Assembly: GCA_964036045.1 (NCBI GenBank)
Contig: OZ038383.1
Location: forward strand, 6,960,430 to 7,024,429
Direction: 5' to 3'
Source: Eutreptiella sp. 'Long Island Sound 2002'
Taxonomy: Eukaryota > Euglenozoa > Euglenophyceae > Eutreptiales > Eutreptiaceae
Length of the DNA stretch: 64,000 nucleotides
Below the pieces are notes generated by a model. It searched no databases and had not been told where the DNA came from. It saw only the letters and a program-made list of their open reading frames with translations. Position numbers and translations under genes: made by a program. This document shows, one piece after another, positions 1 through 64,000 of the stretch; the stretch's first letter is position 1, and every line of letters begins with the position of its first letter.

Positions 1-89
1 CGGTGGTGCGGGTGCTCATGGGACATTTTTTGATGTGACCCCAGGGAGCGTAGGGAGCAGTGGGGGCTGGTGCGGGATCAACTCCCGGC

Positions 90-763
90 TTTCCCGCCGG
101 TGATGTTGGCAGATCATAACAGAATAATGGTGCTAGGGGAAGACTTGGCGGCAGTACCAAAAGGGATTTCCCCAGTCGGGAAGGTACACGAAAAAGAAGG
201 CAATGCACTGGCACACTTTCGAATGGATGATGTTTGAGTACATGTGCACGGGCAAGTCAGGGGGGCGGCAGTGAAAGGTTACACGTACTTTGGAAAAGCA
301 TCGCCGTATTGATAGGATCCATGTGCAGCCGCAAGTGCTGCCTTGTATCTGTTCCATATATTTAGTCACAACTCCAGTGGACCACAAAGCAGTGGTGCTG
401 CAACTAGGGCCCCCAGATGGGCCCAAGGGGCTGGCACGATTTCGTTTCCCGGTGGAACTTTTGCAAGATGTACAGGCACGTGAGAAGTTGGAGGCGGGAC
501 TGACCAAATGGGTGGCAAGGGAAATGCCCCGCACGGACTGGTGGGTGGGGATGGGGTTCCTCCAACAAGTGGCCACAGAGTGGCGCTGGAATAACCCGAC
601 GTCTGGGTACACGGAACTGCACTGCCTTGTATGGGAAAGCAAACCGACTCAACTGGCGCCTTGGAGTTTTTGGAGGAGCATGGACACGAGCCGGGGTTGG
701 TGGGGGAGGCGTGTAGTCTACCGGCAAACCGGCGGCAGTCATGTTCCGCAATGGTATGTGTGA
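90..763 (+). pseudogene. EEP endonuclease C-terminus and linker of the decayed LINE
   Basis: Frame 2 contains R-I-D-R-I-H at 305-322 and D-H-K-A-V-V at 380-397. These correspond to the R-I-D and S-D-H-x-x-V blocks that close the EEP fold of LINE endonucleases, where the His is catalytic. They are followed by a linker with R-F-R-F-P-V and T-D-W-W, typical of the endonuclease-RT spacer. Weaker endonuclease similarity lies at 90-230 in frame 1, which implies another frameshift. The reading frame stops at 761-763. Known of the family: this domain nicks the target DNA for target-primed reverse transcription. Here it is dead. Confidence 0.6.
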
Positions 764-1039
764 CCGCCCGAGGCTCCAACTACAGCCCAAGGAGGTCAAG
801 ACAAAGCAGCAATGGGACAGGAGACAACAGTTCCACAATTTGATCTGTTAGCTTCGCAGGATAGGCAACATATGGCGCGACTGCGCGAGGAGTGCACAGA
901 CGGTCGCAAGGGATGGCAACGGCGCGCGATTACCAGGTGACCCAGAGGCGACCGTGATGGGGGGGGGTGAGTATCGGAAGAGGAGTGTTGGAGGTATTGG
1001 CATTCCCTGCCAACACCACCAAAGACCGCGGCAACTCTC

Positions 1040-1560
1040 CTGTGATTGATGCGACCTGTAGATGAAGGCGTGGTGCTGGCTGTGTTGGAGTGCCTTAAGG
1101 TGGCATCTTCACCGAGGAGGGATGGGATACCGGCACAGGTGTATCGGGAGTTCCGAGACGTCTCCATCCCCATGCTGCTCAGTGTCATGCAACTGTTTTT
1201 GAGGGAAGCGGGGGGTCCCAGATGATTGGACGGTATCTCTACTACGATGTCCACCCAAAGTTATGTGTGCAGAAAGCGCCAAAGACATGAGGCCGTCGGC
1301 TCTACAACAGGTGAGTATGAAATGGATCATGACGACGGCAATGATTCAGTTAGCGGATGTGTGGCCGTAGATCATTCCGCCAAGTCAAAAAGGATTTGTG
1401 CCACTCAGGCAGATGGTAGATCATGTAGTGTTTGTGCGGGTGGAGCTGGAACGGTTGCCCGACTAGATAATGGTGGTCATCCACTTTCAAAAGATGTATC
1501 ACTCGGTGAATTTTTCGATGGTGTGGGTGGCCCTTCTGCCTTGGGTCTTGAACCCATGAT
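1040..1560 (+). pseudogene. Reverse transcriptase N-terminal fragment of the decayed LINE
   Basis: In frame 2, R-R-D-G-I-P-A-Q-V-Y (1115-1144) matches the conserved block with P-G-x-D-G-I near the start of LINE reverse transcriptases. In frame 0, S-Q-K-G-F-V-P-L-R-Q (1383-1412) matches the Q-x-G-F-V-P-G-R block. V-V-I-H-F-Q-K-M-Y-H-S-V from about 1473 matches motif A. Two positions that are normally Asp in this motif read His, including the metal-binding Asp, and an in-frame TAG sits just before it. Frame changes, stops and loss of the catalytic Asp all mark a pseudogene. Confidence 0.6.
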
Positions 1561-1574
1561 GGAGATTGATGACT

Positions 1575-4005
1575 TGTGAGTGAGCTCCAATGTGCATTCG
1601 GGGGGGGGGGTCCAGCAGCACAGCAAGTCCTGAAGGTGATGTGGCGTCGCAGTCCAGCTTTGATGGTGAGGAGCTGTTCAGCACGGACATCAGTGATACA
1701 CGGTTGGGCTGGGTCCCCCCCCCCCCCGTGCCCAGGAACCGCCTTGCGCAAGAACTGCCCCCTGGTTCCGCGGTCGAATTCTCGCACCACTTTTTTTCAC
1801 CACGGTATTGGGTTTTTCATGGTTCTGGTGGATGCAGGACAGCTATTCAGGTGTGCAGGACAGGACAACATTGTGTTGCTATGGGTCCCCCCATCATGGG
1901 GGGACCCTATCAGTCAGTCACAGGCGCACATACCCCTTAAACCCCTCCCCCCTGCTCTCGACCCCTTCCGCGAAGCAACCAGCCCCTGACAAGGAAACAA
2001 ACAAAAGTCAGTTAAACACAGGGGGCCACTGATGACACCCCTTTGCAAATTTTATTTTTTGATTTTTGGCGAACCATCCTTTCTTAGTTAAACAGGTGCT
2101 GTCTGATGGCTGGGTGCCTGGGCAGGCAGAGGGCATGGATGCCCCGGCGCAATGCGCCGGAAATTTTTTTTTTCCGCGGTACGGGGCTGCCCACGGTCAT
2201 GTGCAAGAACCAACCCCTGGTTCCGCGGTCAAACATTGCTGGTTCCTGGGCACGGGGGGGGGGGGTACACTCGAGTGACAGTGAGGGGTTTAGTACGGAT
2301 GTAAGTGATACCAGGAGGAAGCGGCCCAGGGCAAGGGTGAAGGAAGCCTGGTCCTGACCATGAACCCAACTCGGGGGGGAGGGGGCAGAGGTGCCCTTGG
2401 TACATAGTGGACAATTTGTGACGATGCCTAACAGCGCCTTGCCGGACACATGAAACAATTGATGCTGTGGCTCCACCGCGTGGATACATGTCGTACTGTT
2501 GTGAATGCCGGAGAATTCCAGAGGGCGGCGACCATCGTCGCTTTGTGGCCAAGCTGAGTACATGCATACATTTGGTTGCCAGGGGTTGGGGGGGTTCTGA
2601 GTACCAGGTGCGGGTTGTGGTAGGGGAAAGGTAAGGTACAAGTGAATAGCAGGCACACCACAGGGCTCGTTTGGACCCCTGCTGGTCAGTGTGCCCCAAA
2701 CGCAGTGGATAATACTTAGATAGGGGTCTGCAACAGCCCACATCCCTCCCATATGAATTTCACTCCCAATGCATCATGCATTGCTTAGATGCCTAGATTC
2801 CTTCCAAAGGGGGACCACAAAAGTACAGTGTCAGGGTTGCAGGCACAGTTTTGCTCATGATGGTGAACAACAAAAGTCACTTCTCATGTACAATTGCCCC
2901 CATCCCCCCCCTACACACACACACACACACATACAAATGTTTGACCCCAGGATGGTTGATTGTGTAAAGGTAAAAAAGCATATGGATCTCGGGCACAAAA
3001 GTATGTCGGCTAACGGTGTTTAAGCACTTGCTGGGCTGGACTAATCACCTACACTGCATAGTCTCATTATGCATCTGGAAGGCAATGTTGTGGAAATCAA
3101 CGGCACGCAAGCACTTGTAGACCTGAATGACACACCTATGCTGCACACTCTGTATTTTGATCTCGGCTGGGACAAGGTAAGTGCCGCAGTGCACAAGCAC
3201 TTGCAAGCTTGGGCACAACAATGTCGGAGCCAAACTCCTCAAAAGGTCCATCATGAATGCCATAGATACTGTAGGGGCACAATTTTGGCATTTATTTGTA
3301 TGCTTCTGCCTGTGGAAGGTTGTGGGTGACGTTTGGATGGGGACATGAATGCTGTACAGCTCTGTGATATCCTGCTACGGCTGATGACAGCATATGCTGA
3401 GTGGTTGAGCGGTTTTGATCCGTTGCGGTAAGCCCTAGTAACACGGCACTGTGTGTGTGCTGAGCAGAAACCCTCTCCACATCAAGAATGGCTGCACTAG
3501 CTTCAAACCCCCATATGCCGGGAAACGCTGAGGGTGCGTCAGGCACGGTGCGTGCGGCGCGGTGCGGGCGCGTGCGGGTCATCTCACCATTCCCATTGTA
3601 CTTGCGGACTCTCCCGCCTCCGGACGCTGTGCCTCCCCACCACTCGCCGCCTCCGTTGAATCTGGGGCAGTTGCAGAACGGCCTCTCTGGCAGGGAGTGT
3701 GGGCGGCTGCAACCATCAATTCCCTAGGGATGAGGTCCCTGGAGTGGACCGGAGCATTGCATGCTAACCCCTTAGGCCACCAAGTCCCTGCCTGAGAAGC
3801 TTGTGTCGTACACCGGTAAGTGGCGTGTCTACTAATGTGCACGGCGCGCGGTGCGACTGAGGCACCCTCACTGTGCTGTGCCTGGGTTGCCCGGACAATT
3901 AAGGGGATGGAGTCTGCGTCGGTAAGGCTGCTCCACAGGGAGGATGAGGGGGACACTTATGTCCGAGTAACACACGCAGTCGCACCGCAAAGAAGCCCCT
4001 GCCGT
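1575..4005. other. Intergenic, low-complexity; no gene recognised
   Basis: The stretch holds poly-C/poly-G runs at about 1717-1731 and 2259-2270, which sit inside oppositely oriented copies of a short sequence (ggttcctgggcacg). A ten-base-stem hairpin lies at 1883-1907 and a CA run at 2920-2932. Short open frames exist on both strands without domain, codon or splice support. 3488-3570 begins with an ATG in a GC-rich frame and could be an upstream exon of the articulin-like gene, but I see no convincing donor site. Confidence 0.4.
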
Positions 4006-4030
4006 ACTCACATTGCAGACTTCCGCATCA

Positions 4031-5752
4031 ATGCCCGTATATGTGAGTGACTCCGCTGCAGGGCCCCGCCGCAGGGTTCTGAGCAGTCCAGCAGTGGTGA
4101 CCCCGCGGCCATACCCACTGTACCGAAACACAACACCCATCGTGGTTGAAGGTCCCTCCCTGCAGCATGCCGCCCCCGTCGTGGGCAGTCGGCGTGTGTA
4201 CCAGGCACAGCCTGCCCCGGTGCTTGTGTCCCGCCCCAATCCTGCCCCCATTGTGGTGCCCCGCACCGAGCCCGCCCCCGTCGTCGTCACCCGCCGGGAG
4301 CCTGTGGCTCCGGTCGTGGTGCGCCGTGCGGAACCTGCGCCGATCGTGGTCAGCGGGAGTGCCCGGACCCCGGCCCCGGTGGTGGTCCGCTCGAGCCCCC
4401 CGATTGTGGTGGCCCAGGACCAAGCGCCCATCTACGTCCCGTACACCGCTGCCCCTGTGGTCGTGACGGAGCGGCAGCCGGTCAAGGTCGTCAAGGTCGA
4501 AAAGGTCAAGGTGGAAAAGGCGGAGGAGGCGGATGAGGAGGCCGCCCCAGAGACCGTGGAGGCAGCAGAGGACAGTGCAGCCCCGGAGACGGAGGAAAAG
4601 GTTGTGGACGAGGCGCCCGCGCCCGTCGTGGTCGACCGGGACTACCCCATCGTCGTACGGGAGGAGGGCAAAGTCCCGTACGTCGTGTCGTCCAGCTCCA
4701 TCCCCTGCGGCCCCACGGTCGTGGTCCGCCACCCACTGGGGGACACCGACGCCCCCATCGTGGTCTCCGAGGCCGAATCGGGCGAGCCCGTGCCGATCGT
4801 AGTGCCGGTGCGCGAGCCCGAGCGGATTGTCGTGGACGGCGGCATGCGGAGGGCGATCCCGATGGCGGAGCGGGAGCTCGTGACGGCGGCCTATCTGGAG
4901 CCAGCGCCCATCGTGGTTGCAGCGCAGGAGCCCGCCCCGATCGTCGTCCCAGCCCGTGAGCCGGAGCGGATCGTAGTGGACGGGGGCGTGCGGATGGCGA
5001 TCCTGGAGTCGTCGGTGGAGCGGGCGCCGATCGTCGTGCAGAGCGGTGCGCGGGCGGATCCCGCCCCGATCGTCGTCTCGGCCCGCGAGCCCGAGCGGAT
5101 CGTAGTGGACGGGGGCGTGCGGATGGCGATCCCGGAGTCGTCGGTGGAGCGGGCGCCGATCGTCGTGCAGAGCGGTGCGCGGGCGGAGCCCGCCCCGATC
5201 GTCGTCTCGGCCCGCGAGCCCGAGCGGATCGTAGTGGACGGGGGCGTGCGGATGGCGATCCCGGAGTCGTCGGTGGAGCGGGCGCCGATCGTGGTGCAGA
5301 GCAGTGCGCGGGCGGAGCCCGCCCCGATCGTCGTCTCGGCCCGCGAGCCCGAGCGGATCGTAGTGGACGGGGGCGTGCGGATGGCGATCCCGGCGGCGGA
5401 GCGCGCGCCGATCGTGGTGCAGAGCAGTGCGCGGACGGACCCGGTGGTGGTGCGGCACGGGTATCCCGGACCGGCCCCGATCGTGGTCTCTCCGACTGCC
5501 AGCGTCGTGTCGGCCCGGGCCTGCAGCCCCTACAGCGGCCTTCCGTACCAGTACCCGAGCCAGACGGTGCTGGGAGGGTCTCGCACCTACCGCCAGACCT
5601 CCCTCGATGACAGATCTTCCCCGTCAGTGGTTCGCATGCGCCGCTACACCGATGGATGGGCGGACGCGCCGATTGTAGTGGCCGCTGGGACCGCTGCCAC
5701 AAGGATCGACAAGACCCCGCGGTGGTCGGATGGGACACCCGCCATCTTGTAG
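4031..5752 (+). CDS. Articulin-like membrane-skeleton (pellicle) protein
   Basis: This encodes about 573 residues, rich in Val, Pro, Ala and Glu, built from short strands such as P-A-P-I-V-V and R-E-P-E-R-I-V-V. A Lys/Glu-rich block lies near the middle (about 4480-4610). From about 4940 to 5420 a 43-residue unit is tandemly repeated; successive copies start at 5021, 5150 and 5279, exactly 129 bases apart. The C-terminal ~100 residues are non-repetitive and Tyr/Arg-richer. Known: euglenid articulins and the related alveolins are Val/Pro-repeat proteins of the submembrane skeleton. I infer that role from composition, not from a canonical V-P-V 12-mer, which is only loosely followed. The ATG at 4031 is preferred because a pyrimidine-AG acceptor (cattgcag, ending at 4018) lies 12 bases upstream, suitable for SL addition. 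The strongly GC-biased third positions suggest a real, expressed gene. The large open frame on the opposite strand is a by-product of the repeats. Confidence 0.6.
   Translation: MPVYVSDSAAGPRRRVLSSPAVVTPRPYPLYRNTTPIVVEGPSLQHAAPVVGSRRVYQAQPAPVLVSRPNPAPIVVPRTEPAPVVVTRREPVAPVVVRRAEPAPIVVSGSARTPAPVVVRSSPPIVVAQDQAPIYVPYTAAPVVVTERQPVKVVKVEKVKVEKAEEADEEAAPETVEAAEDSAAPETEEKVVDEAPAPVVVDRDYPIVVREEGKVPYVVSSSSIPCGPTVVVRHPLGDTDAPIVVSEAESGEPVPIVVPVREPERIVVDGGMRRAIPMAERELVTAAYLEPAPIVVAAQEPAPIVVPAREPERIVVDGGVRMAILESSVERAPIVVQSGARADPAPIVVSAREPERIVVDGGVRMAIPESSVERAPIVVQSGARAEPAPIVVSAREPERIVVDGGVRMAIPESSVERAPIVVQSSARAEPAPIVVSAREPERIVVDGGVRMAIPAAERAPIVVQSSARTDPVVVRHGYPGPAPIVVSPTASVVSARACSPYSGLPYQYPSQTVLGGSRTYRQTSLDDRSSPSVVRMRRYTDGWADAPIVVAAGTAATRIDKTPRWSDGTPAIL
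5021..5407 (+). repeat. 129-base in-frame tandem repeat inside the articulin-like gene
   Basis: Three nearly identical 129-base units (5021, 5150, 5279) each encode 43 residues, containing E-R-A-P-I-V-V-Q-S and R-E-P-E-R-I-V-V-D-G-G. A diverged copy precedes them (about 4892-5020). The near identity at DNA level implies recent expansion or homogenisation. Confidence 0.85.
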
Positions 5753-7049
5753 ATGAGATGGGTGTGGAGAGCAGTAGTGCGCGTTATGAGCTACGGCCGA
5801 GGGGATTGCTGACGATATCACCGTTATCAAGAGCCACTGATCCTCACGACCGTCGGGCAACGACATCTGACGCCTTCCTGGCATCCACTGGCGTGTTTGT
5901 GATGTTGTCCGGGACGTAACCGGCCCATTCTATCGATATTTATGGGTGACTTGGTGCATCAGTGGCCTCCACCTCATTGGAAGGCCCTGTTACTACTGCT
6001 GCTAACTAATACTAGCATGTTGTAATGGAAGCACTGGCCATTGTTGGCCTGGCATACCTGCAACGTGAACGGACAAATTGAAGGCAAGCGCCCTGATTGA
6101 GCCCCTGGGTGCACACTTGGGCCCTGTCTATATTTTTTTGCAGAGCCTCCAGCCAGTCTCAGTGAGAAAGCCATGCCTGCTGTGCTCAATACAGTCGAAG
6201 CTTTTGGTTAGGTGTTATTTCACCTGTCGTGTCCTCATCTTTTTCCCTCTTTCCTTGCTCATATATGTTGTCATGATGTTCTGCAACTCAACAGGATCTG
6301 CAATCATTCCTGCATGAGTCGCCACATGTCAAGGATAGAGACAATGGATTGACAACAGGCTTGTACACAAGCAGAGGTACCAGTGGGCGTGCTGAATCTG
6401 CGGGGACAAGATACCGCAAGACTCAAGGCTCTGGACATGTAGTGACTGGAGGTAGACAAGCTAGAGTAGTTGACGGAAGTTACAGACCATTGCAACAATT
6501 ACTGCCTAATTTTACGCTGACTTACAGCCTGACCTACAACCCGCCTGCACTTACAGCAACTACTTTTACCATTTTGAGTTCACCATTGTAAGTTTCTAAG
6601 TATCTAATTTTCGCCGTTTGCATTGTGTGCGCCTGTGCGCTGTGCTGAGGCCCGCGTTCCCGGCCGCTGGGGTTGTATTTGCAGGGGTCCAGGAGCACCC
6701 CTGAGGCCTGCCAATCGGTGCAGAAGGCGGTTCAGGGTGTCCGGGGCTGTTGCCTTTGGCCGCTGCCATCAGGCAGTACACTGCACATGCAAACACCAAA
6801 CAGACCTTTCATTGTCTCAAGACATTGACGTGTGTGTAGTGCTGTGTCCCATGGCACCACCGGTTTCGCTTTGCCGACCTGAATTGTGAGCAGTCATCCA
6901 ACCTAAGCCATATATCGCACCCTGGCACGGGGGGGCCGTCTCCTCGGTTTGGGTACGCAACTCCCCCCCCTCCCCCCCCCCCCCCCCCTCCCTGCCCTCC
7001 GGGCCCACTTAGTTACCAAGGGTCAATAGCTACCGGCCATACATATGGT
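5753..7049. other. Intergenic; no gene recognised
   Basis: Nothing recognisable beyond ordinary low-scoring frames. A long C-rich tract lies at 6961-7000 before the repeat cluster that follows. Confidence 0.4.
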
Positions 7050-7137
7050 GGCGCCGAAGGCGCCCGAAAATTTTTTTCATTCCCCTTGCCAACATAGCAT
7101 CCCTCCCCGCCCAGGCGGTGGAGCACCCCAACGCTAT

Positions 7138-7247
7138 ACTTGAACCCAACCTTGACTCTAACACCCACCCCAACCCTCAGCCTGCTCCTAACCCTACACC
7201 TAACCCTACCCATGACCCTAACCCTAACCCTAACCCTAATCAAGACT
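7138..7247. repeat. Degenerate interstitial telomere-type repeat (CCCTAA)
   Basis: About 110 bases of cctaaccctaacccta-type sequence, from degenerate at the left to nearly perfect CCCTAA at 7212-7240. The repeat is TTAGGG on the other strand. A shorter second patch lies at 10757-10797. Both sit at the edges of the repeat cluster at 7.1-10.8 kb. Confidence 0.75.
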
Positions 7248-8282
7248 GAATATTGGGACCGAGCTGGTGGGGGAGGGAACATCAGCTATGATTGGTGAAG
7301 GACATCAAGAATGATTCACACATTGATGGCTCTTGACAAAGTGAAATCAGCTTGCAAGTGAACCCCATCACCACGAGGCCCACTTTCAAGGCTTTTTGGA
7401 CTTCTGAGGGGCCAAAATGCCCCAAAATGGGCTCAAAATGGGCTCATTTCACCCGTTTGTGCACCCCAAATGGTCTAGGATGAGGTTTGGAAAAATGTGT
7501 TTTTGACCCATTTTTGACCCATTTTTGGTCCCAAAACAGCCCATTTTCAAGGCATTTTGGGATTCTCGGAGGACCAAAATGGGCCACCACAAGCTCAAAA
7601 CGGTCCAAAAACACTTGTTTTAGCGTCGCACATGGTCTAGGATCATTTTGGAGAAAAGTCATCTTTTTGCCCCTATTGGACGTTGTTGACCCATTTGGGC
7701 ACCCACCTGTTTGGGCTTGAGCTTGCAGCTTGCTGCAGCCGAGTGGGCCTAGGTATTGGGGTCTAGGTGTCCGTTTGGGCAATTCTGAGGGGTGGAAACC
7801 ACAAAAAGTGGGGGGTTGCGGGTGGAGTAGGTGCCCTCGGAATCGCATTTTGAGCCATGTAGCCAAAGATATGGCCTATTCTTGGTTTTTGGCTGTCGGC
7901 ATTTGGAGCTTCTGGGGGAACGTTAGCGCGCCGGGCGCGCGCCGGGCGCGCGCCGGGCATCTTTTTGGACCCGTGCCCCACCGGTGACCTTTTAGGGGGT
8001 GCGCTAAGGGGCGCACTTAGGACAATCTTTGAATCCACGCTTCGTTGCGTGCTGCATCATGGTGACCCCCGGCGTAGGTTTTGACTTCCGATTTTGTTCC
8101 CTTTGTTGGGGACCCCCGAGAATGCAGGGGTGATGTAGCATTTCCGCCCTCTTTTGGGCCCCAACCGTCCGGTGCTATTGAGGAAACCGGGACAATCTTT
8201 GAATCCACGCTTTGTTGCGTGGTGCATCATGGTGACCCCCGGCGTAGGTTTTGACTTCCGATTTCGTTCCCTTTGATTTGGG

Positions 8283-8531
8283 ATGGGTACGGACCTTCTC
8301 GTACCCGAGGGGATTTCTTTGATTTTTGGACCATGGGAGCATGTCCCGCCTCAGGTTTGGACTGACCAAAGCAACTCGGCCGCCACGCAAGATGAGGCAG
8401 AGGATGAGGCGGAAGTGTGTGTTTTGTGTTGCCATAGGCGCTCCACCGTCACAGTTTGTGATGAGTGTAAGGAGCACTATTGTAATGAATGTATTGACAC
8501 CCACACTTGTGGGACCAATGTTGTTTGTTAA
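8283..8531 (+). CDS. Small Cys-rich ORF with a B-box-like zinc finger (repeat copy 1)
   Basis: An 82-residue frame. Its C-terminal half has the spacing C-x2-C-x9-C-x2-C-x4-C-x2-C-x3-H (C-V-L-C, C-D-E-C, C-N-E-C). That is the ligand spacing of a B-box type 1 zinc finger, a fold usually used for protein-protein contacts. The N-terminal half has no recognised feature apart from an acidic D-E-A-E-D-E-A-E linker. There is no intron or upstream acceptor I can defend. It lies wholly inside the 768-base tandem unit and is duplicated with it. It may be a coding remnant of a mobile element or an exon of a multiplied gene; expression is unknown. Confidence 0.35.
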   Translation: MGTDLLVPEGISLIFGPWEHVPPQVWTDQSNSAATQDEAEDEAEVCVLCCHRRSTVTVCDECKEHYCNECIDTHTCGTNVVC

Positions 8532-9050
8532 GTGCAACACAAATGACATTTGGAGTGGTTGAAGTCACAGATATTGCTTTATTTTGCAACGTGCTTTGTA
8601 GGGAAGGTGTGCAGTGCAACGTGGTCTACTTGGGGGGCTTCTCCATGGGAGGGTAAATCTGGGGCTGAAGTCGGGATAGTTAATACAAAAGTAGCGCGCC
8701 GGGCGCGCGCCGGGCGCGCGCCGGGCATCTTTTTGGACCCGTGCCCCACCGGTGACCTTTTAGGGGGTGCGCTAAGGGGCGCACTTAGGACAATCTTTGA
8801 ATCCACGCTTCGTTGCGTGCTGCATCATGGTGACCCCCGGCGTAGGTTTTGACTTCCGATTTTGTTCCCTTTGTTGGGGACCCCCGAGAATGCAGGGGTG
8901 ATGTAGCATTTCCGCCCTCTTTTGGGCCCCAACCGTCCGGTGCTATTGAGGAAACCGGGACAATCTTTGAATCCACGCTTTGTTGCGTGGTGCATCATGG
9001 TGACCCCCGGCGTAGGTTTTGACTTCCGATTTCGTTCCCTTTGATTTGGG

Positions 9051-9299
9051 ATGGGTACGGACCTTCTCGTACCCGAGGGGATTTCTTTGATTTTTGGACC
9101 ATGGGAGCATGTCCCGCCTCAGGTTTGGACTGACCAAAGCAACTCGGCCGCCACGCAAGATGAGGCAGAGGATGAGGCGGAAGTGTGTGTTTTGTGTTGC
9201 CATAGGCGCTCCACCGTCACAGTTTGTGATGAGTGTAAGGAGCACTATTGTAATGAATGTATTGACACCCACACTTGTGGGACCAATGTTGTTTGTTAA
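9051..9299 (+). CDS. Small Cys-rich ORF with a B-box-like zinc finger (repeat copy 2)
   Basis: This is the second copy of the frame at 8283, exactly 768 bases downstream, with the same 82-residue translation and the same C-x2-C-x9-C-x2-C-x4-C-x2-C-x3-H ligand spacing. Identity at this level says duplication was recent and says nothing about selection. Confidence 0.35.
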   Translation: MGTDLLVPEGISLIFGPWEHVPPQVWTDQSNSAATQDEAEDEAEVCVLCCHRRSTVTVCDECKEHYCNECIDTHTCGTNVVC

Positions 9300-10799
9300 G
9301 TGCAACACAAATGACATTTGGAGTGGTTGAAGTCACAGATATTGCTTTATTTTGCAACGTGCTTTGTAGGGAAGGTGTGCAGTGCAACGTGGTCTACTTG
9401 GGGGGCTTCTCCATGGGAGGGTAAATCTGGGGCTGAAGTCGGGATAGTTAATACAAAAGTAGCGCGCCGGGCGCGCGCCGGGCAAACATTCCCCTTCTGG
9501 GGGCCTTTTTGGGCCGTTTCCGGGACATATCATGGAGTTAGAGGGCCGCAAAGAGCTCGTTGACACGGGGAAGTCAAGCCGCAGGTGCAGTGTACCCACC
9601 GTTTCCCTTCGTTTGGCCGTTTTGAATGTGTTCCAGGGCTTTTTTGGCCCAAAAATGGCTGTTTTTGGCCCTAAACTGCAGTTTTTGAAACTGAGGTCCG
9701 CCACTTGCGAATCCCGTTCCCAGCCGCCACCGTTGAGTTTCTGGGTCAAACTTTGTGTGATTGTACTTCACACCCATAGGTATCATCCACCAAAATTTCA
9801 CTGAAATCCAAAGCACCACGACGGAGTTCTGATTTTTATCCCCAATTTCGCGCGTGCTGTTGCTTGCTGCTTGCTGCTGTTGCTTGCTGCTAAACCTGGT
9901 AGGTCCACCCTAGACACTAAAAAGGGTTATAAAACCAAGACTGGGAGGACTCGGAGGACCAAAATGGGCCACCACAAGCTCAAAACGGTCCAAAAACACT
10001 TGTTTTAGCGTCGCACATGGTCTAGGATCATTTTTGAGAAAAGTCATCTTTTTGCCCCTATTGGACGTTGTTGACCCATTTGGGCACCCACCTGTTTGGG
10101 CTTGAGCTTGCAGCTTGCTGCAGCCGAGTGGGCCTAGGTATTGGGCTCTAGGCGTCCGTTTGGGCAATTCTGAGGGGTGGAAACCACAAAAAGTGGGGGG
10201 TTGCGGGTGGAGTAGGTGCCCTCGGAATCGCATTTTGAGCCATGTAGCCAAAGATATGGCCTATTCTTGGTTTTTGGCTGTCGGCATTTGGAGCTTCTGG
10301 GGGCCTTTTTGGGCCGTTTCCGGGACATATCATGGAGTTAGAGGGCCGCAAAGAGCTCGTTGACACGGGGAAGTCAAGCCGCAGGTGCAATGTACCCACC
10401 GTTTCCCTTCGTTTGGCCGTTTTGAATGTGTTCCAGGGCTTTTTTGGCCCAAAAATGGCTGTTTTTGGCCCTAAACTGCAGTTTTTGAAACTGAGGTCCG
10501 CCACTTGCGAATCCCGTTCCCGGCCGCCACCGTTGAGTTTCTGGGTCAAACTTTGTGTGATTGTACTTCACACCCATAGGTATCATCCACCAAAATTTCA
10601 CTGAAATCCAAAGCACCACGACGGAGTTCTGATTTTTCCCCATTTCGCGCGTGCTGTTGCTTGCTGCTTGCTGCTGTTGCTTGCTGCTAAACCTGGTAGG
10701 TCCACCCTAGACACTAAAAAGGGTTATAAAACCAAGACTTGTTCCACCAGCTCGGTGACCCTAACCCTACCCCTAACCCTAGCCCTAGCTCTCACCCAT

Positions 10800-11055
10800 G
10801 AGGGAGGGCAAGGGGAGGTAACGGGAGCCTATGCCCCCCCCCACTACCCCAAATTGCCCCACCTGGACCCCCCCCCCCAACCGACCCTCCCGACCCCCCC
10901 CCCCCATCGCCCCTCCCTGAACCCCCCCCCCCCATTGCCCCTCCTTGAATCCCCCCCCCATCGCCCCTCCCTGAACCCCCCCCTCCAATGCCCCCCCCCC
11001 CCCCCCCCCCCCCCAAGGGGCCTTCGGCCCACTTCTACTGGGGGGGGGGGCGTCG
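10800..11055. repeat. Poly-C-rich low-complexity tract
   Basis: Runs of 8-20 C separated by short words such as catcgcccctccctgaa, ending in a long C run and aaggggccttcggccca. The latter is a variant of the GC hairpin word that also follows poly-C at 50746 and 56106. Confidence 0.8.
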
Positions 11056-11059
11056 CGTA

Positions 11060-13626
11060 CAAAAGCGAGGAGACGGCCCCCCCGTGCACCCTGGCAAGAG
11101 CCCTGCGAGCCGTGTCGTACTTGACACCAAACCAGACAGACGGTTGCCCCTGCACATGGAAGTGTTGGTGTGTGTACATGGAGCACTGCAGCGTAAGTCT
11201 ATGCATCTACCATACCATGCATGTGCTATGCACATGCGTGTTGCCTCCTCTGGAAGCACATTTGGGTTCAACCCATGTTCGAAGCGAAATCGATTGCTGT
11301 CGGCTTTATGCATTGCAACTGCCCCATGGATCTGTCAGCAGTGCAGTTTTTGAGTAGCAAACGCCACCGGTCGACCATTTGACGTCGAGGGCGAGGATAG
11401 CACACGGCGGGAGAACTTGACCGAAGCAGAGCAGCAAGCGCACATGCTTGATCACAGCCCCGGTCAGGAGACTCCGTGCCCACCACCTGACACCAGGCAG
11501 CAGTATTTTCCCAGCGTATGAACCCGCAAGCCTCTGTCAGAACAAACCCAAAGAACCGCAATGCAGCCCAGAACGGATGCTCCGTGAGCCCTCTGTGTGC
11601 TGCACCACTGCGCACCCGCCAGCAACAGCATTACGCGTTCCCTCAAAACAGCGAAAGTATCAAGCGGTCCATTTTCCTGGGAATATGTGCCCCTGCTCGC
11701 AACACATGTCCCCGCCCGAAATGTGCAGCCCGACATGACCCAAAATGCGTTTGCCTCAAACAATATGGTGTCCGAGGCTGTGGAGGGTATCGCAGCAGCA
11801 GCAGCTGCTGTTCCATTGCACCAATGCACCGTCTAGAAAGCGGCAAGGGGGCCCATCTGTGCGCACAAATCTTTAGTCCAGAGCATCAAGACACGCAAAA
11901 AGATAAGTTCTGCAAAGAGCAACCTTCCCCTGACCCAATGGGTTGCCTCAACTAACAACAAACGACAAAAAACAGCAGAAAACCGGTGCAATCTTCTCGG
12001 AAGAATTGTTTCTTTCTCCATCGCGTCATGCAACACAATTCCACATGCTCTCCCTCCGTTACTACCATCAAGTTTCACCGGAACCTCACAGCCACAAGAA
12101 AAAGTCCCCACAGCCACAAGAACGATGAAGAAGCAGGGTCCAAATCCATACATGAAGTTGAATTGCCCATGTGCCTCAAGGTACATCATTGTTAGAAGCT
12201 CCATGTAATGAGCTTTGCCCAGGAGCTTGCTCCAAACCTGCGACATTTTGTGTAGGACGTGTAGGATGTGTAGGAAATCTTTGCGGAAGGGAGTGGGGCA
12301 TACATATGGTTTGGAAGGCAAATTTTGACTCATTAGGGGGGGGGGGGCGGTGGGGCGGGGGTAGAGGCAATGTCAGTGCGCTGGGCATCTTTTAGGCCTA
12401 AATGCCCCCAACCAGCACTATCCAGGCACCATCCAAGATTTTCCCACCTTGGAGATTCCAATACGGCAGCTGCTAGGAAGCCATTTGAGTCCTCCCCACT
12501 TTGGCAGCCCTAATGCAGCACAGGTTATGTACTTTTTCATGTGTGGAATACCAACATGGCTGCCATGCAAGATGATGGTGGGGATGAGGTTGATGTGTGC
12601 TTTGCTGCCAAAAAGCACACCACCAGACTTTGTGGTGAATGTACAGAAAATTGTTGTCCTGACTGCATTGACCCACTCTATTGTGGGGCAAAAATGTTGA
12701 TGAAGCACAATAGCCGTCTCATTTGTTGTGCAATTTTAATTGGCAGGAGTGGTGTGGTGTTTTGTGCTCTGCAGGGATTGTTTTGGGGTTGATTTGGTTG
12801 GAAGGGTGGCAATTTCGGCAATTGTGTTGTGCTTTGGGGCTTCTCTCGGAGAGGGTAAAGCTGTGACTAAAGTCTAGGCCACCGGGCAAACGCTCCCACA
12901 TAGAACACCAGAAGTTGGGGGCGGGGGCTTCACACCCTATGCAATGGCCAATTATGCGGCATTGCAAAGTCTGGCACCGAAGATACTGAAGACACTGCCT
13001 TTTTTTTGAAGGCACATGCTCAAGTCATTTTCAGCTGATACAGTGTGCGGGGTGGCCTAGGGCCTCTAGTGCCATTCGCATTTTTGTCATCTGAGGCGTG
13101 CAGGTCATGCAGTGCACAGTAGTGGTGACACAGTGGTGGTGAAGTGGTGGTGCACAGCAGTGCGACACAGTATTGCTGTGCGGTGCTGTTGCACAGCTGC
13201 GGTGCGCGGTAGGAGGTCTGCAGGAGGGGTGCAGCAGTGCTGGCGTACTGGTTGGCACACTCGTGTAGGCACCCCCGTTGGCACAGCACTCCAGCACTGC
13301 ATGAACGACCCTCTCCCATAGGATCTGCCATCCGCACGAAGTGGGAGTTTTGGGTGAACCCACGAATTTCGGGCGCATACAACAGTCCGCGATTTTCATC
13401 CCATTTTGTGTCAATTTGTCGTGGAGCGGCAATTCCCTGCGGGCGCGCACCGGACGCCGCGCAGTGCAGACTCCGCCCCTCAGGTCAGGCTTGGGAGCGG
13501 TGGTGCACTGCCGGCTTTTCTCACAGAATGCGCCGTTCCTTTGGGATCCGACCTGTTGAGTCTGGAATGCCGTTGTTCTGCAGTCGAGGCTAAAGAAGGC
13601 GTCACAAGGCAGACCCCCCCACAGCT
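11060..13626. other. Intergenic; one decayed relative of the B-box-like repeat, otherwise nothing recognised
   Basis: Apart from the Cys-rich relic at about 12541-12880, no domain or paired splice sites are visible. 13100-13270 is a degenerate GTG/CAC-rich tract. Around 13340-13400 the wording (ttttgggtgaacccacgaat) resembles part of 57140-57170, which may be another dispersed repeat. Confidence 0.4.
12541..12880 (+). pseudogene. Diverged copy of the B-box-like repeat ORF
   Basis: The frame at 12541 aligns with the tandem-repeat ORF: C-G-E-C, then C-C-P-D-C in place of C-D-E-C and C-N-E-C, with the following I-D kept. The first Cys pair is mostly lost. Downstream DNA (ttggggcttctc...gagggtaaa) is also homologous to 8620-8660. 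Missing ligands make a folded finger unlikely. Confidence 0.45.
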
Positions 13627-16600
13627 ATGCCTCTTCCAGCGATCGATGGGAACCGTCCCGGCAGCCGAAACAGTGCGCAGCGGTCCAAGAGCCACGTCCC
13701 GCCCCTCGGCCCCGGCGGCACTGCGGCGGGCGCTCTCGGCGCCGCGCGCAGAGACCTCAGGGGCGGTGCGCTGAGCAAGAGCGATTCGGAGATCCAGCTG
13801 CCCCGGCGCCTCTCCACGGCCTCCTCCTCGTCCCCCGATCCCCTGCGGCAGGTCAGAAGCTCGTTGGCCGTGCACGGCGCCACCCCCTCGCCACAGCCGG
13901 GCCGGTCCGACCTGCCGCCGCTCGCGACGCCCCCGCCGCAGAAGCTGCCGGGGATGGTGCCCACGGTGGCCGCCTGGGGCACCGCCGCGGAGGCTCGGTC
14001 GGCGAGCGGCATCTACGATGCAGACCACATGCAGCAGCGCGTCCTGGCGGACTTGGACACGGAGCTGCAGGCCGAGACGCATAACGTGACCGGGCTGTTG
14101 CGGGAGGAGCGGCAGGTGCAGAAGGCCCAGTTCATAGCGCGGCGGCAACTGGAGAAGCAGCTCAAGCACGCTCAGGTATGATGAGGCCAGGGTGGGTGGC
14201 GGTGGAGGATCCAGGCGATCGCCAGGCCCTAGCGAAGCGTTTTACGCCCCTTCCGGGTCGCACGGTCGTCGAGGACACCCTAGCGTCCAACACTCCATCC
14301 CCCTGCCAATGAACCCCCCATGTCGATGAACTCCCCTCCGGCCCCTTCTGCCCCGGGACCCCCGTGAAGGCGAGACGAATCATGGCCCGCCATTGGCATG
14401 GGGGAGGGGTGCTGCTTAGCCTTATTTCTTATTCCCAATTTTGCTGGTGGTGGCGTGTGCCCACTGCGAGACAGCCTGCAATTCCACGCTGTGTCTGTTC
14501 CCAATCCCATCATGTCTGGCAGCAATAGCGACACCACGGCAGGTATGCCAGGCATGTCCAGCCTTAACATTGCCCTTCACTGACTTCCCATCTTGGGGCA
14601 CGTCCTCGGAGTTGGAGGCCGGGAAGGCAGGGAATTCTCCCACCGTTGGCTCCGAGGAGGAGGCAGCAATGTTGCCCTCGGGTTCCGAAAGAGGATCCTC
14701 TTCATCGAAAAGGAGGGGGGACCAGAACCCACCCCCACCACACCACACCACACCACACCACACCACACCACACCACACCACACCACACCACACCACACCA
14801 CACCACACCACACCACACCACACCACACCACACCACACCACACCACACCACACCACACCACACCACACCACACCACACCACACCACACCACACCACACCA
14901 CACCACACCACACCACACCACACCACACCACACCACACCACACCACACCACACCACACCACACCACACCACACCACACCACACCACACCACACCATAAGC
15001 CCTGTCTGATGCACGCCTCTGCAGATGCAGCAGCAGCTGGAGGACAACGTCCGCGTCTGGCTCGTCAATTATTTTGCGGACAAGCGCTGGCCCTTGGTGT
15101 CTGAAGAGATCGCCGAGCGGGAGGCGCTTGGCCGGCGCATTCTGACCCTCCTGCAGCGCAGCACGCACGGCGGTATGCTCGACCAGTTCCAGCGGTCGTG
15201 CCAGGCCACGGGCGTGTTGAAGCTGGAGTACGACGAGAGGCAGGGGCGCCGGGAGCTGGAGGAGCAGCAGTGGCAGGAGGTGCGCCTCAAGGTCCGTGTG
15301 TGGCGTGATAAGCTCGACGACCTGCTCAGGAACCAGGCGCTGATGTCCGGACTGGACCGCGAGCTGCGGTCCGAGTTCGCGGAGATCCGCACCGCCTACA
15401 CGCGCTGCCCCGACAACGTCCGCGTGGTGCGGGGCCTCAAGGATCAGCAGCTGAGGGAGACGTGGGCGCGCGAGTTGATGGAGACGATGGAGGCGGACCA
15501 GCGGCACAGTGTGTACCGGGCATTTCACATCGGGTGGCAGGTTTGTTGTGCCGGTGACCGCCGTCGCCCATGACCGTCGTTGTGACGTCCTGTGGGTCTG
15601 CAAAGTGCAGGAAACGGTGGGGTAGGGGAGACGAGGGAGGGATGGAGGCACGGCGGTATCTCCTGCTTGTTTGCCCTGGGCGGGTCTGGGCCTTATCAGC
15701 GGTCTGGCAGGTCTTGAGACCGGACATGAATATCACAATTTTCTATCGAGTGCCTGGGTGAGAGCGGTAGCACTCAATGAGGGTCGCCTGCTATTTTCCA
15801 GTGAATAATAGCAAATATCGGCAATCGCGGAGAATGGAGAATGATCAATGGGCACACAAACGGCAAATTGTAGTGATGGCTTCATGTAAGGGTTTTCAGG
15901 GAACCATTCCAGGCCTGCAGCCACAGGCGCAACGCAAGCCCCCTATGGCTACACAACCTTCCCACACCGCACTTTAACATACAACTTCACATGCAACCGT
16001 TTTGGCGTGGTTGTGGTCAAATTGCATTACTGTTTTTTCCCAGTAGTGTGGCTATCAAGACGGATGTGCACATCTGCACATCGTGCACACATCCATACAG
16101 GTGGCAGAGTTATTCCGACACAGGGCGCACTGCAGAGTGGGAGCCCCACAACCCACACACACTTGCACATGTGCATTGGAAGAGCAGGGAAACCCATCCC
16201 ATCAACCCACAAGAAGAAGGGGATGTTGGATGCTGGATTGCGTGTTGTGATGGGTTTCTTCAATGAAACCAATCAGTTTTATTGGCAGTGATGCGGTTTT
16301 GGAAGACAACTTTGTTTGTCTGGTGTGTGCTGGGTATCTTCACATGCTTCATGACAGTAATGATACTCATGATGGCTAGTGTCTCTTATTCCCGTGGCGT
16401 GGCATGGCAGGCCCCAATGGGCCCCAATTGCCTATCCGTGCCCCAGCAAACTCTTTGCTTTCAAACATAAAAGCATTCAATGTCGTTTTTGGGGATTGAA
16501 ATTGCTTACGAAAAATGCTCGTGCTCGTAATTAACTGTGACTCAAACCATTTCAACCTGCTGCGAAGGATCTCAGGTCAACCCTGCTCCAAGGTTGGAGC

Positions 16601-18758
16601 TCACCTATGTGGCAGCTGCAACCGATAGAGGGCACCTTGGGGCAACCTCAGAGTGGTTGCAGTGGAACAAACAAGCGTTCCCAGAGGTGGGGGGCATTCC
16701 AGCACAGGATTGTATTGGCGACGTTTGTGAATTTCTCACCCCTGTGGGGGTGCTGTAGGAAAGCGCATGCACTCAGTCTAGATAGGGTGGGTCAGCCTCC
16801 ATGTGGTGAGACTGGGTGGTGGTGCGGTGAGGTGCAGTGAGGGTGAGTGATGATGTGGTGAGGGTGTGGGAAGGATTGCTGATGCTTGCGGTGAGGACTT
16901 GGTGGGGATGTGGTAAGTCCCGGTAAATCCAGGCTCAGCCACCCCCAGGATGCCTGCACCATACCTTAGCTCACCTTCTCACCCCCAGGAGTCTCACCCA
17001 GCCGTTAGACGGCGGGAGCTCTTTCTGCCGATGCTGGTAATGCATGGTGTCTTCCTCTCAGCAGGGCGATGAACGGCCTGGCCACCCGCAACAGTTTCTT
17101 GACGCAGTGCTGTATGCAGACCTTACGCCGAAAAGCAGAAGTGCAGTGGGTTCTAGCTCTGTCAGTGTGTTTCATTTTCTTACTCCATGTTGCATCGGCA
17201 TTCCTTCTCACTCCCTTTGGAACCTCAGTGCCTTTGAGTGGTTGCCATCCAGTAGCGCTTGGGAGGTGGCTGTGTTGAACGGCGTTGGTCTATCAAAGGT
17301 CCCACGTGCACCTTTGCTAAGCTCCCCTTTATTAGCCCCCCCCCCCCCCCCTCCTTCCCCCCTGTCGCATGCAGGCAGCACTTGCCGATATGTAAGTCAT
17401 CAGGTGAACACGCACGAATGTTGACGTTTGATTGTAGATATGGATGTAGTTTTTATGACGGATGAATACATTGTGCTTCATCTAGATTGTCCATAGCATA
17501 TCCTCTCGAACACAAGAACAGTTGCAGTTTGAATGATGATTGCGCCCCCTTCCCCCCCGAAGGCCCTCCGGGCACCAAGATAGTGTGGACCAGCTGGGCA
17601 TAAACTTACTGCGCCGGCATTCCTGTGGTGGTGAGTATGGCCCTTTATCCAGCCCCGTCCCGCTGACAGGCCGTGCATGACCGGCTGACCTCGGCGGCCC
17701 TCGCAAAAAGCCGCGAAAGGTATTGTGAAGCCGAGGCCACCGCCCGCGCCTGCTGGGCCCAAGAGGAGCTGCAGGCCCGCGAGCTGCTGCACGCGGCCCT
17801 CCCGCCGGTGGGCGCGGGCACGTCGTGGGCCGGGGCAGACGTGGCCTCCCCGTCCGAGGCCCTGGAGCGGGAGGAAGCGGTGCGGGAGGCGCTGGAAGTT
17901 GATGAGAACGAGCGGTACCTCAGCTTTGTGGAGGAGGCGGCCTCTGTGCTCCGCGAGCGCGCGGAGGGGGCCCAGCCCTACGCCGTGTTGCTGGAGGAGT
18001 GGCTCTGGGTGGAGCCCCAGGAGCGCGCCCTCCTCGAGGACGACGAGGAGGCGGAGCGCGGGGAACTGCGGGGGAGGCTAACGGGGCCAGTGGCTGCGGT
18101 CGACCGGAGCCGCGCGGGGGCATCTGCGGAGTTGGTACCGGAGGCTGGCGATGGGCACTGTGTCGCCGAGGAGGAGTGTGCCCCTGCCCCTGCCCATGCC
18201 CCTGCCCCTGCCCCTGCCCCCGCGCCGCCATCTGCGCCGCCCTCTGCCCCCACCGACTCCTCGGCGCCCGCCATCGCCGTCGCGGGGGCGCTGCCGGCGG
18301 GTCGCGACGCGTGCTCGGGCACGGCCCCGCAGACCACCCGCCCCACGTGGACGCCCGTGGGGCCGGTTGGCGACCCGGGGCCGCTGGACGCCGTGGGGGA
18401 CATGCTGCACCTGGGGCTGCTGGGGGCGGTGGTGGACGCGGACGGGCTGTCCATGCTCGCGGAGGCGGGCTCCTCCATGTCCCTGAGCCGGGCCATCACC
18501 GTGGCCTCCGACCGCTGCACCCTCCCATCCCGGGGCGGCACCCCCCTGCCTCTCCCGGCGGCGCTGTACGGCCGGTCGCGGGGCGGCACGCCGGCGGACG
18601 GCGTCAGCGTCCGGTCGGCCGGTGGCGCCGGGGCGGGTCACGCGCAGGGGCACGCTGGCGCCGAAGCCGTCAGCCGCCGCATTCAGCGAGCGGAGGCGGC
18701 GCTCGCGGGGGGCGGGGAGGGCGGCGTGCCGACGGAGGTGACTCTCTGGAGCTCTTGA
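13627..18758 (+). CDS. Three-exon coiled-coil protein, function unknown
   Basis: Exons are 13627-14175, 15025-15540 and 17670-18758. Donors are cag|gtatga and cag|gtttgt; acceptors are ctctgcag|atg and gctgacag|gcc. Both introns are phase 0, and the joined frame gives about 717 residues. Exon 1 starts with a Ser/Pro/Gly-rich, probably disordered region. Its end runs into a helical, Glu/Gln/Arg/Leu-rich coiled coil that crosses the first junction (L-E-K-Q-L-K-H-A-Q then Q-Q-Q-L-E-D). Exon 2 is helical throughout, with W and L at regular positions. Exon 3 continues with acidic helices (E-A-L-E-R-E-E-A-V-R-E-A-L), then an Ala-Pro run near 18181-18240, then a Gly/Arg/Thr-rich tail. No catalytic domain is seen, so a structural role is an inference. 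The start is chosen as the first ATG after a cacag acceptor. Intron 1 holds a (CCACA)n microsatellite. Exon GC is far above intron GC. Confidence 0.7.
14736..14995. repeat. (CCACA)n microsatellite in intron 1 of the coiled-coil gene
   Basis: About 260 bases of uninterrupted five-base repeat. It opens all forward frames as His-Thr-Pro repeats and the reverse frames as Cys-Gly-Val-Val-Trp repeats, none of which should be taken as protein. Confidence 0.95.
15541..17669. other. Intron 2 of the coiled-coil gene; nothing else recognised
   Basis: A 2.1-kb phase-0 intron with a gtttgt donor and a ctgacag acceptor. It contains a GTG-rich degenerate tract (16800-16930), a poly-C run (17338-17350) and a short GC word (gaaggccctccgggcacc, 17557-17574) of the type seen next to poly-C elsewhere. 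No nested gene is seen. Confidence 0.55.
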
Positions 18759-18824
18759 CCGGGAGGGCAGAGAGGGGGGCAATGGGTGTTGCCAGAGCTG
18801 ACGTTAAGGTACAGGTAAAGGTAT

Positions 18825-19015
18825 GGTACCCGGTGGTATCCAAACTCCGGCGTAAAGTTGCGTTTTATACCTCGCAGCGTCACTCCCGGCCTGCGGGGTC
18901 ACAGACACCCTGGCGCCCAAGACGCTGCGTTCCTACTTCCAACTCCAACGGGATTCGAATCCGGCCCTTCAGTTCGGGTGTCAGGTGCATGGCAGCTGAA
19001 CTACGCGACCTGGTT
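18825..19015 (-). repeat. tRNA-derived SINE-like sequence
   Basis: On the minus strand, 19010-18991 reads ggtcgcgtagttcagctgcc, an A-box-like sequence, followed by ggattcgaatcc (18962-18951), a B-box. The wording just beyond the B-box (gggtcacagacaccctggcgcc on the plus strand, about 18897-18918) resembles two copies at about 60770 and 60975. A similar A-box word recurs at 55795-55812. It cannot be folded into a normal tRNA, so a SINE or tRNA pseudogene is more likely. Confidence 0.4.
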
Positions 19016-20717
19016 GAGCTGATGTTTTGGACTGACGTCTTTTTTCGCTACGGATCGTCTGGAGTCTTGAGTGGCAGGATTGCCTTATGACTGACGGCGG
19101 TTGGCATTTTACCGACGGCGTGACCTGACAACGGTTGGCCAGTAACCGGCACTGGCGCTGTTGAGGTACAGTTTTGTGGTCCACGTTCCCACTCCTTCTG
19201 TCGGATTACAGTGACTGCCGCTGCTGCTGCTGTTCGCCCCAAACGACCCACCAGCCACTCCGTAACCTCCAGAAGCTATTCCCCGACTCGTGTTCCGACC
19301 ACCAGTAACCGCTTTGGTAACTGCTTCGAGACCTCGAACCTGACACCCGCTTTTCAAGCTCTGACTCCTTCATGTGCATCCCTGACTGCAGAGCCACCGC
19401 GAGCGCAAGGCAGCGTCACGGTGCTCACGCCTGCTTGTCGCGTGTCGGCCGCCGTATGCCCCACGTCGCATGTCACAGACTTTCTTTTTCATTCCCTTTT
19501 CTCAACATGCCAAGCCCATCCCATGCAGACGGATTGGCCCAATGCGGCAGTGTCACCCAAGACCAAACGCGATGTAGCGTGGCCAAGGGGGTTTCAAGGC
19601 CAAAGCATGGCACATGCATCTACAGAGAGCGCCGGGCCTGGTCCGTGGACACGACCCCCCCCCCCCCTACCCCACAACTCCCTTTTCACGGTCATGGGAA
19701 TGGCTGAGTGTGCAGCATCGCCGGCGCCGGCGTGGGAGGGACACCCCAGGACAGAAGCAGCACGTGTGAGCAGAGGGATAGCTGTGCCGCCCTCACCGAC
19801 ACTCAACATACTTTCCCCCGGTGGCTTGCGACAAACAATGTGAGCAATTCCCTGAGAGCCCAAACCAGTGCGCACACCCGGACCTCCCAACAGGCACACT
19901 GACACAACCTTTCTGGCGGACCCCCCTCCTCCTCGGAAGTGTGGTGCCGAGGGGCGACCAAGAAAGTAGGTACCGAAGGCGCAGTAAAATTGTCGGAGGG
20001 AGTGACGCCCTTAGATATCTCACAACGATCTGCGCGACGTGGCGACCATTTCCAGGCACGATATACTGGGGGCTCCCCCCACACCACCGCCACCCTCCTT
20101 TTCGACACCTTTTCGAGATGCTGGGTCGCAGTGGCATGGTCCGGACCCCCGCGCTCGCAGTCACAACAGATGAAGTGCAACGCTCTCATGGGATGAGGTA
20201 TTTTGTGACGCCGTCGCCGCTGTCCGTTCCCTTGCCGCTGATGACCGAACGGCACCCATTCTCTGCGTTTGCTGCACCCCGCCTCTCGCCGCGTGCAAAG
20301 CGTGCCGAGAGCGCTTCCCCGTCGATCACCTGTTTCTCTCCCACACACAAGTGCTGGGCAGCAGATGATCTGTTACCCCCCTGACCCACCTCCGAGGTAT
20401 TGCCATCCCCCTCCCCTTCCCCAAGCACGCACACGCACTCCCTCTGCGGCAGGGCATCGGCCTTTAACGACTCGACCCCCCCCCCCCCCGATCCCGCGCT
20501 GTTTGTCTCGGGAAATTCTCCGCCCAAGCGGTGGATCACCCACCAGCCCAAGCACCCTTTGCCCGCGTGCATGTTTGCCCTGTCTCACCTGCTCAGGGCC
20601 GTCCATCAGGATCCAAACCGTGTTGGTGGGTAACTGACGGCGGTTGGAGGGTAACCCTGAGCATTCTATTTTGTTAGTGTGACAGAGGGACCCCCCCCCC
20701 CTTTCCAACCCCCCCCC
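19016..20717. other. Intergenic; one possible exon
   Basis: The only stretch with coding character is 20174-20368, listed separately. Poly-C runs occur at 19657-19668 and 20478-20490, and again at 20690-20720 next to the LINE target-site duplication. Confidence 0.35.
20174..20368 (+). CDS. Possible exon with a C-x2-C / C-x2-C pair
   Basis: A GC-rich frame without a start codon encodes a helical segment (A-V-A-A-V-R-S-L-A-A) followed by C-V-C-C-T-P-P-L-A-A-C-K-A-C. This spacing resembles a treble-clef or B-box zinc site, followed by a D-H-L. It ends at TGA 20366-20368. A stop lies in frame just upstream (20171-20173). I cannot find a clean acceptor, so this may be a real terminal exon or chance. 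Confidence 0.22.
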   Translation, partial: SATLSWDEVFCDAVAAVRSLAADDRTAPILCVCCTPPLAACKACRERFPVDHLFLSHTQVLGSR

Positions 20718-20755
20718 CCCTTTACACGGTTCCACTATGCCCGACCTCGTGGACA
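20718..20755 (+). repeat. 5' target-site duplication of the SL-capped LINE
   Basis: A 38-base direct repeat of 25085-25122 with one difference (tttacacgg versus tttatacgg). It ends where the SL-like sequence begins. Confidence 0.7.
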
Positions 20756-20860
20756 TTTTTAGTGTCTATTTTTTTCGGTGTCTTTTTTGCCAAGCTTGCC
20801 CTGCCAGCTGGGCCTGTTTGCTAAGTATTCACCGACGTCCTTCTCCGTTCCCACGGCCAA

Positions 20861-21157
20861 ATGAGTGCCAAGGAACACATCTCCGCTTTCGCAACAGCCG
20901 GAACCGCGCGGTTGTTACCTGCCGAGAGCCGACAGCTAGCTATCCTCGGCTCCATTGATTCTTACGACTACATCTTACAAGATCCTTTATGGTTCAAAGA
21001 CGGCTTTGATAATGACACGCAGTCAATGGAGGAGACCTCCCTTGAGCAATGTGTGGATGCTAATATAGCCTCTTCTCTAGCCTCTTCTCTGTTCTATGGT
21101 CAGCAACCAAGTATGCTACTTGTGGGTAAAATGGAGGATAGACAGAGAATCCTATGA
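20861..21157 (+). pseudogene. ORF1-like N-terminal fragment of the LINE
   Basis: A 98-residue frame beginning M-S-A-K-E-H-I-S-A-F, about 80 bases after the SL-like sequence. It stops at a TGA that overlaps the next ATG by four bases (atga at 21154-21157). The following frame continues the same protein-like composition, so the stop is best read as a one-base frameshift in a former single ORF. No domain is recognised. Confidence 0.4.
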
Positions 21158-21762
21158 GCAGAATCCGCAACCATCGGACTACCCTGGGAAAATTTGCTCT
21201 CCTTCTCTTCATGGATCGAGAAGATGATGTCTCTGGACAAACGTTTTTGTCTAAGGCGTTGGCCTTTGCGGAAAACATCCCTCTCTGCTATGACAAAATC
21301 TCAATGGCTGATAGACCAGTTGTGGACGTAGCTTCTCATAAGGAAATGGTCACATGGATAGCCTACTCAACCCCCGAGTCCAGAAGCAAACCAACAGTGC
21401 TATGTTCAACTGCGGTGATCAAAACGCTTAGGCTCATGCCACTAGGACACAAATTGAATAAAGCCACGTACAGGGAGCTTGAGCTACGACTCAATCAATA
21501 TGCGGTCCAAATGCATGTGGACCATGTCAACAACATCATGGCAACATTGCAACTTGACTCCAAAGAGCAATTCCTTGAACCTGGTGTAGACCCGCGTAAC
21601 ACGTGTCCGTTCTTCCCTCAACTAACTCCGGATCAGGTGCTGCTACTTGCGGATCAACATGGAACTAAACCTCGCTTCCAAATTCAACCCACCAGTTGGT
21701 ATAGGCGTGGTGATGACGCGCGCTTCTCGAAGGCTTTCGATGGCTTCATCAAAAAGGAGTAG
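21154..21762 (+). pseudogene. ORF1-like second fragment of the LINE
   Basis: A 202-residue frame with even, protein-like composition (for example R-E-L-E-L-R-L-N-Q-Y and T-P-D-Q-V-L-L-L-A-D-Q). I do not recognise a nucleic-acid-binding domain or a zinc knuckle here. Its position between the SL-like start and the endonuclease fragment suggests the ORF1 product of the element. The family is not identified. Confidence 0.4.
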
Positions 21763-22444
21763 GGAGATAAATGGGCCCCCTTCATGTTCATGTCAGTGCG
21801 CTCATATATTCAGGGGCATCCTTGATGTCATGACACTGGAATCGTGCGTCCGCATTTCTGTCTACGGCCTACATTGCGGATGTTCCTCAATATTGGAGCA
21901 TTGAAGATCTCCAGGGCAGAGTCAAAGGTATCTTCCCCGCTAGGCACATCGTGGACATACTCACATGGTGAGTTGGAGAAATGCGCACTGCGACTTGGCA
22001 GATCACGGATGAAGGGGCCTTTGAATTGGTCGGCAGAATTCTTCATATGGATGGTCTGACACCCCTTCTGGTTATCTCTGCGGTGGAGTAGAACACGTGC
22101 AAAGACAAGGCTATGGCCCCACGTCCACACACTACCAGCAGCGCTCCGAGAAAGGCTTTTATCACAGCCAGCGAAATGTCCCAGGCCATGGATGTTGACA
22201 CAGAGGTGCCAGCGAAACTGAAGATCCTCAAACGGGCTCGAAGTCCCCAGAACAACGTCCCTCCGCCCAATGGAGAACCCTCATAAGCCACATGACCGCC
22301 CATTATTTGGGTGGCACACATTAAATGATGAAAATGATCAATCCTCACAATCAAATCGAAGGTTGGAGAGAATGCAGGGCCGACGTCACAATGAGTAAGC
22401 CGCCAACTCCATGCCCCATATGTGAGCATGTGTGAGCGCTCACC

Positions 22445-22700
22445 CTCAACGCCAACAGCTTACTTGCAAAAATCCGTGTTGGCAATCAAAAGGTCACACG
22501 CCTCTCCAATGTTGCTGCACATGCTTGAGGCAACAATTTGGACCTTCTGGGCATTCAAGAACCACATGTTCTAAGTGACGCTCACTACAACTCCATCACC
22601 GAAGAGTTCCGGAAATACGGTTACTCCTTCTAGTCACAAACACATCTGTTGGGACATGGAGGGGTTGGTATCGCCTGGAAGTCAACGGACTGGACACTCC
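22445..22700 (+). pseudogene. EEP endonuclease N-terminal fragment of the LINE
   Basis: In frame 2, L-N-A-N-S-L starts at 22445, G-I-Q-E-P-H lies around 22550-22567, and G-H-G-G-V-G-I at 22652-22672. These are the N-x-N, Q-E-x-H (catalytic Glu) and G-G-V-G-I blocks of LINE endonucleases. In-frame stops occur near 22526 and 22631, so the domain is not translatable. Confidence 0.6.
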
Positions 22701-23225
22701 GAAATTCTCTGTGGGTACACCGCAGATTCGCAAATTTTCAGTTTCAAAGGGGCTTCCTCAATCTCACAATATGCGTTGCACATTTCCATCACCATGATTA
22801 CCAACGGGAAAGACAATGGAGGTCAATAAATCCAACCACAAAGCAGTCGTACTTTCCATGGGTCCCAAAGCCCCGTTGGCAGGCAGCCAAGGTTCTAATG
22901 CCGTACCTCTTTCTTGAAAAATGTGGAAGTGGTGCAGTCAATAAACCAAAAACCTGGAAGAAATTCAGCACTTGGACACTTGGTGGTGGGACATGGCCCC
23001 GGGGCATATCCGCTTGGAAGCATTGCGCTTTCGTGCAACGGAACCTGAACAATCGAAAGCAGGAGAAGCCGAAATCTTGTCACTCATACTCAAGTCCTTA
23101 GCCCACAAGGTACCAGGTCTATGCAACGTTGGAATCCCATGGATACACCCCAACCTCGCCAGCCTAAGCATACTCTATGCTAGTGCACCTCTATGAGCTT
23201 GTGGCACTAGGTAGCCTATCCTTTC

Positions 23226-24018
23226 GTGCACACGATCAATCATCCGGAGCACTTCCCGGCACCTGTGCGGGAGCGATTCAGGGCTTGGTGTGGCAAGATT
23301 GGTCTCTCCTATGAGCCCAGACACCTCCCCTTTATACTACTCGGTATGGTCAGAACCGCCTCCCTTTCATTCATTGCCTGGTTAGCCAAAGCGTTCTCAC
23401 TATTACGTAGACAGGCACCGCTTGTCAAGCCCCCGGCAAACACAAGTGAACTGCCAGTATGGCACAATGTCTTCTGTCGAAATGAGCACAGACACACGTA
23501 CTACGGTTCCCCCCTCATCAGTCAAGGAGTCACAACATGGGGAGCATTCTTTGGAGAGCACCACCCACGATATCATCGAACGCTTCCATGGACTTGGAAG
23601 CCTGTCTACACGGCAGCACACCGAACCCTAAAAGCGGTCATGTCGCAGGAAATTTTCGACCTTTTAGCCACATGGACCTTGTGTTGGGGTAACAGATTTT
23701 TCTTGAAATTTGTTAGCCCGGATCCTAACACACTAGAGCAGCAGCCTAGCTAGGTCTGGGAGGAATGGGTCAGAGCAAAACTCCACCCAACCACCAAGGA
23801 GTTTGTGCAACGGGCACTGTGGCATAAACTCATGGTCCATGACCGCATTTTTACACTCACAAGCACCACCGACTGCCCCCTCTGTGGAAAAAAAGGAAAC
23901 TGTAAAACACGCCCTGTCAGAATGCAAATTTTACCATGTGATTTTTGACTTCTTAAATAAATCTTGGGGTCCAACCAAGTCCCTGGGATCAATGGACGAC
24001 CCGGATGATAATAGTTGA
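23226..24018 (+). pseudogene. LINE C-terminal region with broken zinc knuckle
   Basis: The frame from 23226 reads through P-V-W-H-N-V-F and G-V-T-T-W-G-A-F to a stop at 23751-23753. In-frame continuation gives an RT-associated zinc-binding stretch ending C-P-L-C-G (23874-23888). A run of seven A (23888-23894) then shifts the frame, and E-T-V-K-H-A-L-S-E-C-K-F follows. Together these form the C-x2-C ... H-x4-C pattern of the zf-RVT knuckle of plant- and protist-type LINEs. The stop and the frameshift inactivate it. Confidence 0.6.
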
Positions 24019-24155
24019 GGCCCCCTAACTGCAAAAGACATGGCCAAGACTAGTCATGAGTTTTACTCGCTCATTCATCGGACTGCAGTGCAGAAGTCAG
24101 TGACTATGGGAACAGAAACCGACGAGAGTCGCCCCCCTCCCCAGACATAGAGAGA

Positions 24156-24209
24156 TAGTACAGTGGCACAACACCCAACGCCAGTCCTCAAGTCGGGGGT
24201 TCGAACCCC
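24156..24209 (+). repeat. tRNA-like Pol III box pair
   Basis: tagtacagtgg (24156-24166) resembles an A-box and ggggttcgaacccc (24196-24209) is a strong B-box, with spacing close to that of a tRNA. The acceptor and D stems do not pair, so I read it as a SINE head or tRNA pseudogene inside the LINE debris. Another B-box (gggttcgaaccc) is at 24807-24818. Confidence 0.35.
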
Positions 24210-25023
24210 AAGTGTGTTTGGTAAGCCCCGAACGTCCCGAACGCTCGTAACTTGTCACTTTGAAGGCTGGAGAAAAAGTGCACGGGTAATGGACATATCG
24301 TTGTGGCACTATAGTGGACAAGCACCCGGCCCTGGGTTCCCTGGGGGTAGGTTCAAACCCGGTTCCCTGGGGGTAGGTTCAAACCCTGGGGGGCTCATAG
24401 TGGTTTGGTTTGGCGACACGGTCCATAGATATCTCCCTCCCGTCGGCCACTTTATGTTTTTCACCGGACGCCACTCAGACACCGGTAGCACGGTGCACGG
24501 CTACATTTTTGACCCCCCCCCCCCAGACTAAAGAGGACACTGCACAAGGAAGGAGCATACCTGAAATGCACTAAGCACACGCGTCACAGTGCTCTTCGGG
24601 TTGGAGGCCAGGCCTGCGGGAGCCTCCCGTGGAGGCGATGGGGCCGGCCTTGCCTTCGGACTCCGTCACGTGATATGAACCAACGGACAGTTCGAGCCCC
24701 AGTGAGGTAAAATGGATAATGGAAGCGGGTGGTTGGGGAAATGGTTATACTGGTGACCGCCAAGCAGCAAACCGGAAATGCACTACACACACGCGCCACA
24801 GAACACGGGTTCGAACCCAGGTCCCGGTTGGGCTGCCGTGGAGCTGTTGCTTTTGTTTTTCTGGGATACACACCTAACCGGTCCAATGGGGGGTGCAGGC
24901 TCTTACCCAAACGGGCCAAGAAACATTCAATAGCCGCTGACTGCGGTGAGCTCAAGGCAACGTTCGGCCCTCGTTTGAGATTTGCTGCAGTGCAGTAGGT
25001 CAAACAATGAACTGAGGTTTGTG

Positions 25024-25084
25024 GCGATGACCATATGCCTGTGACGCAGGGGTATATGTGAGCTCTGTATCCGTTGCTTTATGG
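25024..25084 (+). repeat. LINE 3'-tail family, copy 1
   Basis: Reads cgatgaccatatgcctgtga, then cgcaggggtatatgtgagct, then a final ccgttgctttatgg immediately before the target-site duplication. Copies of the same tail are at 49445-49507, 54675-54736 and 59311-59372. Confidence 0.8.
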
Positions 25085-25122
25085 CCCTTTATACGGTTCC
25101 ACTATGCCCGACCTCGTGGACA

Positions 25123-27769
25123 CAACGCGTGAGATGGCGTTTTGCACATTCCCTGTCACTCAGGGCGTCGCATTTCAGTCACAGTTGCATTGCCTCTGGA
25201 ACGGTATTGTGGTGGCGGTTGTGTCTTCCGCAGGAATACACACCGCCGCAGCCACCCACAGCCCTTCCACCCCCCGCTTTGCACGTATTTGATTCCTTGA
25301 ACGAGGCCTGGTCTCCGTGGCTGCTTTTCGGGCAGCTCCTCGGGCGCAAACCAAGTCGTCCGACAGAAGGCAGCCTGCAGTGCCCGGCCGGGATGGGTGG
25401 TGGTCTGTGCCGTGCCTTGACTGTGGTCGCAGCAGCTGCCCCACATGACACAGTCTGTCTTCCATTTGCACTGACCCCATGAGTGTTCAGTGCGTGGGCC
25501 CAGCCTGCACGTCATTTACGCTCACAGAGGGGCTGCTGCCCACACCGTGCGCGCACCATATGTCCCGGGGGGTCTCCGCAACCCCCGGGTATTCCCCCGT
25601 CCCCCCGCTTAATTTTCCCCAGGGGCTCGGGGGGGGGGGGCTAACAATGCCAAGCCAAAACATCTTGGAGGCTGTTGCATGGTACCGGTGGCGGCGATGC
25701 CCGCCCCCTGTGCAGACCCTGGCTGAGTCACGTCCTCTTTGTCATTTCTTCATTGGATCGCAGACCCATCTGCTTTTCATCCACTAAACGGGGGGGGGGG
25801 GCAAAGGTTGTCCGGGGACTCAGAGCGTGGGGATGCATATCGACGCAACGGGTACAAACGCAACGGCCCCACATTTTCTGTCTCTGGAGCAAGAAGGCCG
25901 TCAAGCAAGTCCCTGCAGATCAGACTGGGGGTGCAGAGGCCAAAGCCTAGCGAATTGTACAGCACCCGTTCTGGTGGTGTTGTCGCACGATGCGGTGCTC
26001 TACAGCAAAATGTCTGGTTCCGCTCCAGAAGATCTGCCCCCCCCCCCCAAAAAAAAAGAACTATAGGTCTGAGCAGGCCCCAAAGAGGCTCCTGGATGGT
26101 TGCTGTTAATTCCTGAAGGGTTTTGGATGACCAGGTCCGTGGTCAGGAGACGATGGACATTTCTCTCGGTCCCCATGGCATGTAAACGGGACCACTGGAC
26201 AATGCAGCCTCAGCAGCGGCAGCGGCTGGTGGCGAGCGAACACGGGACAATCGACAGATGCACGGTCGTGCAGCACTCTCTGAAGTGAAGGCTGAAGCCC
26301 AGTGCAGACTGGGCGGAGGTGTAGTGGAATCGCCATTTGGGGACGATGCGGTCAACGGCACAAGAGCCAAGGGTTTGGCTCCTCCTGCTTCAGTCCGCCA
26401 CCCACTCCTGTTTGTTTGGGCGCAGTGTGCAATGCATGTGGCCGCAAAGGGACCCAAACTGCCCAAGCACCCCCAAGTGAATGATGGCGGGACACGCTCT
26501 GTTTCCGCCGTGGGGCATGCATGCAGCTTCCCTTGGTGCCCTTGTGGACTGCCGCCGCCCCTATTCCGGTGGCCCCGCCGCATTTGTTTGCCTCGACACG
26601 CAATCTCACGGCATCATTTTCTTGCCGGGCACAGTGCGGTTGAGTCTGACATTGGGTAGCTATTTCAAACATCTGTGGGGCATCCTCACCTCACTGAGAG
26701 TGAGGGCATCCCCGAGGGTGGCAGACACAGAGCACAGTGTGTCGTAGATACGTGCCACTGAGTGTACAAGTCCCTGAAGCCTTTGGGGGACAGCTTAGTC
26801 CAGAGCTCCAGTTCACACTGTTTGTCTACCGCTGAACATGTCTGTTTCGTGAGGAGGCCCTGGTGCCATGGGGCTATAAATACACGTGTATATATATGTG
26901 GTAAATGCGGACTCTGCAGCCCCACCCCCCGTGTGGGCATGGGGCTGAAGGCCCCCAATATCCAGAAATATGCACATTTTACACCGGATGCCACTCCATT
27001 TACCTGTGCATCCGCTTACCCATCGACCATAGGAATTGCGGTCTGTAGTCTGTAGACACCGCCTACCCCAAGTAAACGTGGTCTGCTAATTGTAGACACT
27101 GTCTGCATATTGTAGACGCCAATATTCGGCCCCCTTCCCCCCAAAACGTGCCACTAACAGTGTTTACACGTGCGCAAATCAACACTTACGCGGCGTGAAG
27201 CACCGCCGAGTGAGGCGCCAAAGGCGCCGATTTGGGTTCTGGGCGCCGGGGGGGGGGTGTTCGCATCAGCCATATATTTTCAGGCATATGGCGGGTACGA
27301 CGGCAAGGACCAGACGGACTGCATGGGCCCCAGCACTTCATTGTTGGCGTCTTCATCGGCAGGAATCCTCTGTCAGACTTGGGGATTGGGGCAAAGCACA
27401 GACCTGGCACATATTGGGCGATTGGCCCCTGCGAGTGTAGTGAGCACATGACTGCGGTCACACTGCACTGTGGCAGCAAAGGGCCACTGGCTCTGCGGTA
27501 GGAAAGGGTGTGCAGTCCCCTCACACCCACGCGGGCCTTCAGTTCTGGTGCTCATTCCGTCCTCTGCCCCAGTGTGCCTTCAAAGCCCCATCATTGTACT
27601 AAAGCGGTGTTGGCATCCATGAACAATGAGTTTGTGCCTGCTCGAGTTTTGGGTCACTCTACACGAGGTGAGCGGTACATTCGCATTGTGTATGTAAGCT
27701 GTGCTTTACAAAAGACATTGTGGATGACAGTTTTGTTCCCAAAGATAAGAACCCCAGCCTGTCCCTCAG
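25123..27769. other. Intergenic; no gene recognised
   Basis: Poly-G runs at 25629-25640 and 25790-25801, and a GC hairpin (ggcgccaaaggcgcc) at 27214-27228. 27232-27500 has one protein-like frame without splice support. It could hold upstream exons of the terminal exon at 27770, but I cannot join them. Confidence 0.35.
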
Positions 27770-27895
27770 CAGCCATCCCCTAAGCCAGCCCCTAAGCCAG
27801 CCCCAAAAGGCAAGCATGTCCAGCTCTTCAAAATGAAGCGCAAGGTTGGCAAGGGGTTCTATTTGGTGCCTGTCAATAAAAATGCAAGCAACTGA
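27770..27895 (+). CDS. Terminal exon of a small Lys/Pro-rich protein (H-V-Q-L family, copy 1)
   Basis: After the acceptor cctcag (ending 27769) the frame encodes a P-K-P-A-P-K-P-A-P-K linker, then K-H-V-Q-L-F-K-M-K-R and G-K-G-F-Y, with TGA at 27893-27895. The frame is blocked upstream by TAA at 27746-27748, so it must be an exon, not a whole gene. Two similar terminal segments lie at 30491-30655 and about 38220-38430. The shared H-V-Q-L-[FS]-[KR]-[MV]-K core suggests a small gene family I do not recognise. The upstream exons are not identified. Confidence 0.4.
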   Translation, partial: QPSPKPAPKPAPKGKHVQLFKMKRKVGKGFYLVPVNKNASN

Positions 27896-28241
27896 GTGGG
27901 ACCTGAGTTGTGCTGAAGAGAAATTTTTTGTATTGTCGTGTTTTGAGGGGTAAGGTTGGCTTATGTCTGCAATGTGTGTTCCGTGGTATGTGTCACGCGC
28001 AAACACAGGCTTGTCCAAACACCGCAACCCCGTGTTTCTGCACTTTTATCCCATGAACCAGAACCTGCCCAGTGTTAGTGCAAGGGAGCTAGCCTTCGGT
28101 GATGCTCCCTCTGACATGTACAAAGCGCTTCTGTGTGAACGCCCTTCTGCAGTGTTGCTATTTGTACGGTTCTGTTGTTTGTATGTGTATCCCAGCCAAC
28201 ATAAGTGCATTGCCCCGTGGGTCAGTGCTCCTGTGCTTTAG

Positions 28242-28854
28242 ACTCACTGACGGCCGTGGCTTCCGACCCCGATGCAGTGTTGTCTTACGGATGGATCGGC
28301 CCTCCGCCATGCAAGGTAGGTATCGGACTCCCATTACACTGGCCTTGGTGTGGCCAAGCAATGGCATGGCGTATGTGCAACAGCTGCGTGTGATGCACCA
28401 GACGTGCCGCAGGACCTGCTGTACCTGCGCTTGCTGGATGCTCGTCTATACACTCTCCACGCCTACACCAGGTTGTGTGTGACCCAGGGTAACCTGGATC
28501 CCAGTAACCCAGTGATGTGCAAGACCCACATACCCATGCTGGTATGTGACCTCAGTTCCCCCATTGGTGCCAGATGCTGAACCTTCTTTACCCTTCCCCC
28601 CCCGTGTCGTTCCCCACCCCTTGTCGTTCCCCGGGGGGGGGGGGGGTGGGGGACCGTCACTTGGTCAATCCAAAATTTTTCGTTGCGGCTCATTGTGTTG
28701 TTGTGTGGGTGGGTGTGTTGTGGGGCACTACCACTTGCATCCCTTGCACTCATGGCAGGACATTTTGCTCACTTTTGCTGAAATGGAACTTGACAACACA
28801 ACCATGTTTCCCCCTGGGACCAAGAAATTTTACACCGAGCCGGTCAAGGAGTAG
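28242..28854 (+). CDS. Three-exon gene segment, function unknown
   Basis: Exons are 28242-28315, 28413-28541 and 28759-28854. Acceptors are gctttag, gccgcag and ggcag; donors are caag|gtaggt and gctg|gtatgt. Both introns are phase 0 (97 and 217 bases). The joined product is about 98 residues: a segment ending Y-G-W-I-G-P-P-P-C-K, a Leu-rich helical segment (D-L-L-Y-L-R-L-L-D-A-R-L-Y), and a C-terminus ending K-K-F-Y-T-E-P-V-K-E before TAG. Upstream exons are probably missing, since the first listed exon starts at an acceptor. The last residues resemble the end of the 38.4-kb copy (W-H-T-E-P-V-A-Q). The second intron contains a poly-G tract. Product unknown. Confidence 0.5.
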
Positions 28855-29299
28855 GTCTCCGTACATTGGCAGCCCTTTGAACGCATCCTATGCTGAGTGC
28901 TTTCGTTTTATGCTGCAATTTCTGTGCCTGCAAATGTGCATGTACGGTTGGGGTGTGGTCCCCCAGGGGGGGGTGGGGGACCGTCACTTGGTGACCATCC
29001 CCCAGGGGGTGGTGGGGGACCGTCTTCCCTGGGGTGAGGAACGACACGGGGGGCCGAGGGTACATGGATGCGCCCAATGATGCACATGATGACGGCTACA
29101 CACACAGCCCGTTTGACCCTGATACTAACTCCCTTGTTCAACTCTTGCCACCCCCTTGAATAGCCCCCCTGGCCCCCCTCTTTAACAACTCCCCTCCCCC
29201 TGGGGGGTGGGGGTGCCGCCATGACACACACACACTCTCTGACCCACCTGCAGACCCATACAGGCCTTCCTCTATAATATGGCGCCACCCCCCGCCATG
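28855..29299. other. Spacer with repeated GC words
   Basis: Three copies of a short word (gggggaccgtc) occur between 28649 and 29025 inside CCC/GGG-rich hairpin-like sequence. This is similar to 38536-38600 (ggaaccgtcac), so it is probably a dispersed repeat. No gene seen. Confidence 0.4.
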
Positions 29300-29655
<356 letters not shown>

Positions 29656-29679
29656 CGAGGCACAAGCACTCCGACCTCA

Positions 29680-30490
29680 TGGTTTCACTGATGATGTGTA
29701 GGAACTTAGGATGCCGAACCTCGCGGTTTGAGCATGATATTGAATGTCTTGGGCGTCACACGCAGGCGGATATGGCCTGGGCAAACCTGCGATTCGAAAA
29801 GCATCCTACCACGAGGAGCACTTTCCAGGTCTATGATTTGCCCCACTAAAGACAGCATGACTAAGACCACGTTCTGTGCCTACGTGCCTGCCACTGTTGT
29901 GGGCCTCTTGTCCTTCCTCAAGTGCATTGCTATCAGATATGAGCGCTCTGGCCGTACCCAGCTCTACTGGGATTGCCCAGTGTTGCATCTTACATTTCCT
30001 AATGCCTGTATGGATTGTTGCGCCTCAAAGCGCCTCAGAGCCTCCCCACCTGACGCCTCCACCCAGTCTGTGGTAGTTGTAGCCCATGCTCAGGAGGGAT
30101 GAGGTTTGCTGGCCCACAGGTGGTACATAACAACGTGTACAGTGCGGCATGCAGTGCCACTGAGGCCCCTTCCGTGCAGTGCGTGTGGAGTGTGTGTGCA
30201 CCGAAACTATTTGGCTTCCACTTGTGGGACATGAGACATGCGCCCTCTACTGTCCATCCCCACAATTGTGCCATTTGACCTGCATCCTACCATTCCCCCA
30301 CACACTCTGTCCAACGAACACTTCCGTTCGGACCATATTTTTTGAGGACCTCATTCATTCGGTACTGAATTCAGTACCGGGCTCCACAAGCGCGTTTTCA
30401 GGCTAAAGGTTTGGGGAAATGAGGGGCTGTTGTGACGAATCTTGCAGTAATGGTGGGCAAATTTGAGGGAATGGTGTCCCTCAACTACAG
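29680..30490. other. Possible LINE endonuclease start, then unassigned sequence
   Basis: 29696-29735 (ggatgccgaacctcgcggtt and onward) matches 62855-62893, which lies just before the endonuclease frame at the right end of the window. This may be another 5'-proximal copy of that LINE family. No domain follows here. A 20-base perfect palindrome lies at 30360-30379. Confidence 0.35.
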
Positions 30491-30655
30491 GACACCATGA
30501 CTGATTCTCTGCTTGTACCCGGGAGGTGCTATACAAGTGGCACCACCACTTCTGCCCGTGCCAAGAACAAGAAGGGCCCCAAGCCCGGGGAGCATGTTCA
30601 ACTTTTCCGCATGAAGCGGGACCACAACAAGGGCTTCTACTCTATAAAGTGCTAA
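30491..30655 (+). CDS. Terminal exon of a small Lys-rich protein (H-V-Q-L family, copy 2)
   Basis: After the acceptor aactacag (ending 30490), the frame encodes about 54 residues with an internal Met. A basic linker (A-K-N-K-K-G-P-K-P) is followed by E-H-V-Q-L-F-R-M-K-R and N-K-G-F-Y-S-I-K-C, with TAA at 30653-30655. The core and its distance from the stop match the exon ending at 27895. Because acceptor, linker and core are all conserved between the copies, coding is likely. No known domain. Confidence 0.42.
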   Translation, partial: DTMTDSLLVPGRCYTSGTTTSARAKNKKGPKPGEHVQLFRMKRDHNKGFYSIKC

Positions 30656-33519
30656 TTGGAGGCCTTCCCCACATTGTGCTTTGAATGGGCTGGGTAACTT
30701 GTGCCTGGAGATGTGTTACCGCCATTTCACAATATTGTCGCGCGCACAGAACAGTGTGTCTTGCGGACACTCCTTTTCGGACCTATATTTTAAGGACAAA
30801 ATTGTTGGACTGGGCGGAGGGGGGATGCAAACCTCAGCTGGGCACATTTGCTCACCCATCCACCAAATACACTTGACGGCATGGACACCCATGCAAAACG
30901 CAAAAAGCCATAGGGGGCCGCGGGACCAGGCAGTGGCTGTGACCCTACCCCCCTCCACCCATCCAACCCCTGCACAGCTTTTTCCCAGTCAGTTTTGCTG
31001 CTGTGCTAATTTCTGGGCCAGCCCCACCAAAAACCTTTCCCCCATGGTTCCTCGCTCATTGCAATCAGCGTGTCAAGGCAATCATTTTTGAATCATGTAT
31101 TTGGGGGCATCCCCACACTGTCACCACCAGCATAGGCTCCACCCCTAGCCTTTTTGACAAATGGTTTTAGAGTCGGCCACCACTGATCTTCTCCTCCCTG
31201 TGACCTCAGTGTTGTGGTGGAACTGAGGGCGCTACTCTTTTGAGCATTAGGACAGCATGCCCTCGAGGGTAGTTATTCGTTGAAAGGTGGTCTTCGCAAA
31301 TGGTAAGTTTGAGCCACAATCACAAAGATGGTCCTATGGGTGGGTAGGCCACAAAACTTACTATGGGCCACACATTCCTTGGAACAAAACAGTGCAACAC
31401 AGGTATGCCAAGGCAGGTATGCCACAAGTGCCACCGGTCTACTTTCTTGATGTCAAGCAACATTGTTCCAATTAGTAACGGCACAATATGTCCCAGAAAG
31501 AGGGGGGGGGGGAGGCTCTGAATTGCCCACATTCCTGTAGTTGTGGCCACATGCCCCCAGAACCAAGAAAGGCACATACCTCGGGCTACATGGCACAAAA
31601 ACTGATTCTAAGGGCACCTAGTCCCCCCAATTATTGTGCAGCCGAACACCAAAAACTGGCCAATTGCAATCTTGGACTGCCTTAACATGACAACTTGTCT
31701 AGAGTGGGGGGCAGCTGTATGCTCTGACGGTTGAGGGCCAAAATGGGAGCACACGGTGTACCAAGGCCAAAACCGGGCTCTTTCCAAATAGCATCCTAGC
31801 CGATTTGGGATTTCAAAACAAAAAAATTGGGGCTCTTTTGAGCAAGTTGGGGTTTGATATGGCCTCACACACCACTCAAGTAGACTAAAAATGGGTGCGT
31901 GTGAGGCAAAAAATGTGTTCACAATGGGTCAACAAGGCATTTTTGGAAACCCCTCCGCTTTTGGCCTTTTTAGTTATTGGCCGGTATCAAATCTGAAACC
32001 CCAAATACAGCAATACACGTCACATCATGGTGCCTTTTGCACCAACACTATGGGGGCGTATTGCGCGCCGTGTGCGCACCGTGCACGCGTTGTGCACAAA
32101 GTTTGTACAGGACCATACCCGAGCTGCATAGTGGTGCCTAGTACCAGTAACAATGAGCCTTGTTATGCATTTATATGAGCTGCTTGCATGCTTTGCCCTC
32201 ATGTTTTGCATCCTTTCCTGAAGTTTCGTGGTATCTACCAAGAATTTGGATTTGGATTCCGAGTACGAACTATGGCTTGCGATGAGGATGAAACGGAGAG
32301 GTTGCGACCAAATAAGGTGCGGAAGAAGTGGAAGTTGGCATCACAATCGGCAACAAAATCCCAAGCTCCTAGTGTCTCGGAATTATTTCGGACACTGTGG
32401 TGAGGTTGTTGAGACAACTATGAAAAAGGTTCGCGAAGATCTCAATATGGTGGTGGACGAGGTTCGATGGTCTAACTGCTTGAACCATTATAATCATAGC
32501 TCACGTGACCCACTTCACCTACTCTATGCCCATTATCTCGATGGGTGGTGGCCTTGGGTGGCGTGGGGGCCGGGGGTGGGGTGAAACATGAGGATGTCCA
32601 ACATTATGGGGGTGTAGTATGGTCTGTACACGCAAGAATATTGCCAATGGTATCAAAAACCCCCAATTTGTTCCTGTCATGTGCGCGTTGTGCCCGCGCT
32701 GTGTACGCTGTGCCCGCGCTGTGCACATATGCCCCCTATGTGCACGGGGCCGGTCATATTACCCAGGGGCCATGTGAGGTAGGCGGAAGTGAAGGGGTAG
32801 CGCGACGTGTGCAAGTTGTGGCACAGTAGGCGGCCCGTCCTTGACGTCCTAGTCTCGGGCACGTGCATGTGTACCATTGCCACGAGACATCAAACAGGGA
32901 TGGCCCTACCACAACAACACAATGAGGGGGAGTGTGAAGTTGTTGTAACGTTTTCATGCTCTTTGGTGCCAGAATTGGTATTGGCTAGAGTCAACTAAAA
33001 AAAGCGACATCGATGTTTGGCGGCAGGCCCTAAATGCAAAGCCATCAAATGGGGTTTCTCATATTCTCACAATGTTGTGTGGAGCTGAAGAGGATGTTTG
33101 GCGGGTTCATCAACACTTTCGGAGGGCATGGCTTGTTTAGAATTACAGACCATCGATGCATCAAAGGGATCATTTTGATAGATGCAGAAGCCATGGATTC
33201 CGTCCGCCGTACATGTGATGACGTATTGGCGAACATGTGTCTAGAGGTATCATGTATTGTGCATGCATGCCGAGTTTTCATTCGGGTGCCAGGCATGGCA
33301 CACAAAATTCAGTTCCGGGATTCAGTGAAGTAACAGCTTTGTCCTTTTTGATTTCTCAGCCCAACGTGCGTCTAGTCTGCTGCTCCATGCAATTCATGTG
33401 AGTTATTGGCGTGCCATTCATTATTGCATCACATACGTGTGTCTTGGTGATGGATGATGTCATGGGTGATGGAGCTTGTTGCAAAGTACATTACCTATCT
33501 TGAGCTCACTAGGAAGTGG
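30656..33519. other. Intergenic; no gene recognised
   Basis: Long stretch of ordinary composition. GTGCGC-type words cluster at 32050-32100 and 32685-32750 and resemble the 11-base repeat at 48470 and 49208. No domains and no paired splice sites with a convincing frame. Confidence 0.4.
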
Positions 33520-33562
33520 TGAACATTGTCATTTGTCACACATCGACAAATGACAATGTTCA
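33520..33562. repeat. Perfect 18-base-pair hairpin
   Basis: tgaacattgtcatttgtc (33520-33537) is the exact reverse complement of 33545-33562, with a seven-base loop. No terminator-like or RNA-gene context is seen. Confidence 0.9.
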
Positions 33563-33892
33563 GATGGGGGGAGGGTTGACATTGATGGTGGCCGCTTTCC
33601 CTTGCTTTGCATGGTATTGCTTTGCATAGCATTCAACACATGCAAGTACGTGGGGTGTGCCTCAATTGGCGGAGAGAAGCAGTTTCTACTATTCTTCACT
33701 GACGGCGTAGCATGGCAGCGCTTTTCTTGGAGCATGAGAAGAATGACGGATTGGCAATCCTGGCTGCAGTCAAGCAACGAACAACGAGTAGACACAATTG
33801 CTGTGACAAATATGTCCGCCACAGGGTGCACCCAACGCGTGGAGGTCGACAAATAATGCGTTGGTCTGCGCCCCCCAAAAGGTCACGCATTG

Positions 33893-33917
33893 CTTTCTGA
33901 GTGTCTATTTTTTTTCG
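33893..33917 (+). other. Genomic copy of the spliced-leader sequence
   Basis: A 25-base match to the euglenid spliced leader (core gagtgtctattttttttcg), lacking the first three bases as I remember them. It lies 16 bases before the RING ORF start. It is not followed by a GT donor (cgagtg), so it is not an SL RNA gene but a leader already joined to a message. Confidence 0.7.
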
Positions 33918-33933
33918 AGTGCGGCTCGTTACT

Positions 33934-35187
33934 ATGTCTCAACAAGAAAATGAGTGCCCCATCTGCTTGGAGGACTACAATGAACCTGTGATTGGGCCTT
34001 GTGGCCACGCGCTGTGTTTGTCTTGCGCCCTGGACTGGCTCTCCCGTCAGTCCGAGTGCCCCGTTTGTCGCCATCCCCTGCAAACAAGAGACATTGTCAG
34101 TTCTAGTGGATCCTCGTGGGACTTGTCTGCTGAGGTGACATCCGACGCCTCGGACTCGCATGATTCAGAGGGTTGGGCCAGCGAGGACGATCTGGAGCAG
34201 GTCACGCGTATCGTGCGGACAACATCGTGCATTGCCCCACTTGCGGGCGGCGCATGTGCGGTGGCCGCGGCCTCCTCCACGATCCAACATTCGGCCAGCG
34301 GGCCAAGCATTTCCCGCCTGGCCAAGCCTCGGATGTCGACAGCCGGTCTGCAGCCGCCAGGCGGCGACCAGCCTGTCAATCCGCGCGACCCCCGAGTGCC
34401 TGGCCCCTTCAATTTCCCACACAAAAGAGACAGCCTCATTGCTGTGGACGCTGCCGAAGGCCGGGCTGCCACCCCTCTTCCCCCCAGTCCGTCCAGTCCA
34501 TTTGGTCCGCAACGGTCCGCTTGGGCCCACCCGGACCCCCGGCACATTCCGCCTTCGCGCAGCAGAGTCAACTCAGGGGCCCAGCCACCCACCGGCCCAA
34601 ACTCGCCATTGGGGCGCTCGGCATCGGGGCTCGCGGCCATGGGTCGCACCAGAGGGACTAACTCACACGTCATTGGGAAACACCTCCCCCTCGGGGGTCA
34701 ACTCCTTGATTCGTGTGTCCCTAGGCGCGGCAGCCTCAGTGCATCTGCGCTTTCACGGTTCCGCATTCCCGCCGTCATCCTCGACACGCCCCGCAGTCCA
34801 GGCGCGGCGAGCCCCTCCTTCGACACGCCCCGCAGCCAGCCCGGCCGACGTGCCTCAGCCGGTCAACCCCCGCGACCAGACTACGGCTGGCGATTTCCCC
34901 GTCAGGATCAGTGGCAGCAACAGCCACGACACGTTGGCAAGATCCCTTCCCTGTCTTTCTGGGACTTCCCTGTCTGGGCCTCGGTCTCCAGACCGGAAGC
35001 ACTCTGGCACGATTTCCAGGCGGCTGCAGCCGTTGTTGCGCCCAGGGCGCACGGGTCAAACTCGCTGATCTCTGTTTCACACATCACACGGGCTCAGCGC
35101 CATTCGTCCCCATGTCATACACAATCCATCATCCTCCCAATCTTCCGGTTGTGTCGAGTACCGCGCTCGTGCCCAGCTCCGGACTAG
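33934..35187 (+). CDS. RING-HC finger protein, probable E3 ubiquitin ligase (intronless retrogene)
   Basis: This encodes 417 residues. A C3HC4 RING lies at residues 8-45: C8, C11, C23, H25, C28, C31, C42 and C45, with the usual P-C-G-H and C-P-V-C wording. Known of the family: such domains bind E2 enzymes and transfer ubiquitin. After it comes an acidic Ser/Asp/Glu stretch, then a long Pro/Ser/Arg-rich, probably disordered tail with a repeated D-T-P-R-S motif. Substrate is unknown. The ATG at 33934 starts M-S-Q-Q-E-N-E-C and lies 16 bases after the genomic SL copy. It is intronless and sits in an SL-to-poly(A) insertion, which points to a retrocopy. The frame is still open, so it is young or selected. 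Around 34230 another frame encodes C-P-T-C-G-R-R-M, so a compensating frameshift inside the tail cannot be excluded. Confidence 0.7.
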   Translation: MSQQENECPICLEDYNEPVIGPCGHALCLSCALDWLSRQSECPVCRHPLQTRDIVSSSGSSWDLSAEVTSDASDSHDSEGWASEDDLEQVTRIVRTTSCIAPLAGGACAVAAASSTIQHSASGPSISRLAKPRMSTAGLQPPGGDQPVNPRDPRVPGPFNFPHKRDSLIAVDAAEGRAATPLPPSPSSPFGPQRSAWAHPDPRHIPPSRSRVNSGAQPPTGPNSPLGRSASGLAAMGRTRGTNSHVIGKHLPLGGQLLDSCVPRRGSLSASALSRFRIPAVILDTPRSPGAASPSFDTPRSQPGRRASAGQPPRPDYGWRFPRQDQWQQQPRHVGKIPSLSFWDFPVWASVSRPEALWHDFQAAAAVVAPRAHGSNSLISVSHITRAQRHSSPCHTQSIILPIFRLCRVPRSCPAPD

Positions 35188-36721
35188 TCCGACTGAATCC
35201 TCACAACGAAGGACGCAGAAAAGGCGAAGGACAAAAGGGCGACCCCTGGGCCCCGGAGGAACTGCGTTACGCCCCCTGGAGTTATGGCCCACCGAGGGCC
35301 CACCGAGGGCGCAGTTGTAGGCGACTTGTCCACGGCGTTTTTCAGTTATTTCTGGGGGAATTGGGCTTCCCCCTCAAGCGGGGTGTGGTACTGGCTTGGT
35401 ACCGAAGGGTATTGAAATGGGAAATATGATGCGTCTGCCGGTGCTGTCCACAATCTGCAGCTCTTTTTTTCTGTTTTCACGGAGGGCGGCCCTTCAAGAG
35501 GCGGCCACCAAGTGTCCCTAACGGCGCGGCGGCCTTCCTCCCACCAGTGGAGCAGGGATACCCTCCGGGTTACAAAGCGCACAACTGTTGTTGAGACAGG
35601 TGTGATTCACTCGTTGCGAGGGTGTACGCACACCCTCAAACCGGTGAACGAGATACAGTACAACCTGAAACCCCAAACCTAATTTCAATGCAGATTTGAT
35701 TCACTCCAAACCAATTCAGACCATCCAGGTCCGACGCTGCCCTCTCTCAAAGGCGCCGGGCTTCCTCAGAAACACTGCTCCCTGCCCCGCTCAGCCAAAC
35801 CATTGGACTTGTCCTGATTCCGCTGTAGGGAGGCTGTATTCGCATCTTTGTGAATGAATTGGTAAGACGCCCCTGTGTTCGTGCCTGAAAAAGGGCTTTG
35901 TGCATGTTCCTGTGTCCGTGCTTGGGTGTGGGCTTCGTGCAGCCACCCATGTGAAAGCAACATCAGTGTTTCCATGCTCCTTTCTGGTCAGCTGCCTCAC
36001 ACGAATTGCGCATTCGCAATTGGGTGCAAATGAGACCTTTGTCCCAACATGGATACCGGCAAACAAACACACGCCCAGGTGCCACACTTCCTTCAAGCCA
36101 TTCACTAAAACATAACTGATGCCTCACCACCAACCCGAGAATGCAACCCCGACCCCACCCTGACCAGGCTCCCCCAAGACCCACGTTGGAATAGAGAGAT
36201 CCAATGCACACCTTGGACTGGGAAACATCGGTGGCCGCGTAGCCGATCTCTGGCCAACATTCGACTCATCAGCAACCTGTCAGAGATCAGTCAGTTGTTG
36301 AGACAACCGGTGAAACAGTCTGCATGAACCCCAGTGACTTGCACTTAAAGCCCCCTCAAAATGACCCCAATCCCCCAAGATGCCCCACCCCCCGAACCCC
36401 AGGATCCACTCAGAGAAGGCCATTCGCAGGCGTGGTGGCGCCAGTGTTTTCAGCAGACACTTTGCCCTGCTGCAGTCCCGCTCTTTAGCTGGTAGCAGCC
36501 AACCTGGGGAACCACCAGTGCACGGGCCATGTTTGCATGAATGGAAGGTGAATGCCACGAGGACGGATTGCATCGCTGTCCCCATGCGGTGTACACGCAT
36601 TGTGGACGGCGATACAACACAGCGGACGCAAGTGGACGGAACTGGTGGGCAGCTGTTGAAACAGTAAAGTGGGTGTACAACATTGATCGCTGTGTGGGCA
36701 GGACCCACCTGCTGAGAGGGT
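35188..36721. other. 3' part of the retro-insertion; no gene recognised
   Basis: No domain or splice-supported frame. 36541-36720 has a protein-like frame (R-C-P-H-A-V-Y-T-H-C) that is homologous to 39180-39400, except that the latter carries about 170 extra bases. Confidence 0.35.
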
Positions 36722-37233
36722 GTCAGTCGTGGCAGGATCTCAATCCGCCCGTTGGGCATCGGTCCAACCGCAACGGGGAGGGGAGGCAGTCCCCCTGCGT
36801 TTCTCCCTGGCCCTCTGCCTGCTGCTCGCGCCCGGCACTCCTTCAGCCTCATGAGCGGCGGGGAAGGGGGTTTACAGTTTGAAGTGGCTTGTCCAGGCGA
36901 CGGCAGCAGCGACTCGGTCAAGTCCACCGGTTGAGCACGCCCAGGGCGATTTCACGTTCGGGCAGTGCAACAAGCAACAGCTCATCTTAGGCGTTTCGCT
37001 AATTTGTGGTTTTTGTTGCCATCATTTCACTGGCAGTGGCATTGGCCTCGAACAAGCATTCCATTGTGCGTGTACACCTGTCGCTCAGTTGAACCCGAGA
37101 TTTGTTGAAACATTGATGCTGCCTTCAAAAATTTTATTCCTCACGTTTGAGTGATGATCAATTGATGCAATATTGTAAGTGCAAGCAGAGCAAGCGGGCC
37201 CCCCACCCCCTTTCCTGCCTTTGTACCCCAAGG
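36722..37233 (+). repeat. Segmental duplication A, copy 1 (copy 2 at 39401-39900)
   Basis: gtcagtcgtggcaggatctc through cctgcctttgtac is repeated with few changes. Copy 2 lacks about a dozen bases near 37132-37146. The frames inside show no domain. Confidence 0.9.
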
Positions 37234-37287
37234 CGACCCCCTCCCTTGACTCCTCGCCCATTATGGAACAGTGTGCAATCGCTATCT

Positions 37288-37464
37288 ACGTGAAATCTAT
37301 CCCACGTCCTCCCGAAGCGTCCCAAGGTTGCCAAACTGGCGGTGACGGTTGCTTGGGTTGACACATTCTGGGACACCTGTTGATTTCTTATTGGGTGGAG
37401 TCACAGGGAGCAGGCTCTGCCTCATGCAGATCACTTCCTTGGTGTGAACATTGTACCATCAGAC
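37288..37464 (+). repeat. Segmental duplication C, copy 1 (copy 2 at 38636-38814)
   Basis: cgtgaaatctatcccacgtc through gtgaacattgtaccatca is repeated at 38636-38814 with scattered substitutions. Confidence 0.9.
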
Positions 37465-38140
37465 TGGAACACTGCGCAATCGCTATCGCCCCCCCACCCC
37501 CTTGTCCAGTAAGCACCCTTGTCTAGTAAGCAGGTCGGACTGGGGTACGAACCCCGATCCTCCGGCATCTCGCTAACCCCCAACTCCGCCCACACGCGCC
37601 CCGCTGCCGCTTCCCTCTCCCACATCCCCTTCCCCACCGTCATCCCCTGTGCCCGGACCATGCAGCCAGGTCGGGTGCCCTCTCAGAAGTCGCCTGTGAC
37701 CGCGCACCCGCACTGTGTGAAACCCTCTCTCCGCCGACAGACTCAGCCTGCCCCAGTCGATCATGTTGTCCTTCCATTCCTTCACTTTCCATTTTCCAAA
37801 TTTTCTTAGAAGGTTGGATATTGAGGTTCCCCTGTGTGTTTGCTGATTAGACGAGGTACTGTCAGGGTCAGGGTCGCCATTGCATGCCTCACAGACTGCA
37901 ACTCGTAGCACTGGACAGCTCTGAACCTTGATTCCGAGAGGTCATCTCGAGTACTGTGAAGTGAGAGGGCTACGCCAGCTCATCTTGGTCAGCACCAAAA
38001 AAAAAAAAGCATGCCTCACAGACTGCAACAGATTCTGATGTGTCATCGCAGACATCTGTCGATAGTGGTCTCCCAAGTGGTGGTGAAGAAGACAGTGACA
38101 GTGCGTCCGACACTGAGATTGTGTGGGCAAAGACTACTCG

Positions 38141-38185
38141 TGGTGTAGGGGGTTTGGCAAATGTTTTGCCAAACCCCCTACACCA
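38141..38185. repeat. Perfect 21-base-pair hairpin
   Basis: tggtgtagggggtttggcaaa (38141-38161, 21 bases) is exactly complementary to 38165-38185 around a three-base loop. It interrupts an otherwise protein-like acidic frame (38030-38140). Confidence 0.92.
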
Positions 38186-38203
38186 AGGAAATCGTATTTC
38201 ACC

Positions 38204-38428
38204 TGCGATGTTCCTGAGGCAAACAGCTTGCCACAGGGGCTGCAGCCCCCTGCCAATCCTGCTGCCAAGCCTGCCCCCAAAGCTGCCAAACCTGGTGCCA
38301 AACCCTCCAAGTGTGCAGCCAAACCTGCAGCTGGAGAGCCCATTCCTGTGGCCTGTTGAGCATGTGCAGCTCTCGAAGGTCAAATACTTGCGTCAGCAAA
38401 AGTGGCACACCGAGCCTGTTGCTCAGTA
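38204..38428 (+). pseudogene. Frameshifted H-V-Q-L family member (copy 3)
   Basis: One frame carries a Lys/Ala/Pro-rich linker (A-A-K-P-A-P-K-A-A-K-P) up to about 38350. A different frame then carries E-H-V-Q-L-S-K-V-K-Y and ends W-H-T-E-P-V-A-Q before TAG at 38426-38428. Linker plus H-V-Q-L core is the same order as at 27770 and 30491. A one-base shift separates them here, so this copy looks broken. Confidence 0.4.
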
Positions 38429-38837
38429 GACCTCACAAGCATCCCTGCAGGCAGTTTCATGGTCATTTTGTGGTTCACATGCCCCCGTGGTTGTATCTCT
38501 TGTTTTGTGTTGCGCGTCCTTTGTCCAGTGTTTAGGGGGGGCGGGGGGGCGAGGGAACTGTCACTTGGACGTTCCCTCGGGGGTGTGAGGGAACCGTCAC
38601 GCGCGGACGCTTACTGAACAAGGGTGGCGGGGGGCACGTGAAATCTATCCCACGTCCCCCCAAAACGTCCCAAGTTTGCCAAACTGGCGGTGATGGTTCT
38701 TTGGCTTGACAAATTCTGGGACACCTGTTGATTTCTTGTTGGGTGGAGTCACAGGGAGCAGGCTCTGCCTCATGCAGATCACTTCCTTGGTGTGAACATC
38801 GTACCATCACAGACACCACAGGGCCTGCGCGGCACGC

Positions 38838-39175
38838 CGATCAGGGTTGATGGTGTATCATCTGGAAGACACTTGCACAGTTTGTGCTGCAGGGCATACA
38901 CCGGTGCAGTCAGGGAGCCCAACGAGAGGCCTCATCATTGTGCCATTCCATGGCAGCATTTCTCCGGTTCGACGAGATGCGGGATGGGACTGCTCATACG
39001 GAATGTGTGAGCCTTTGTTTAACATTTTAACATGCATTGATTGTGCGCAGAGCTACCGTGTTCAGTAGTTTTGTGATTTGGGTGAATCCCAGGGCCGCGC
39101 TTCCTTGTTCAGGAGGCAGAGGCCACGATGCGCAGGTGTACCATGTCACCAGGAGGGAGGGAAACACATGGCGGC
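38838..39175 (+). repeat. Segmental duplication B, copy 1 (copy 2 at 40241-40577)
   Basis: cgatcagggttgatggtg through gtaccatgtca is repeated with a handful of substitutions. Two frames stay open in both copies without stronger conservation of either, so coding is not shown. Confidence 0.9.
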
Positions 39176-39400
39176 CCTGTTGAAACAGTACAGTGGGTGT
39201 GACACGGCAGCATTCCCACTGCACAGGCCGTGTTTGGTATGCAGGCGTACCAGGGTCATGTTCTGCATTGGCGAGCTGGCCCCAGAGCCCAACCCCCGAA
39301 AGGCCCACCGATGGGACTGGGTGGTGCACTCCAGACCCACTTTGTGTTGCTGGTGTGGTGTCCCATGTACATTGATTGCTGTGTGGGCAGGACCCACAAT

Positions 39401-39900
39401 GTCAGTCGTGGCAGGATCTCAATCCGCCCGTTGGGCATCGGTCCAACCGCAACGGGGAGGGGAGGCAGTCCCTGCCTGCGTTTCTCCCTGGCCCTCTGCC
39501 TGCTGCTCGCGCCCGGCACTCCTTCAGCCTCATGAGCGGCGGGGAAGGGGGTTTACAGTTTGAAGTGGCTTGTCCAGGCGACGGCAGCAGCGACTCGGTC
39601 AAGTCCACCGGTTGAGCACGCCCAGGGCGATTTCACGTTCGGGCAGTGCAACAAGCAACAGCTCATCTTAGGCGTTTCGCTAATTTGTGGTTTTTGTTGC
39701 CATCATTTCACTGGCAGTGGCATTGGCCTCGAACAAGCATTCCATTGTGCGTGTACACCTGTCGCTCAGTTGAACCCGAGATTTGTTGAAACATTGATGC
39801 TGCCTTCAAAATTTTCAGTGATGATCAATTGATGCAATATTGTAAGTGCAAGCAGAGCAAGCGGGCCCCCCACCCCCTTTCCTGCCTTTGTACTCCAAGG
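39401..39900 (+). repeat. Segmental duplication A, copy 2
   Basis: Second copy of 36722-37233. Immediately upstream, 39180-39400 matches 36655-36721 except for an extra ~170-base piece between gtgggtgt and acattgat. Confidence 0.9.
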
Positions 39901-40577
39901 AAGCCCCCAATATTCTCGGAAATTTTAGGGGAATTCAAAAGTGGACAAAAACTCGCCCTTTTCAGTTGGCTCACAATCACTATCCCATCTCTGAGCACCA
40001 TGTTCCAGAGATGGCCAATACCCTAGTTGGTGGCACACTACACTCACAGTTGAAGAGTCCTATGTTCAATCCCTGGTGCTGGCATAGGCAGTGCATTGTC
40101 TTGTGTCTTGGAGGAGGAGCCCGTATTGGTGTTTCTGCGAGATTGAATTTCGTAATTGTCCTTTCATCATCGGGAGGGGGGGGGGGGGCAACCCCCCCCC
40201 CCCTTACTATATCCACCCCTGCGGCACGCTGTCATTTCGCCGATCAGGGTTGATGGTGCATCATCTGGAAGACACTTGCACAGTTTGTGCTGCAGGGCAT
40301 ACACCGGTGCAGTCAGGGAGCCAAACGAGAGGCCGCATCATTGTGCCATTCCATGGCAGCATTTCTCCGGTTCGACGAGATGCGGGATGGGACTGCTCAT
40401 ACGGAATGTGTGAGCCTTTGTTTAACATTTTAACATGCATTGATGATGCGCAGAGCTACCGTGTTCAGTAGTTTTGTGATTTGGGTGAATCCCAGGGCCG
40501 CGCTTCCTTGTTCAGGAGGCAGAGGCCACGATGCACAGGTGTACCATGTCATTGGGAGGGAGGGAAATACATGGCGT

Positions 40578-41641
40578 CCCTCTGGGTCTTCTGAAACCGA
40601 ATCGCATGGCCGCCCTGAAACCGAATCGCATGGCCGCCCTGCAACTCTTCGTGTACTTGTTTGGTCCGAAGTTGGTGTTGGTGGTCTAATGATATTGGGC
40701 ATATGCGGTCCCCGTGTACACGCCCCACTTACTGAATCCTCTGTTATACAAAGTGATGACATTGCAGCAGGCATGGCACGTTGACCGGTCAAAGCAGTGC
40801 AGATGGCTTGGCAGGAGCTTTCTTGCCCTGTTGTGCTGGAAAGAAGATTGCCAACCAACCTGGTTCTGTTGTACGACTCCTCCTTGTGGAATCGGTTGAG
40901 GGGTGCACCCGGCCGGCAGCAGAGGTGCCGTGAAGAACTGGGAACCTGTCTCGAGCATCAGGTCTCGACTCCTTTCGTTCTCTGCGCTGATGGGCTTTCT
41001 GCTGTGTTCCTTTTCAGGGATGCAGTGATAGTCCTCTTCATTTGCTTGAAGGGATTCCACTTCTCTTTGCATGGTGCACAGCATGACTCCATCGCATGCA
41101 GCATGCGCACGACAGCATGTGAGCGGCCACGGAGGGTGCCACCCACACGTCGCACGCGGTGCACACAGTGCACCAGGGCATGTGCATTTGACTGATGTAC
41201 ATGTGCGCTGCAAGTCACCAAGTCGCTCTGCTTGAATGTGCTGGGACTATGTTCTGCAGCATAGTAAAAAAAACCCAGGATACTTCAATGATGCAGTGTG
41301 CGTGGTGCGTGCGGTGTGCGGGTGGCACCCTCGCGGCCAAGCAACGTTTTACAACAGGAGTTTGCAGGGAGGAAGCACCTTGGAAGGCAAGATGAATCTA
41401 TGGGTCTCAACAATACAGGAGACTACGTGAGCTTCACCATCAACATAAGGCCGTTAGGCGTGGCACTGCGTAGTGCATATGCAAGGGGTAGACCAAGCAG
41501 GTAGTGAACAGAGACAGCTCCCCAGGTAAAGCTGGAACACATGCCAAATGTGGAGCCCTCGTTTGTACTATATGCCCTACTTCTTGAACCAGGCGGTTGC
41601 CTGAGAGCTCACATTACACTCTTTGAACTTGTTGAGCCTGA
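40578..41641. other. 3' end of the retro-insertion; no gene recognised
   Basis: Contains a short tandem duplication at 40592-40632 (tgaaaccgaatcgcatggcc twice) and GTGC-rich words at 41095-41180. It ends in gagcctg followed by the A-rich tail. No domain is seen. Confidence 0.4.
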
Positions 41642-41660
41642 AAAAAAAACAAAAACAAAA
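41642..41660 (+). other. Poly(A) tail of the retro-insertion
   Basis: Aaaaaaaacaaaaacaaaa-type tract directly before the second copy of ggtcacgcattgc. No strong AATAAA signal is seen just upstream. Confidence 0.6.
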
Positions 41661-41673
41661 GGTCACGCATTGC

Positions 41674-43367
41674 ACCCAACAATCGCATTTTGGTTTCCAA
41701 TTCCCCTCTTGCAGAGGCATCGCCCACATTCTCCGAGTATATTTTGCCCCCGGTGTACTCCACTCACCCTCCCATCCCATCATTCCCCCTCCTTGAGGAA
41801 CCTAGAACTAGGGTTGGTGCTTGGGCGTCCTCGTTGATCTCCCGTACTGTGTTGGGTTTGGCCCGAAGGGTCAAGGCCGCATGCGTTGCTGTGGTGCAGG
41901 CCTATGACCCAGGGCCATAAGCCCTACCCCGCTGTGGAGTGCTCCACAAAGCCACATGTCCCTTGCAAACGAAGAGGCTGACCGTTTTTCGCAGTTCAGT
42001 CTGAGGTTGAGATACATAGCCATTCAATTCCTCTACAAAGCACAAAGGTGGCAAAGCACACAACACCGCAGCACACAACACATGGAAAAACACAGCATTG
42101 CACGGCACATGGAAGAGCACAGCAACACACAGCAAACACAGCACAATACAACACAAGAGCATAGCACACAACACATCGACACACGTTGATCATGAAGAAT
42201 CTGCAGAGACACAAGATGTTATGATTGTACGTTGCTTGGGCCTCGGGTACCACGTTTCCGGGTGCGCCTGTACTGTAAATAAATGGACCTTCTACAATCC
42301 GGGGTTCTCCCGAGTACACTCAATGACACCTTGAGCGTTAGGAACTCAAAAAAAAAAAGAAGAAGAATCTGCAGAGACACGAGAAGACCTCAGTGGATGA
42401 CATATGTGAGTTCCCAAGAGCGAAATGTCGGTGTCCAGCCAAGAAGGTGACAGGACAATTATGAATATCGTTGTCCGCAACAATTGACCCCCCCCACCCC
42501 CAACAAACAGAGTGTGCAACAGGTGAGATGATGTGCACAGCACACAGGTGTGGTGATTAGAAGTCGCACCAACTGTATACTCCGGCTAGAAATGTACAAA
42601 GCCCCCCCCCCCCCCCCTTGCGCAAGCACTGCCTTGTCCAAGCACGGGGACCCGTCTCCCCTTATTTTCCTGCCTTTCAGCGTGCTTGGCAAAGGGGGGT
42701 AAGTAGCTCTTTCAACGTCGACCACGACCCATGTCTTTGACCGGGGAAGTTCCTGTGGTATATTCTATGAGTGTACCTAGATACTGAGACCGCTGAGACC
42801 GTCTGGTACTGTTGCAGAACTGTTGCCCCTTTGTCAAAAAAAGTTTCTGCACAATACTAATGGCGAATAGTCAGCGCACGGAATTGTGGTGGTAAGGTAA
42901 GGTGCACAAGAGCGCTGGTGGTGTGTCAGTATGATTTGCGGCCATCCACCTACATACCCAAAAGAGGGGGGACGTTTGCACTGAAGGGAGCAGATTGCAA
43001 TGACAGAGGGGGGGGTTTCTATCTCCATCCGTATCAGTGGGGACAGGGTGAATAAGAGGCACAGTGATGGCCCTCACGAACAGTGAACAATTGGTATTTG
43101 GACAGTAGGCAATGAAGGCACTGGAGTGGCAGGTGCAGCTGGAGTCTGATGCGGTGATTGTAACCTGACCTGGTTGCATCCTTCGGGGACCCTAGGCCAT
43201 GGCCTGCACAGCATCCCCTTTGGCTTCCTTGCGTGTGTCAGCGGGTGGGATACACTGGACACTGGAACACCCCCGCGCTCGCCCAAATCCGGCGCTCGGT
43301 GCAATCGCACAGGTGTTCTGCTCTTTGCACCTTTCAACACCGCTGTCGTGGACTCCTTTTTGGAGGC
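41674..43367. other. Intergenic; one weak exon candidate
   Basis: 41717-41920, after a cttgcag acceptor, is open and ends in a plausible helical tail before TAA, but has no domain or partner exon. 42056-42185 is CACA-rich. Poly-C runs lie at 42484-42494 and 42602-42618. Confidence 0.3.
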
Positions 43368-44165
43368 ATGCCCAAGCGCACGCGCTCTGCGGCACCGGAT
43401 GGTCCGCCGGCCAAGGCCGCGGTCAAGGGGTCGCGGTCCCGGGCGAGTGCCGCTGCCCCGTCAAAGGCGTGGTTTGAGGAGCTGTACAGCGGCGGAATGA
43501 GCGCCGACTACAAGCGCTACATGACGGACGAGTGGGGGCACGAGAAGCGGGGCGACCAGCCGCTCTTCGAGAAGCTCTGCCTTGAAGGCGCCCAGGCGGG
43601 CCTCAGCTGGGCAACCATCCTGGCCAAGCGTGAGGGCTACCGCGCCGCATTCCGCGGCTTTGATATATCACGATGCGCAGCCCTCACCGATGGTGACATC
43701 GACCGACTGGTCAACTCGCCGCAGGCCAAAGTCGTCCGGCACCGCGGCAAATGCGCAAGCGTCGCAGGTAATGCGCGGGCGACGCTCCGTTTGATCGCGG
43801 AGGAGTCCGCGGCTGCCGGCCCCAGAGCGACGCCTCCACCGCACGGCTGGTTCGATGCCTACATTTGGAGTTTCGTGGGCGGCGAGCCGCAGCTCAACTC
43901 GTGGCCGGACCGCAGCGCAATTCCGACCGAGTCTCCGGCAGCGATCGCGATGTCAAAGGCGCTCAAGAGGCGAGGCTTTGCCTTTGTGGGGCTGAAGATC
44001 TGCTATTCGCTGATGCAGAGCTGCGGCCTTGTCATTGACCACCCCAAAGGGACTCCTGAGTGGGAGCGCGCACGGCAGCGACTCGTATTGCGGGAGCAGT
44101 TGGGGCCGCCGACGACGGGGCCCGCGGCCAAACGGCGTGCAGCAACAACGTTGCGGAGGCGGTAG
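43368..44165 (+). CDS. tag: 3-methyladenine DNA glycosylase I (Tag family)
   Basis: This encodes 265 residues and is intronless. It excises 3-methyladenine from alkylated DNA, leaving an abasic site for base-excision repair. The core is clear: E-W-G (55-57), C-L-E-G-A-Q-A-G-L-S-W (71-81, with the family's active-site Glu at 73), R-H-R-G-K (124-128), W-S-F-V (167-170), I-P-T (185-187), S-K-A-L-K-R-R-G-F (196-204), F-V-G, C-Y-S-L-M-Q-S-C-G (212-220) and D-H (224-225). A basic, Ala/Ser-rich N-terminal extension of about 30 residues could direct it to the nucleus or an organelle. Odd point: in bacterial Tag a zinc ion is held by Cys4, His17, His175 and Cys179; here only the third has a counterpart (His225). 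The ATG at 43368 follows a tttttggag acceptor by two bases, consistent with SL addition. The exon is GC-rich against its flanks. Confidence 0.9.
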   Translation: MPKRTRSAAPDGPPAKAAVKGSRSRASAAAPSKAWFEELYSGGMSADYKRYMTDEWGHEKRGDQPLFEKLCLEGAQAGLSWATILAKREGYRAAFRGFDISRCAALTDGDIDRLVNSPQAKVVRHRGKCASVAGNARATLRLIAEESAAAGPRATPPPHGWFDAYIWSFVGGEPQLNSWPDRSAIPTESPAAIAMSKALKRRGFAFVGLKICYSLMQSCGLVIDHPKGTPEWERARQRLVLREQLGPPTTGPAAKRRAATTLRRR

Positions 44166-46269
44166 CTGCCACCGCTGTGTGCGCGGCTTCCGTGCGGACG
44201 CCATGCGGCAGCGGAACTGTGTGGCACCGGAAGGGCGCTGCCTGCGCTGGCAGTTGTGGGAGTCAACATTGGACACACATTGTGCCGAACCCCAGGCAAG
44301 TAATGAGTGTGTGGGGGATAATCCCCCTCACCCCCTGACAATGAGACGCGATTGTCTCACGCATCAAATCGATGTCCCTGTGGCTCTACCATTGCCGACG
44401 TGACAGACCTGCAACTACGGCAACGGGTGTCAGTGGATGCCCCAAGTCTCTTGATTAGCCCGTTTTTCGCCATTTTTCTGCATTTTGTCGAGGTTGTTCA
44501 TACAATTTCTCTCGTGATCAAATGATGAGTCCCGATTCCCCTCCCCATTTCCCCCCATTTCCCCCCATCCCCCCCCCATCTTTGGCATCTTTGGGGACTT
44601 GGGGACTTCCGGTGCTTAGGAGCCTTGCCTGCTGCTGGATCAAATCAAAGCAAAATCCCTTTGGGCTTTTGCCTGGCAAGTCATTCCCAGCCCCGTAGCC
44701 TACGTCAGTGCCCAGTGCCTGCGGTATTCAGGCGCCGAATTCCTAGCCTCGTCTGCCTACCCCACCCACAGACGAGCAGCCCCGTCGTCACCCCTACGCC
44801 CTCAGACCTACTTGATCCCCCCGAAGGGGGTGTCTCTTTGCAAAGCCCGTGCGTGACAAGGTGCCCCATGCTGTACCCCTCCTCCCCATTGCGCAATGAC
44901 CACCTTGTCCAGCGACCCCCCTCTGGTCAGGGAGCACTTTTATACCACTTAAGCCGGTCCAAACGACCCGGCCCCCTCCCAGACGTCAGGCGCTTAAACC
45001 TTGCACGTCGTTGCGCAAGGCGGAGTTGGGGGTAGAACACCGCCTTAACCCCGTCGCAGCTATTGCTGATGTTTTGATAAAGATGCATGCCAGCCGGTGT
45101 CATTAAACAGTGTGACAGAAGCCGATTGTTTGCCACAATTTGGCTGTGCTCTATGCCTGTCATATGCCTGTCTATCTTACCAGAGTTTCCTCACAGTGAA
45201 GGCATGGTCAGACAAGAATTTCGTGTGCTGGAGTAACCGACCAACTGCCCAGCCTACCAAGAGGCCAAGCCAGTGCGAGCTGCCAATGAAGTGAAGTACC
45301 CGCACCACACCTTCTCCCCAGTCCTCAGACGGAAAGCTCCAGTGATCCCTCCAAGAGGTTCCGTTAAAGGACGTATACGACGTAGCAGATGGATATTTGA
45401 ATGGAGGGACGCCCTGAACTTGGTTTTGAGGGAACATATTCAAAGGGGCCCAAACACCTGCAAAGCTATTAAGGCTGAGCGACCCCTCCCCATCTCAGAG
45501 GTGATTTCCTTTTTGTTGGCAGGGGCCCGAGGTCATTTGCACCACAAGTTGTCTTAGCGTCACCACTGGGTGAATCTACAATGTATCTGGGCACACAACC
45601 ACTGATTGGCCTGAATGTGATGACAAGCCATTATCATCAAGAGCCAAGCTCGTAAGTTTGGACCCCCCTCCCATCCGTGCTGCTTGCGTGATTTAACTTC
45701 ATCCTCTGGGGTGTTGTCGTCCAGCAAAAAAATGAGCAGAATCTGCACCCTCACAGCGGAGTTCTGCCTTTTTTCCATTCTGCGGATGTGTGTTGTTGTT
45801 GGTGCTTGCTGCCACTTGACAACAGGGGTAGGCCAATCCTGCACCCTGGGGTGACCAGCTCAGTGAATTAATTATTGGTGTGCGTTGTATTTTTGTTTTT
45901 GTTTGCTTGTGTGGCCTAATCACCTCCAAGAGAGTGTGTCAGATCAAGCGCAGGTGCGGGCGCCATGTACCACCCTATTTGGGGTCATTCGCGTAGCGTA
46001 TCCCAAGGTATGATATCGGATGCCCAAACCCTTGTCAAATCATCATTTTGGGAGACAAAATGATACCCCAATGAATTTTTAGATTTTGACCCCTTCACCC
46101 ACCCGTACCCAGGTCCCACCTTTTCGGGAGGGGCGCCACTGCGGCCACTGTACATCGATTTGGACCCATGTCCTGAGCAAGTTTTTTCTTGTACATTGAC
46201 GCCCTAACCAATGGCGGGGCTCCCGGGTCCGAACACCGGGTAACCCCTCCCCCCCCACGGCTATGGGCC
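44166..46269. other. Intergenic; no gene recognised
   Basis: C-rich words at 44540-44580. An open frame at 45273-45557 has mixed protein-like composition but no start, domain or partner exon. Nothing else seen. Confidence 0.35.
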
Positions 46270-46960
46270 CTTGCCGGTGAGGATTTTGCCGTTTTCAGCA
46301 TGCTTCGCCTGAAAATTTTCGAAAACTCGGCTTTTTCTGAAACCCTTCCATCAACCCTGGTTGGGTTTGGGTGATCATTTGGTGACCATGTGGGTACTTA
46401 AACACCCATGGGGACGCACGCAGTGGCTGGTAGGCCCATGTATCCCGGGCCATGCCCCCCCAAAAAGGCCGCAATTGCTGTTGTGTTGGTAGTTTAGTGG
46501 CACATGAAAATTTTCGAAAATTCGACATTTTCGGAAACCCTTCTTTCGCCCTCGGATGAGTTTGGGTGATCATTTGGTGACAATATGGGTATTTCAGCAC
46601 CCATGGGGAGCCACATAGTGACCGCCAGGCCATGTAGTCTGGGCCATGGGCCCCCCCGAAAGCCCCAAAATTGCTGTTGTGTTGGTAGTTTCGTGGTACT
46701 TGAAACTTTTTCCAAAATTCGACATTTTCCGAAACCCTTCTATTGCCCCTCGGATGAGTTTGGGTGATCATTTGGTGACAATATGGGTAACTGAGCACCC
46801 CTGGGGACCCACGTAGCAGCCGCCAGGCCATGTAGTCTAGGCCATGGGCCCCGTGGAAGCCCCAAAATTGCTATTGTGTAGGTTGTTTAGTGGAACTTGG
46901 CTGAAACCCTCTTGGATGTGTTTGGATGATCGTTTGATGACAGTACTTGACGCGACGGTG
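46270..46960 (+). repeat. ~196-base satellite, about 3.5 units
   Basis: The word gtgatcatttggtgac recurs at 46371, 46566 and 46764 (spacings 195 and 198), and a diverged gatgatcgtttgatgac at 46926. Each unit also contains gcaattgctgttgtg and gaaaattcgacattttc variants. The last unit is truncated. Confidence 0.9.
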
Positions 46961-48120
46961 CACCTTGGCGCCCAGGGTGCTAGGGAAACGACCCCCGGAG
47001 CCCCCAACGAGCGACTAGCAACCGCCCAGGTGGCGCGTGCGCACGAACGCGAATGACACGCACACGTGCCCCCTTGCCCGCACGGGTGAGGGGGGGGGGG
47101 GGGGCTCAGGGAGACCCCCCACCCCATCCCGCCCTACCAGCATCACCTGACCCCAACCCCTCCCCGCCAGCGCTTGCGCCCTCGCTGCCAAGCTCGCTGC
47201 CCGGCCGGCACCCCCCACCCCCGTTGGGTCGTCACTTTAGAGGCCCCGCTGCCGAGTGCGCCCCTCGTGTAGGGGGTTTGGGGGCAACCCCCCCCCCCCC
47301 CCTCCCCAGGAATCTAGGGTAGCGGCGTTGTTACTGCGAGCAGCTTTCTCAATCATCTCATGGTCCACTCACGGGAGGCTCCACCGCCCCTTGAGGCCCG
47401 GAGCTAGCCCCCCCTCCCAAACACCAGAAAAATGCTAGACCTGGTTGTAGTGCCTTTCAAGCCTTTTTCTGTGGCAAGCAATCAATATGAAGAATATTGG
47501 AATGCAGAACATTTGCATGTGTACGCAATGTTCCCCTTTGCCCGCCTAAAAGACCGCATTCAAATTGTGCCAAAAAGGTGGCGGCCGAAGCAAGATGTTG
47601 CAAAATGCATTGCAAATTTAAACTGCAGTGTTGCATTGCCGAAACAACCGAAGGATAGGGTACATGATGCATTGCACGCAACATCTTTATTGCGTGTCAG
47701 TAAGCATGTCAACCCCCTTGACAAACAAAAGTGTGATTGCCCCATTCAAAATGCATAGTACTTGTCGGTAACCCAAAGCCCCACTCCAACAACTGGTGCC
47801 CACTGGGCTGAACAGTGTGCTATTTTGCGACACGACATCACAACAAAGGAGCAACCCTTTTGTGATGGTGATGGGCCGCAACCCCCAGTTGACCATCAAC
47901 CTCTGCTGGCAGTGGGGGGGGGGATAAAGGGGTGACTTTTAGCGTTTGTCGCGGGAGCCCCCCCCCCCTCGAGGGGTTTTTGGGAGTTGTTTGGAGGTTC
48001 CCGTCATGGGTGCCCTCTTGCTGGGAGGGGGGGGGGGGCATGGCTTGTTTTTAGCGGCTCGTCACGGGAGCCGGCCCGGGGGGGGAGGTCCGGAAAATGG
48101 GCTCAAATGACCCCCCCCCC
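46961..48120. other. Intergenic; weak ORF at 47432-47758
   Basis: 47432-47758 is a 108-residue frame starting at an ATG; no domain is recognised, and it is kept only as a possibility. Poly-G/C tracts lie at 47091-47103, 47289-47302 and 48027-48038. Confidence 0.25.
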
Positions 48121-48460
48121 ACCCAGCATAACGCTTGTCTTTTCGGGGTCCCCACAGTGGGGAGGTATCAATATGGTGACATAGCCCTTGCCTTCTCGGG
48201 GTGCCCTTAGCAATATGGTTGCATACTCCTTGCCTTCTTGGGGTCCCAGTAGGGGGAGGAATGAATAGGGCTGCATAACTCTTGCCTTCTAGGGGTTCCC
48301 ACATTGGGGTGTCATCGATATGGCAACTTAACCCTTACCTTCTTGGGGTCCCCATAGTGAGGAGTAATCAATGTAGCAGCAAAAGCCCTTCCGTTTAGGG
48401 GTCCCCAAAGTGGGGGTGGGAATCATTGTGGTTTCATAACCCCTGTTTTCTCAGGGGGGG
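48121..48460. repeat. ~60-base G/C-hairpin satellite, block 1
   Basis: Five to six diverged units of the form cttgccttctcggggtcccc, then a short A/T-rich core (atcaatatggctgcataacc-like). The ggggtcccc part is self-complementary. The same family fills 49265-49700, and inverted copies occur at 61826-61985 and at 8108-8160 inside the 768-base repeat. Confidence 0.8.
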
Positions 48461-48469
48461 TGTTGCCTG

Positions 48470-48511
48470 AACCGTGCGCGCACCGTGCACGCACCGTGCG
48501 CGCACCGTGCG
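48470..48511. repeat. 11-base tandem repeat accgtgcgcgc
   Basis: Four units alternating accgtgcgcgc and accgtgcacgc. A second array with five units is at 49208-49262, again beside the G/C-hairpin satellite. Confidence 0.85.
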
Positions 48512-48545
48512 TCCTTTTGCGTATTCTATGTCCACCAGATCCACA

Positions 48546-48881
48546 ATGCCTGAATCTGAGCTGCCCTGGCTTGTCGCCGGACTGCCTGTGTACTACCACC
48601 GCTCCAACGGGGATAGGGTGTCGGCCACTGTCGTTGACCCTTCTCCAAGAGGTGGGCGTCGCGTCTCTATTCGGTACGAATTGGGTGGTGAAGAGGTCTT
48701 GTACGAGCATGCACCCGAGGAGCGGTTGGAGTTTGCAATTGTGACTGCTGAGAGCCCCGATTCCCCCCAACCTGTGCACCATGAGGCGCCGATGGACGCT
48801 TTGCTGGAGCCCCAATTACCTGAAGTGGAAACTAAAGCCCCTAGAATTGATGATCATGAGCCAGAATGCTGTGGCGGATGA
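48546..48881 (+). CDS. Small Tudor-like domain protein
   Basis: 111 residues. Residues about 10-65 follow the pattern of a Tudor/SH3-like beta barrel: G-L-P-V-Y-Y, then G-D-R-V-S-A-T-V, then R-V-S-I-R-Y, then a terminal strand near L-Y. The C-terminal third is acidic and Pro-rich and ends with a Cys pair. Such barrels often bind methylated Lys/Arg or nucleic acid; that role is inferred. The start is supported by a tccaccag acceptor (ending 48538), seven bases upstream, suitable for SL addition. A similar barrel is encoded at about 54840-54990 in the nearby transposon, so this could be a domesticated or stray element gene. It is wedged between satellite arrays. Confidence 0.45.
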   Translation: MPESELPWLVAGLPVYYHRSNGDRVSATVVDPSPRGGRRVSIRYELGGEEVLYEHAPEERLEFAIVTAESPDSPQPVHHEAPMDALLEPQLPEVETKAPRIDDHEPECCGG

Positions 48882-48956
48882 AATTGAAATTCCCGTAACC
48901 CAACCAGTGTTGTCGCTTGTGTTGTCGCCTGTGCATGGTTTGTAACGGAGGTGCGT

Positions 48957-49147
48957 GCAAGGTGCAGAAATTGGGAGCCTGGAACCTGTGACAAGCATCA
49001 GATTCAAAAAAAAAATTCCCGGTACGCCAATAGGGGCTGCAGGGTGCAGAAAATAGGACCCTGGAACCTGTGACAAGCATCAGACTAAAAATTGAAGAAT
49101 CCTGGTATGCCAGTATGGACTGCAAGGTGCAGAAATCAGGACCCTGG
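48957..49147. repeat. ~83-base tandem repeat, about 2.3 units
   Basis: gcaaggtgcagaaat recurs at 48957, 49037 and 49123 (one or two changes), each followed by ggaccctgg or ggagcctgg and gtgacaagcatcaga in the first two units. Confidence 0.85.
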
Positions 49148-49264
49148 GTGTGTTTCTATGGGGGCCATTCAACGGGGTACAAGTTGGGCAACCATCCCAA
49201 AAACATTGAACCGTGCGCGCACCGTGCACGCACCGTGCGCGCACCGTGCGCGCACCGTGCGACA

Positions 49265-49700
49265 ACGCCCCCAGGGTCCCATAGTGGAGAGGAATCAATA
49301 TGGCTCACAAGCCCCCACCTTCTCAGGGTCCCCATTGTGGGGAAAAATCAATATGGCTGCATAACCTTTGCCTTCTAGGGGTTCCCTCGTTGGGAAATAA
49401 TCAATTGGCGGCATAACCCCTACCTTCCCGGAGTTCAGTTGAGTGGTGATGACCATGTGCCTGTGACACGGGGGCGTATGCGAACCCAGTATCTGTTGCC
49501 TCATGGCTGGAGTTCAATAGTGGGGGGGAATGTGGCTACAAAACCGCCGCCTTCTTGGTGGGGTTATGCAGCCATATGGATTCCTCCCCACTATGGGGAT
49601 CCCAAGAAGGTAGGACAACCATATTGATTACTCTCCACCATGGGGACCCCCCGAACGCACAGGTTATTGAGCCATATTGATTCTTGCATGTTTTGCCGTT
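49265..49700. repeat. G/C-hairpin satellite, block 2, with an inserted LINE tail
   Basis: Same family as 48121-48460. One unit is split at 49441-49507 by a short LINE 3'-tail insertion; the flanking words ggagttca (49431-49438) and ggagttca (49510-49517) act as the target-site duplication. Confidence 0.65.
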
Positions 49701-50740
49701 AAAGTGCTTGCCGGATGTTAGATTTGCGAGCTGTGGTATGCTGACCACATGTTCAAATCCAATGAACCTCATGATAGTAGTGGTGCACTCAACTTGGAGG
49801 CCACCAAGGGTCTCACCTCAAGCTGCCTCACCCTCGTCTCCAGGCCGAGGCAAGTAGGAGGATTGTGTGGGCAGAGCCTATGGCAAATCTGCATCACATC
49901 GGGACTAAAGGCTGAAAGTGCCTATGGCGCGGGCATTTAGTCAATCAGATACCGACCATCAACCCCATATGGCAAATCCGTGTGGGTAGAGCCTCCAACA
50001 AATCCCGGACCGTTTTGAAGTGATCATGGAGTAATGATCAACGACTCAGTGCCGGTTGCCGCCCTCAATGTTGGGTTTGCCACACATAGAGAGCAGTTAT
50101 TGCAACGGAATGCCTTGGCCAATGCCGGTCTGTGATGACGCACCACTACACCGGCCGTTTGCCCCAAGAGCCAGGCTCCATGCTGGATTGGCCCGCTATC
50201 GAAGCATGAGAAGGGGAGAGCAAGGCCCGCTATCGGCTTGGCAAAGAACTACATCCTGAAGAGTGCGGTTGTCGTGGCCCCAGAGTCAAGTGAGCGAGTC
50301 AACCCATTACACATAGCATGAACAGCAAGTGTGTGGGTGTGTGTGTGTGTGGGGGGGTCCTTGCCGTGTAACCCTGCTGGGGTGGGCTCTACATGCCCCA
50401 AGCATTGTACATGACGTCGGGGCAGGTGACTTGGTATTCGCTTCATCGCGTCATGGCTGAGGAGTCGCCCCCCCCCCCCCCCCACCCACCCGTGCTGTCT
50501 GTTGGTTTTTGTGTCGTGAGACGCCAAAGCGAAAACCAACACCAACCACCACACAAGTAGCTGTTGCCACCAGGTACCATGTGCGCGCATACTATGGTCC
50601 GTGGAAACAAGAGTCATGCATGCACACATGAATGGTGTCCACGCAGTCAATGGGGATCGGGGGCTGAAAATTTTGTATCCAGAACCTGGGAGGGGGGGGG
50701 GCGACTCCGCGGGTCCTAGGACGCCAACTACCCCCCCCCC
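49701..50740. other. Intergenic; no gene recognised
   Basis: A poly-C run at 50468-50482 and a GT run at 50331-50350. The direct word ggcaaatc(c/t)g recurs near 49878 and 49971. No domains. Confidence 0.35.
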
Positions 50741-50745
50741 CCCCC

Positions 50746-50935
50746 AAAGGGGCCTCCGGCCAACAGTTAGTTGTCAAAGGTATGAATCCAAGGAGCCAAT
50801 GGGCGCCATAGGTGCCCCGGCGCCAAAGGCGCCCAATGTGGGAGCGTTAGCACGCTGGGCGCGCGCCGGGCATCTTTTTTGACCCGTGCCCCACCGGTGG
50901 CCTTTGAGGGGGTGCACTAAGGAGGCGCACTTAGT
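50746..50935. repeat. Cluster of dispersed GC-rich repeat words
   Basis: Holds, in order: poly-C followed by aaggggcctccggccaacag (also at 56106), the hairpin ggcgccaaaggcgcc (50819-50833), and a start fragment of the 768-base repeat (gcgcgccgggcatctttttt, then ggggtgcactaaggaggcgc). Confidence 0.75.
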
Positions 50936-51016
50936 GCAGTGCAGCTATTTGGGCGTCTAGCTGTACTAGAGACCCATACTTTGAGATAGTAGGGGCATCA
51001 TTGAGCGCCAGATATC

Positions 51017-51115
51017 GCAAGACGAGGCGCTATACAAATGTTGTTCGTTGCGAAGTACTTTCCAGCGGAAGGTTAGCAAGACGGGCCGCTATACAAATGT
51101 CGTTTGTTGCGAAGT
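51017..51115 (+). repeat. Direct repeat pair, ~38 bases, 59 bases apart
   Basis: gcaagacg...gctatacaaatg...gttgcgaagt occurs at 51017-51055 and 51076-51115 with a few substitutions. Confidence 0.8.
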
Positions 51116-51219
51116 GAAGATCCTGCATTGGGAGCAAAACCCCGGCCCAAGTGCAGCGCCAAATTGTTTCAGGGGCGAACGCGGCGCTGCGTTCTTTCTT
51201 TCTTTCTTGTATCTCTTTC

Positions 51220-51363
51220 CCACGCTTTGTTGCGTGGCCCCTTGAGTTGCGGTTAGGGACTCTCAATCCACGTTTTGTTGCGTGGCCCCTTGAGTTGGGG
51301 TTAGGGACTCGCAATCCACGCTTTGCTGCGTGGCCCCTTGAGTTGGGGAGAGGGCTTGTGCAA
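51220..51363. repeat. 48-base tandem repeat, three units, each with a hairpin
   Basis: Units start at 51220, 51268 and 51316. Each begins ccacgctttgttgcgtgg, a six-base-pair stem with a six-base loop, followed by ccccttgagttggggttagg. The same hairpin word occurs in the 768-base repeat (8203-8220) and at about 62040-62058. Confidence 0.9.
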
Positions 51364-51504
51364 GTGTGGTGTAAGCGGGGAGGGGTGATGTACCATCATG
51401 GCGGTGTGGTCCGAGGCCAGCTCCCCGAGTTGCTATGACCGCACTTTTGCACTTGCATTCCAACCCCCATATAAATATAACCTTGGACTGTGGAGGCCGC
51501 CGCT

Positions 51505-51543
51505 TAAGTGGTAGCGCACCCGCGCTGGCGCCGGTTCGATTCC
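51505..51543 (+). repeat. tRNA-like A and B boxes with short spacing
   Basis: taagtggtagcg (51505-51516) and ggttcgattcc (51533-51543) match Pol III boxes, but only 16 bases separate them. That is too few for a tRNA, so this is a remnant. Confidence 0.35.
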
Positions 51544-51948
51544 CGTTGTCGCCGCGCAACGGACGAGACCTCCCCTCGATCCCTTCGAGTCCCGGCGGTG
51601 GCGCGCGCTGCTAGAGGTGTGTGGTGCCGCGACGCGGTTTGCTTTCCCTAGGAACCCAGTTTAAAGGTAATATGGGTTAAATTAATTTTTCAAATTTGAA
51701 TGCAATTAAAAATTAAACCAACAAATTTTAACTCTTTAAACGAGAATTTCCTGATTTTAACCGGTTTGCTCGGTTACGTACATGGGCATATTAGGATCCC
51801 CGAGGTGTTTCATGTCGTCCAAGGTGGGTTCATGGGTTTGTAGCGGGATTTTAATGCCTATGGGTCGGTTATTGAACCCATAGAGTCTTTCCTTGGGGGC
51901 ACCTCCTACCCCACTCCACACCCACTTTTCCCTTGTGTAGATCTTGTT

Positions 51949-53184
51949 ATGCCTTTCTCTCGGGACACCCTTACCGAGCTTAGCATGACGCTAACGCGTT
52001 TGAGTGGGGCCAAGAGTTTGCGGGACCCTTTGGTCTCCCAACTCCTTGGTGAGTGGGTGGCTTCATCCCCGTTGGCCAAGGCTCGTTGGGCCGAGGCCAC
52101 GGAGGTTGGCTACCCCACCCTCATTCGCAATAAGCAAAAGGAGGCGGTGAAGCAATACGCTTCTATGCTCTTTCCCGCACCCCACCTTATTGGGCTACTT
52201 ATGGAGCTCAATGTCACAAAGACGGGATACCGCCACCTCTCCGCCTTCATGACCCGCCGCGGGCTTGACTATACGGCCGCTACCGGCCACGAATTCCCGC
52301 GCCCTATCCCCACACGGCAAGCCTTCTTGGACACTTGGAAGGAGTTGGTCAAGGCGCTAGAGTTGCGCCCGCCGGTGACCGTCTCCGACCCCCCCGCTAG
52401 CGGCCGCAGTTGGCCCATACATTCATGGGCCCGCTACATTCAATCGCGTCCACCACTAGTGGACACCATTGATTGGACGCGGCCCCTCACCATCATTTTG
52501 CGTGGTGATGCGTACCCGTGCGCCGGTGGGAGTTGGACTCAATTGTCCATTGGGCTCCTCAACCATGGCAAGCGGGGGCGCACACCCGCCTATTTGTGGG
52601 TCATTGGGATGGCCGTGTGCGGGGACAAAGAAATGGCCGCTTTGGCCACTATATGGGCCGAGAACCTTCAGGTTTGTGGCCGTTTCGTGGTGCATTGATT
52701 TTCATACCGCTTCGTTTAAATTTTGTTCGTTTAATTTTGCATTTCTGATTAAAACTTAAGTCGCCGGAAAAATTAGTTTAAAATTTAAACGAAAAAGATC
52801 TGTTCGGAAATTAATGCACCATCCGATTCTTTAGGTGTTGCAGTCCATTCACGACTGCAAGCAATTTTGCTGGGCAACCCGGTGGGTGCCCAGTGAGCTG
52901 GTTATTGGGGGTGACCAGCCGTTCGTCCGCCGCCTTATTGGGGTGTCTACGTCGCCCATGGTGGGCTCTATTTACAACATGGGGGTGTGGGACAAGCCAA
53001 CCAAACCCTCCCCCCCCGCATCCAAGACCAACCCCAACCCAAAACCCAAACACAACCTCAAGAGCCAGCGCTTCGAGTCGGACGATGAGTCCGACTCGGA
53101 GTCTGCCCCGGACTCCTCAAGCGGAGCCCCCCCCCCCCCGCAAGAAAAAGAACAACCCCCCCCTACCCCCGAAGACCAAGGCCA
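51949..53184 (+). CDS. Transposon-encoded protein, putative transposase N-terminal part (two exons)
   Basis: Exons are 51949-52671 and 52835-53184. The intron (52672-52834) has cag|gtttgt and ttctttag|gtg sites, is phase 0 and is very A/T-rich. The ATG lies eight bases after a ccttgtgtag acceptor. The N-terminal ~150 residues are helical and basic. I-I-L-R-G-D-A-Y-P (about residues 185-193) and, after the junction, V-I-G-G-D-Q-P-F-V-R-R-L-I-G each place an Asp in a short hydrophobic strand, as the first two acidic residues of a DDE/RNase H-fold transposase would. The third is not identified, so transposase is an inference. The product then turns acidic (D-D-E-S-D-S-E-S) and Pro-rich. A 13-C run (53127-53139) probably carries a one-base slip, because the basic linker K-K-K-N-N-P-P-L-P in another frame matches the frame used after the insertion. 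Confidence 0.5.
53127..53139 (+). other. 13-C homopolymer, likely frameshift point in the transposon gene
   Basis: Upstream the acidic frame is ≡2 (mod 3). Downstream the K-T-K-A frame is 0 and agrees with the frame of 54754-55220. One C more or less would connect them, whether from a real mutation or an assembly error. Confidence 0.45.
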
Positions 53185-53620
53185 ATTCAATTCAATTGCC
53201 AAGGGCCCAGTGGAGAACGGTGTTCACTCAATTGCCAAGGCCCCAGTGGAGACTAGTGTTCAGTCGGTTGCCAAAGCCCCGATGGAGATTGGTGCTCATT
53301 CAATTGCCAAGGCCCCAGTGGAGAATGGTGTTCAGTCGGTCACCAAGGCCCCGGTGGAGAATGGTGCTCATTCAATTGCCAAGGCCCCGGTGGAGAATGG
53401 TGCTCAGTCAATTGCCAAGGCCCTGGTGGAGATTGGTGCTCAGTCAATTGTCAAGGCCATGATGGAGAATGGTGCTCAGGCAATTGCCACAGCCCCGGTG
53501 GAGAGTGGTGCTCGGTCGATTGCCAAGGCCCTGGTGGAGAATGGTGTTCAGTCAATTGCGACCGCCCCGTTGGAGGATGGTGCTCAGTCAATTTCCAAGG
53601 CCCCGGTGGAGAACACGGAC
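53185..53620 (+). repeat. 36-base coding minisatellite, about 12 units
   Basis: Units of tcaattgccaaggccccggt plus 16 further bases encode a 12-residue repeat of the type S-I-A-K-A-P-V-E-N-G-A-H. Substitutions are largely conservative across units, hinting at past coding in the source element. Confidence 0.85.
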
Positions 53621-53695
53621 TTATTGAGCGTTGACCTCTGTCGTGTCCTGTCTGCCAAGGAAGATAGCAGGCAGATGCTGCGGATGCAGAAAAGG

Positions 53696-53944
53696 GGCAG
53701 CTATTACTTCATCGAGTGGATCCCTGACAACATCCGGAGCACGGAGCTTGACAAGCACATGTGCAGGTGCAAAGCAGGGGCAACGGTTACTTTGTCGGGT
53801 GGATGCCTGACAACACCCAGGGTACGGACCTTGACAGGCAGATGTGCAGGCACAGAACAAGGGCAGCAGCAACTTCGTCAACTGGACCCCCGATGATATT
53901 CCGTGGAACCGGACACCAAGGTGGAGCATGAGTAATTTCAAAAA
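53696..53944 (+). repeat. 83-base tandem repeat, three units, encoding a W-x-P-D motif in rotating frames
   Basis: Units begin at 53696, 53779 and 53862. Each encodes a version of Y-F-[IV]-x-W-[IM]-P-D-N, followed in the first two by T-x-L-D and M-C-R. Since 83 is not a multiple of three, each unit lies in a different frame. Confidence 0.8.
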
Positions 53945-54753
53945 TACATGATTACATGCCACACAGACCTATTCAACACATTGACACTGTGGGGGTTTGA
54001 TTTTGCCGGATCTCAGAGGCACTTGAACCAGGGTCTTACGTGTAAGCCTCAGATTTTCAAAAACTATGCCAACGAGATCTGTGACATCCCACACAGGGGT
54101 GTGATAATGACTGTTGCCTTTATTGAGTAGCACTATATATTACAGGCAGAGCAGGCTTTTTGTTTTAGACCGGACTACTGCTTGGGACGGTCGTTCACAC
54201 TGGGGCGAGGCCTGTGGCTGTGGCCTCTCCCCATTATTCAGGTTGTCACCGGCTGAGGTCATTGAGGACCCGTCCTGCGTTTTGTTTGGTTACAGGCAAC
54301 CGAACATAGTTCTTTAGGGCCCCTCCGGCCCTAACCCCACTACCTGCGGTTTCTCTAAGTGTTGGCAACGACCAGTCAGCCCTCACTCTTTCTGGGTGAC
54401 GCTGACGTATGGGCACATCTGGTTTCCTATGACCTGTTGTTGAATTCCCCAAGACCGAATGAGTGTCGGGGAGCACTGTAGAGCCTCTGCACCGCTTTTA
54501 AGCATCATTGGTGGGTCTCCAGCTGGGGTGACTCGGAATGCATGATTTTCTTTATATGATGGCATTATATAGTGGTGTTTTGTAAGCTGAGCTGACGTGT
54601 GCACAGTGAATCTGAGACACCAATCGAACCTGATATGGATGTGCTGCAGTGCAGCAGAACAATGCACTGATTGTGGTAATGACCATGCGCCTGTGACACG
54701 GGGGCGTATGCGAGCCCAGTATCCGTTGCATCATGGCCCGAAGACCAAGGCCA

Positions 54754-55220
54754 CGCCGGCCCCCAAGCCCAAGGGGGAAGAGAAGGGGGAGGGGGAAGCA
54801 AAGGGGGGGGGGGATAAGAAGAAGGACGGAGGTCCCGACGATCCACTCGTTGGGTCCTCCGTCCACGTCCCCTACCCCACCGGGGTAGAGGTGGGCACCG
54901 TCACCGGTGCCCACGCCCGCAAGAGCGGGGTTGTTTGGGTGCGATACCCGGACAACCCCGAGCTCTATGAGGTGCCGCGAGGCCTCCTCTTCACGGAGGC
55001 GGAGGCCGCGGCCGCGCACCCTCAAAAGGCGCGCCCGGGCAAAAAGACGCCCATCAACCCCCCCGCAAAACCCCAAACCGAGCCGGCTAACCCCCCGACT
55101 AACCGGCAAGAAGTCCCTAAACCCCACCAAGCCACCACCACCGAACCCACTAGCTCCCCTAAGGACACTCAACCCACGGCACCCCTTTGGGACCCCAAGA
55201 ATGGGTCCCAAGAGGTGTAA
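54754..55220 (+). CDS. Transposon-encoded protein, C-terminal part with Tudor-like barrel (severed)
   Basis: The frame continues from the duplicated target site as T-P-A-P-K-P-K-G-E-E-K, a Lys/Glu-rich linker. It then gives P-L-V-G-S-S-V-H-V-P-Y-P, G-T-V-T-G and V-V-W-V-R-Y-P, a Tudor/chromo-like barrel of about 50 residues. A Pro/Thr-rich tail follows, with TAA at 55218-55220. It resembles the small protein at 48546. In the uninterrupted element this would follow the K-K-K-N-N linker before 53168. It has no start codon or acceptor of its own, so it is probably not translated now. Confidence 0.5.
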
Positions 55221-55659
55221 GTACAGCACAATGGCCCAAATGGCCGCGGACAAGCACAAAGGTTCCGTAGTATGTTGTTGTGCTTGTGTAGGGAGGTTTC
55301 AATTTTGGAGGTTTTGGTTTAAATTTTCTTGGTTTAAAATTAATCCTGGCGACTTCCTAATTTTTAAATTCTTGAAAAATTAAAGCAAAAATGAAACGGA
55401 CATTTTAAAGCCGAGAGCCATTTTAATATTTTTAAAATTTCCAACCAATATCCCCCCCCAAGCATGCAACCGCACACGATGGCGGTCAAACCCACAAGGT
55501 ACCCCGTGGGGGTGGAAATTTTCCCAAGTGAGCCCCCGCATCCCCCGCCAAAAGCGACAACTTTCGTTTAATCTTATTAATTTTTGCCAAAAATTAATCC
55601 ATATTACCTTTAAACTAGGTTCCTAGGGTTTTGTGGGGGGGGGGGGTGCCAGAAAGACA

Positions 55660-55860
55660 GACGAGACCTCCACCCGATCCACCGGCAGTACCGGCGGTGG
55701 CGTGTGTTAATGTCAAGGCGGGTGGTTCCAACGACGCCTGCTGGAAAGCTCTATGTCCAGGGGAACCAGGAATCGAACCCCCGCTCATGACGACTGAAGA
55801 CTACACGACCTGGACTCAGTATCGTGTGATTAGTGTGCCCAGGCGGTAAAGCCCAGAACC
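55660..55860 (-). repeat. Flank repeat and tRNA-like boxes right of the transposon
   Basis: gacgagacctccacccgatc and the following ccggcggtggcg (55661-55702) repeat 51563-51603, left of the transposon, in the same orientation. On the minus strand, gggttcgatt (55780-55771) is a B-box and ccaggtcgtgtagtcttcag (55812-55793) resembles the A-box region at 19010-18991. Confidence 0.45.
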
Positions 55861-56084
55861 TGAGACTCTCAGCTCTGACCCCAGCCAGGGAGGCAGGGAC
55901 TTGGAACTGTTTGGAGCACAAGCAAGGCCAGTGGCCGAATGAACACGTGATGAACTGAGAGAGCGATGAAGGCCGTGGGGTAGGCACGGCTGGAGCAATA
56001 GTGGCGGGTCCACACCTGACCGATTGCGGCCCCTGGGGAACCGCCCTCCCCGCCCTGGCGCCCCTCCCAGAACCCACCCTCCCA

Positions 56085-56150
56085 GCCCCCCCCCCCCCCC
56101 CCCCCAAGGGGCCTCCGGCCAACAGTTAGTTGGGGGGGTAGTTGGCGTCC
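56085..56150. repeat. Poly-C followed by aaggggcctccggccaacag
   Basis: Same module as 50731-50773. The word ccaactaccccc, which precedes poly-C at 50.73 kb, occurs here inverted after the module (gggggtagttgg). Confidence 0.75.
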
Positions 56151-56362
56151 AAAACCGAGGATCCAGAACAGCCGACCTCAGTTGCAGCGATCTAGCTAGT
56201 GCTCTGGATCCGGTGGGCAGGAGGTAGCACTTTCACGCAGAGCTGAAGTGTGTATGCTATGGGCTTGTGAGCACCATAGATCTCTTTGGAATTGCGTTTG
56301 CTTCTTTCACCTCTGAAGTCAGTTGCCCTTGTCTTTCTCTCATGTTCTGTATAGACCACTCC

Positions 56363-56474
56363 ATGAAGCGTGTGCTTTCTTTTTTCGTCGTGTTGCTCGT
56401 TGCTCTTGCCGTGCGGGCAAGTGGAGAACCAGGAGAGCGAGCTCGCTTCGCTGTGCAAGAGGGAGCAGTCAAAG
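56363..56474 (+). CDS. Signal-peptide first exon
   Basis: ATG at 56363 begins M-K-R-V-L-S-F-F-V-V-L-L-V-A-L-A-V-R-A-S-G, a textbook secretory signal (basic N-terminus, hydrophobic core, A-x-A-like cleavage site). About 18 further residues follow, to the donor aaag|gtgtgc (phase 1). A pyrimidine-rich tract ending gttctgtatag (56354) gives an acceptor eight bases before the ATG for SL addition. The next exon is not certain. The first WD40 exon (57637) is also entered in phase 1, and the 1.16-kb gap matches the other intron lengths, so this may be its first exon. Secreted WD40 proteins are unusual, so a separate gene is possible. Confidence 0.5.
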
Positions 56475-57636
56475 GTGTGCGTTGCTTCTTAGGGCTTGCA
56501 CATTTGCTGAGCTAGAGCCTGGCTGATACCTCTTGTACCCTGTATACTGATGGACTTACAAACACTGTGTTTGATCACAAAAAACAACCTCTTGTACCCC
56601 TCCCCCTCTCCCTTTGAGAAATAGCCACCTGTGTCTTTCCCCTGGGGGGGGGGTGTCAGTGGGTAGTATTATTGATACATTGTTGGGAAGTTCTATTTCC
56701 TGCATTTAAGGCAGTATGTTGTACCTTGTATCATGCAGAACACTTAGTTTTTCGCAATTCCAGCCATGGATGTCTATCAGATTGGCACGCACCCAGCTGA
56801 TACTGTTGTCAATTCCAGCATTCAGAGGGCAGTGTCGTGCTTGCCAAGATGCTGTGCCCCCTAGTGCATGGTGCTGACCGGTCCATCACATATGAGCGCT
56901 CTGGTACTGGGGTGACGCACAACTATCGAAGTCATGATCAATGATCAGTTTGCCCCTCTCCATCACTTGCACCAGGAGCCATTCGATTTCCGATTTTATA
57001 GCGGTGATGTGACATTGGGAGGGTGGGGGTTACCGGACACTCATATTTGTCGACGACGTTCAACAGTCCAGTCCCAAGGGTTTACTGAAATTTCCCAAAG
57101 TTTTTTCAATGGAAATGGGGCATTCATGGGGCGCAGACCACAATTTTTGGAGAATCCCACGAATAACTCGTGTCAATCTGTTCATCTTTGGTGCCGAATT
57201 GCATGGCGGAAACAGGGTTTTGCTTAGTGTGTGTCCTACTCTACGGGGGGGGGGGGTTGTCAGAATTTCTCGGTGGGTGGGTTTCCAACCCCCCCCCCCC
57301 TGCCCCCGTAGTGTAGGCCATTGTGGGGGACTTTGCGTCAGCGCCAAAGGCGCTGGTCAAGGCATTTTGCCTGTGGTAGTTGGGTGGGTGTCCAATAGCC
57401 ACCCCGCCCCCCCCCTCCCCGTGGATGTGGGGCATTTTGTGGGTCTGTGGGTTTGCCAGAAATCTGGGTGGGTGGGTCCCTCAAATCACCCCCCGCCCCC
57501 ACCCCTCCCCCCGTGGTTAAGAAAAACCCTGGGCGGAACGTAGTACTCGTGATCGTGTGTGGGGTTGGTCAACTGGGATGCTCGCGGTCCTGTTTGCCTG
57601 GAGTGGGTTTGCCTTCATGCCAATTTTTCAATTCAG
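56475..57636. other. Intron or spacer; one further possible exon
   Basis: After a gcaattccag acceptor (56764) comes a short frame starting A-M-D-V-Y-Q-I-G. It stops without a clean donor. Poly-G at 57245-57255 and the hairpin agcgccaaaggcgct (57340-57354) are dispersed repeats. Confidence 0.35.
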
Positions 57637-60600
57637 CGGAGAAGATGATGACGTTGGAGGGGCACACGTTGTACGTGCGAGATGTCAAGTATTCCCCCAA
57701 TGGGCAGCTGATCGTTTCCGGTTGTTCCAATGGTACCACCATTGTCTGGAATGCAACCACAGGTTTGTGTGCCGACCTCCTCTCGCCCTCCTCAGTCGAC
57801 TTATGCTTTTGGAGAGGATGCCATGCACCCCACCCTGTTTGCAGGGCGGACCCCTGTGCTGTGCCACTCCTTTGGAAGGTCTGTACTTTTGGCAACAGGC
57901 TATCCCTTCGGTGCCTGTGGTGCTTGGCGGTGGCACATGTGGTGGTCTCCAGGACTCCCGTGTGGATGTGTGTGGCTGTGTGTTGCTATGTATGGCTTTG
58001 TGGTTGTTGGAAGGGACATGGCTAAAGCACCGTCTGACAATGGCGCAGTGGATCTCTCACTGTGTGGCTGTGCCTAATCAGTGTTCAACTATGCTTGCGG
58101 GCCGCCGAAATTTGCAGGCCGCACGCATGTCAAGCCCGCTGCGACTTGAGTGCTGTGAAATGGCTGTAAGGCTTGGGTTCCCCTCACCTTGACGCTTGAC
58201 GTCTAGGACGTCGATGAGTTTGCGCCACTAGGCCCCCAGGTGCACAAGCTGTAATGCGAGTGCAATGGCTGTGTATAGCACCACAGCACGAGGCTGCAAT
58301 CACTCGGAATGTCTGAGCAGCACGCGGGTGTCATGGGACGAGGGCCCAGCCCTCTTACCGCGTGCTTGATTTTGATTTGGATTTGCGGGCCTTTACTTGC
58401 TCTTCCCTGGGTGGTGGGAGTGACTTGGATGGGCAATGGCAACCAATGCTGGACATGCATGTGTGACCATTCCTGGTGCTGAGATCTCCAAAGGCAACTG
58501 CAATCCTTTGGTTCCTCCGTCATGATCAGATAATATGACATTCATGCACACCCATCAGTCATGCATATGTTTCTTGCCCAGTGCCACCACGGTGCTCTCA
58601 CTCAGCCTTACAGCAGCACAGGCAATGCGGGTGAACGTACCACAGCCTGCCGCGGTGGTCCACAGTTGTAACCCCTTGTATTTGATGGGGCTTGATCCAC
58701 CAAAGCTGATTGATGCAGCAAAGACCCGCCCCCCCCGACTGGCAAGGGTGATCGGGGAGGGGGGGGGGGGTTGGTTGGACGAAGCCCTCAGATGTTGCAC
58801 CTCTCCAGGCAGTTGGCGGTGTCAATCGACCTCTCGCCACCCACAAAGGTCCAACCAGAGAGGGGGGAAGGGGGGCAAGCTGGGTCTAGGCTTCAGGCCG
58901 CAGCATAGAAGCGTTTCGACGGCGCGGTGCAATGCCGCTTCTTGCAGGCGCCTTGTCTCTTGTGCTGTGAGTCTCGCCTCCATGACGCGTACTCTCAGCA
59001 TGGCATTTGCGACAAAAACGGGATAGTGCGTTGTGTTGTGCAATATGAGTATTGTAGCCTTGTAACCTGATGCCATGCGCATACCAGGGGCGATTGTGTG
59101 GACACTCAGTCGTTGTCCTGACACGGCGGACTGTTCCTCCGTCAATGTCAAAGCCGTAGACTTCTCCCATGATGGACAGATGGTTGCCGCCGGCTACGCA
59201 GATAGCACTGTGATGGTGTGGAATGCTGCGACAGGTAAACCCCCCTCCCCCCTTCCTTCTTCAGATGGCCAAAGCCAAAGCACAATCAGCAGCTGTGTGG
59301 TGAACTGTGTGGTGATGACCATGCGCCTGTGACACGGGGGCGTATGTGAGCCCAGTATCCGTTGCCTCATGGCCCCTTCCTTCTCCCCCTATGCCGTCCC
59401 CCGGGGGTTGAGGTCCCCCTGGGGATGACCGTGACCATGCCCAACCCCAAACCTTTGGGGGTTTGTGGGGGCCGAGATTGACGGAAGTGGTGGGCACATT
59501 CAGGGATGGAAGGCGAAAAGGACCTGGTCCCGAGAGCTTGTCCACGGCGCCTTTGCATCAATGAACCATTTGCATCGTCACTGGCCATGCAACTCAGGGC
59601 ATGCGGCGTTGACGAAGGGTCTCCTTGGGGCCTTCATGCGCGTGTGTTGTGCCTTCGTGATATGTGCGCCTCGCTTTCCGTGCGTGTCAGTTTTCGTGTA
59701 TGGTAACGGTACCTCGTGGGAGGGGGAATCCACTGGGGGAGGGGGGGTGCAGCAGACGGAACGGGTGCATGGTGCAGTGTGTCCACTCGGCTGTGGGTTG
59801 GTTGGTTTATGGTGATTTTTGAACGAGCTCTCAGAACGGTACTTCACAGTGCACTTCATGTGTCTCAGCGAAAGGCGTCCATGGCAATGTCACCGAAGAG
59901 CTTCTTCTTTTGAATTTGTTGCTTTGCAGCCGTGTGCCTTGCAGGGTAAAGGGTGGCATTCGGCATCTGCATCCCACGGCCACAGCGGGGGTGATCACGT
60001 GGCTGCCGGTCCCCTGCGGTGCTGCGAGGGGGCCATCGCGTGCACAGTTGGGGGGCTGACAGGGGGTGGGGGTATGCCTGGCACCCCATTGTCACCAAAC
60101 CATCCCGCTACCCTCAGCCCATGCATCTGGTGGGGGTGGGTGGATGGGTGGGGGAGGGGGAGCCGGGATAGCTTCGTGTCCCGCAGTGAGACCAGGGGCG
60201 CGGCAGTTGGATCTCCGAGCGACAGCGATAGTGACAGTGAAGCAGGCATGGCAGTGACAGAGCCCTTGAACGTTAACATAACCCAAGGGGTGAAGAGAGG
60301 GTTCGTGTGCACCGAAGAATCGTCGTGAGGGTCTCAACGGCGGCCTCAAGTGGCGAAAGCGGTTACTGGCGGTTGGAAGCGTTCGGGGACAGAAAGCCGG
60401 TCAACAAACGGTCGGAGAGCGGCTGGGGACGAACGGAAGTGGTTGGGGCCGGGGATGGCGCAGGGCAGGCGGGATGCTCGGACCCCCATGCTCTGTGCCC
60501 TCGTTCAGGGGATGTGCTGTGGAATATCAGCGGCTGCGTCATGGCGGGCGATCTCTGCTACTGCAGTACGGTCAAGGACATGGGGTTCTCCCCCGACGGG

Positions 60601-60658
60601 ACCCTCATCGCATCCGCCCACACGGACGGTACCATCAACATGTGGGACCTGCGGACGG
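57637..60658 (+). CDS. WD40-repeat protein, one repeat per exon (partial)
   Basis: Three exons are visible: 57637-57762, 59088-59234 and 60509-60658. Donors are acag|gtttgt, acag|gtaaac and acgg|gtatgt; acceptors are attcag, taccag and gttcag. All junctions are phase 1, with Gly split at each. Each exon encodes one WD40 blade: V-K-Y-S-P-N-G ... T-T-I-V-W-N-A-T-T-G; V-D-F-S-H-D-G ... T-V-M-V-W-N-A-A-T-G; M-G-F-S-P-D-G ... T-I-N-M-W-D-L-R-T-G. Known: WD40 blades pack into a propeller, usually with seven, which serves as a scaffold. At least four more are expected, but I find none before the window ends. Introns are about 1.3 kb. The second contains a recent LINE-tail insertion. The partner proteins and pathway cannot be inferred. 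Confidence 0.8.
59249..59384 (+). mobile_element. 112-base 5'-truncated LINE-tail insertion in a WD40 intron
   Basis: ccccttccttct flanks the insert on both sides (59249-59260 and 59373-59384). The insert (59261-59372) ends gtatccgttgcctcatgg, the shared LINE 3' tail. It begins close to the upstream donor site, 26 bases into the intron. Confidence 0.8.
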
Positions 60659-60749
60659 GTATGTGCCATTTTGGCTCCGTGTCTACCCCCGTCCTTCCAC
60701 TTCGGCTGCATCCGGTTGCTCCGTAGTGGCACAGCACCCGCCGGCGAAT

Positions 60750-61075
60750 CTGTTGAAGTCCCTTCCGTCGCTCGTGGGGTCAGCGAGGACACCCAAGTGC
60801 CTCAGCCTGCTTAGCGTTATTACCTACGCCACACCTCAGACTCGAACGCGGTACCTCCTGGTAAGGGGTCAGGGGTCATCTATGACCGCTGGGCCACCTG
60901 ACCTCGATATTCAACGTAGAGCATCTGGGCGATCCCGTGGCACCAGCGAACCGAAATAAGTCTTTTCCGTCTTCCGTTGGGTCAGCCAGGACACATTAGC
61001 GCCTAGGAAACGTCAGCCTTGTTACTGCTGCCACACCCAGGACTGGACCCGGTACCGTCAGGCGGTATGTACTCC
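60750..61075 (-). repeat. Two diverged tRNA-derived SINE-like copies
   Basis: 60768-60870 and 60971-61066 share gggtcagc-aggacac, a ccacacc spacer and a B-box-like sequence on the minus strand (gcgttcgagt at 60850-60841; gggtccagtcc at 61050-61040). They resemble 18890-18965. No tRNA fold is possible. Confidence 0.4.
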
Positions 61076-62086
61076 GCTAGCAAGGTTTTGGGACGATGGT
61101 GATACAGTGAGTGGTGCATGGTGGGTGGTTATACAGTGTGCCTCAAGTCGCCACTTGGCTTCGCCCAACCTGCTGCACAATACTCACTGCATCATGTCCA
61201 AAGTCACCCCACAATTGTCTATGTCCACAGCACCACCCCATGCTCCCACCTCCGGTGTCGCCTGTCCGGTTGTCAAAGCCACTCACTACCGGGGAGGGGA
61301 AAATTAGAAACAGGCGAAATTTGGCACGATCAAACCGTGCCAAATTATGCCATCGTATTTGAAGGTCCGAAGCCATTTTTCTGGGTCTCATTTATACCTC
61401 TCTTGGCATGCACATTTTCACTGTGCCCCACAGAAGCCTCCAAGAAATAACAGCAACGAACCAAAGGAGTGAAGTGTCACGCAAGTGTAAATAAAACAAA
61501 TTTGAAAAAAAAATACGTATTTTCCCCCCTTTGATTGCCACGCCAGTCACTGGCATGACACTCAAAAGTAAGAACAATTTTTTTTGAGTGCCGGCACGAG
61601 TGTCTATTTTTTTTTGTCAGCGCGAGTGTACCCAAAAAAAAGTCAAATCATTTTTTGATTTCCAATCCGCCCTTTTTGGGCGTTCCCAGGTTATTTAGCC
61701 TTTGTGCCCCAAGGGGCGTCCTTAAGGAACGAACCCCCCCCCCCCCTTTTTTTGGTTAACGACCGCCCTCAAAAAACACTCGTAAGGGCATTTTTCGACC
61801 GGCCCGATGTGGGCCATTTTTGTTCCCGTGTTGGGGAGCCCCAAGAAGGTAGGGGTTATGTAGCCATTCCACCCAAATGTGGGCCCCTAAGAAGGCAGGG
61901 GTTTAGTAGCCATTTCTGATTTTGTCCCCCTGTGTGGGGACCCTGAGAAGGCAGGGGCTACGTAGCCACTTTGCCCAGATTAGGGCCTTTTTAGATGTTG
62001 CTCCCACGCTTCGGTGCGGTGCCTTGAGTTGGGGTTAAGGACTTCCACGCTTCAGCGTGGCCCCTCGAGTTGGGTCCTCAAGTTCT
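61076..62086. other. Spacer with G/C-hairpin satellite and an SL-like remnant
   Basis: cgagtgtctatttttttttg at 61597-61616 resembles the SL core but lacks its cg end. 61826-61985 holds three inverted units of the G/C-hairpin satellite. 62000-62058 repeats the ccacgc...gcgtgg hairpin word. No gene seen. Confidence 0.4.
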
Positions 62087-62545
62087 TATGGCTCCTTTGC
62101 AGTGGAGGCACCAGGGTGGGTTTTTGTGGTTCGGCCCGCTGGACCCTCTAAATGTGGCCCTGCCGCTAGGGGCCATGCGCAAACTAACAACAAGGTGGAG
62201 TTGACAGCGTGTATCACAGCCTTGAGGGCGGTACCTGCGTCACAACCGCAACGGGTCATAACAGATAGCAAGTATGTCTATGACAGAGCTACGCAACACA
62301 TCATTCCATGGTTTTGATAGGTAAACACCTCCAACTCCAATATGTGGGAAGAACTACGGGGGGTTCTACCCTCACACACTGCTGCCACGCATTGGAAGCC
62401 TATTTATAGCCATGTGGGTATTTTGGGGAATGAGCGGGCTGATCGCTTGGCCCACCAGGGGCGCCACGACCACCTGGGTCGTATGCAGTTCTTGAGGGAG
62501 CAGCATGCTAGGCAGGGGCTCAAGCCTGTGACGCTACACTCCTAG
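62087..62545 (+). pseudogene. RNase H domain fragment of a retroelement, two adjacent stops
   Basis: The frame contains T-N-N-K-V-E-L (second acidic residue of the RNase HI active site), I-T-D-S-K-Y-V-Y-D (third Asp) and, further on, H-V-G-I-L-G-N-E-R-A-D-R-L-A (the conserved His, Asn and last Asp). Between them, TGA (62315-62317) and TAG (62318-62320) lie side by side in the same frame. Both halves continue in that frame without further damage. Known: such domains end the polyprotein of I-type and related LINEs and degrade the RNA strand. No RT is seen upstream, so this is a 3' fragment. The intact ligands on both sides of the stops suggest recent loss. Confidence 0.7.
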
Positions 62546-62895
62546 TGTGGACACTATCTTCTTGGTTCACTGCCTTTCAACCGACCTACTTCACCGAGAC
62601 CAAGGCCGTGGGCTCTAGACAGCTAACAGCCCCCCAGCCCCCCCCCCCCCGTTGTCTCCAGGGATGCATGGGGGTGATCTGTCGGAGCGGTAGGGCATAC
62701 GAGCATGCAATATGTGTGTTGTTGCTCCTCGCTTGGGTTCAAGGGCCGGGAGCGATGGTCTGTTTGCGGCACTTGTACATATGGAGAAAATTGCCCATCA
62801 GGGCTGCTCCCCTGCAAGGCTGAACACCGAATTCATGGTTTGCAGTAGTGGTAGGAAGATAGGAATGTTGAACCTCGCTGTTTGAGCATGAATGA
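62546..62895. other. Spacer before the LINE endonuclease frame
   Basis: 62855-62893 (ggaatgttgaacctcgctgt and onward) encodes M-L-N-L-A-V, which resembles the start of a LINE endonuclease (…T-L-N-V…), then hits stops. The same sequence is at 29696-29735. A poly-C run is at 62638-62650. Confidence 0.4.
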
Positions 62896-64000
62896 AATGG
62901 ATGCCTTGGGGCATACACACACGCGCGCGCATACACAAATAAACTAAGTAGGTCATGGGAGCGCCCTACGGGCACCTGCGAATTTGGGCAGGGCTTTGCA
63001 CTCAGGGATGCATACCTGGGTACGCATCTATACACACACACACACACACACACTGGGGGTATTTGGGGTGCACCACAAGGGGGAGTGGGCCTCTTGTTCA
63101 AAAAGGGCTGGAATGTACGCAAAGTAGAACCAGATGAGGATGATCCCATCGCCTGCAGGCTATGGCATTCAGGGCGGTGGTTGCATACCAGTGCAGGAAT
63201 AGGTGCAGGACAATGTGTACTGAACGTATGTGTTGCATATGGCGTGGCGGGCAATGAATCCCTGAATCCGGAATTTCGGGAATTGGTTATTTGCTACCTG
63301 AGCCGGCTGGGGAACGCAGGCTGGATATTACTTACTGATGCCAATTTCAACTTTGATCTTTTGCATAAAATTCCGTCGGCCCCACTGACTGCGATGGCGG
63401 ATGGCTGGTTGGTGGACGCTGACCGAGCTCATGCCATCTTGCACGGCAAGCCGTGTGTGTGCGGCTTTTCAAGGGACGGCAAGTCTGCTAACCGCATTGA
63501 TGGTCTTCTAGTCACTCCAGCTCAGGCAGGCACGCTGGCTGATGTTTCGGCTTTGCATGATCATTCCCTTCCCGGGCATGTCCCAGTATGCTTTACCTTT
63601 TCTCTGGATGCCCCGCTCCAGAAAGTCATTAAAATGAGGAAGCTACCTCCCTTTCTACCCCCCCCAAGGTCAGAGGAAGACACGCAGAAAATCAGCGAGA
63701 CCCTACTCCGTCCGCATCAGGACGAGTGGGAACAGCTACTGCTCGGGGGAGATGTGAATGCCATCTTGGCACAGTGGACCTGGCTTGCGGAAGAAGTGGG
63801 CATGGCACTGTCGTGCACCCACCTCACGATTGGCACCCCCGCCCCTGCACTTCCTTTTGCTCCCAAGGCGACTCCCAGGGGGCGCGGTACGGAGCGCATG
63901 TTGCAGGAGACCACATTGGCTCCGCGGAGCATAGCCCCCACAGGGGGGCCGAGAACACGTCTCCTCTCCAAAATTACAGGAACGCTGGGCGCTCTCCGCG
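62896..64000 (+). CDS. LINE EEP endonuclease and linker, open to the window edge
   Basis: Frame 1 is open for 1105 bases with no stop before the window ends, though it has no ATG near its start. It encodes G-G-V-G-L-L-F-K-K-G-W-N-V, L-W-H-S-G-R-W, L-N-V-C-V-A-Y-G, W-I-L-L-T-D-A-N-F-N-F-D (the G-D-x-N block, with T in place of G), R-I-D-G-L-L-V and L-P-G-H-V-P-V. These are the successive blocks of a LINE endonuclease, including the catalytic Asp, Asn and His positions. The linker toward an RT follows from about 63600. The N-terminal block with the catalytic Glu is not recognisable and a CA microsatellite (63030-63052) sits there, so activity is doubtful. This looks much younger than the element at 1-1560. 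Confidence 0.7.

What the first reader, a model, noticed from the sequence alone, without database searches (positions are those of the whole stretch)
33877..41673. A spliced leader encoded in the genome at the 5' end of a polyadenylated retro-insertion
The 17-base word aaaaggtcacgcattgc occurs twice, 7.78 kb apart. The first copy is followed at once by 25 bases of spliced leader, the second is preceded by an A-rich tail. SL is added post-transcriptionally, so its presence in DNA joined to a message means a mature trans-spliced RNA was reverse-transcribed and inserted. The intronless RING gene would be an SL-capped retrogene. Such copies can be found genome-wide simply by the SL, and their 5' completeness is guaranteed by it.
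Basis: partly seen in the sequence, partly recalled or inferred. Interest (0 to 1): 0.9.

Follow-up and report, generated by a model that had tools for sequence, protein, structure and literature searches.

The report
Spliced-leader-tagged gene copy in Euglena-like DNA
A finished messenger RNA, with the short leader that a Euglena-like cell adds only after transcription and with its A-rich tail, appears to have been copied back into the chromosome, leaving a permanent leader tag at the start of the copied gene.

Summary
A 17-18 bp exact direct repeat (33876-33893 / 41656-41673) flanks a 7.76 kb segment. The segment starts directly with 24 bases (25 if the shared C is counted) of the 26-nt Euglena gracilis spliced leader and ends in an A-rich tail. 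No GT donor follows the leader. These are the marks of LINE-type (target-primed) retro-insertion of a mature trans-spliced, polyadenylated RNA, whose first ORF (417 aa) carries a RING finger.

The window holds two further poly(A) insertions with 19 and 21 bp duplications, one nested in the first. A second leader relict (20761-20777) lies 5 nt inside a 38-bp duplication (37/38) bounding a 4.33 kb degenerate, weakly LINE-like element without poly(A). A third leader-like word (61598) is unresolved.

Corrections: the 7.76 kb need not be one message. It holds internal duplications and a nested insertion, and Pfam found no domain but RING. No parent gene could be sought because the genome search did not complete. 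Intronlessness and function are untested.

Leader-tagged retrocopies are known from dinoflagellates and reported for Paulinella; my ten paper searches listed none for euglenids. Verdict: a new member of a known kind, well supported.

The parts
33876..33893 (+). left target-site duplication (17 bp, 18 with the leading C)
   Evidence: exact copy at 41656-41673
33894..33917 (+). spliced leader, 24 of 26 nt of the E. gracilis leader; the preceding C may belong to either leader or duplication
   Evidence: leader sequence from PMC6242988
33918..33933 (+). 16-nt 5' UTR starting AG directly after the leader; no GT donor
   Evidence: sequence
33934..35187 (+). open reading frame of 417 codons plus stop, with a C3HC4 RING finger near its start
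   Evidence: Pfam zf-RING_2 E 8.2e-12 on the stop-to-stop frame 33901-35187; open in 11 of 3000 dinucleotide shuffles
36680..40581 (+). internal duplications of the insert: 36680-37241 = 39369-39908 (94%), 38835-39178 = 40238-40581 (97%), 37288-37461 = 38636-38809 (94%)
   Evidence: self-BLAST
37882..38029 (+). nested 106-bp poly(A) retro-insertion (37903-38008) with 21-bp exact duplications 37882-37902 / 38009-38029
41641..41656 (+). A-rich tail A9-C-A5-C of the main insertion
41656..41673 (+). right target-site duplication
42194..42380 (+). separate 149-bp poly(A) retro-insertion (42213-42361) with 19-bp exact duplications
20718..20755 (+). left duplication (38 bp, 37 identical) of a second leader-tagged insertion; right copy at 25085-25122
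   Evidence: 30 bp exact; 38 bp read from the printed pair
20761..20777 (+). leader relict AGTGTCTATTTTTTTCG (one T fewer than the leader), 5 nt inside the insertion
20756..25084 (+). 4.33 kb degenerate insertion without poly(A), LINE-like by weak evidence only (Exo_endo_phos E 0.02, zf-RVT E 0.1, both below curated cut-offs); ends in a 3' tail shared with 49440, 54672 and 59306
61598..61616 (+). third leader-like word GAGTGTCTATTTTTTTTTG, no duplication found within the window

Best explanation
In a Euglena-like nucleus, a messenger for a RING-finger protein received the 26-nt leader by trans-splicing and a poly(A) tail. A LINE-type reverse transcriptase then copied it into the chromosome: the enzyme nicked one strand, extended the cut end along the poly(A) RNA up to within 1-2 nt of the cap, and joined the second strand, which duplicated 17-18 bp of target. 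Shown by sequence: leader, A-rich tail, duplication and their exact order. Inferred: the enzyme, the trans-splicing history and the kind of organism. The insert later changed by at least one nested 106-bp poly(A) insertion and, probably after insertion, by internal duplications (offsets 1.35 to 2.69 kb), so its present 7.76 kb probably overstates the copied message. A similar process tagged a 4.33 kb, weakly LINE-like element at 20756-25084, so transcripts of the machinery itself may be leader-capped as well.
For: Leader exact over 24 nt and unique in the window, identical to that part of the published E. gracilis leader. Duplication exact and found only twice. Scans for duplication plus A-tail return this locus and two more, against one hit over 6 controls and none over 4. 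Pfam matches in the three forward frames of the insert are RING models only, and the three reverse frames have none at E up to 0.1, so no coding transposon was detected inside. Three places align with the leader at scores 25 (this one), 17 and 15; the next real place scores 11.5 and 40 leaders with permuted heads reach at most 13. The word scoring 15 sits 5 nt inside a 38-bp duplication.
Against: The 7.76 kb is very long for a message with a 1.25 kb reading frame, and the downstream 6.4 kb looks non-coding and patchwork. Codon-position GC in the frame is nearly flat (0.64/0.61/0.66, against 0.64/0.59/0.78 for the glycosylase frame from 43362), so coding beyond the RING part is weakly supported. 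Frame openness is only moderately unusual (11 of 3000 shuffles). The single protein hit covers only 12% of the query at 44% identity, E 7.4e-4. No parent was found or could be sought. By eye, the target of the 106-bp insertion has no T run at the nick to pair with poly(A), unlike the main one. The leader-like word at 61598 shows no duplication.
Confidence: 0.93

Rival explanations
1. The RNA that was copied really was about 5-7.7 kb long: trans-spliced and polyadenylated but still holding its cis-introns, so the retrocopy is of a partly spliced transcript and the RING frame is only its first exon. (A variant of the best explanation, not its opposite.)
For: The leader and the A-tail lie 7.7 kb apart and share one duplication. 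A review of dinoflagellates notes intron retention in retrogenes (PMC6050394, section read). Among exact repeat pairs of 14-44 bp listed, only the 106-bp insertion is cleanly bounded inside the segment; the other pairs with both members inside lie in or beside the internal duplications.
Against: No Pfam domain other than RING in six frames. The internal duplications and the nested insertion show that the segment has changed in size. A 12-bp repeat 37275/37476 may bound one more later insertion.
Confidence: 0.35
2. An SL RNA gene or pseudogene that happens to lie before a RING gene.
For: The leader sequence is in DNA.
Against: The leader is followed by AG, not a GT donor, and within 16 nt by an ATG reading frame. 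It does not explain the duplication and the A-tail.
Confidence: 0.02
3. Chance or assembly artefact (cDNA carry-over or a chimeric contig).
For: One assembled window only; the genome could not be searched.
Against: Expected number of the leader word is about 1e-10 in this window. A cDNA chimera would not create a target duplication. Two more poly(A) insertions and a second leader-tagged insertion have similar anatomy.
Confidence: 0.03
4. Retroposition by an LTR-retrotransposon machinery, as suggested for dinoflagellates (PMC6050394).
For: LTR elements are abundant in the E. gracilis assembly, LINEs about 1.5% (passages of PMC11252322).
Against: A poly(A) tail at the 3' junction and duplications of 17-21 bp fit target-primed LINE-type insertion; LTR integration gives 4-6 bp duplications (recalled, not tested here).
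Confidence: 0.04

Closest known systems
Dinoflagellate retrogenes with DinoSL relicts (PMC6050394, PMC12014239; abstracts and passages, one section of the former)
   Same: A spliced leader, added only to RNA, is found encoded in DNA at the 5' end of a gene copy.
   Different: Different lineage (Euglenozoa, judged by the leader). Here the A-tail and target duplications are visible, which point to a LINE-type mechanism; the dinoflagellate review calls the machinery unknown and favours LTR elements.
mRNA recycling with leaders in Paulinella (PMC9311404, passages)
   Same: Reverse transcription of leader-bearing mRNA and return to the genome; the paper reports 11 candidate genes, 6 passing manual check.
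   Different: Another lineage (Rhizaria); [quoted passage not shown]
LINE-mobilised processed pseudogenes and retrogenes (mammalian L1 type; recalled)
   Same: A-tail, target duplication of about 17-21 bp, sense-oriented mature message, short neighbours of the same anatomy.
   Different: The 5' end is marked by a leader, which shows that the copy reaches nearly to the cap; no parent gene was tested.
SLACS/CZAR elements of kinetoplastids (recalled; SLACS reverse transcriptases are also annotated in Diplonema, PMC10161547, passage)
   Same: A retroelement next to spliced-leader sequence.
   Different: Those insert into SL RNA genes; here the leader is part of the insert and the target is unrelated DNA.

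Membership tests
Leader-tagged retrogene (dinoflagellate type) | leader sequence encoded in DNA at the 5' end, joined directly to a message | tested here: met
Leader-tagged retrogene (dinoflagellate type) | intron-containing parent gene elsewhere | not testable with these tools
   The genome search 'own' gave no answer on any of 10 tries
Leader-tagged retrogene (dinoflagellate type) | copy is transcribed and receives a new leader | not testable with these tools
   no transcript data held
LINE-mobilised processed retrocopy | 3' A-rich tail | tested here: met
   41641-41656
LINE-mobilised processed retrocopy | target-site duplication of about 7-20 bp flanking the insert | tested here: met
   17-18 bp exact
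LINE-mobilised processed retrocopy | introns absent relative to the parent | not testable with these tools
   no parent found; one protein relative, 12% of the query covered
SL RNA gene | GT splice donor directly after the leader | tested here: not met
   AGTGCGG follows
SLACS-type element | insertion inside an SL RNA gene | tested here: not met
   no second leader word beside the site; the other two in the window are 13 and 28 kb away
LINE (for the 20756-25084 element) | endonuclease and reverse transcriptase domains | tested here: inconclusive
   Exo_endo_phos E 0.02 in a frame read with X at stops, not recovered when its pieces were searched apart; zf-RVT E 0.1 on a piece where two unrelated models scored 0.083 and 0.095; no reverse transcriptase core found

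The most novel reading that the evidence does not exclude
The inserted leader is a portable splice acceptor: its T8 tract followed by CG-AG (33908-33919) forms a ready-made pyrimidine tract plus AG. A leader-tagged copy that lands in any transcribed region could therefore be trans-spliced again at once and be a working gene without a promoter of its own. LINE transcripts carrying the same leader would use the same trick, linking trans-splicing to the spread of retroelements in euglenids.
Probability: 0.15. Interest if true: 0.8.

Novelty: new member of a known kind. Interest (0 to 1): 0.55.

Why it matters
The leader is added after transcription, so its presence in DNA joined to a message shows that information passed from a mature RNA back to the chromosome, and it marks copies that reach almost to the cap. 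If it holds genome-wide in euglenids, gene duplication through RNA could be counted by one short word plus its duplication, as is done by the leader in dinoflagellates, and here with visible LINE-type junctions that name the mechanism. It would add Euglenozoa to the lineages (dinoflagellates, and by report Paulinella) in which leaders are recycled into the genome.

Tried and rejected
Rfam over the window at gathering threshold: no match. A permissive Rfam search over 37860-42420 gave 13 matches, each below its gathering score, so the 106-bp and 149-bp inserts were not identified. Both fold no better than shuffles (z 0.61 and -0.09, folded as 37903-37996 and 42213-42346). The 20-base leader word gave 0 matches in viral contigs and 0 in bacterial and archaeal genomes (both answers warn that records near the window's own genome may be left out). 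One protein search with the RING frame from its second codon gave 1 weak hit (P0001) among 7992 scored candidates, a capped list; its sequence was not read. Pfam on the 20.7-26.2 kb region gave one sub-threshold hit; of 8 pieces (7 from this region, 1 from 52.8-53.9 kb) 2 had hits, all sub-threshold, so the LINE reading is weak. No duplication was found for the leader-like word at 61598; its insert, if any, may run past the window end. One search also found no convincing right duplication for the 20761 word, because the duplication ends 5 nt before the relict; one search then found it. The 174-bp repeat (37288/38636) was considered as a small LTR-type element and dropped for want of a matching target duplication (by eye). 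Small RNAs that I compared from memory with the short inserts gave no match; that is recall, not a test.

Literature: 10 full-text searches of an open-licence PMC library. No listed title or abstract start was about leader-tagged retrocopies in Euglena or its relatives; for most papers only the listing was seen, and one search listed 20 of 536 papers. Passages were seen of PMC6242988, PMC10161547, PMC11252322, PMC12455990, PMC6050394 (plus its section 7 in whole), PMC12014239, PMC6053224, PMC9311404 and PMC2566580. Subscription papers and preprints are not held.

Full report
Observation. The 17-base word occurs twice and only twice in the window, 18 bases if the preceding C is counted. Directly after the left copy stand 24 bases identical to part of the E. 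gracilis spliced leader, whose 26-nt sequence I took from a passage of PMC6242988. The match is unique, with none in 100 shuffles, and its expected number is about 1e-10. Only A, or AC, of the leader's 5' end is missing, depending on whether the shared C is given to the duplication. Directly before the right copy stands A9-C-A5-C.

What it is. The leader is followed by AG and a short 5' UTR, then an ATG at 33934 and a frame of 417 codons with a RING finger. There is no GT donor, so this is not an SL RNA gene. A leader joined to a message, an A-rich tail and a target duplication, in that order, are what target-primed reverse transcription of a mature mRNA leaves behind. A scan for exact repeats whose right copy follows an A-rich stretch returned three hits on the + strand and none on the - strand; six block-shuffled controls, + strand, gave one hit in all. 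A second scan that started from A-runs of 8 or more found duplications for 3 of 8 runs on + and 0 of 5 on -, and none in four controls. The other two hits are a 106-bp insertion nested in the main one (21-bp duplication) and a 149-bp insertion at 42213-42361 (19-bp duplication). Duplications of 17-21 bp in all three suggest one kind of enzyme (inference).

A second leader-tagged insertion. Local alignment of the full leader gives three places on the + strand with scores 25, 17 and 15; the next is 11.5, and the best on the - strand is 10.5. Forty leaders with the first 16 letters permuted and the T8CG end kept reach at most 13 (the null used the + strand only and slightly wider, coarser windows). 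The word at 20761 (AGTGTCTATTTTTTTCG) lies 5 nt inside a 38-bp repeat, 37 of 38 identical, whose other copy is at 25085-25122 (30 bp exact; the rest read). Between them lie 4.33 kb with broken frames and no A-tail at the right end. A weak match to an endonuclease (E 0.02) and one to the zinc-binding end of reverse transcriptases (E 0.1) appear in the order usual for LINEs (recalled). Both are below Pfam's cut-offs. The first was not recovered when its pieces were searched apart, and two unrelated models score as well as the second on the same piece. So 'LINE-like' is an inference with weak support. The last 70 or so bases recur at 49440, 54672 and 59306 (self-BLAST rows of 45 bp or more; alignment). 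The copy at 54672 is followed by a 17-bp duplication of 53168-53184. The copies at 59306 and 49440 are followed by a 12-bp and an 8-bp repeat of their left flanks, seen by eye; these two are short enough to be doubtful. So the window seems to hold a retroposon family with a conserved tail and no poly(A), whose longest copy carries a leader relict. The third leader-like word (61598) has no duplication within the window and stays unexplained.

The interior of the main insert. The 7.76 kb are longer than a message for a 417-codon protein should be. Pfam finds only RING models in the three forward frames and nothing in the reverse frames at E up to 0.1. Three pairs of internal repeats of 94-97% identity, at offsets of 1.35, 1.40 and 2.69 kb, show internal duplication, and the 106-bp insertion is nested. 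Among the exact pairs of 14-44 bp listed, the others with both members inside the insert lie in or beside these duplications; a 12-bp pair (37275/37476) may bound one more later insertion. Either the insert grew after insertion, or a long, partly unspliced RNA was copied; a dinoflagellate review reports intron retention in retrogenes. I prefer growth, without proof.

Is the gene alive? The frame is open, which 11 of 3000 dinucleotide shuffles also achieve. Its codon-position GC is nearly flat. The one protein hit covers 12% of the query. So a working retrogene is possible but not shown. The leader's T8 tract followed by CG-AG could serve as a splice acceptor for a new leader; that is a hypothesis. 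In dinoflagellates the relict leader has been discussed in connection with acceptor sites (passage of PMC12014239) and as a promoter (PMC6050394).

Known or new. Leader-tagged retrogenes are established in dinoflagellates (abstract starts, passages and one section of PMC6050394, abstract start and passages of PMC12014239). There the machinery is called unknown, with LTR elements favoured. In Paulinella, 11 candidate recycled genes are reported, 6 of which passed a manual check (passage of PMC9311404). My searches that named Euglena listed no paper that by title or abstract start treats a euglenid case. The passages seen of the E. gracilis and Diplonema genome papers do not mention one. The organism is named here only by its leader; the genome itself could not be reached, so no parent gene, copy count or empty site was tested.

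Noticed in passing
25020-25084, 49440-49506, 54672-54736, 59306-59372: A 3' tail of about 70 nt shared by four retroposon-like copies, each ending ATGG; followed by direct repeats of the left flank of 38 (37 identical), about 8, 17 and 12 bp respectively.
   Followed up: partly
61598-61616: A third leader-like word, above the permuted-leader null, without a duplication inside the window.
   Followed up: partly
43233-44165: Uninterrupted frame of 310 aa with a strong methyladenine glycosylase domain (Pfam E 9.5e-53), GC-rich at third codon positions.
   Followed up: no
37903-37996 and 42213-42346: Bodies of two short poly(A) retro-insertions of unknown RNA origin; no Rfam match at gathering score and no unusual fold.
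   Followed up: partly
7565-10739: Recent local duplications: 792 bp identical (7924/8692), 354 bp at 99% (7565/9950) and 449 bp at 98.7% (9494/10294).
   Followed up: no
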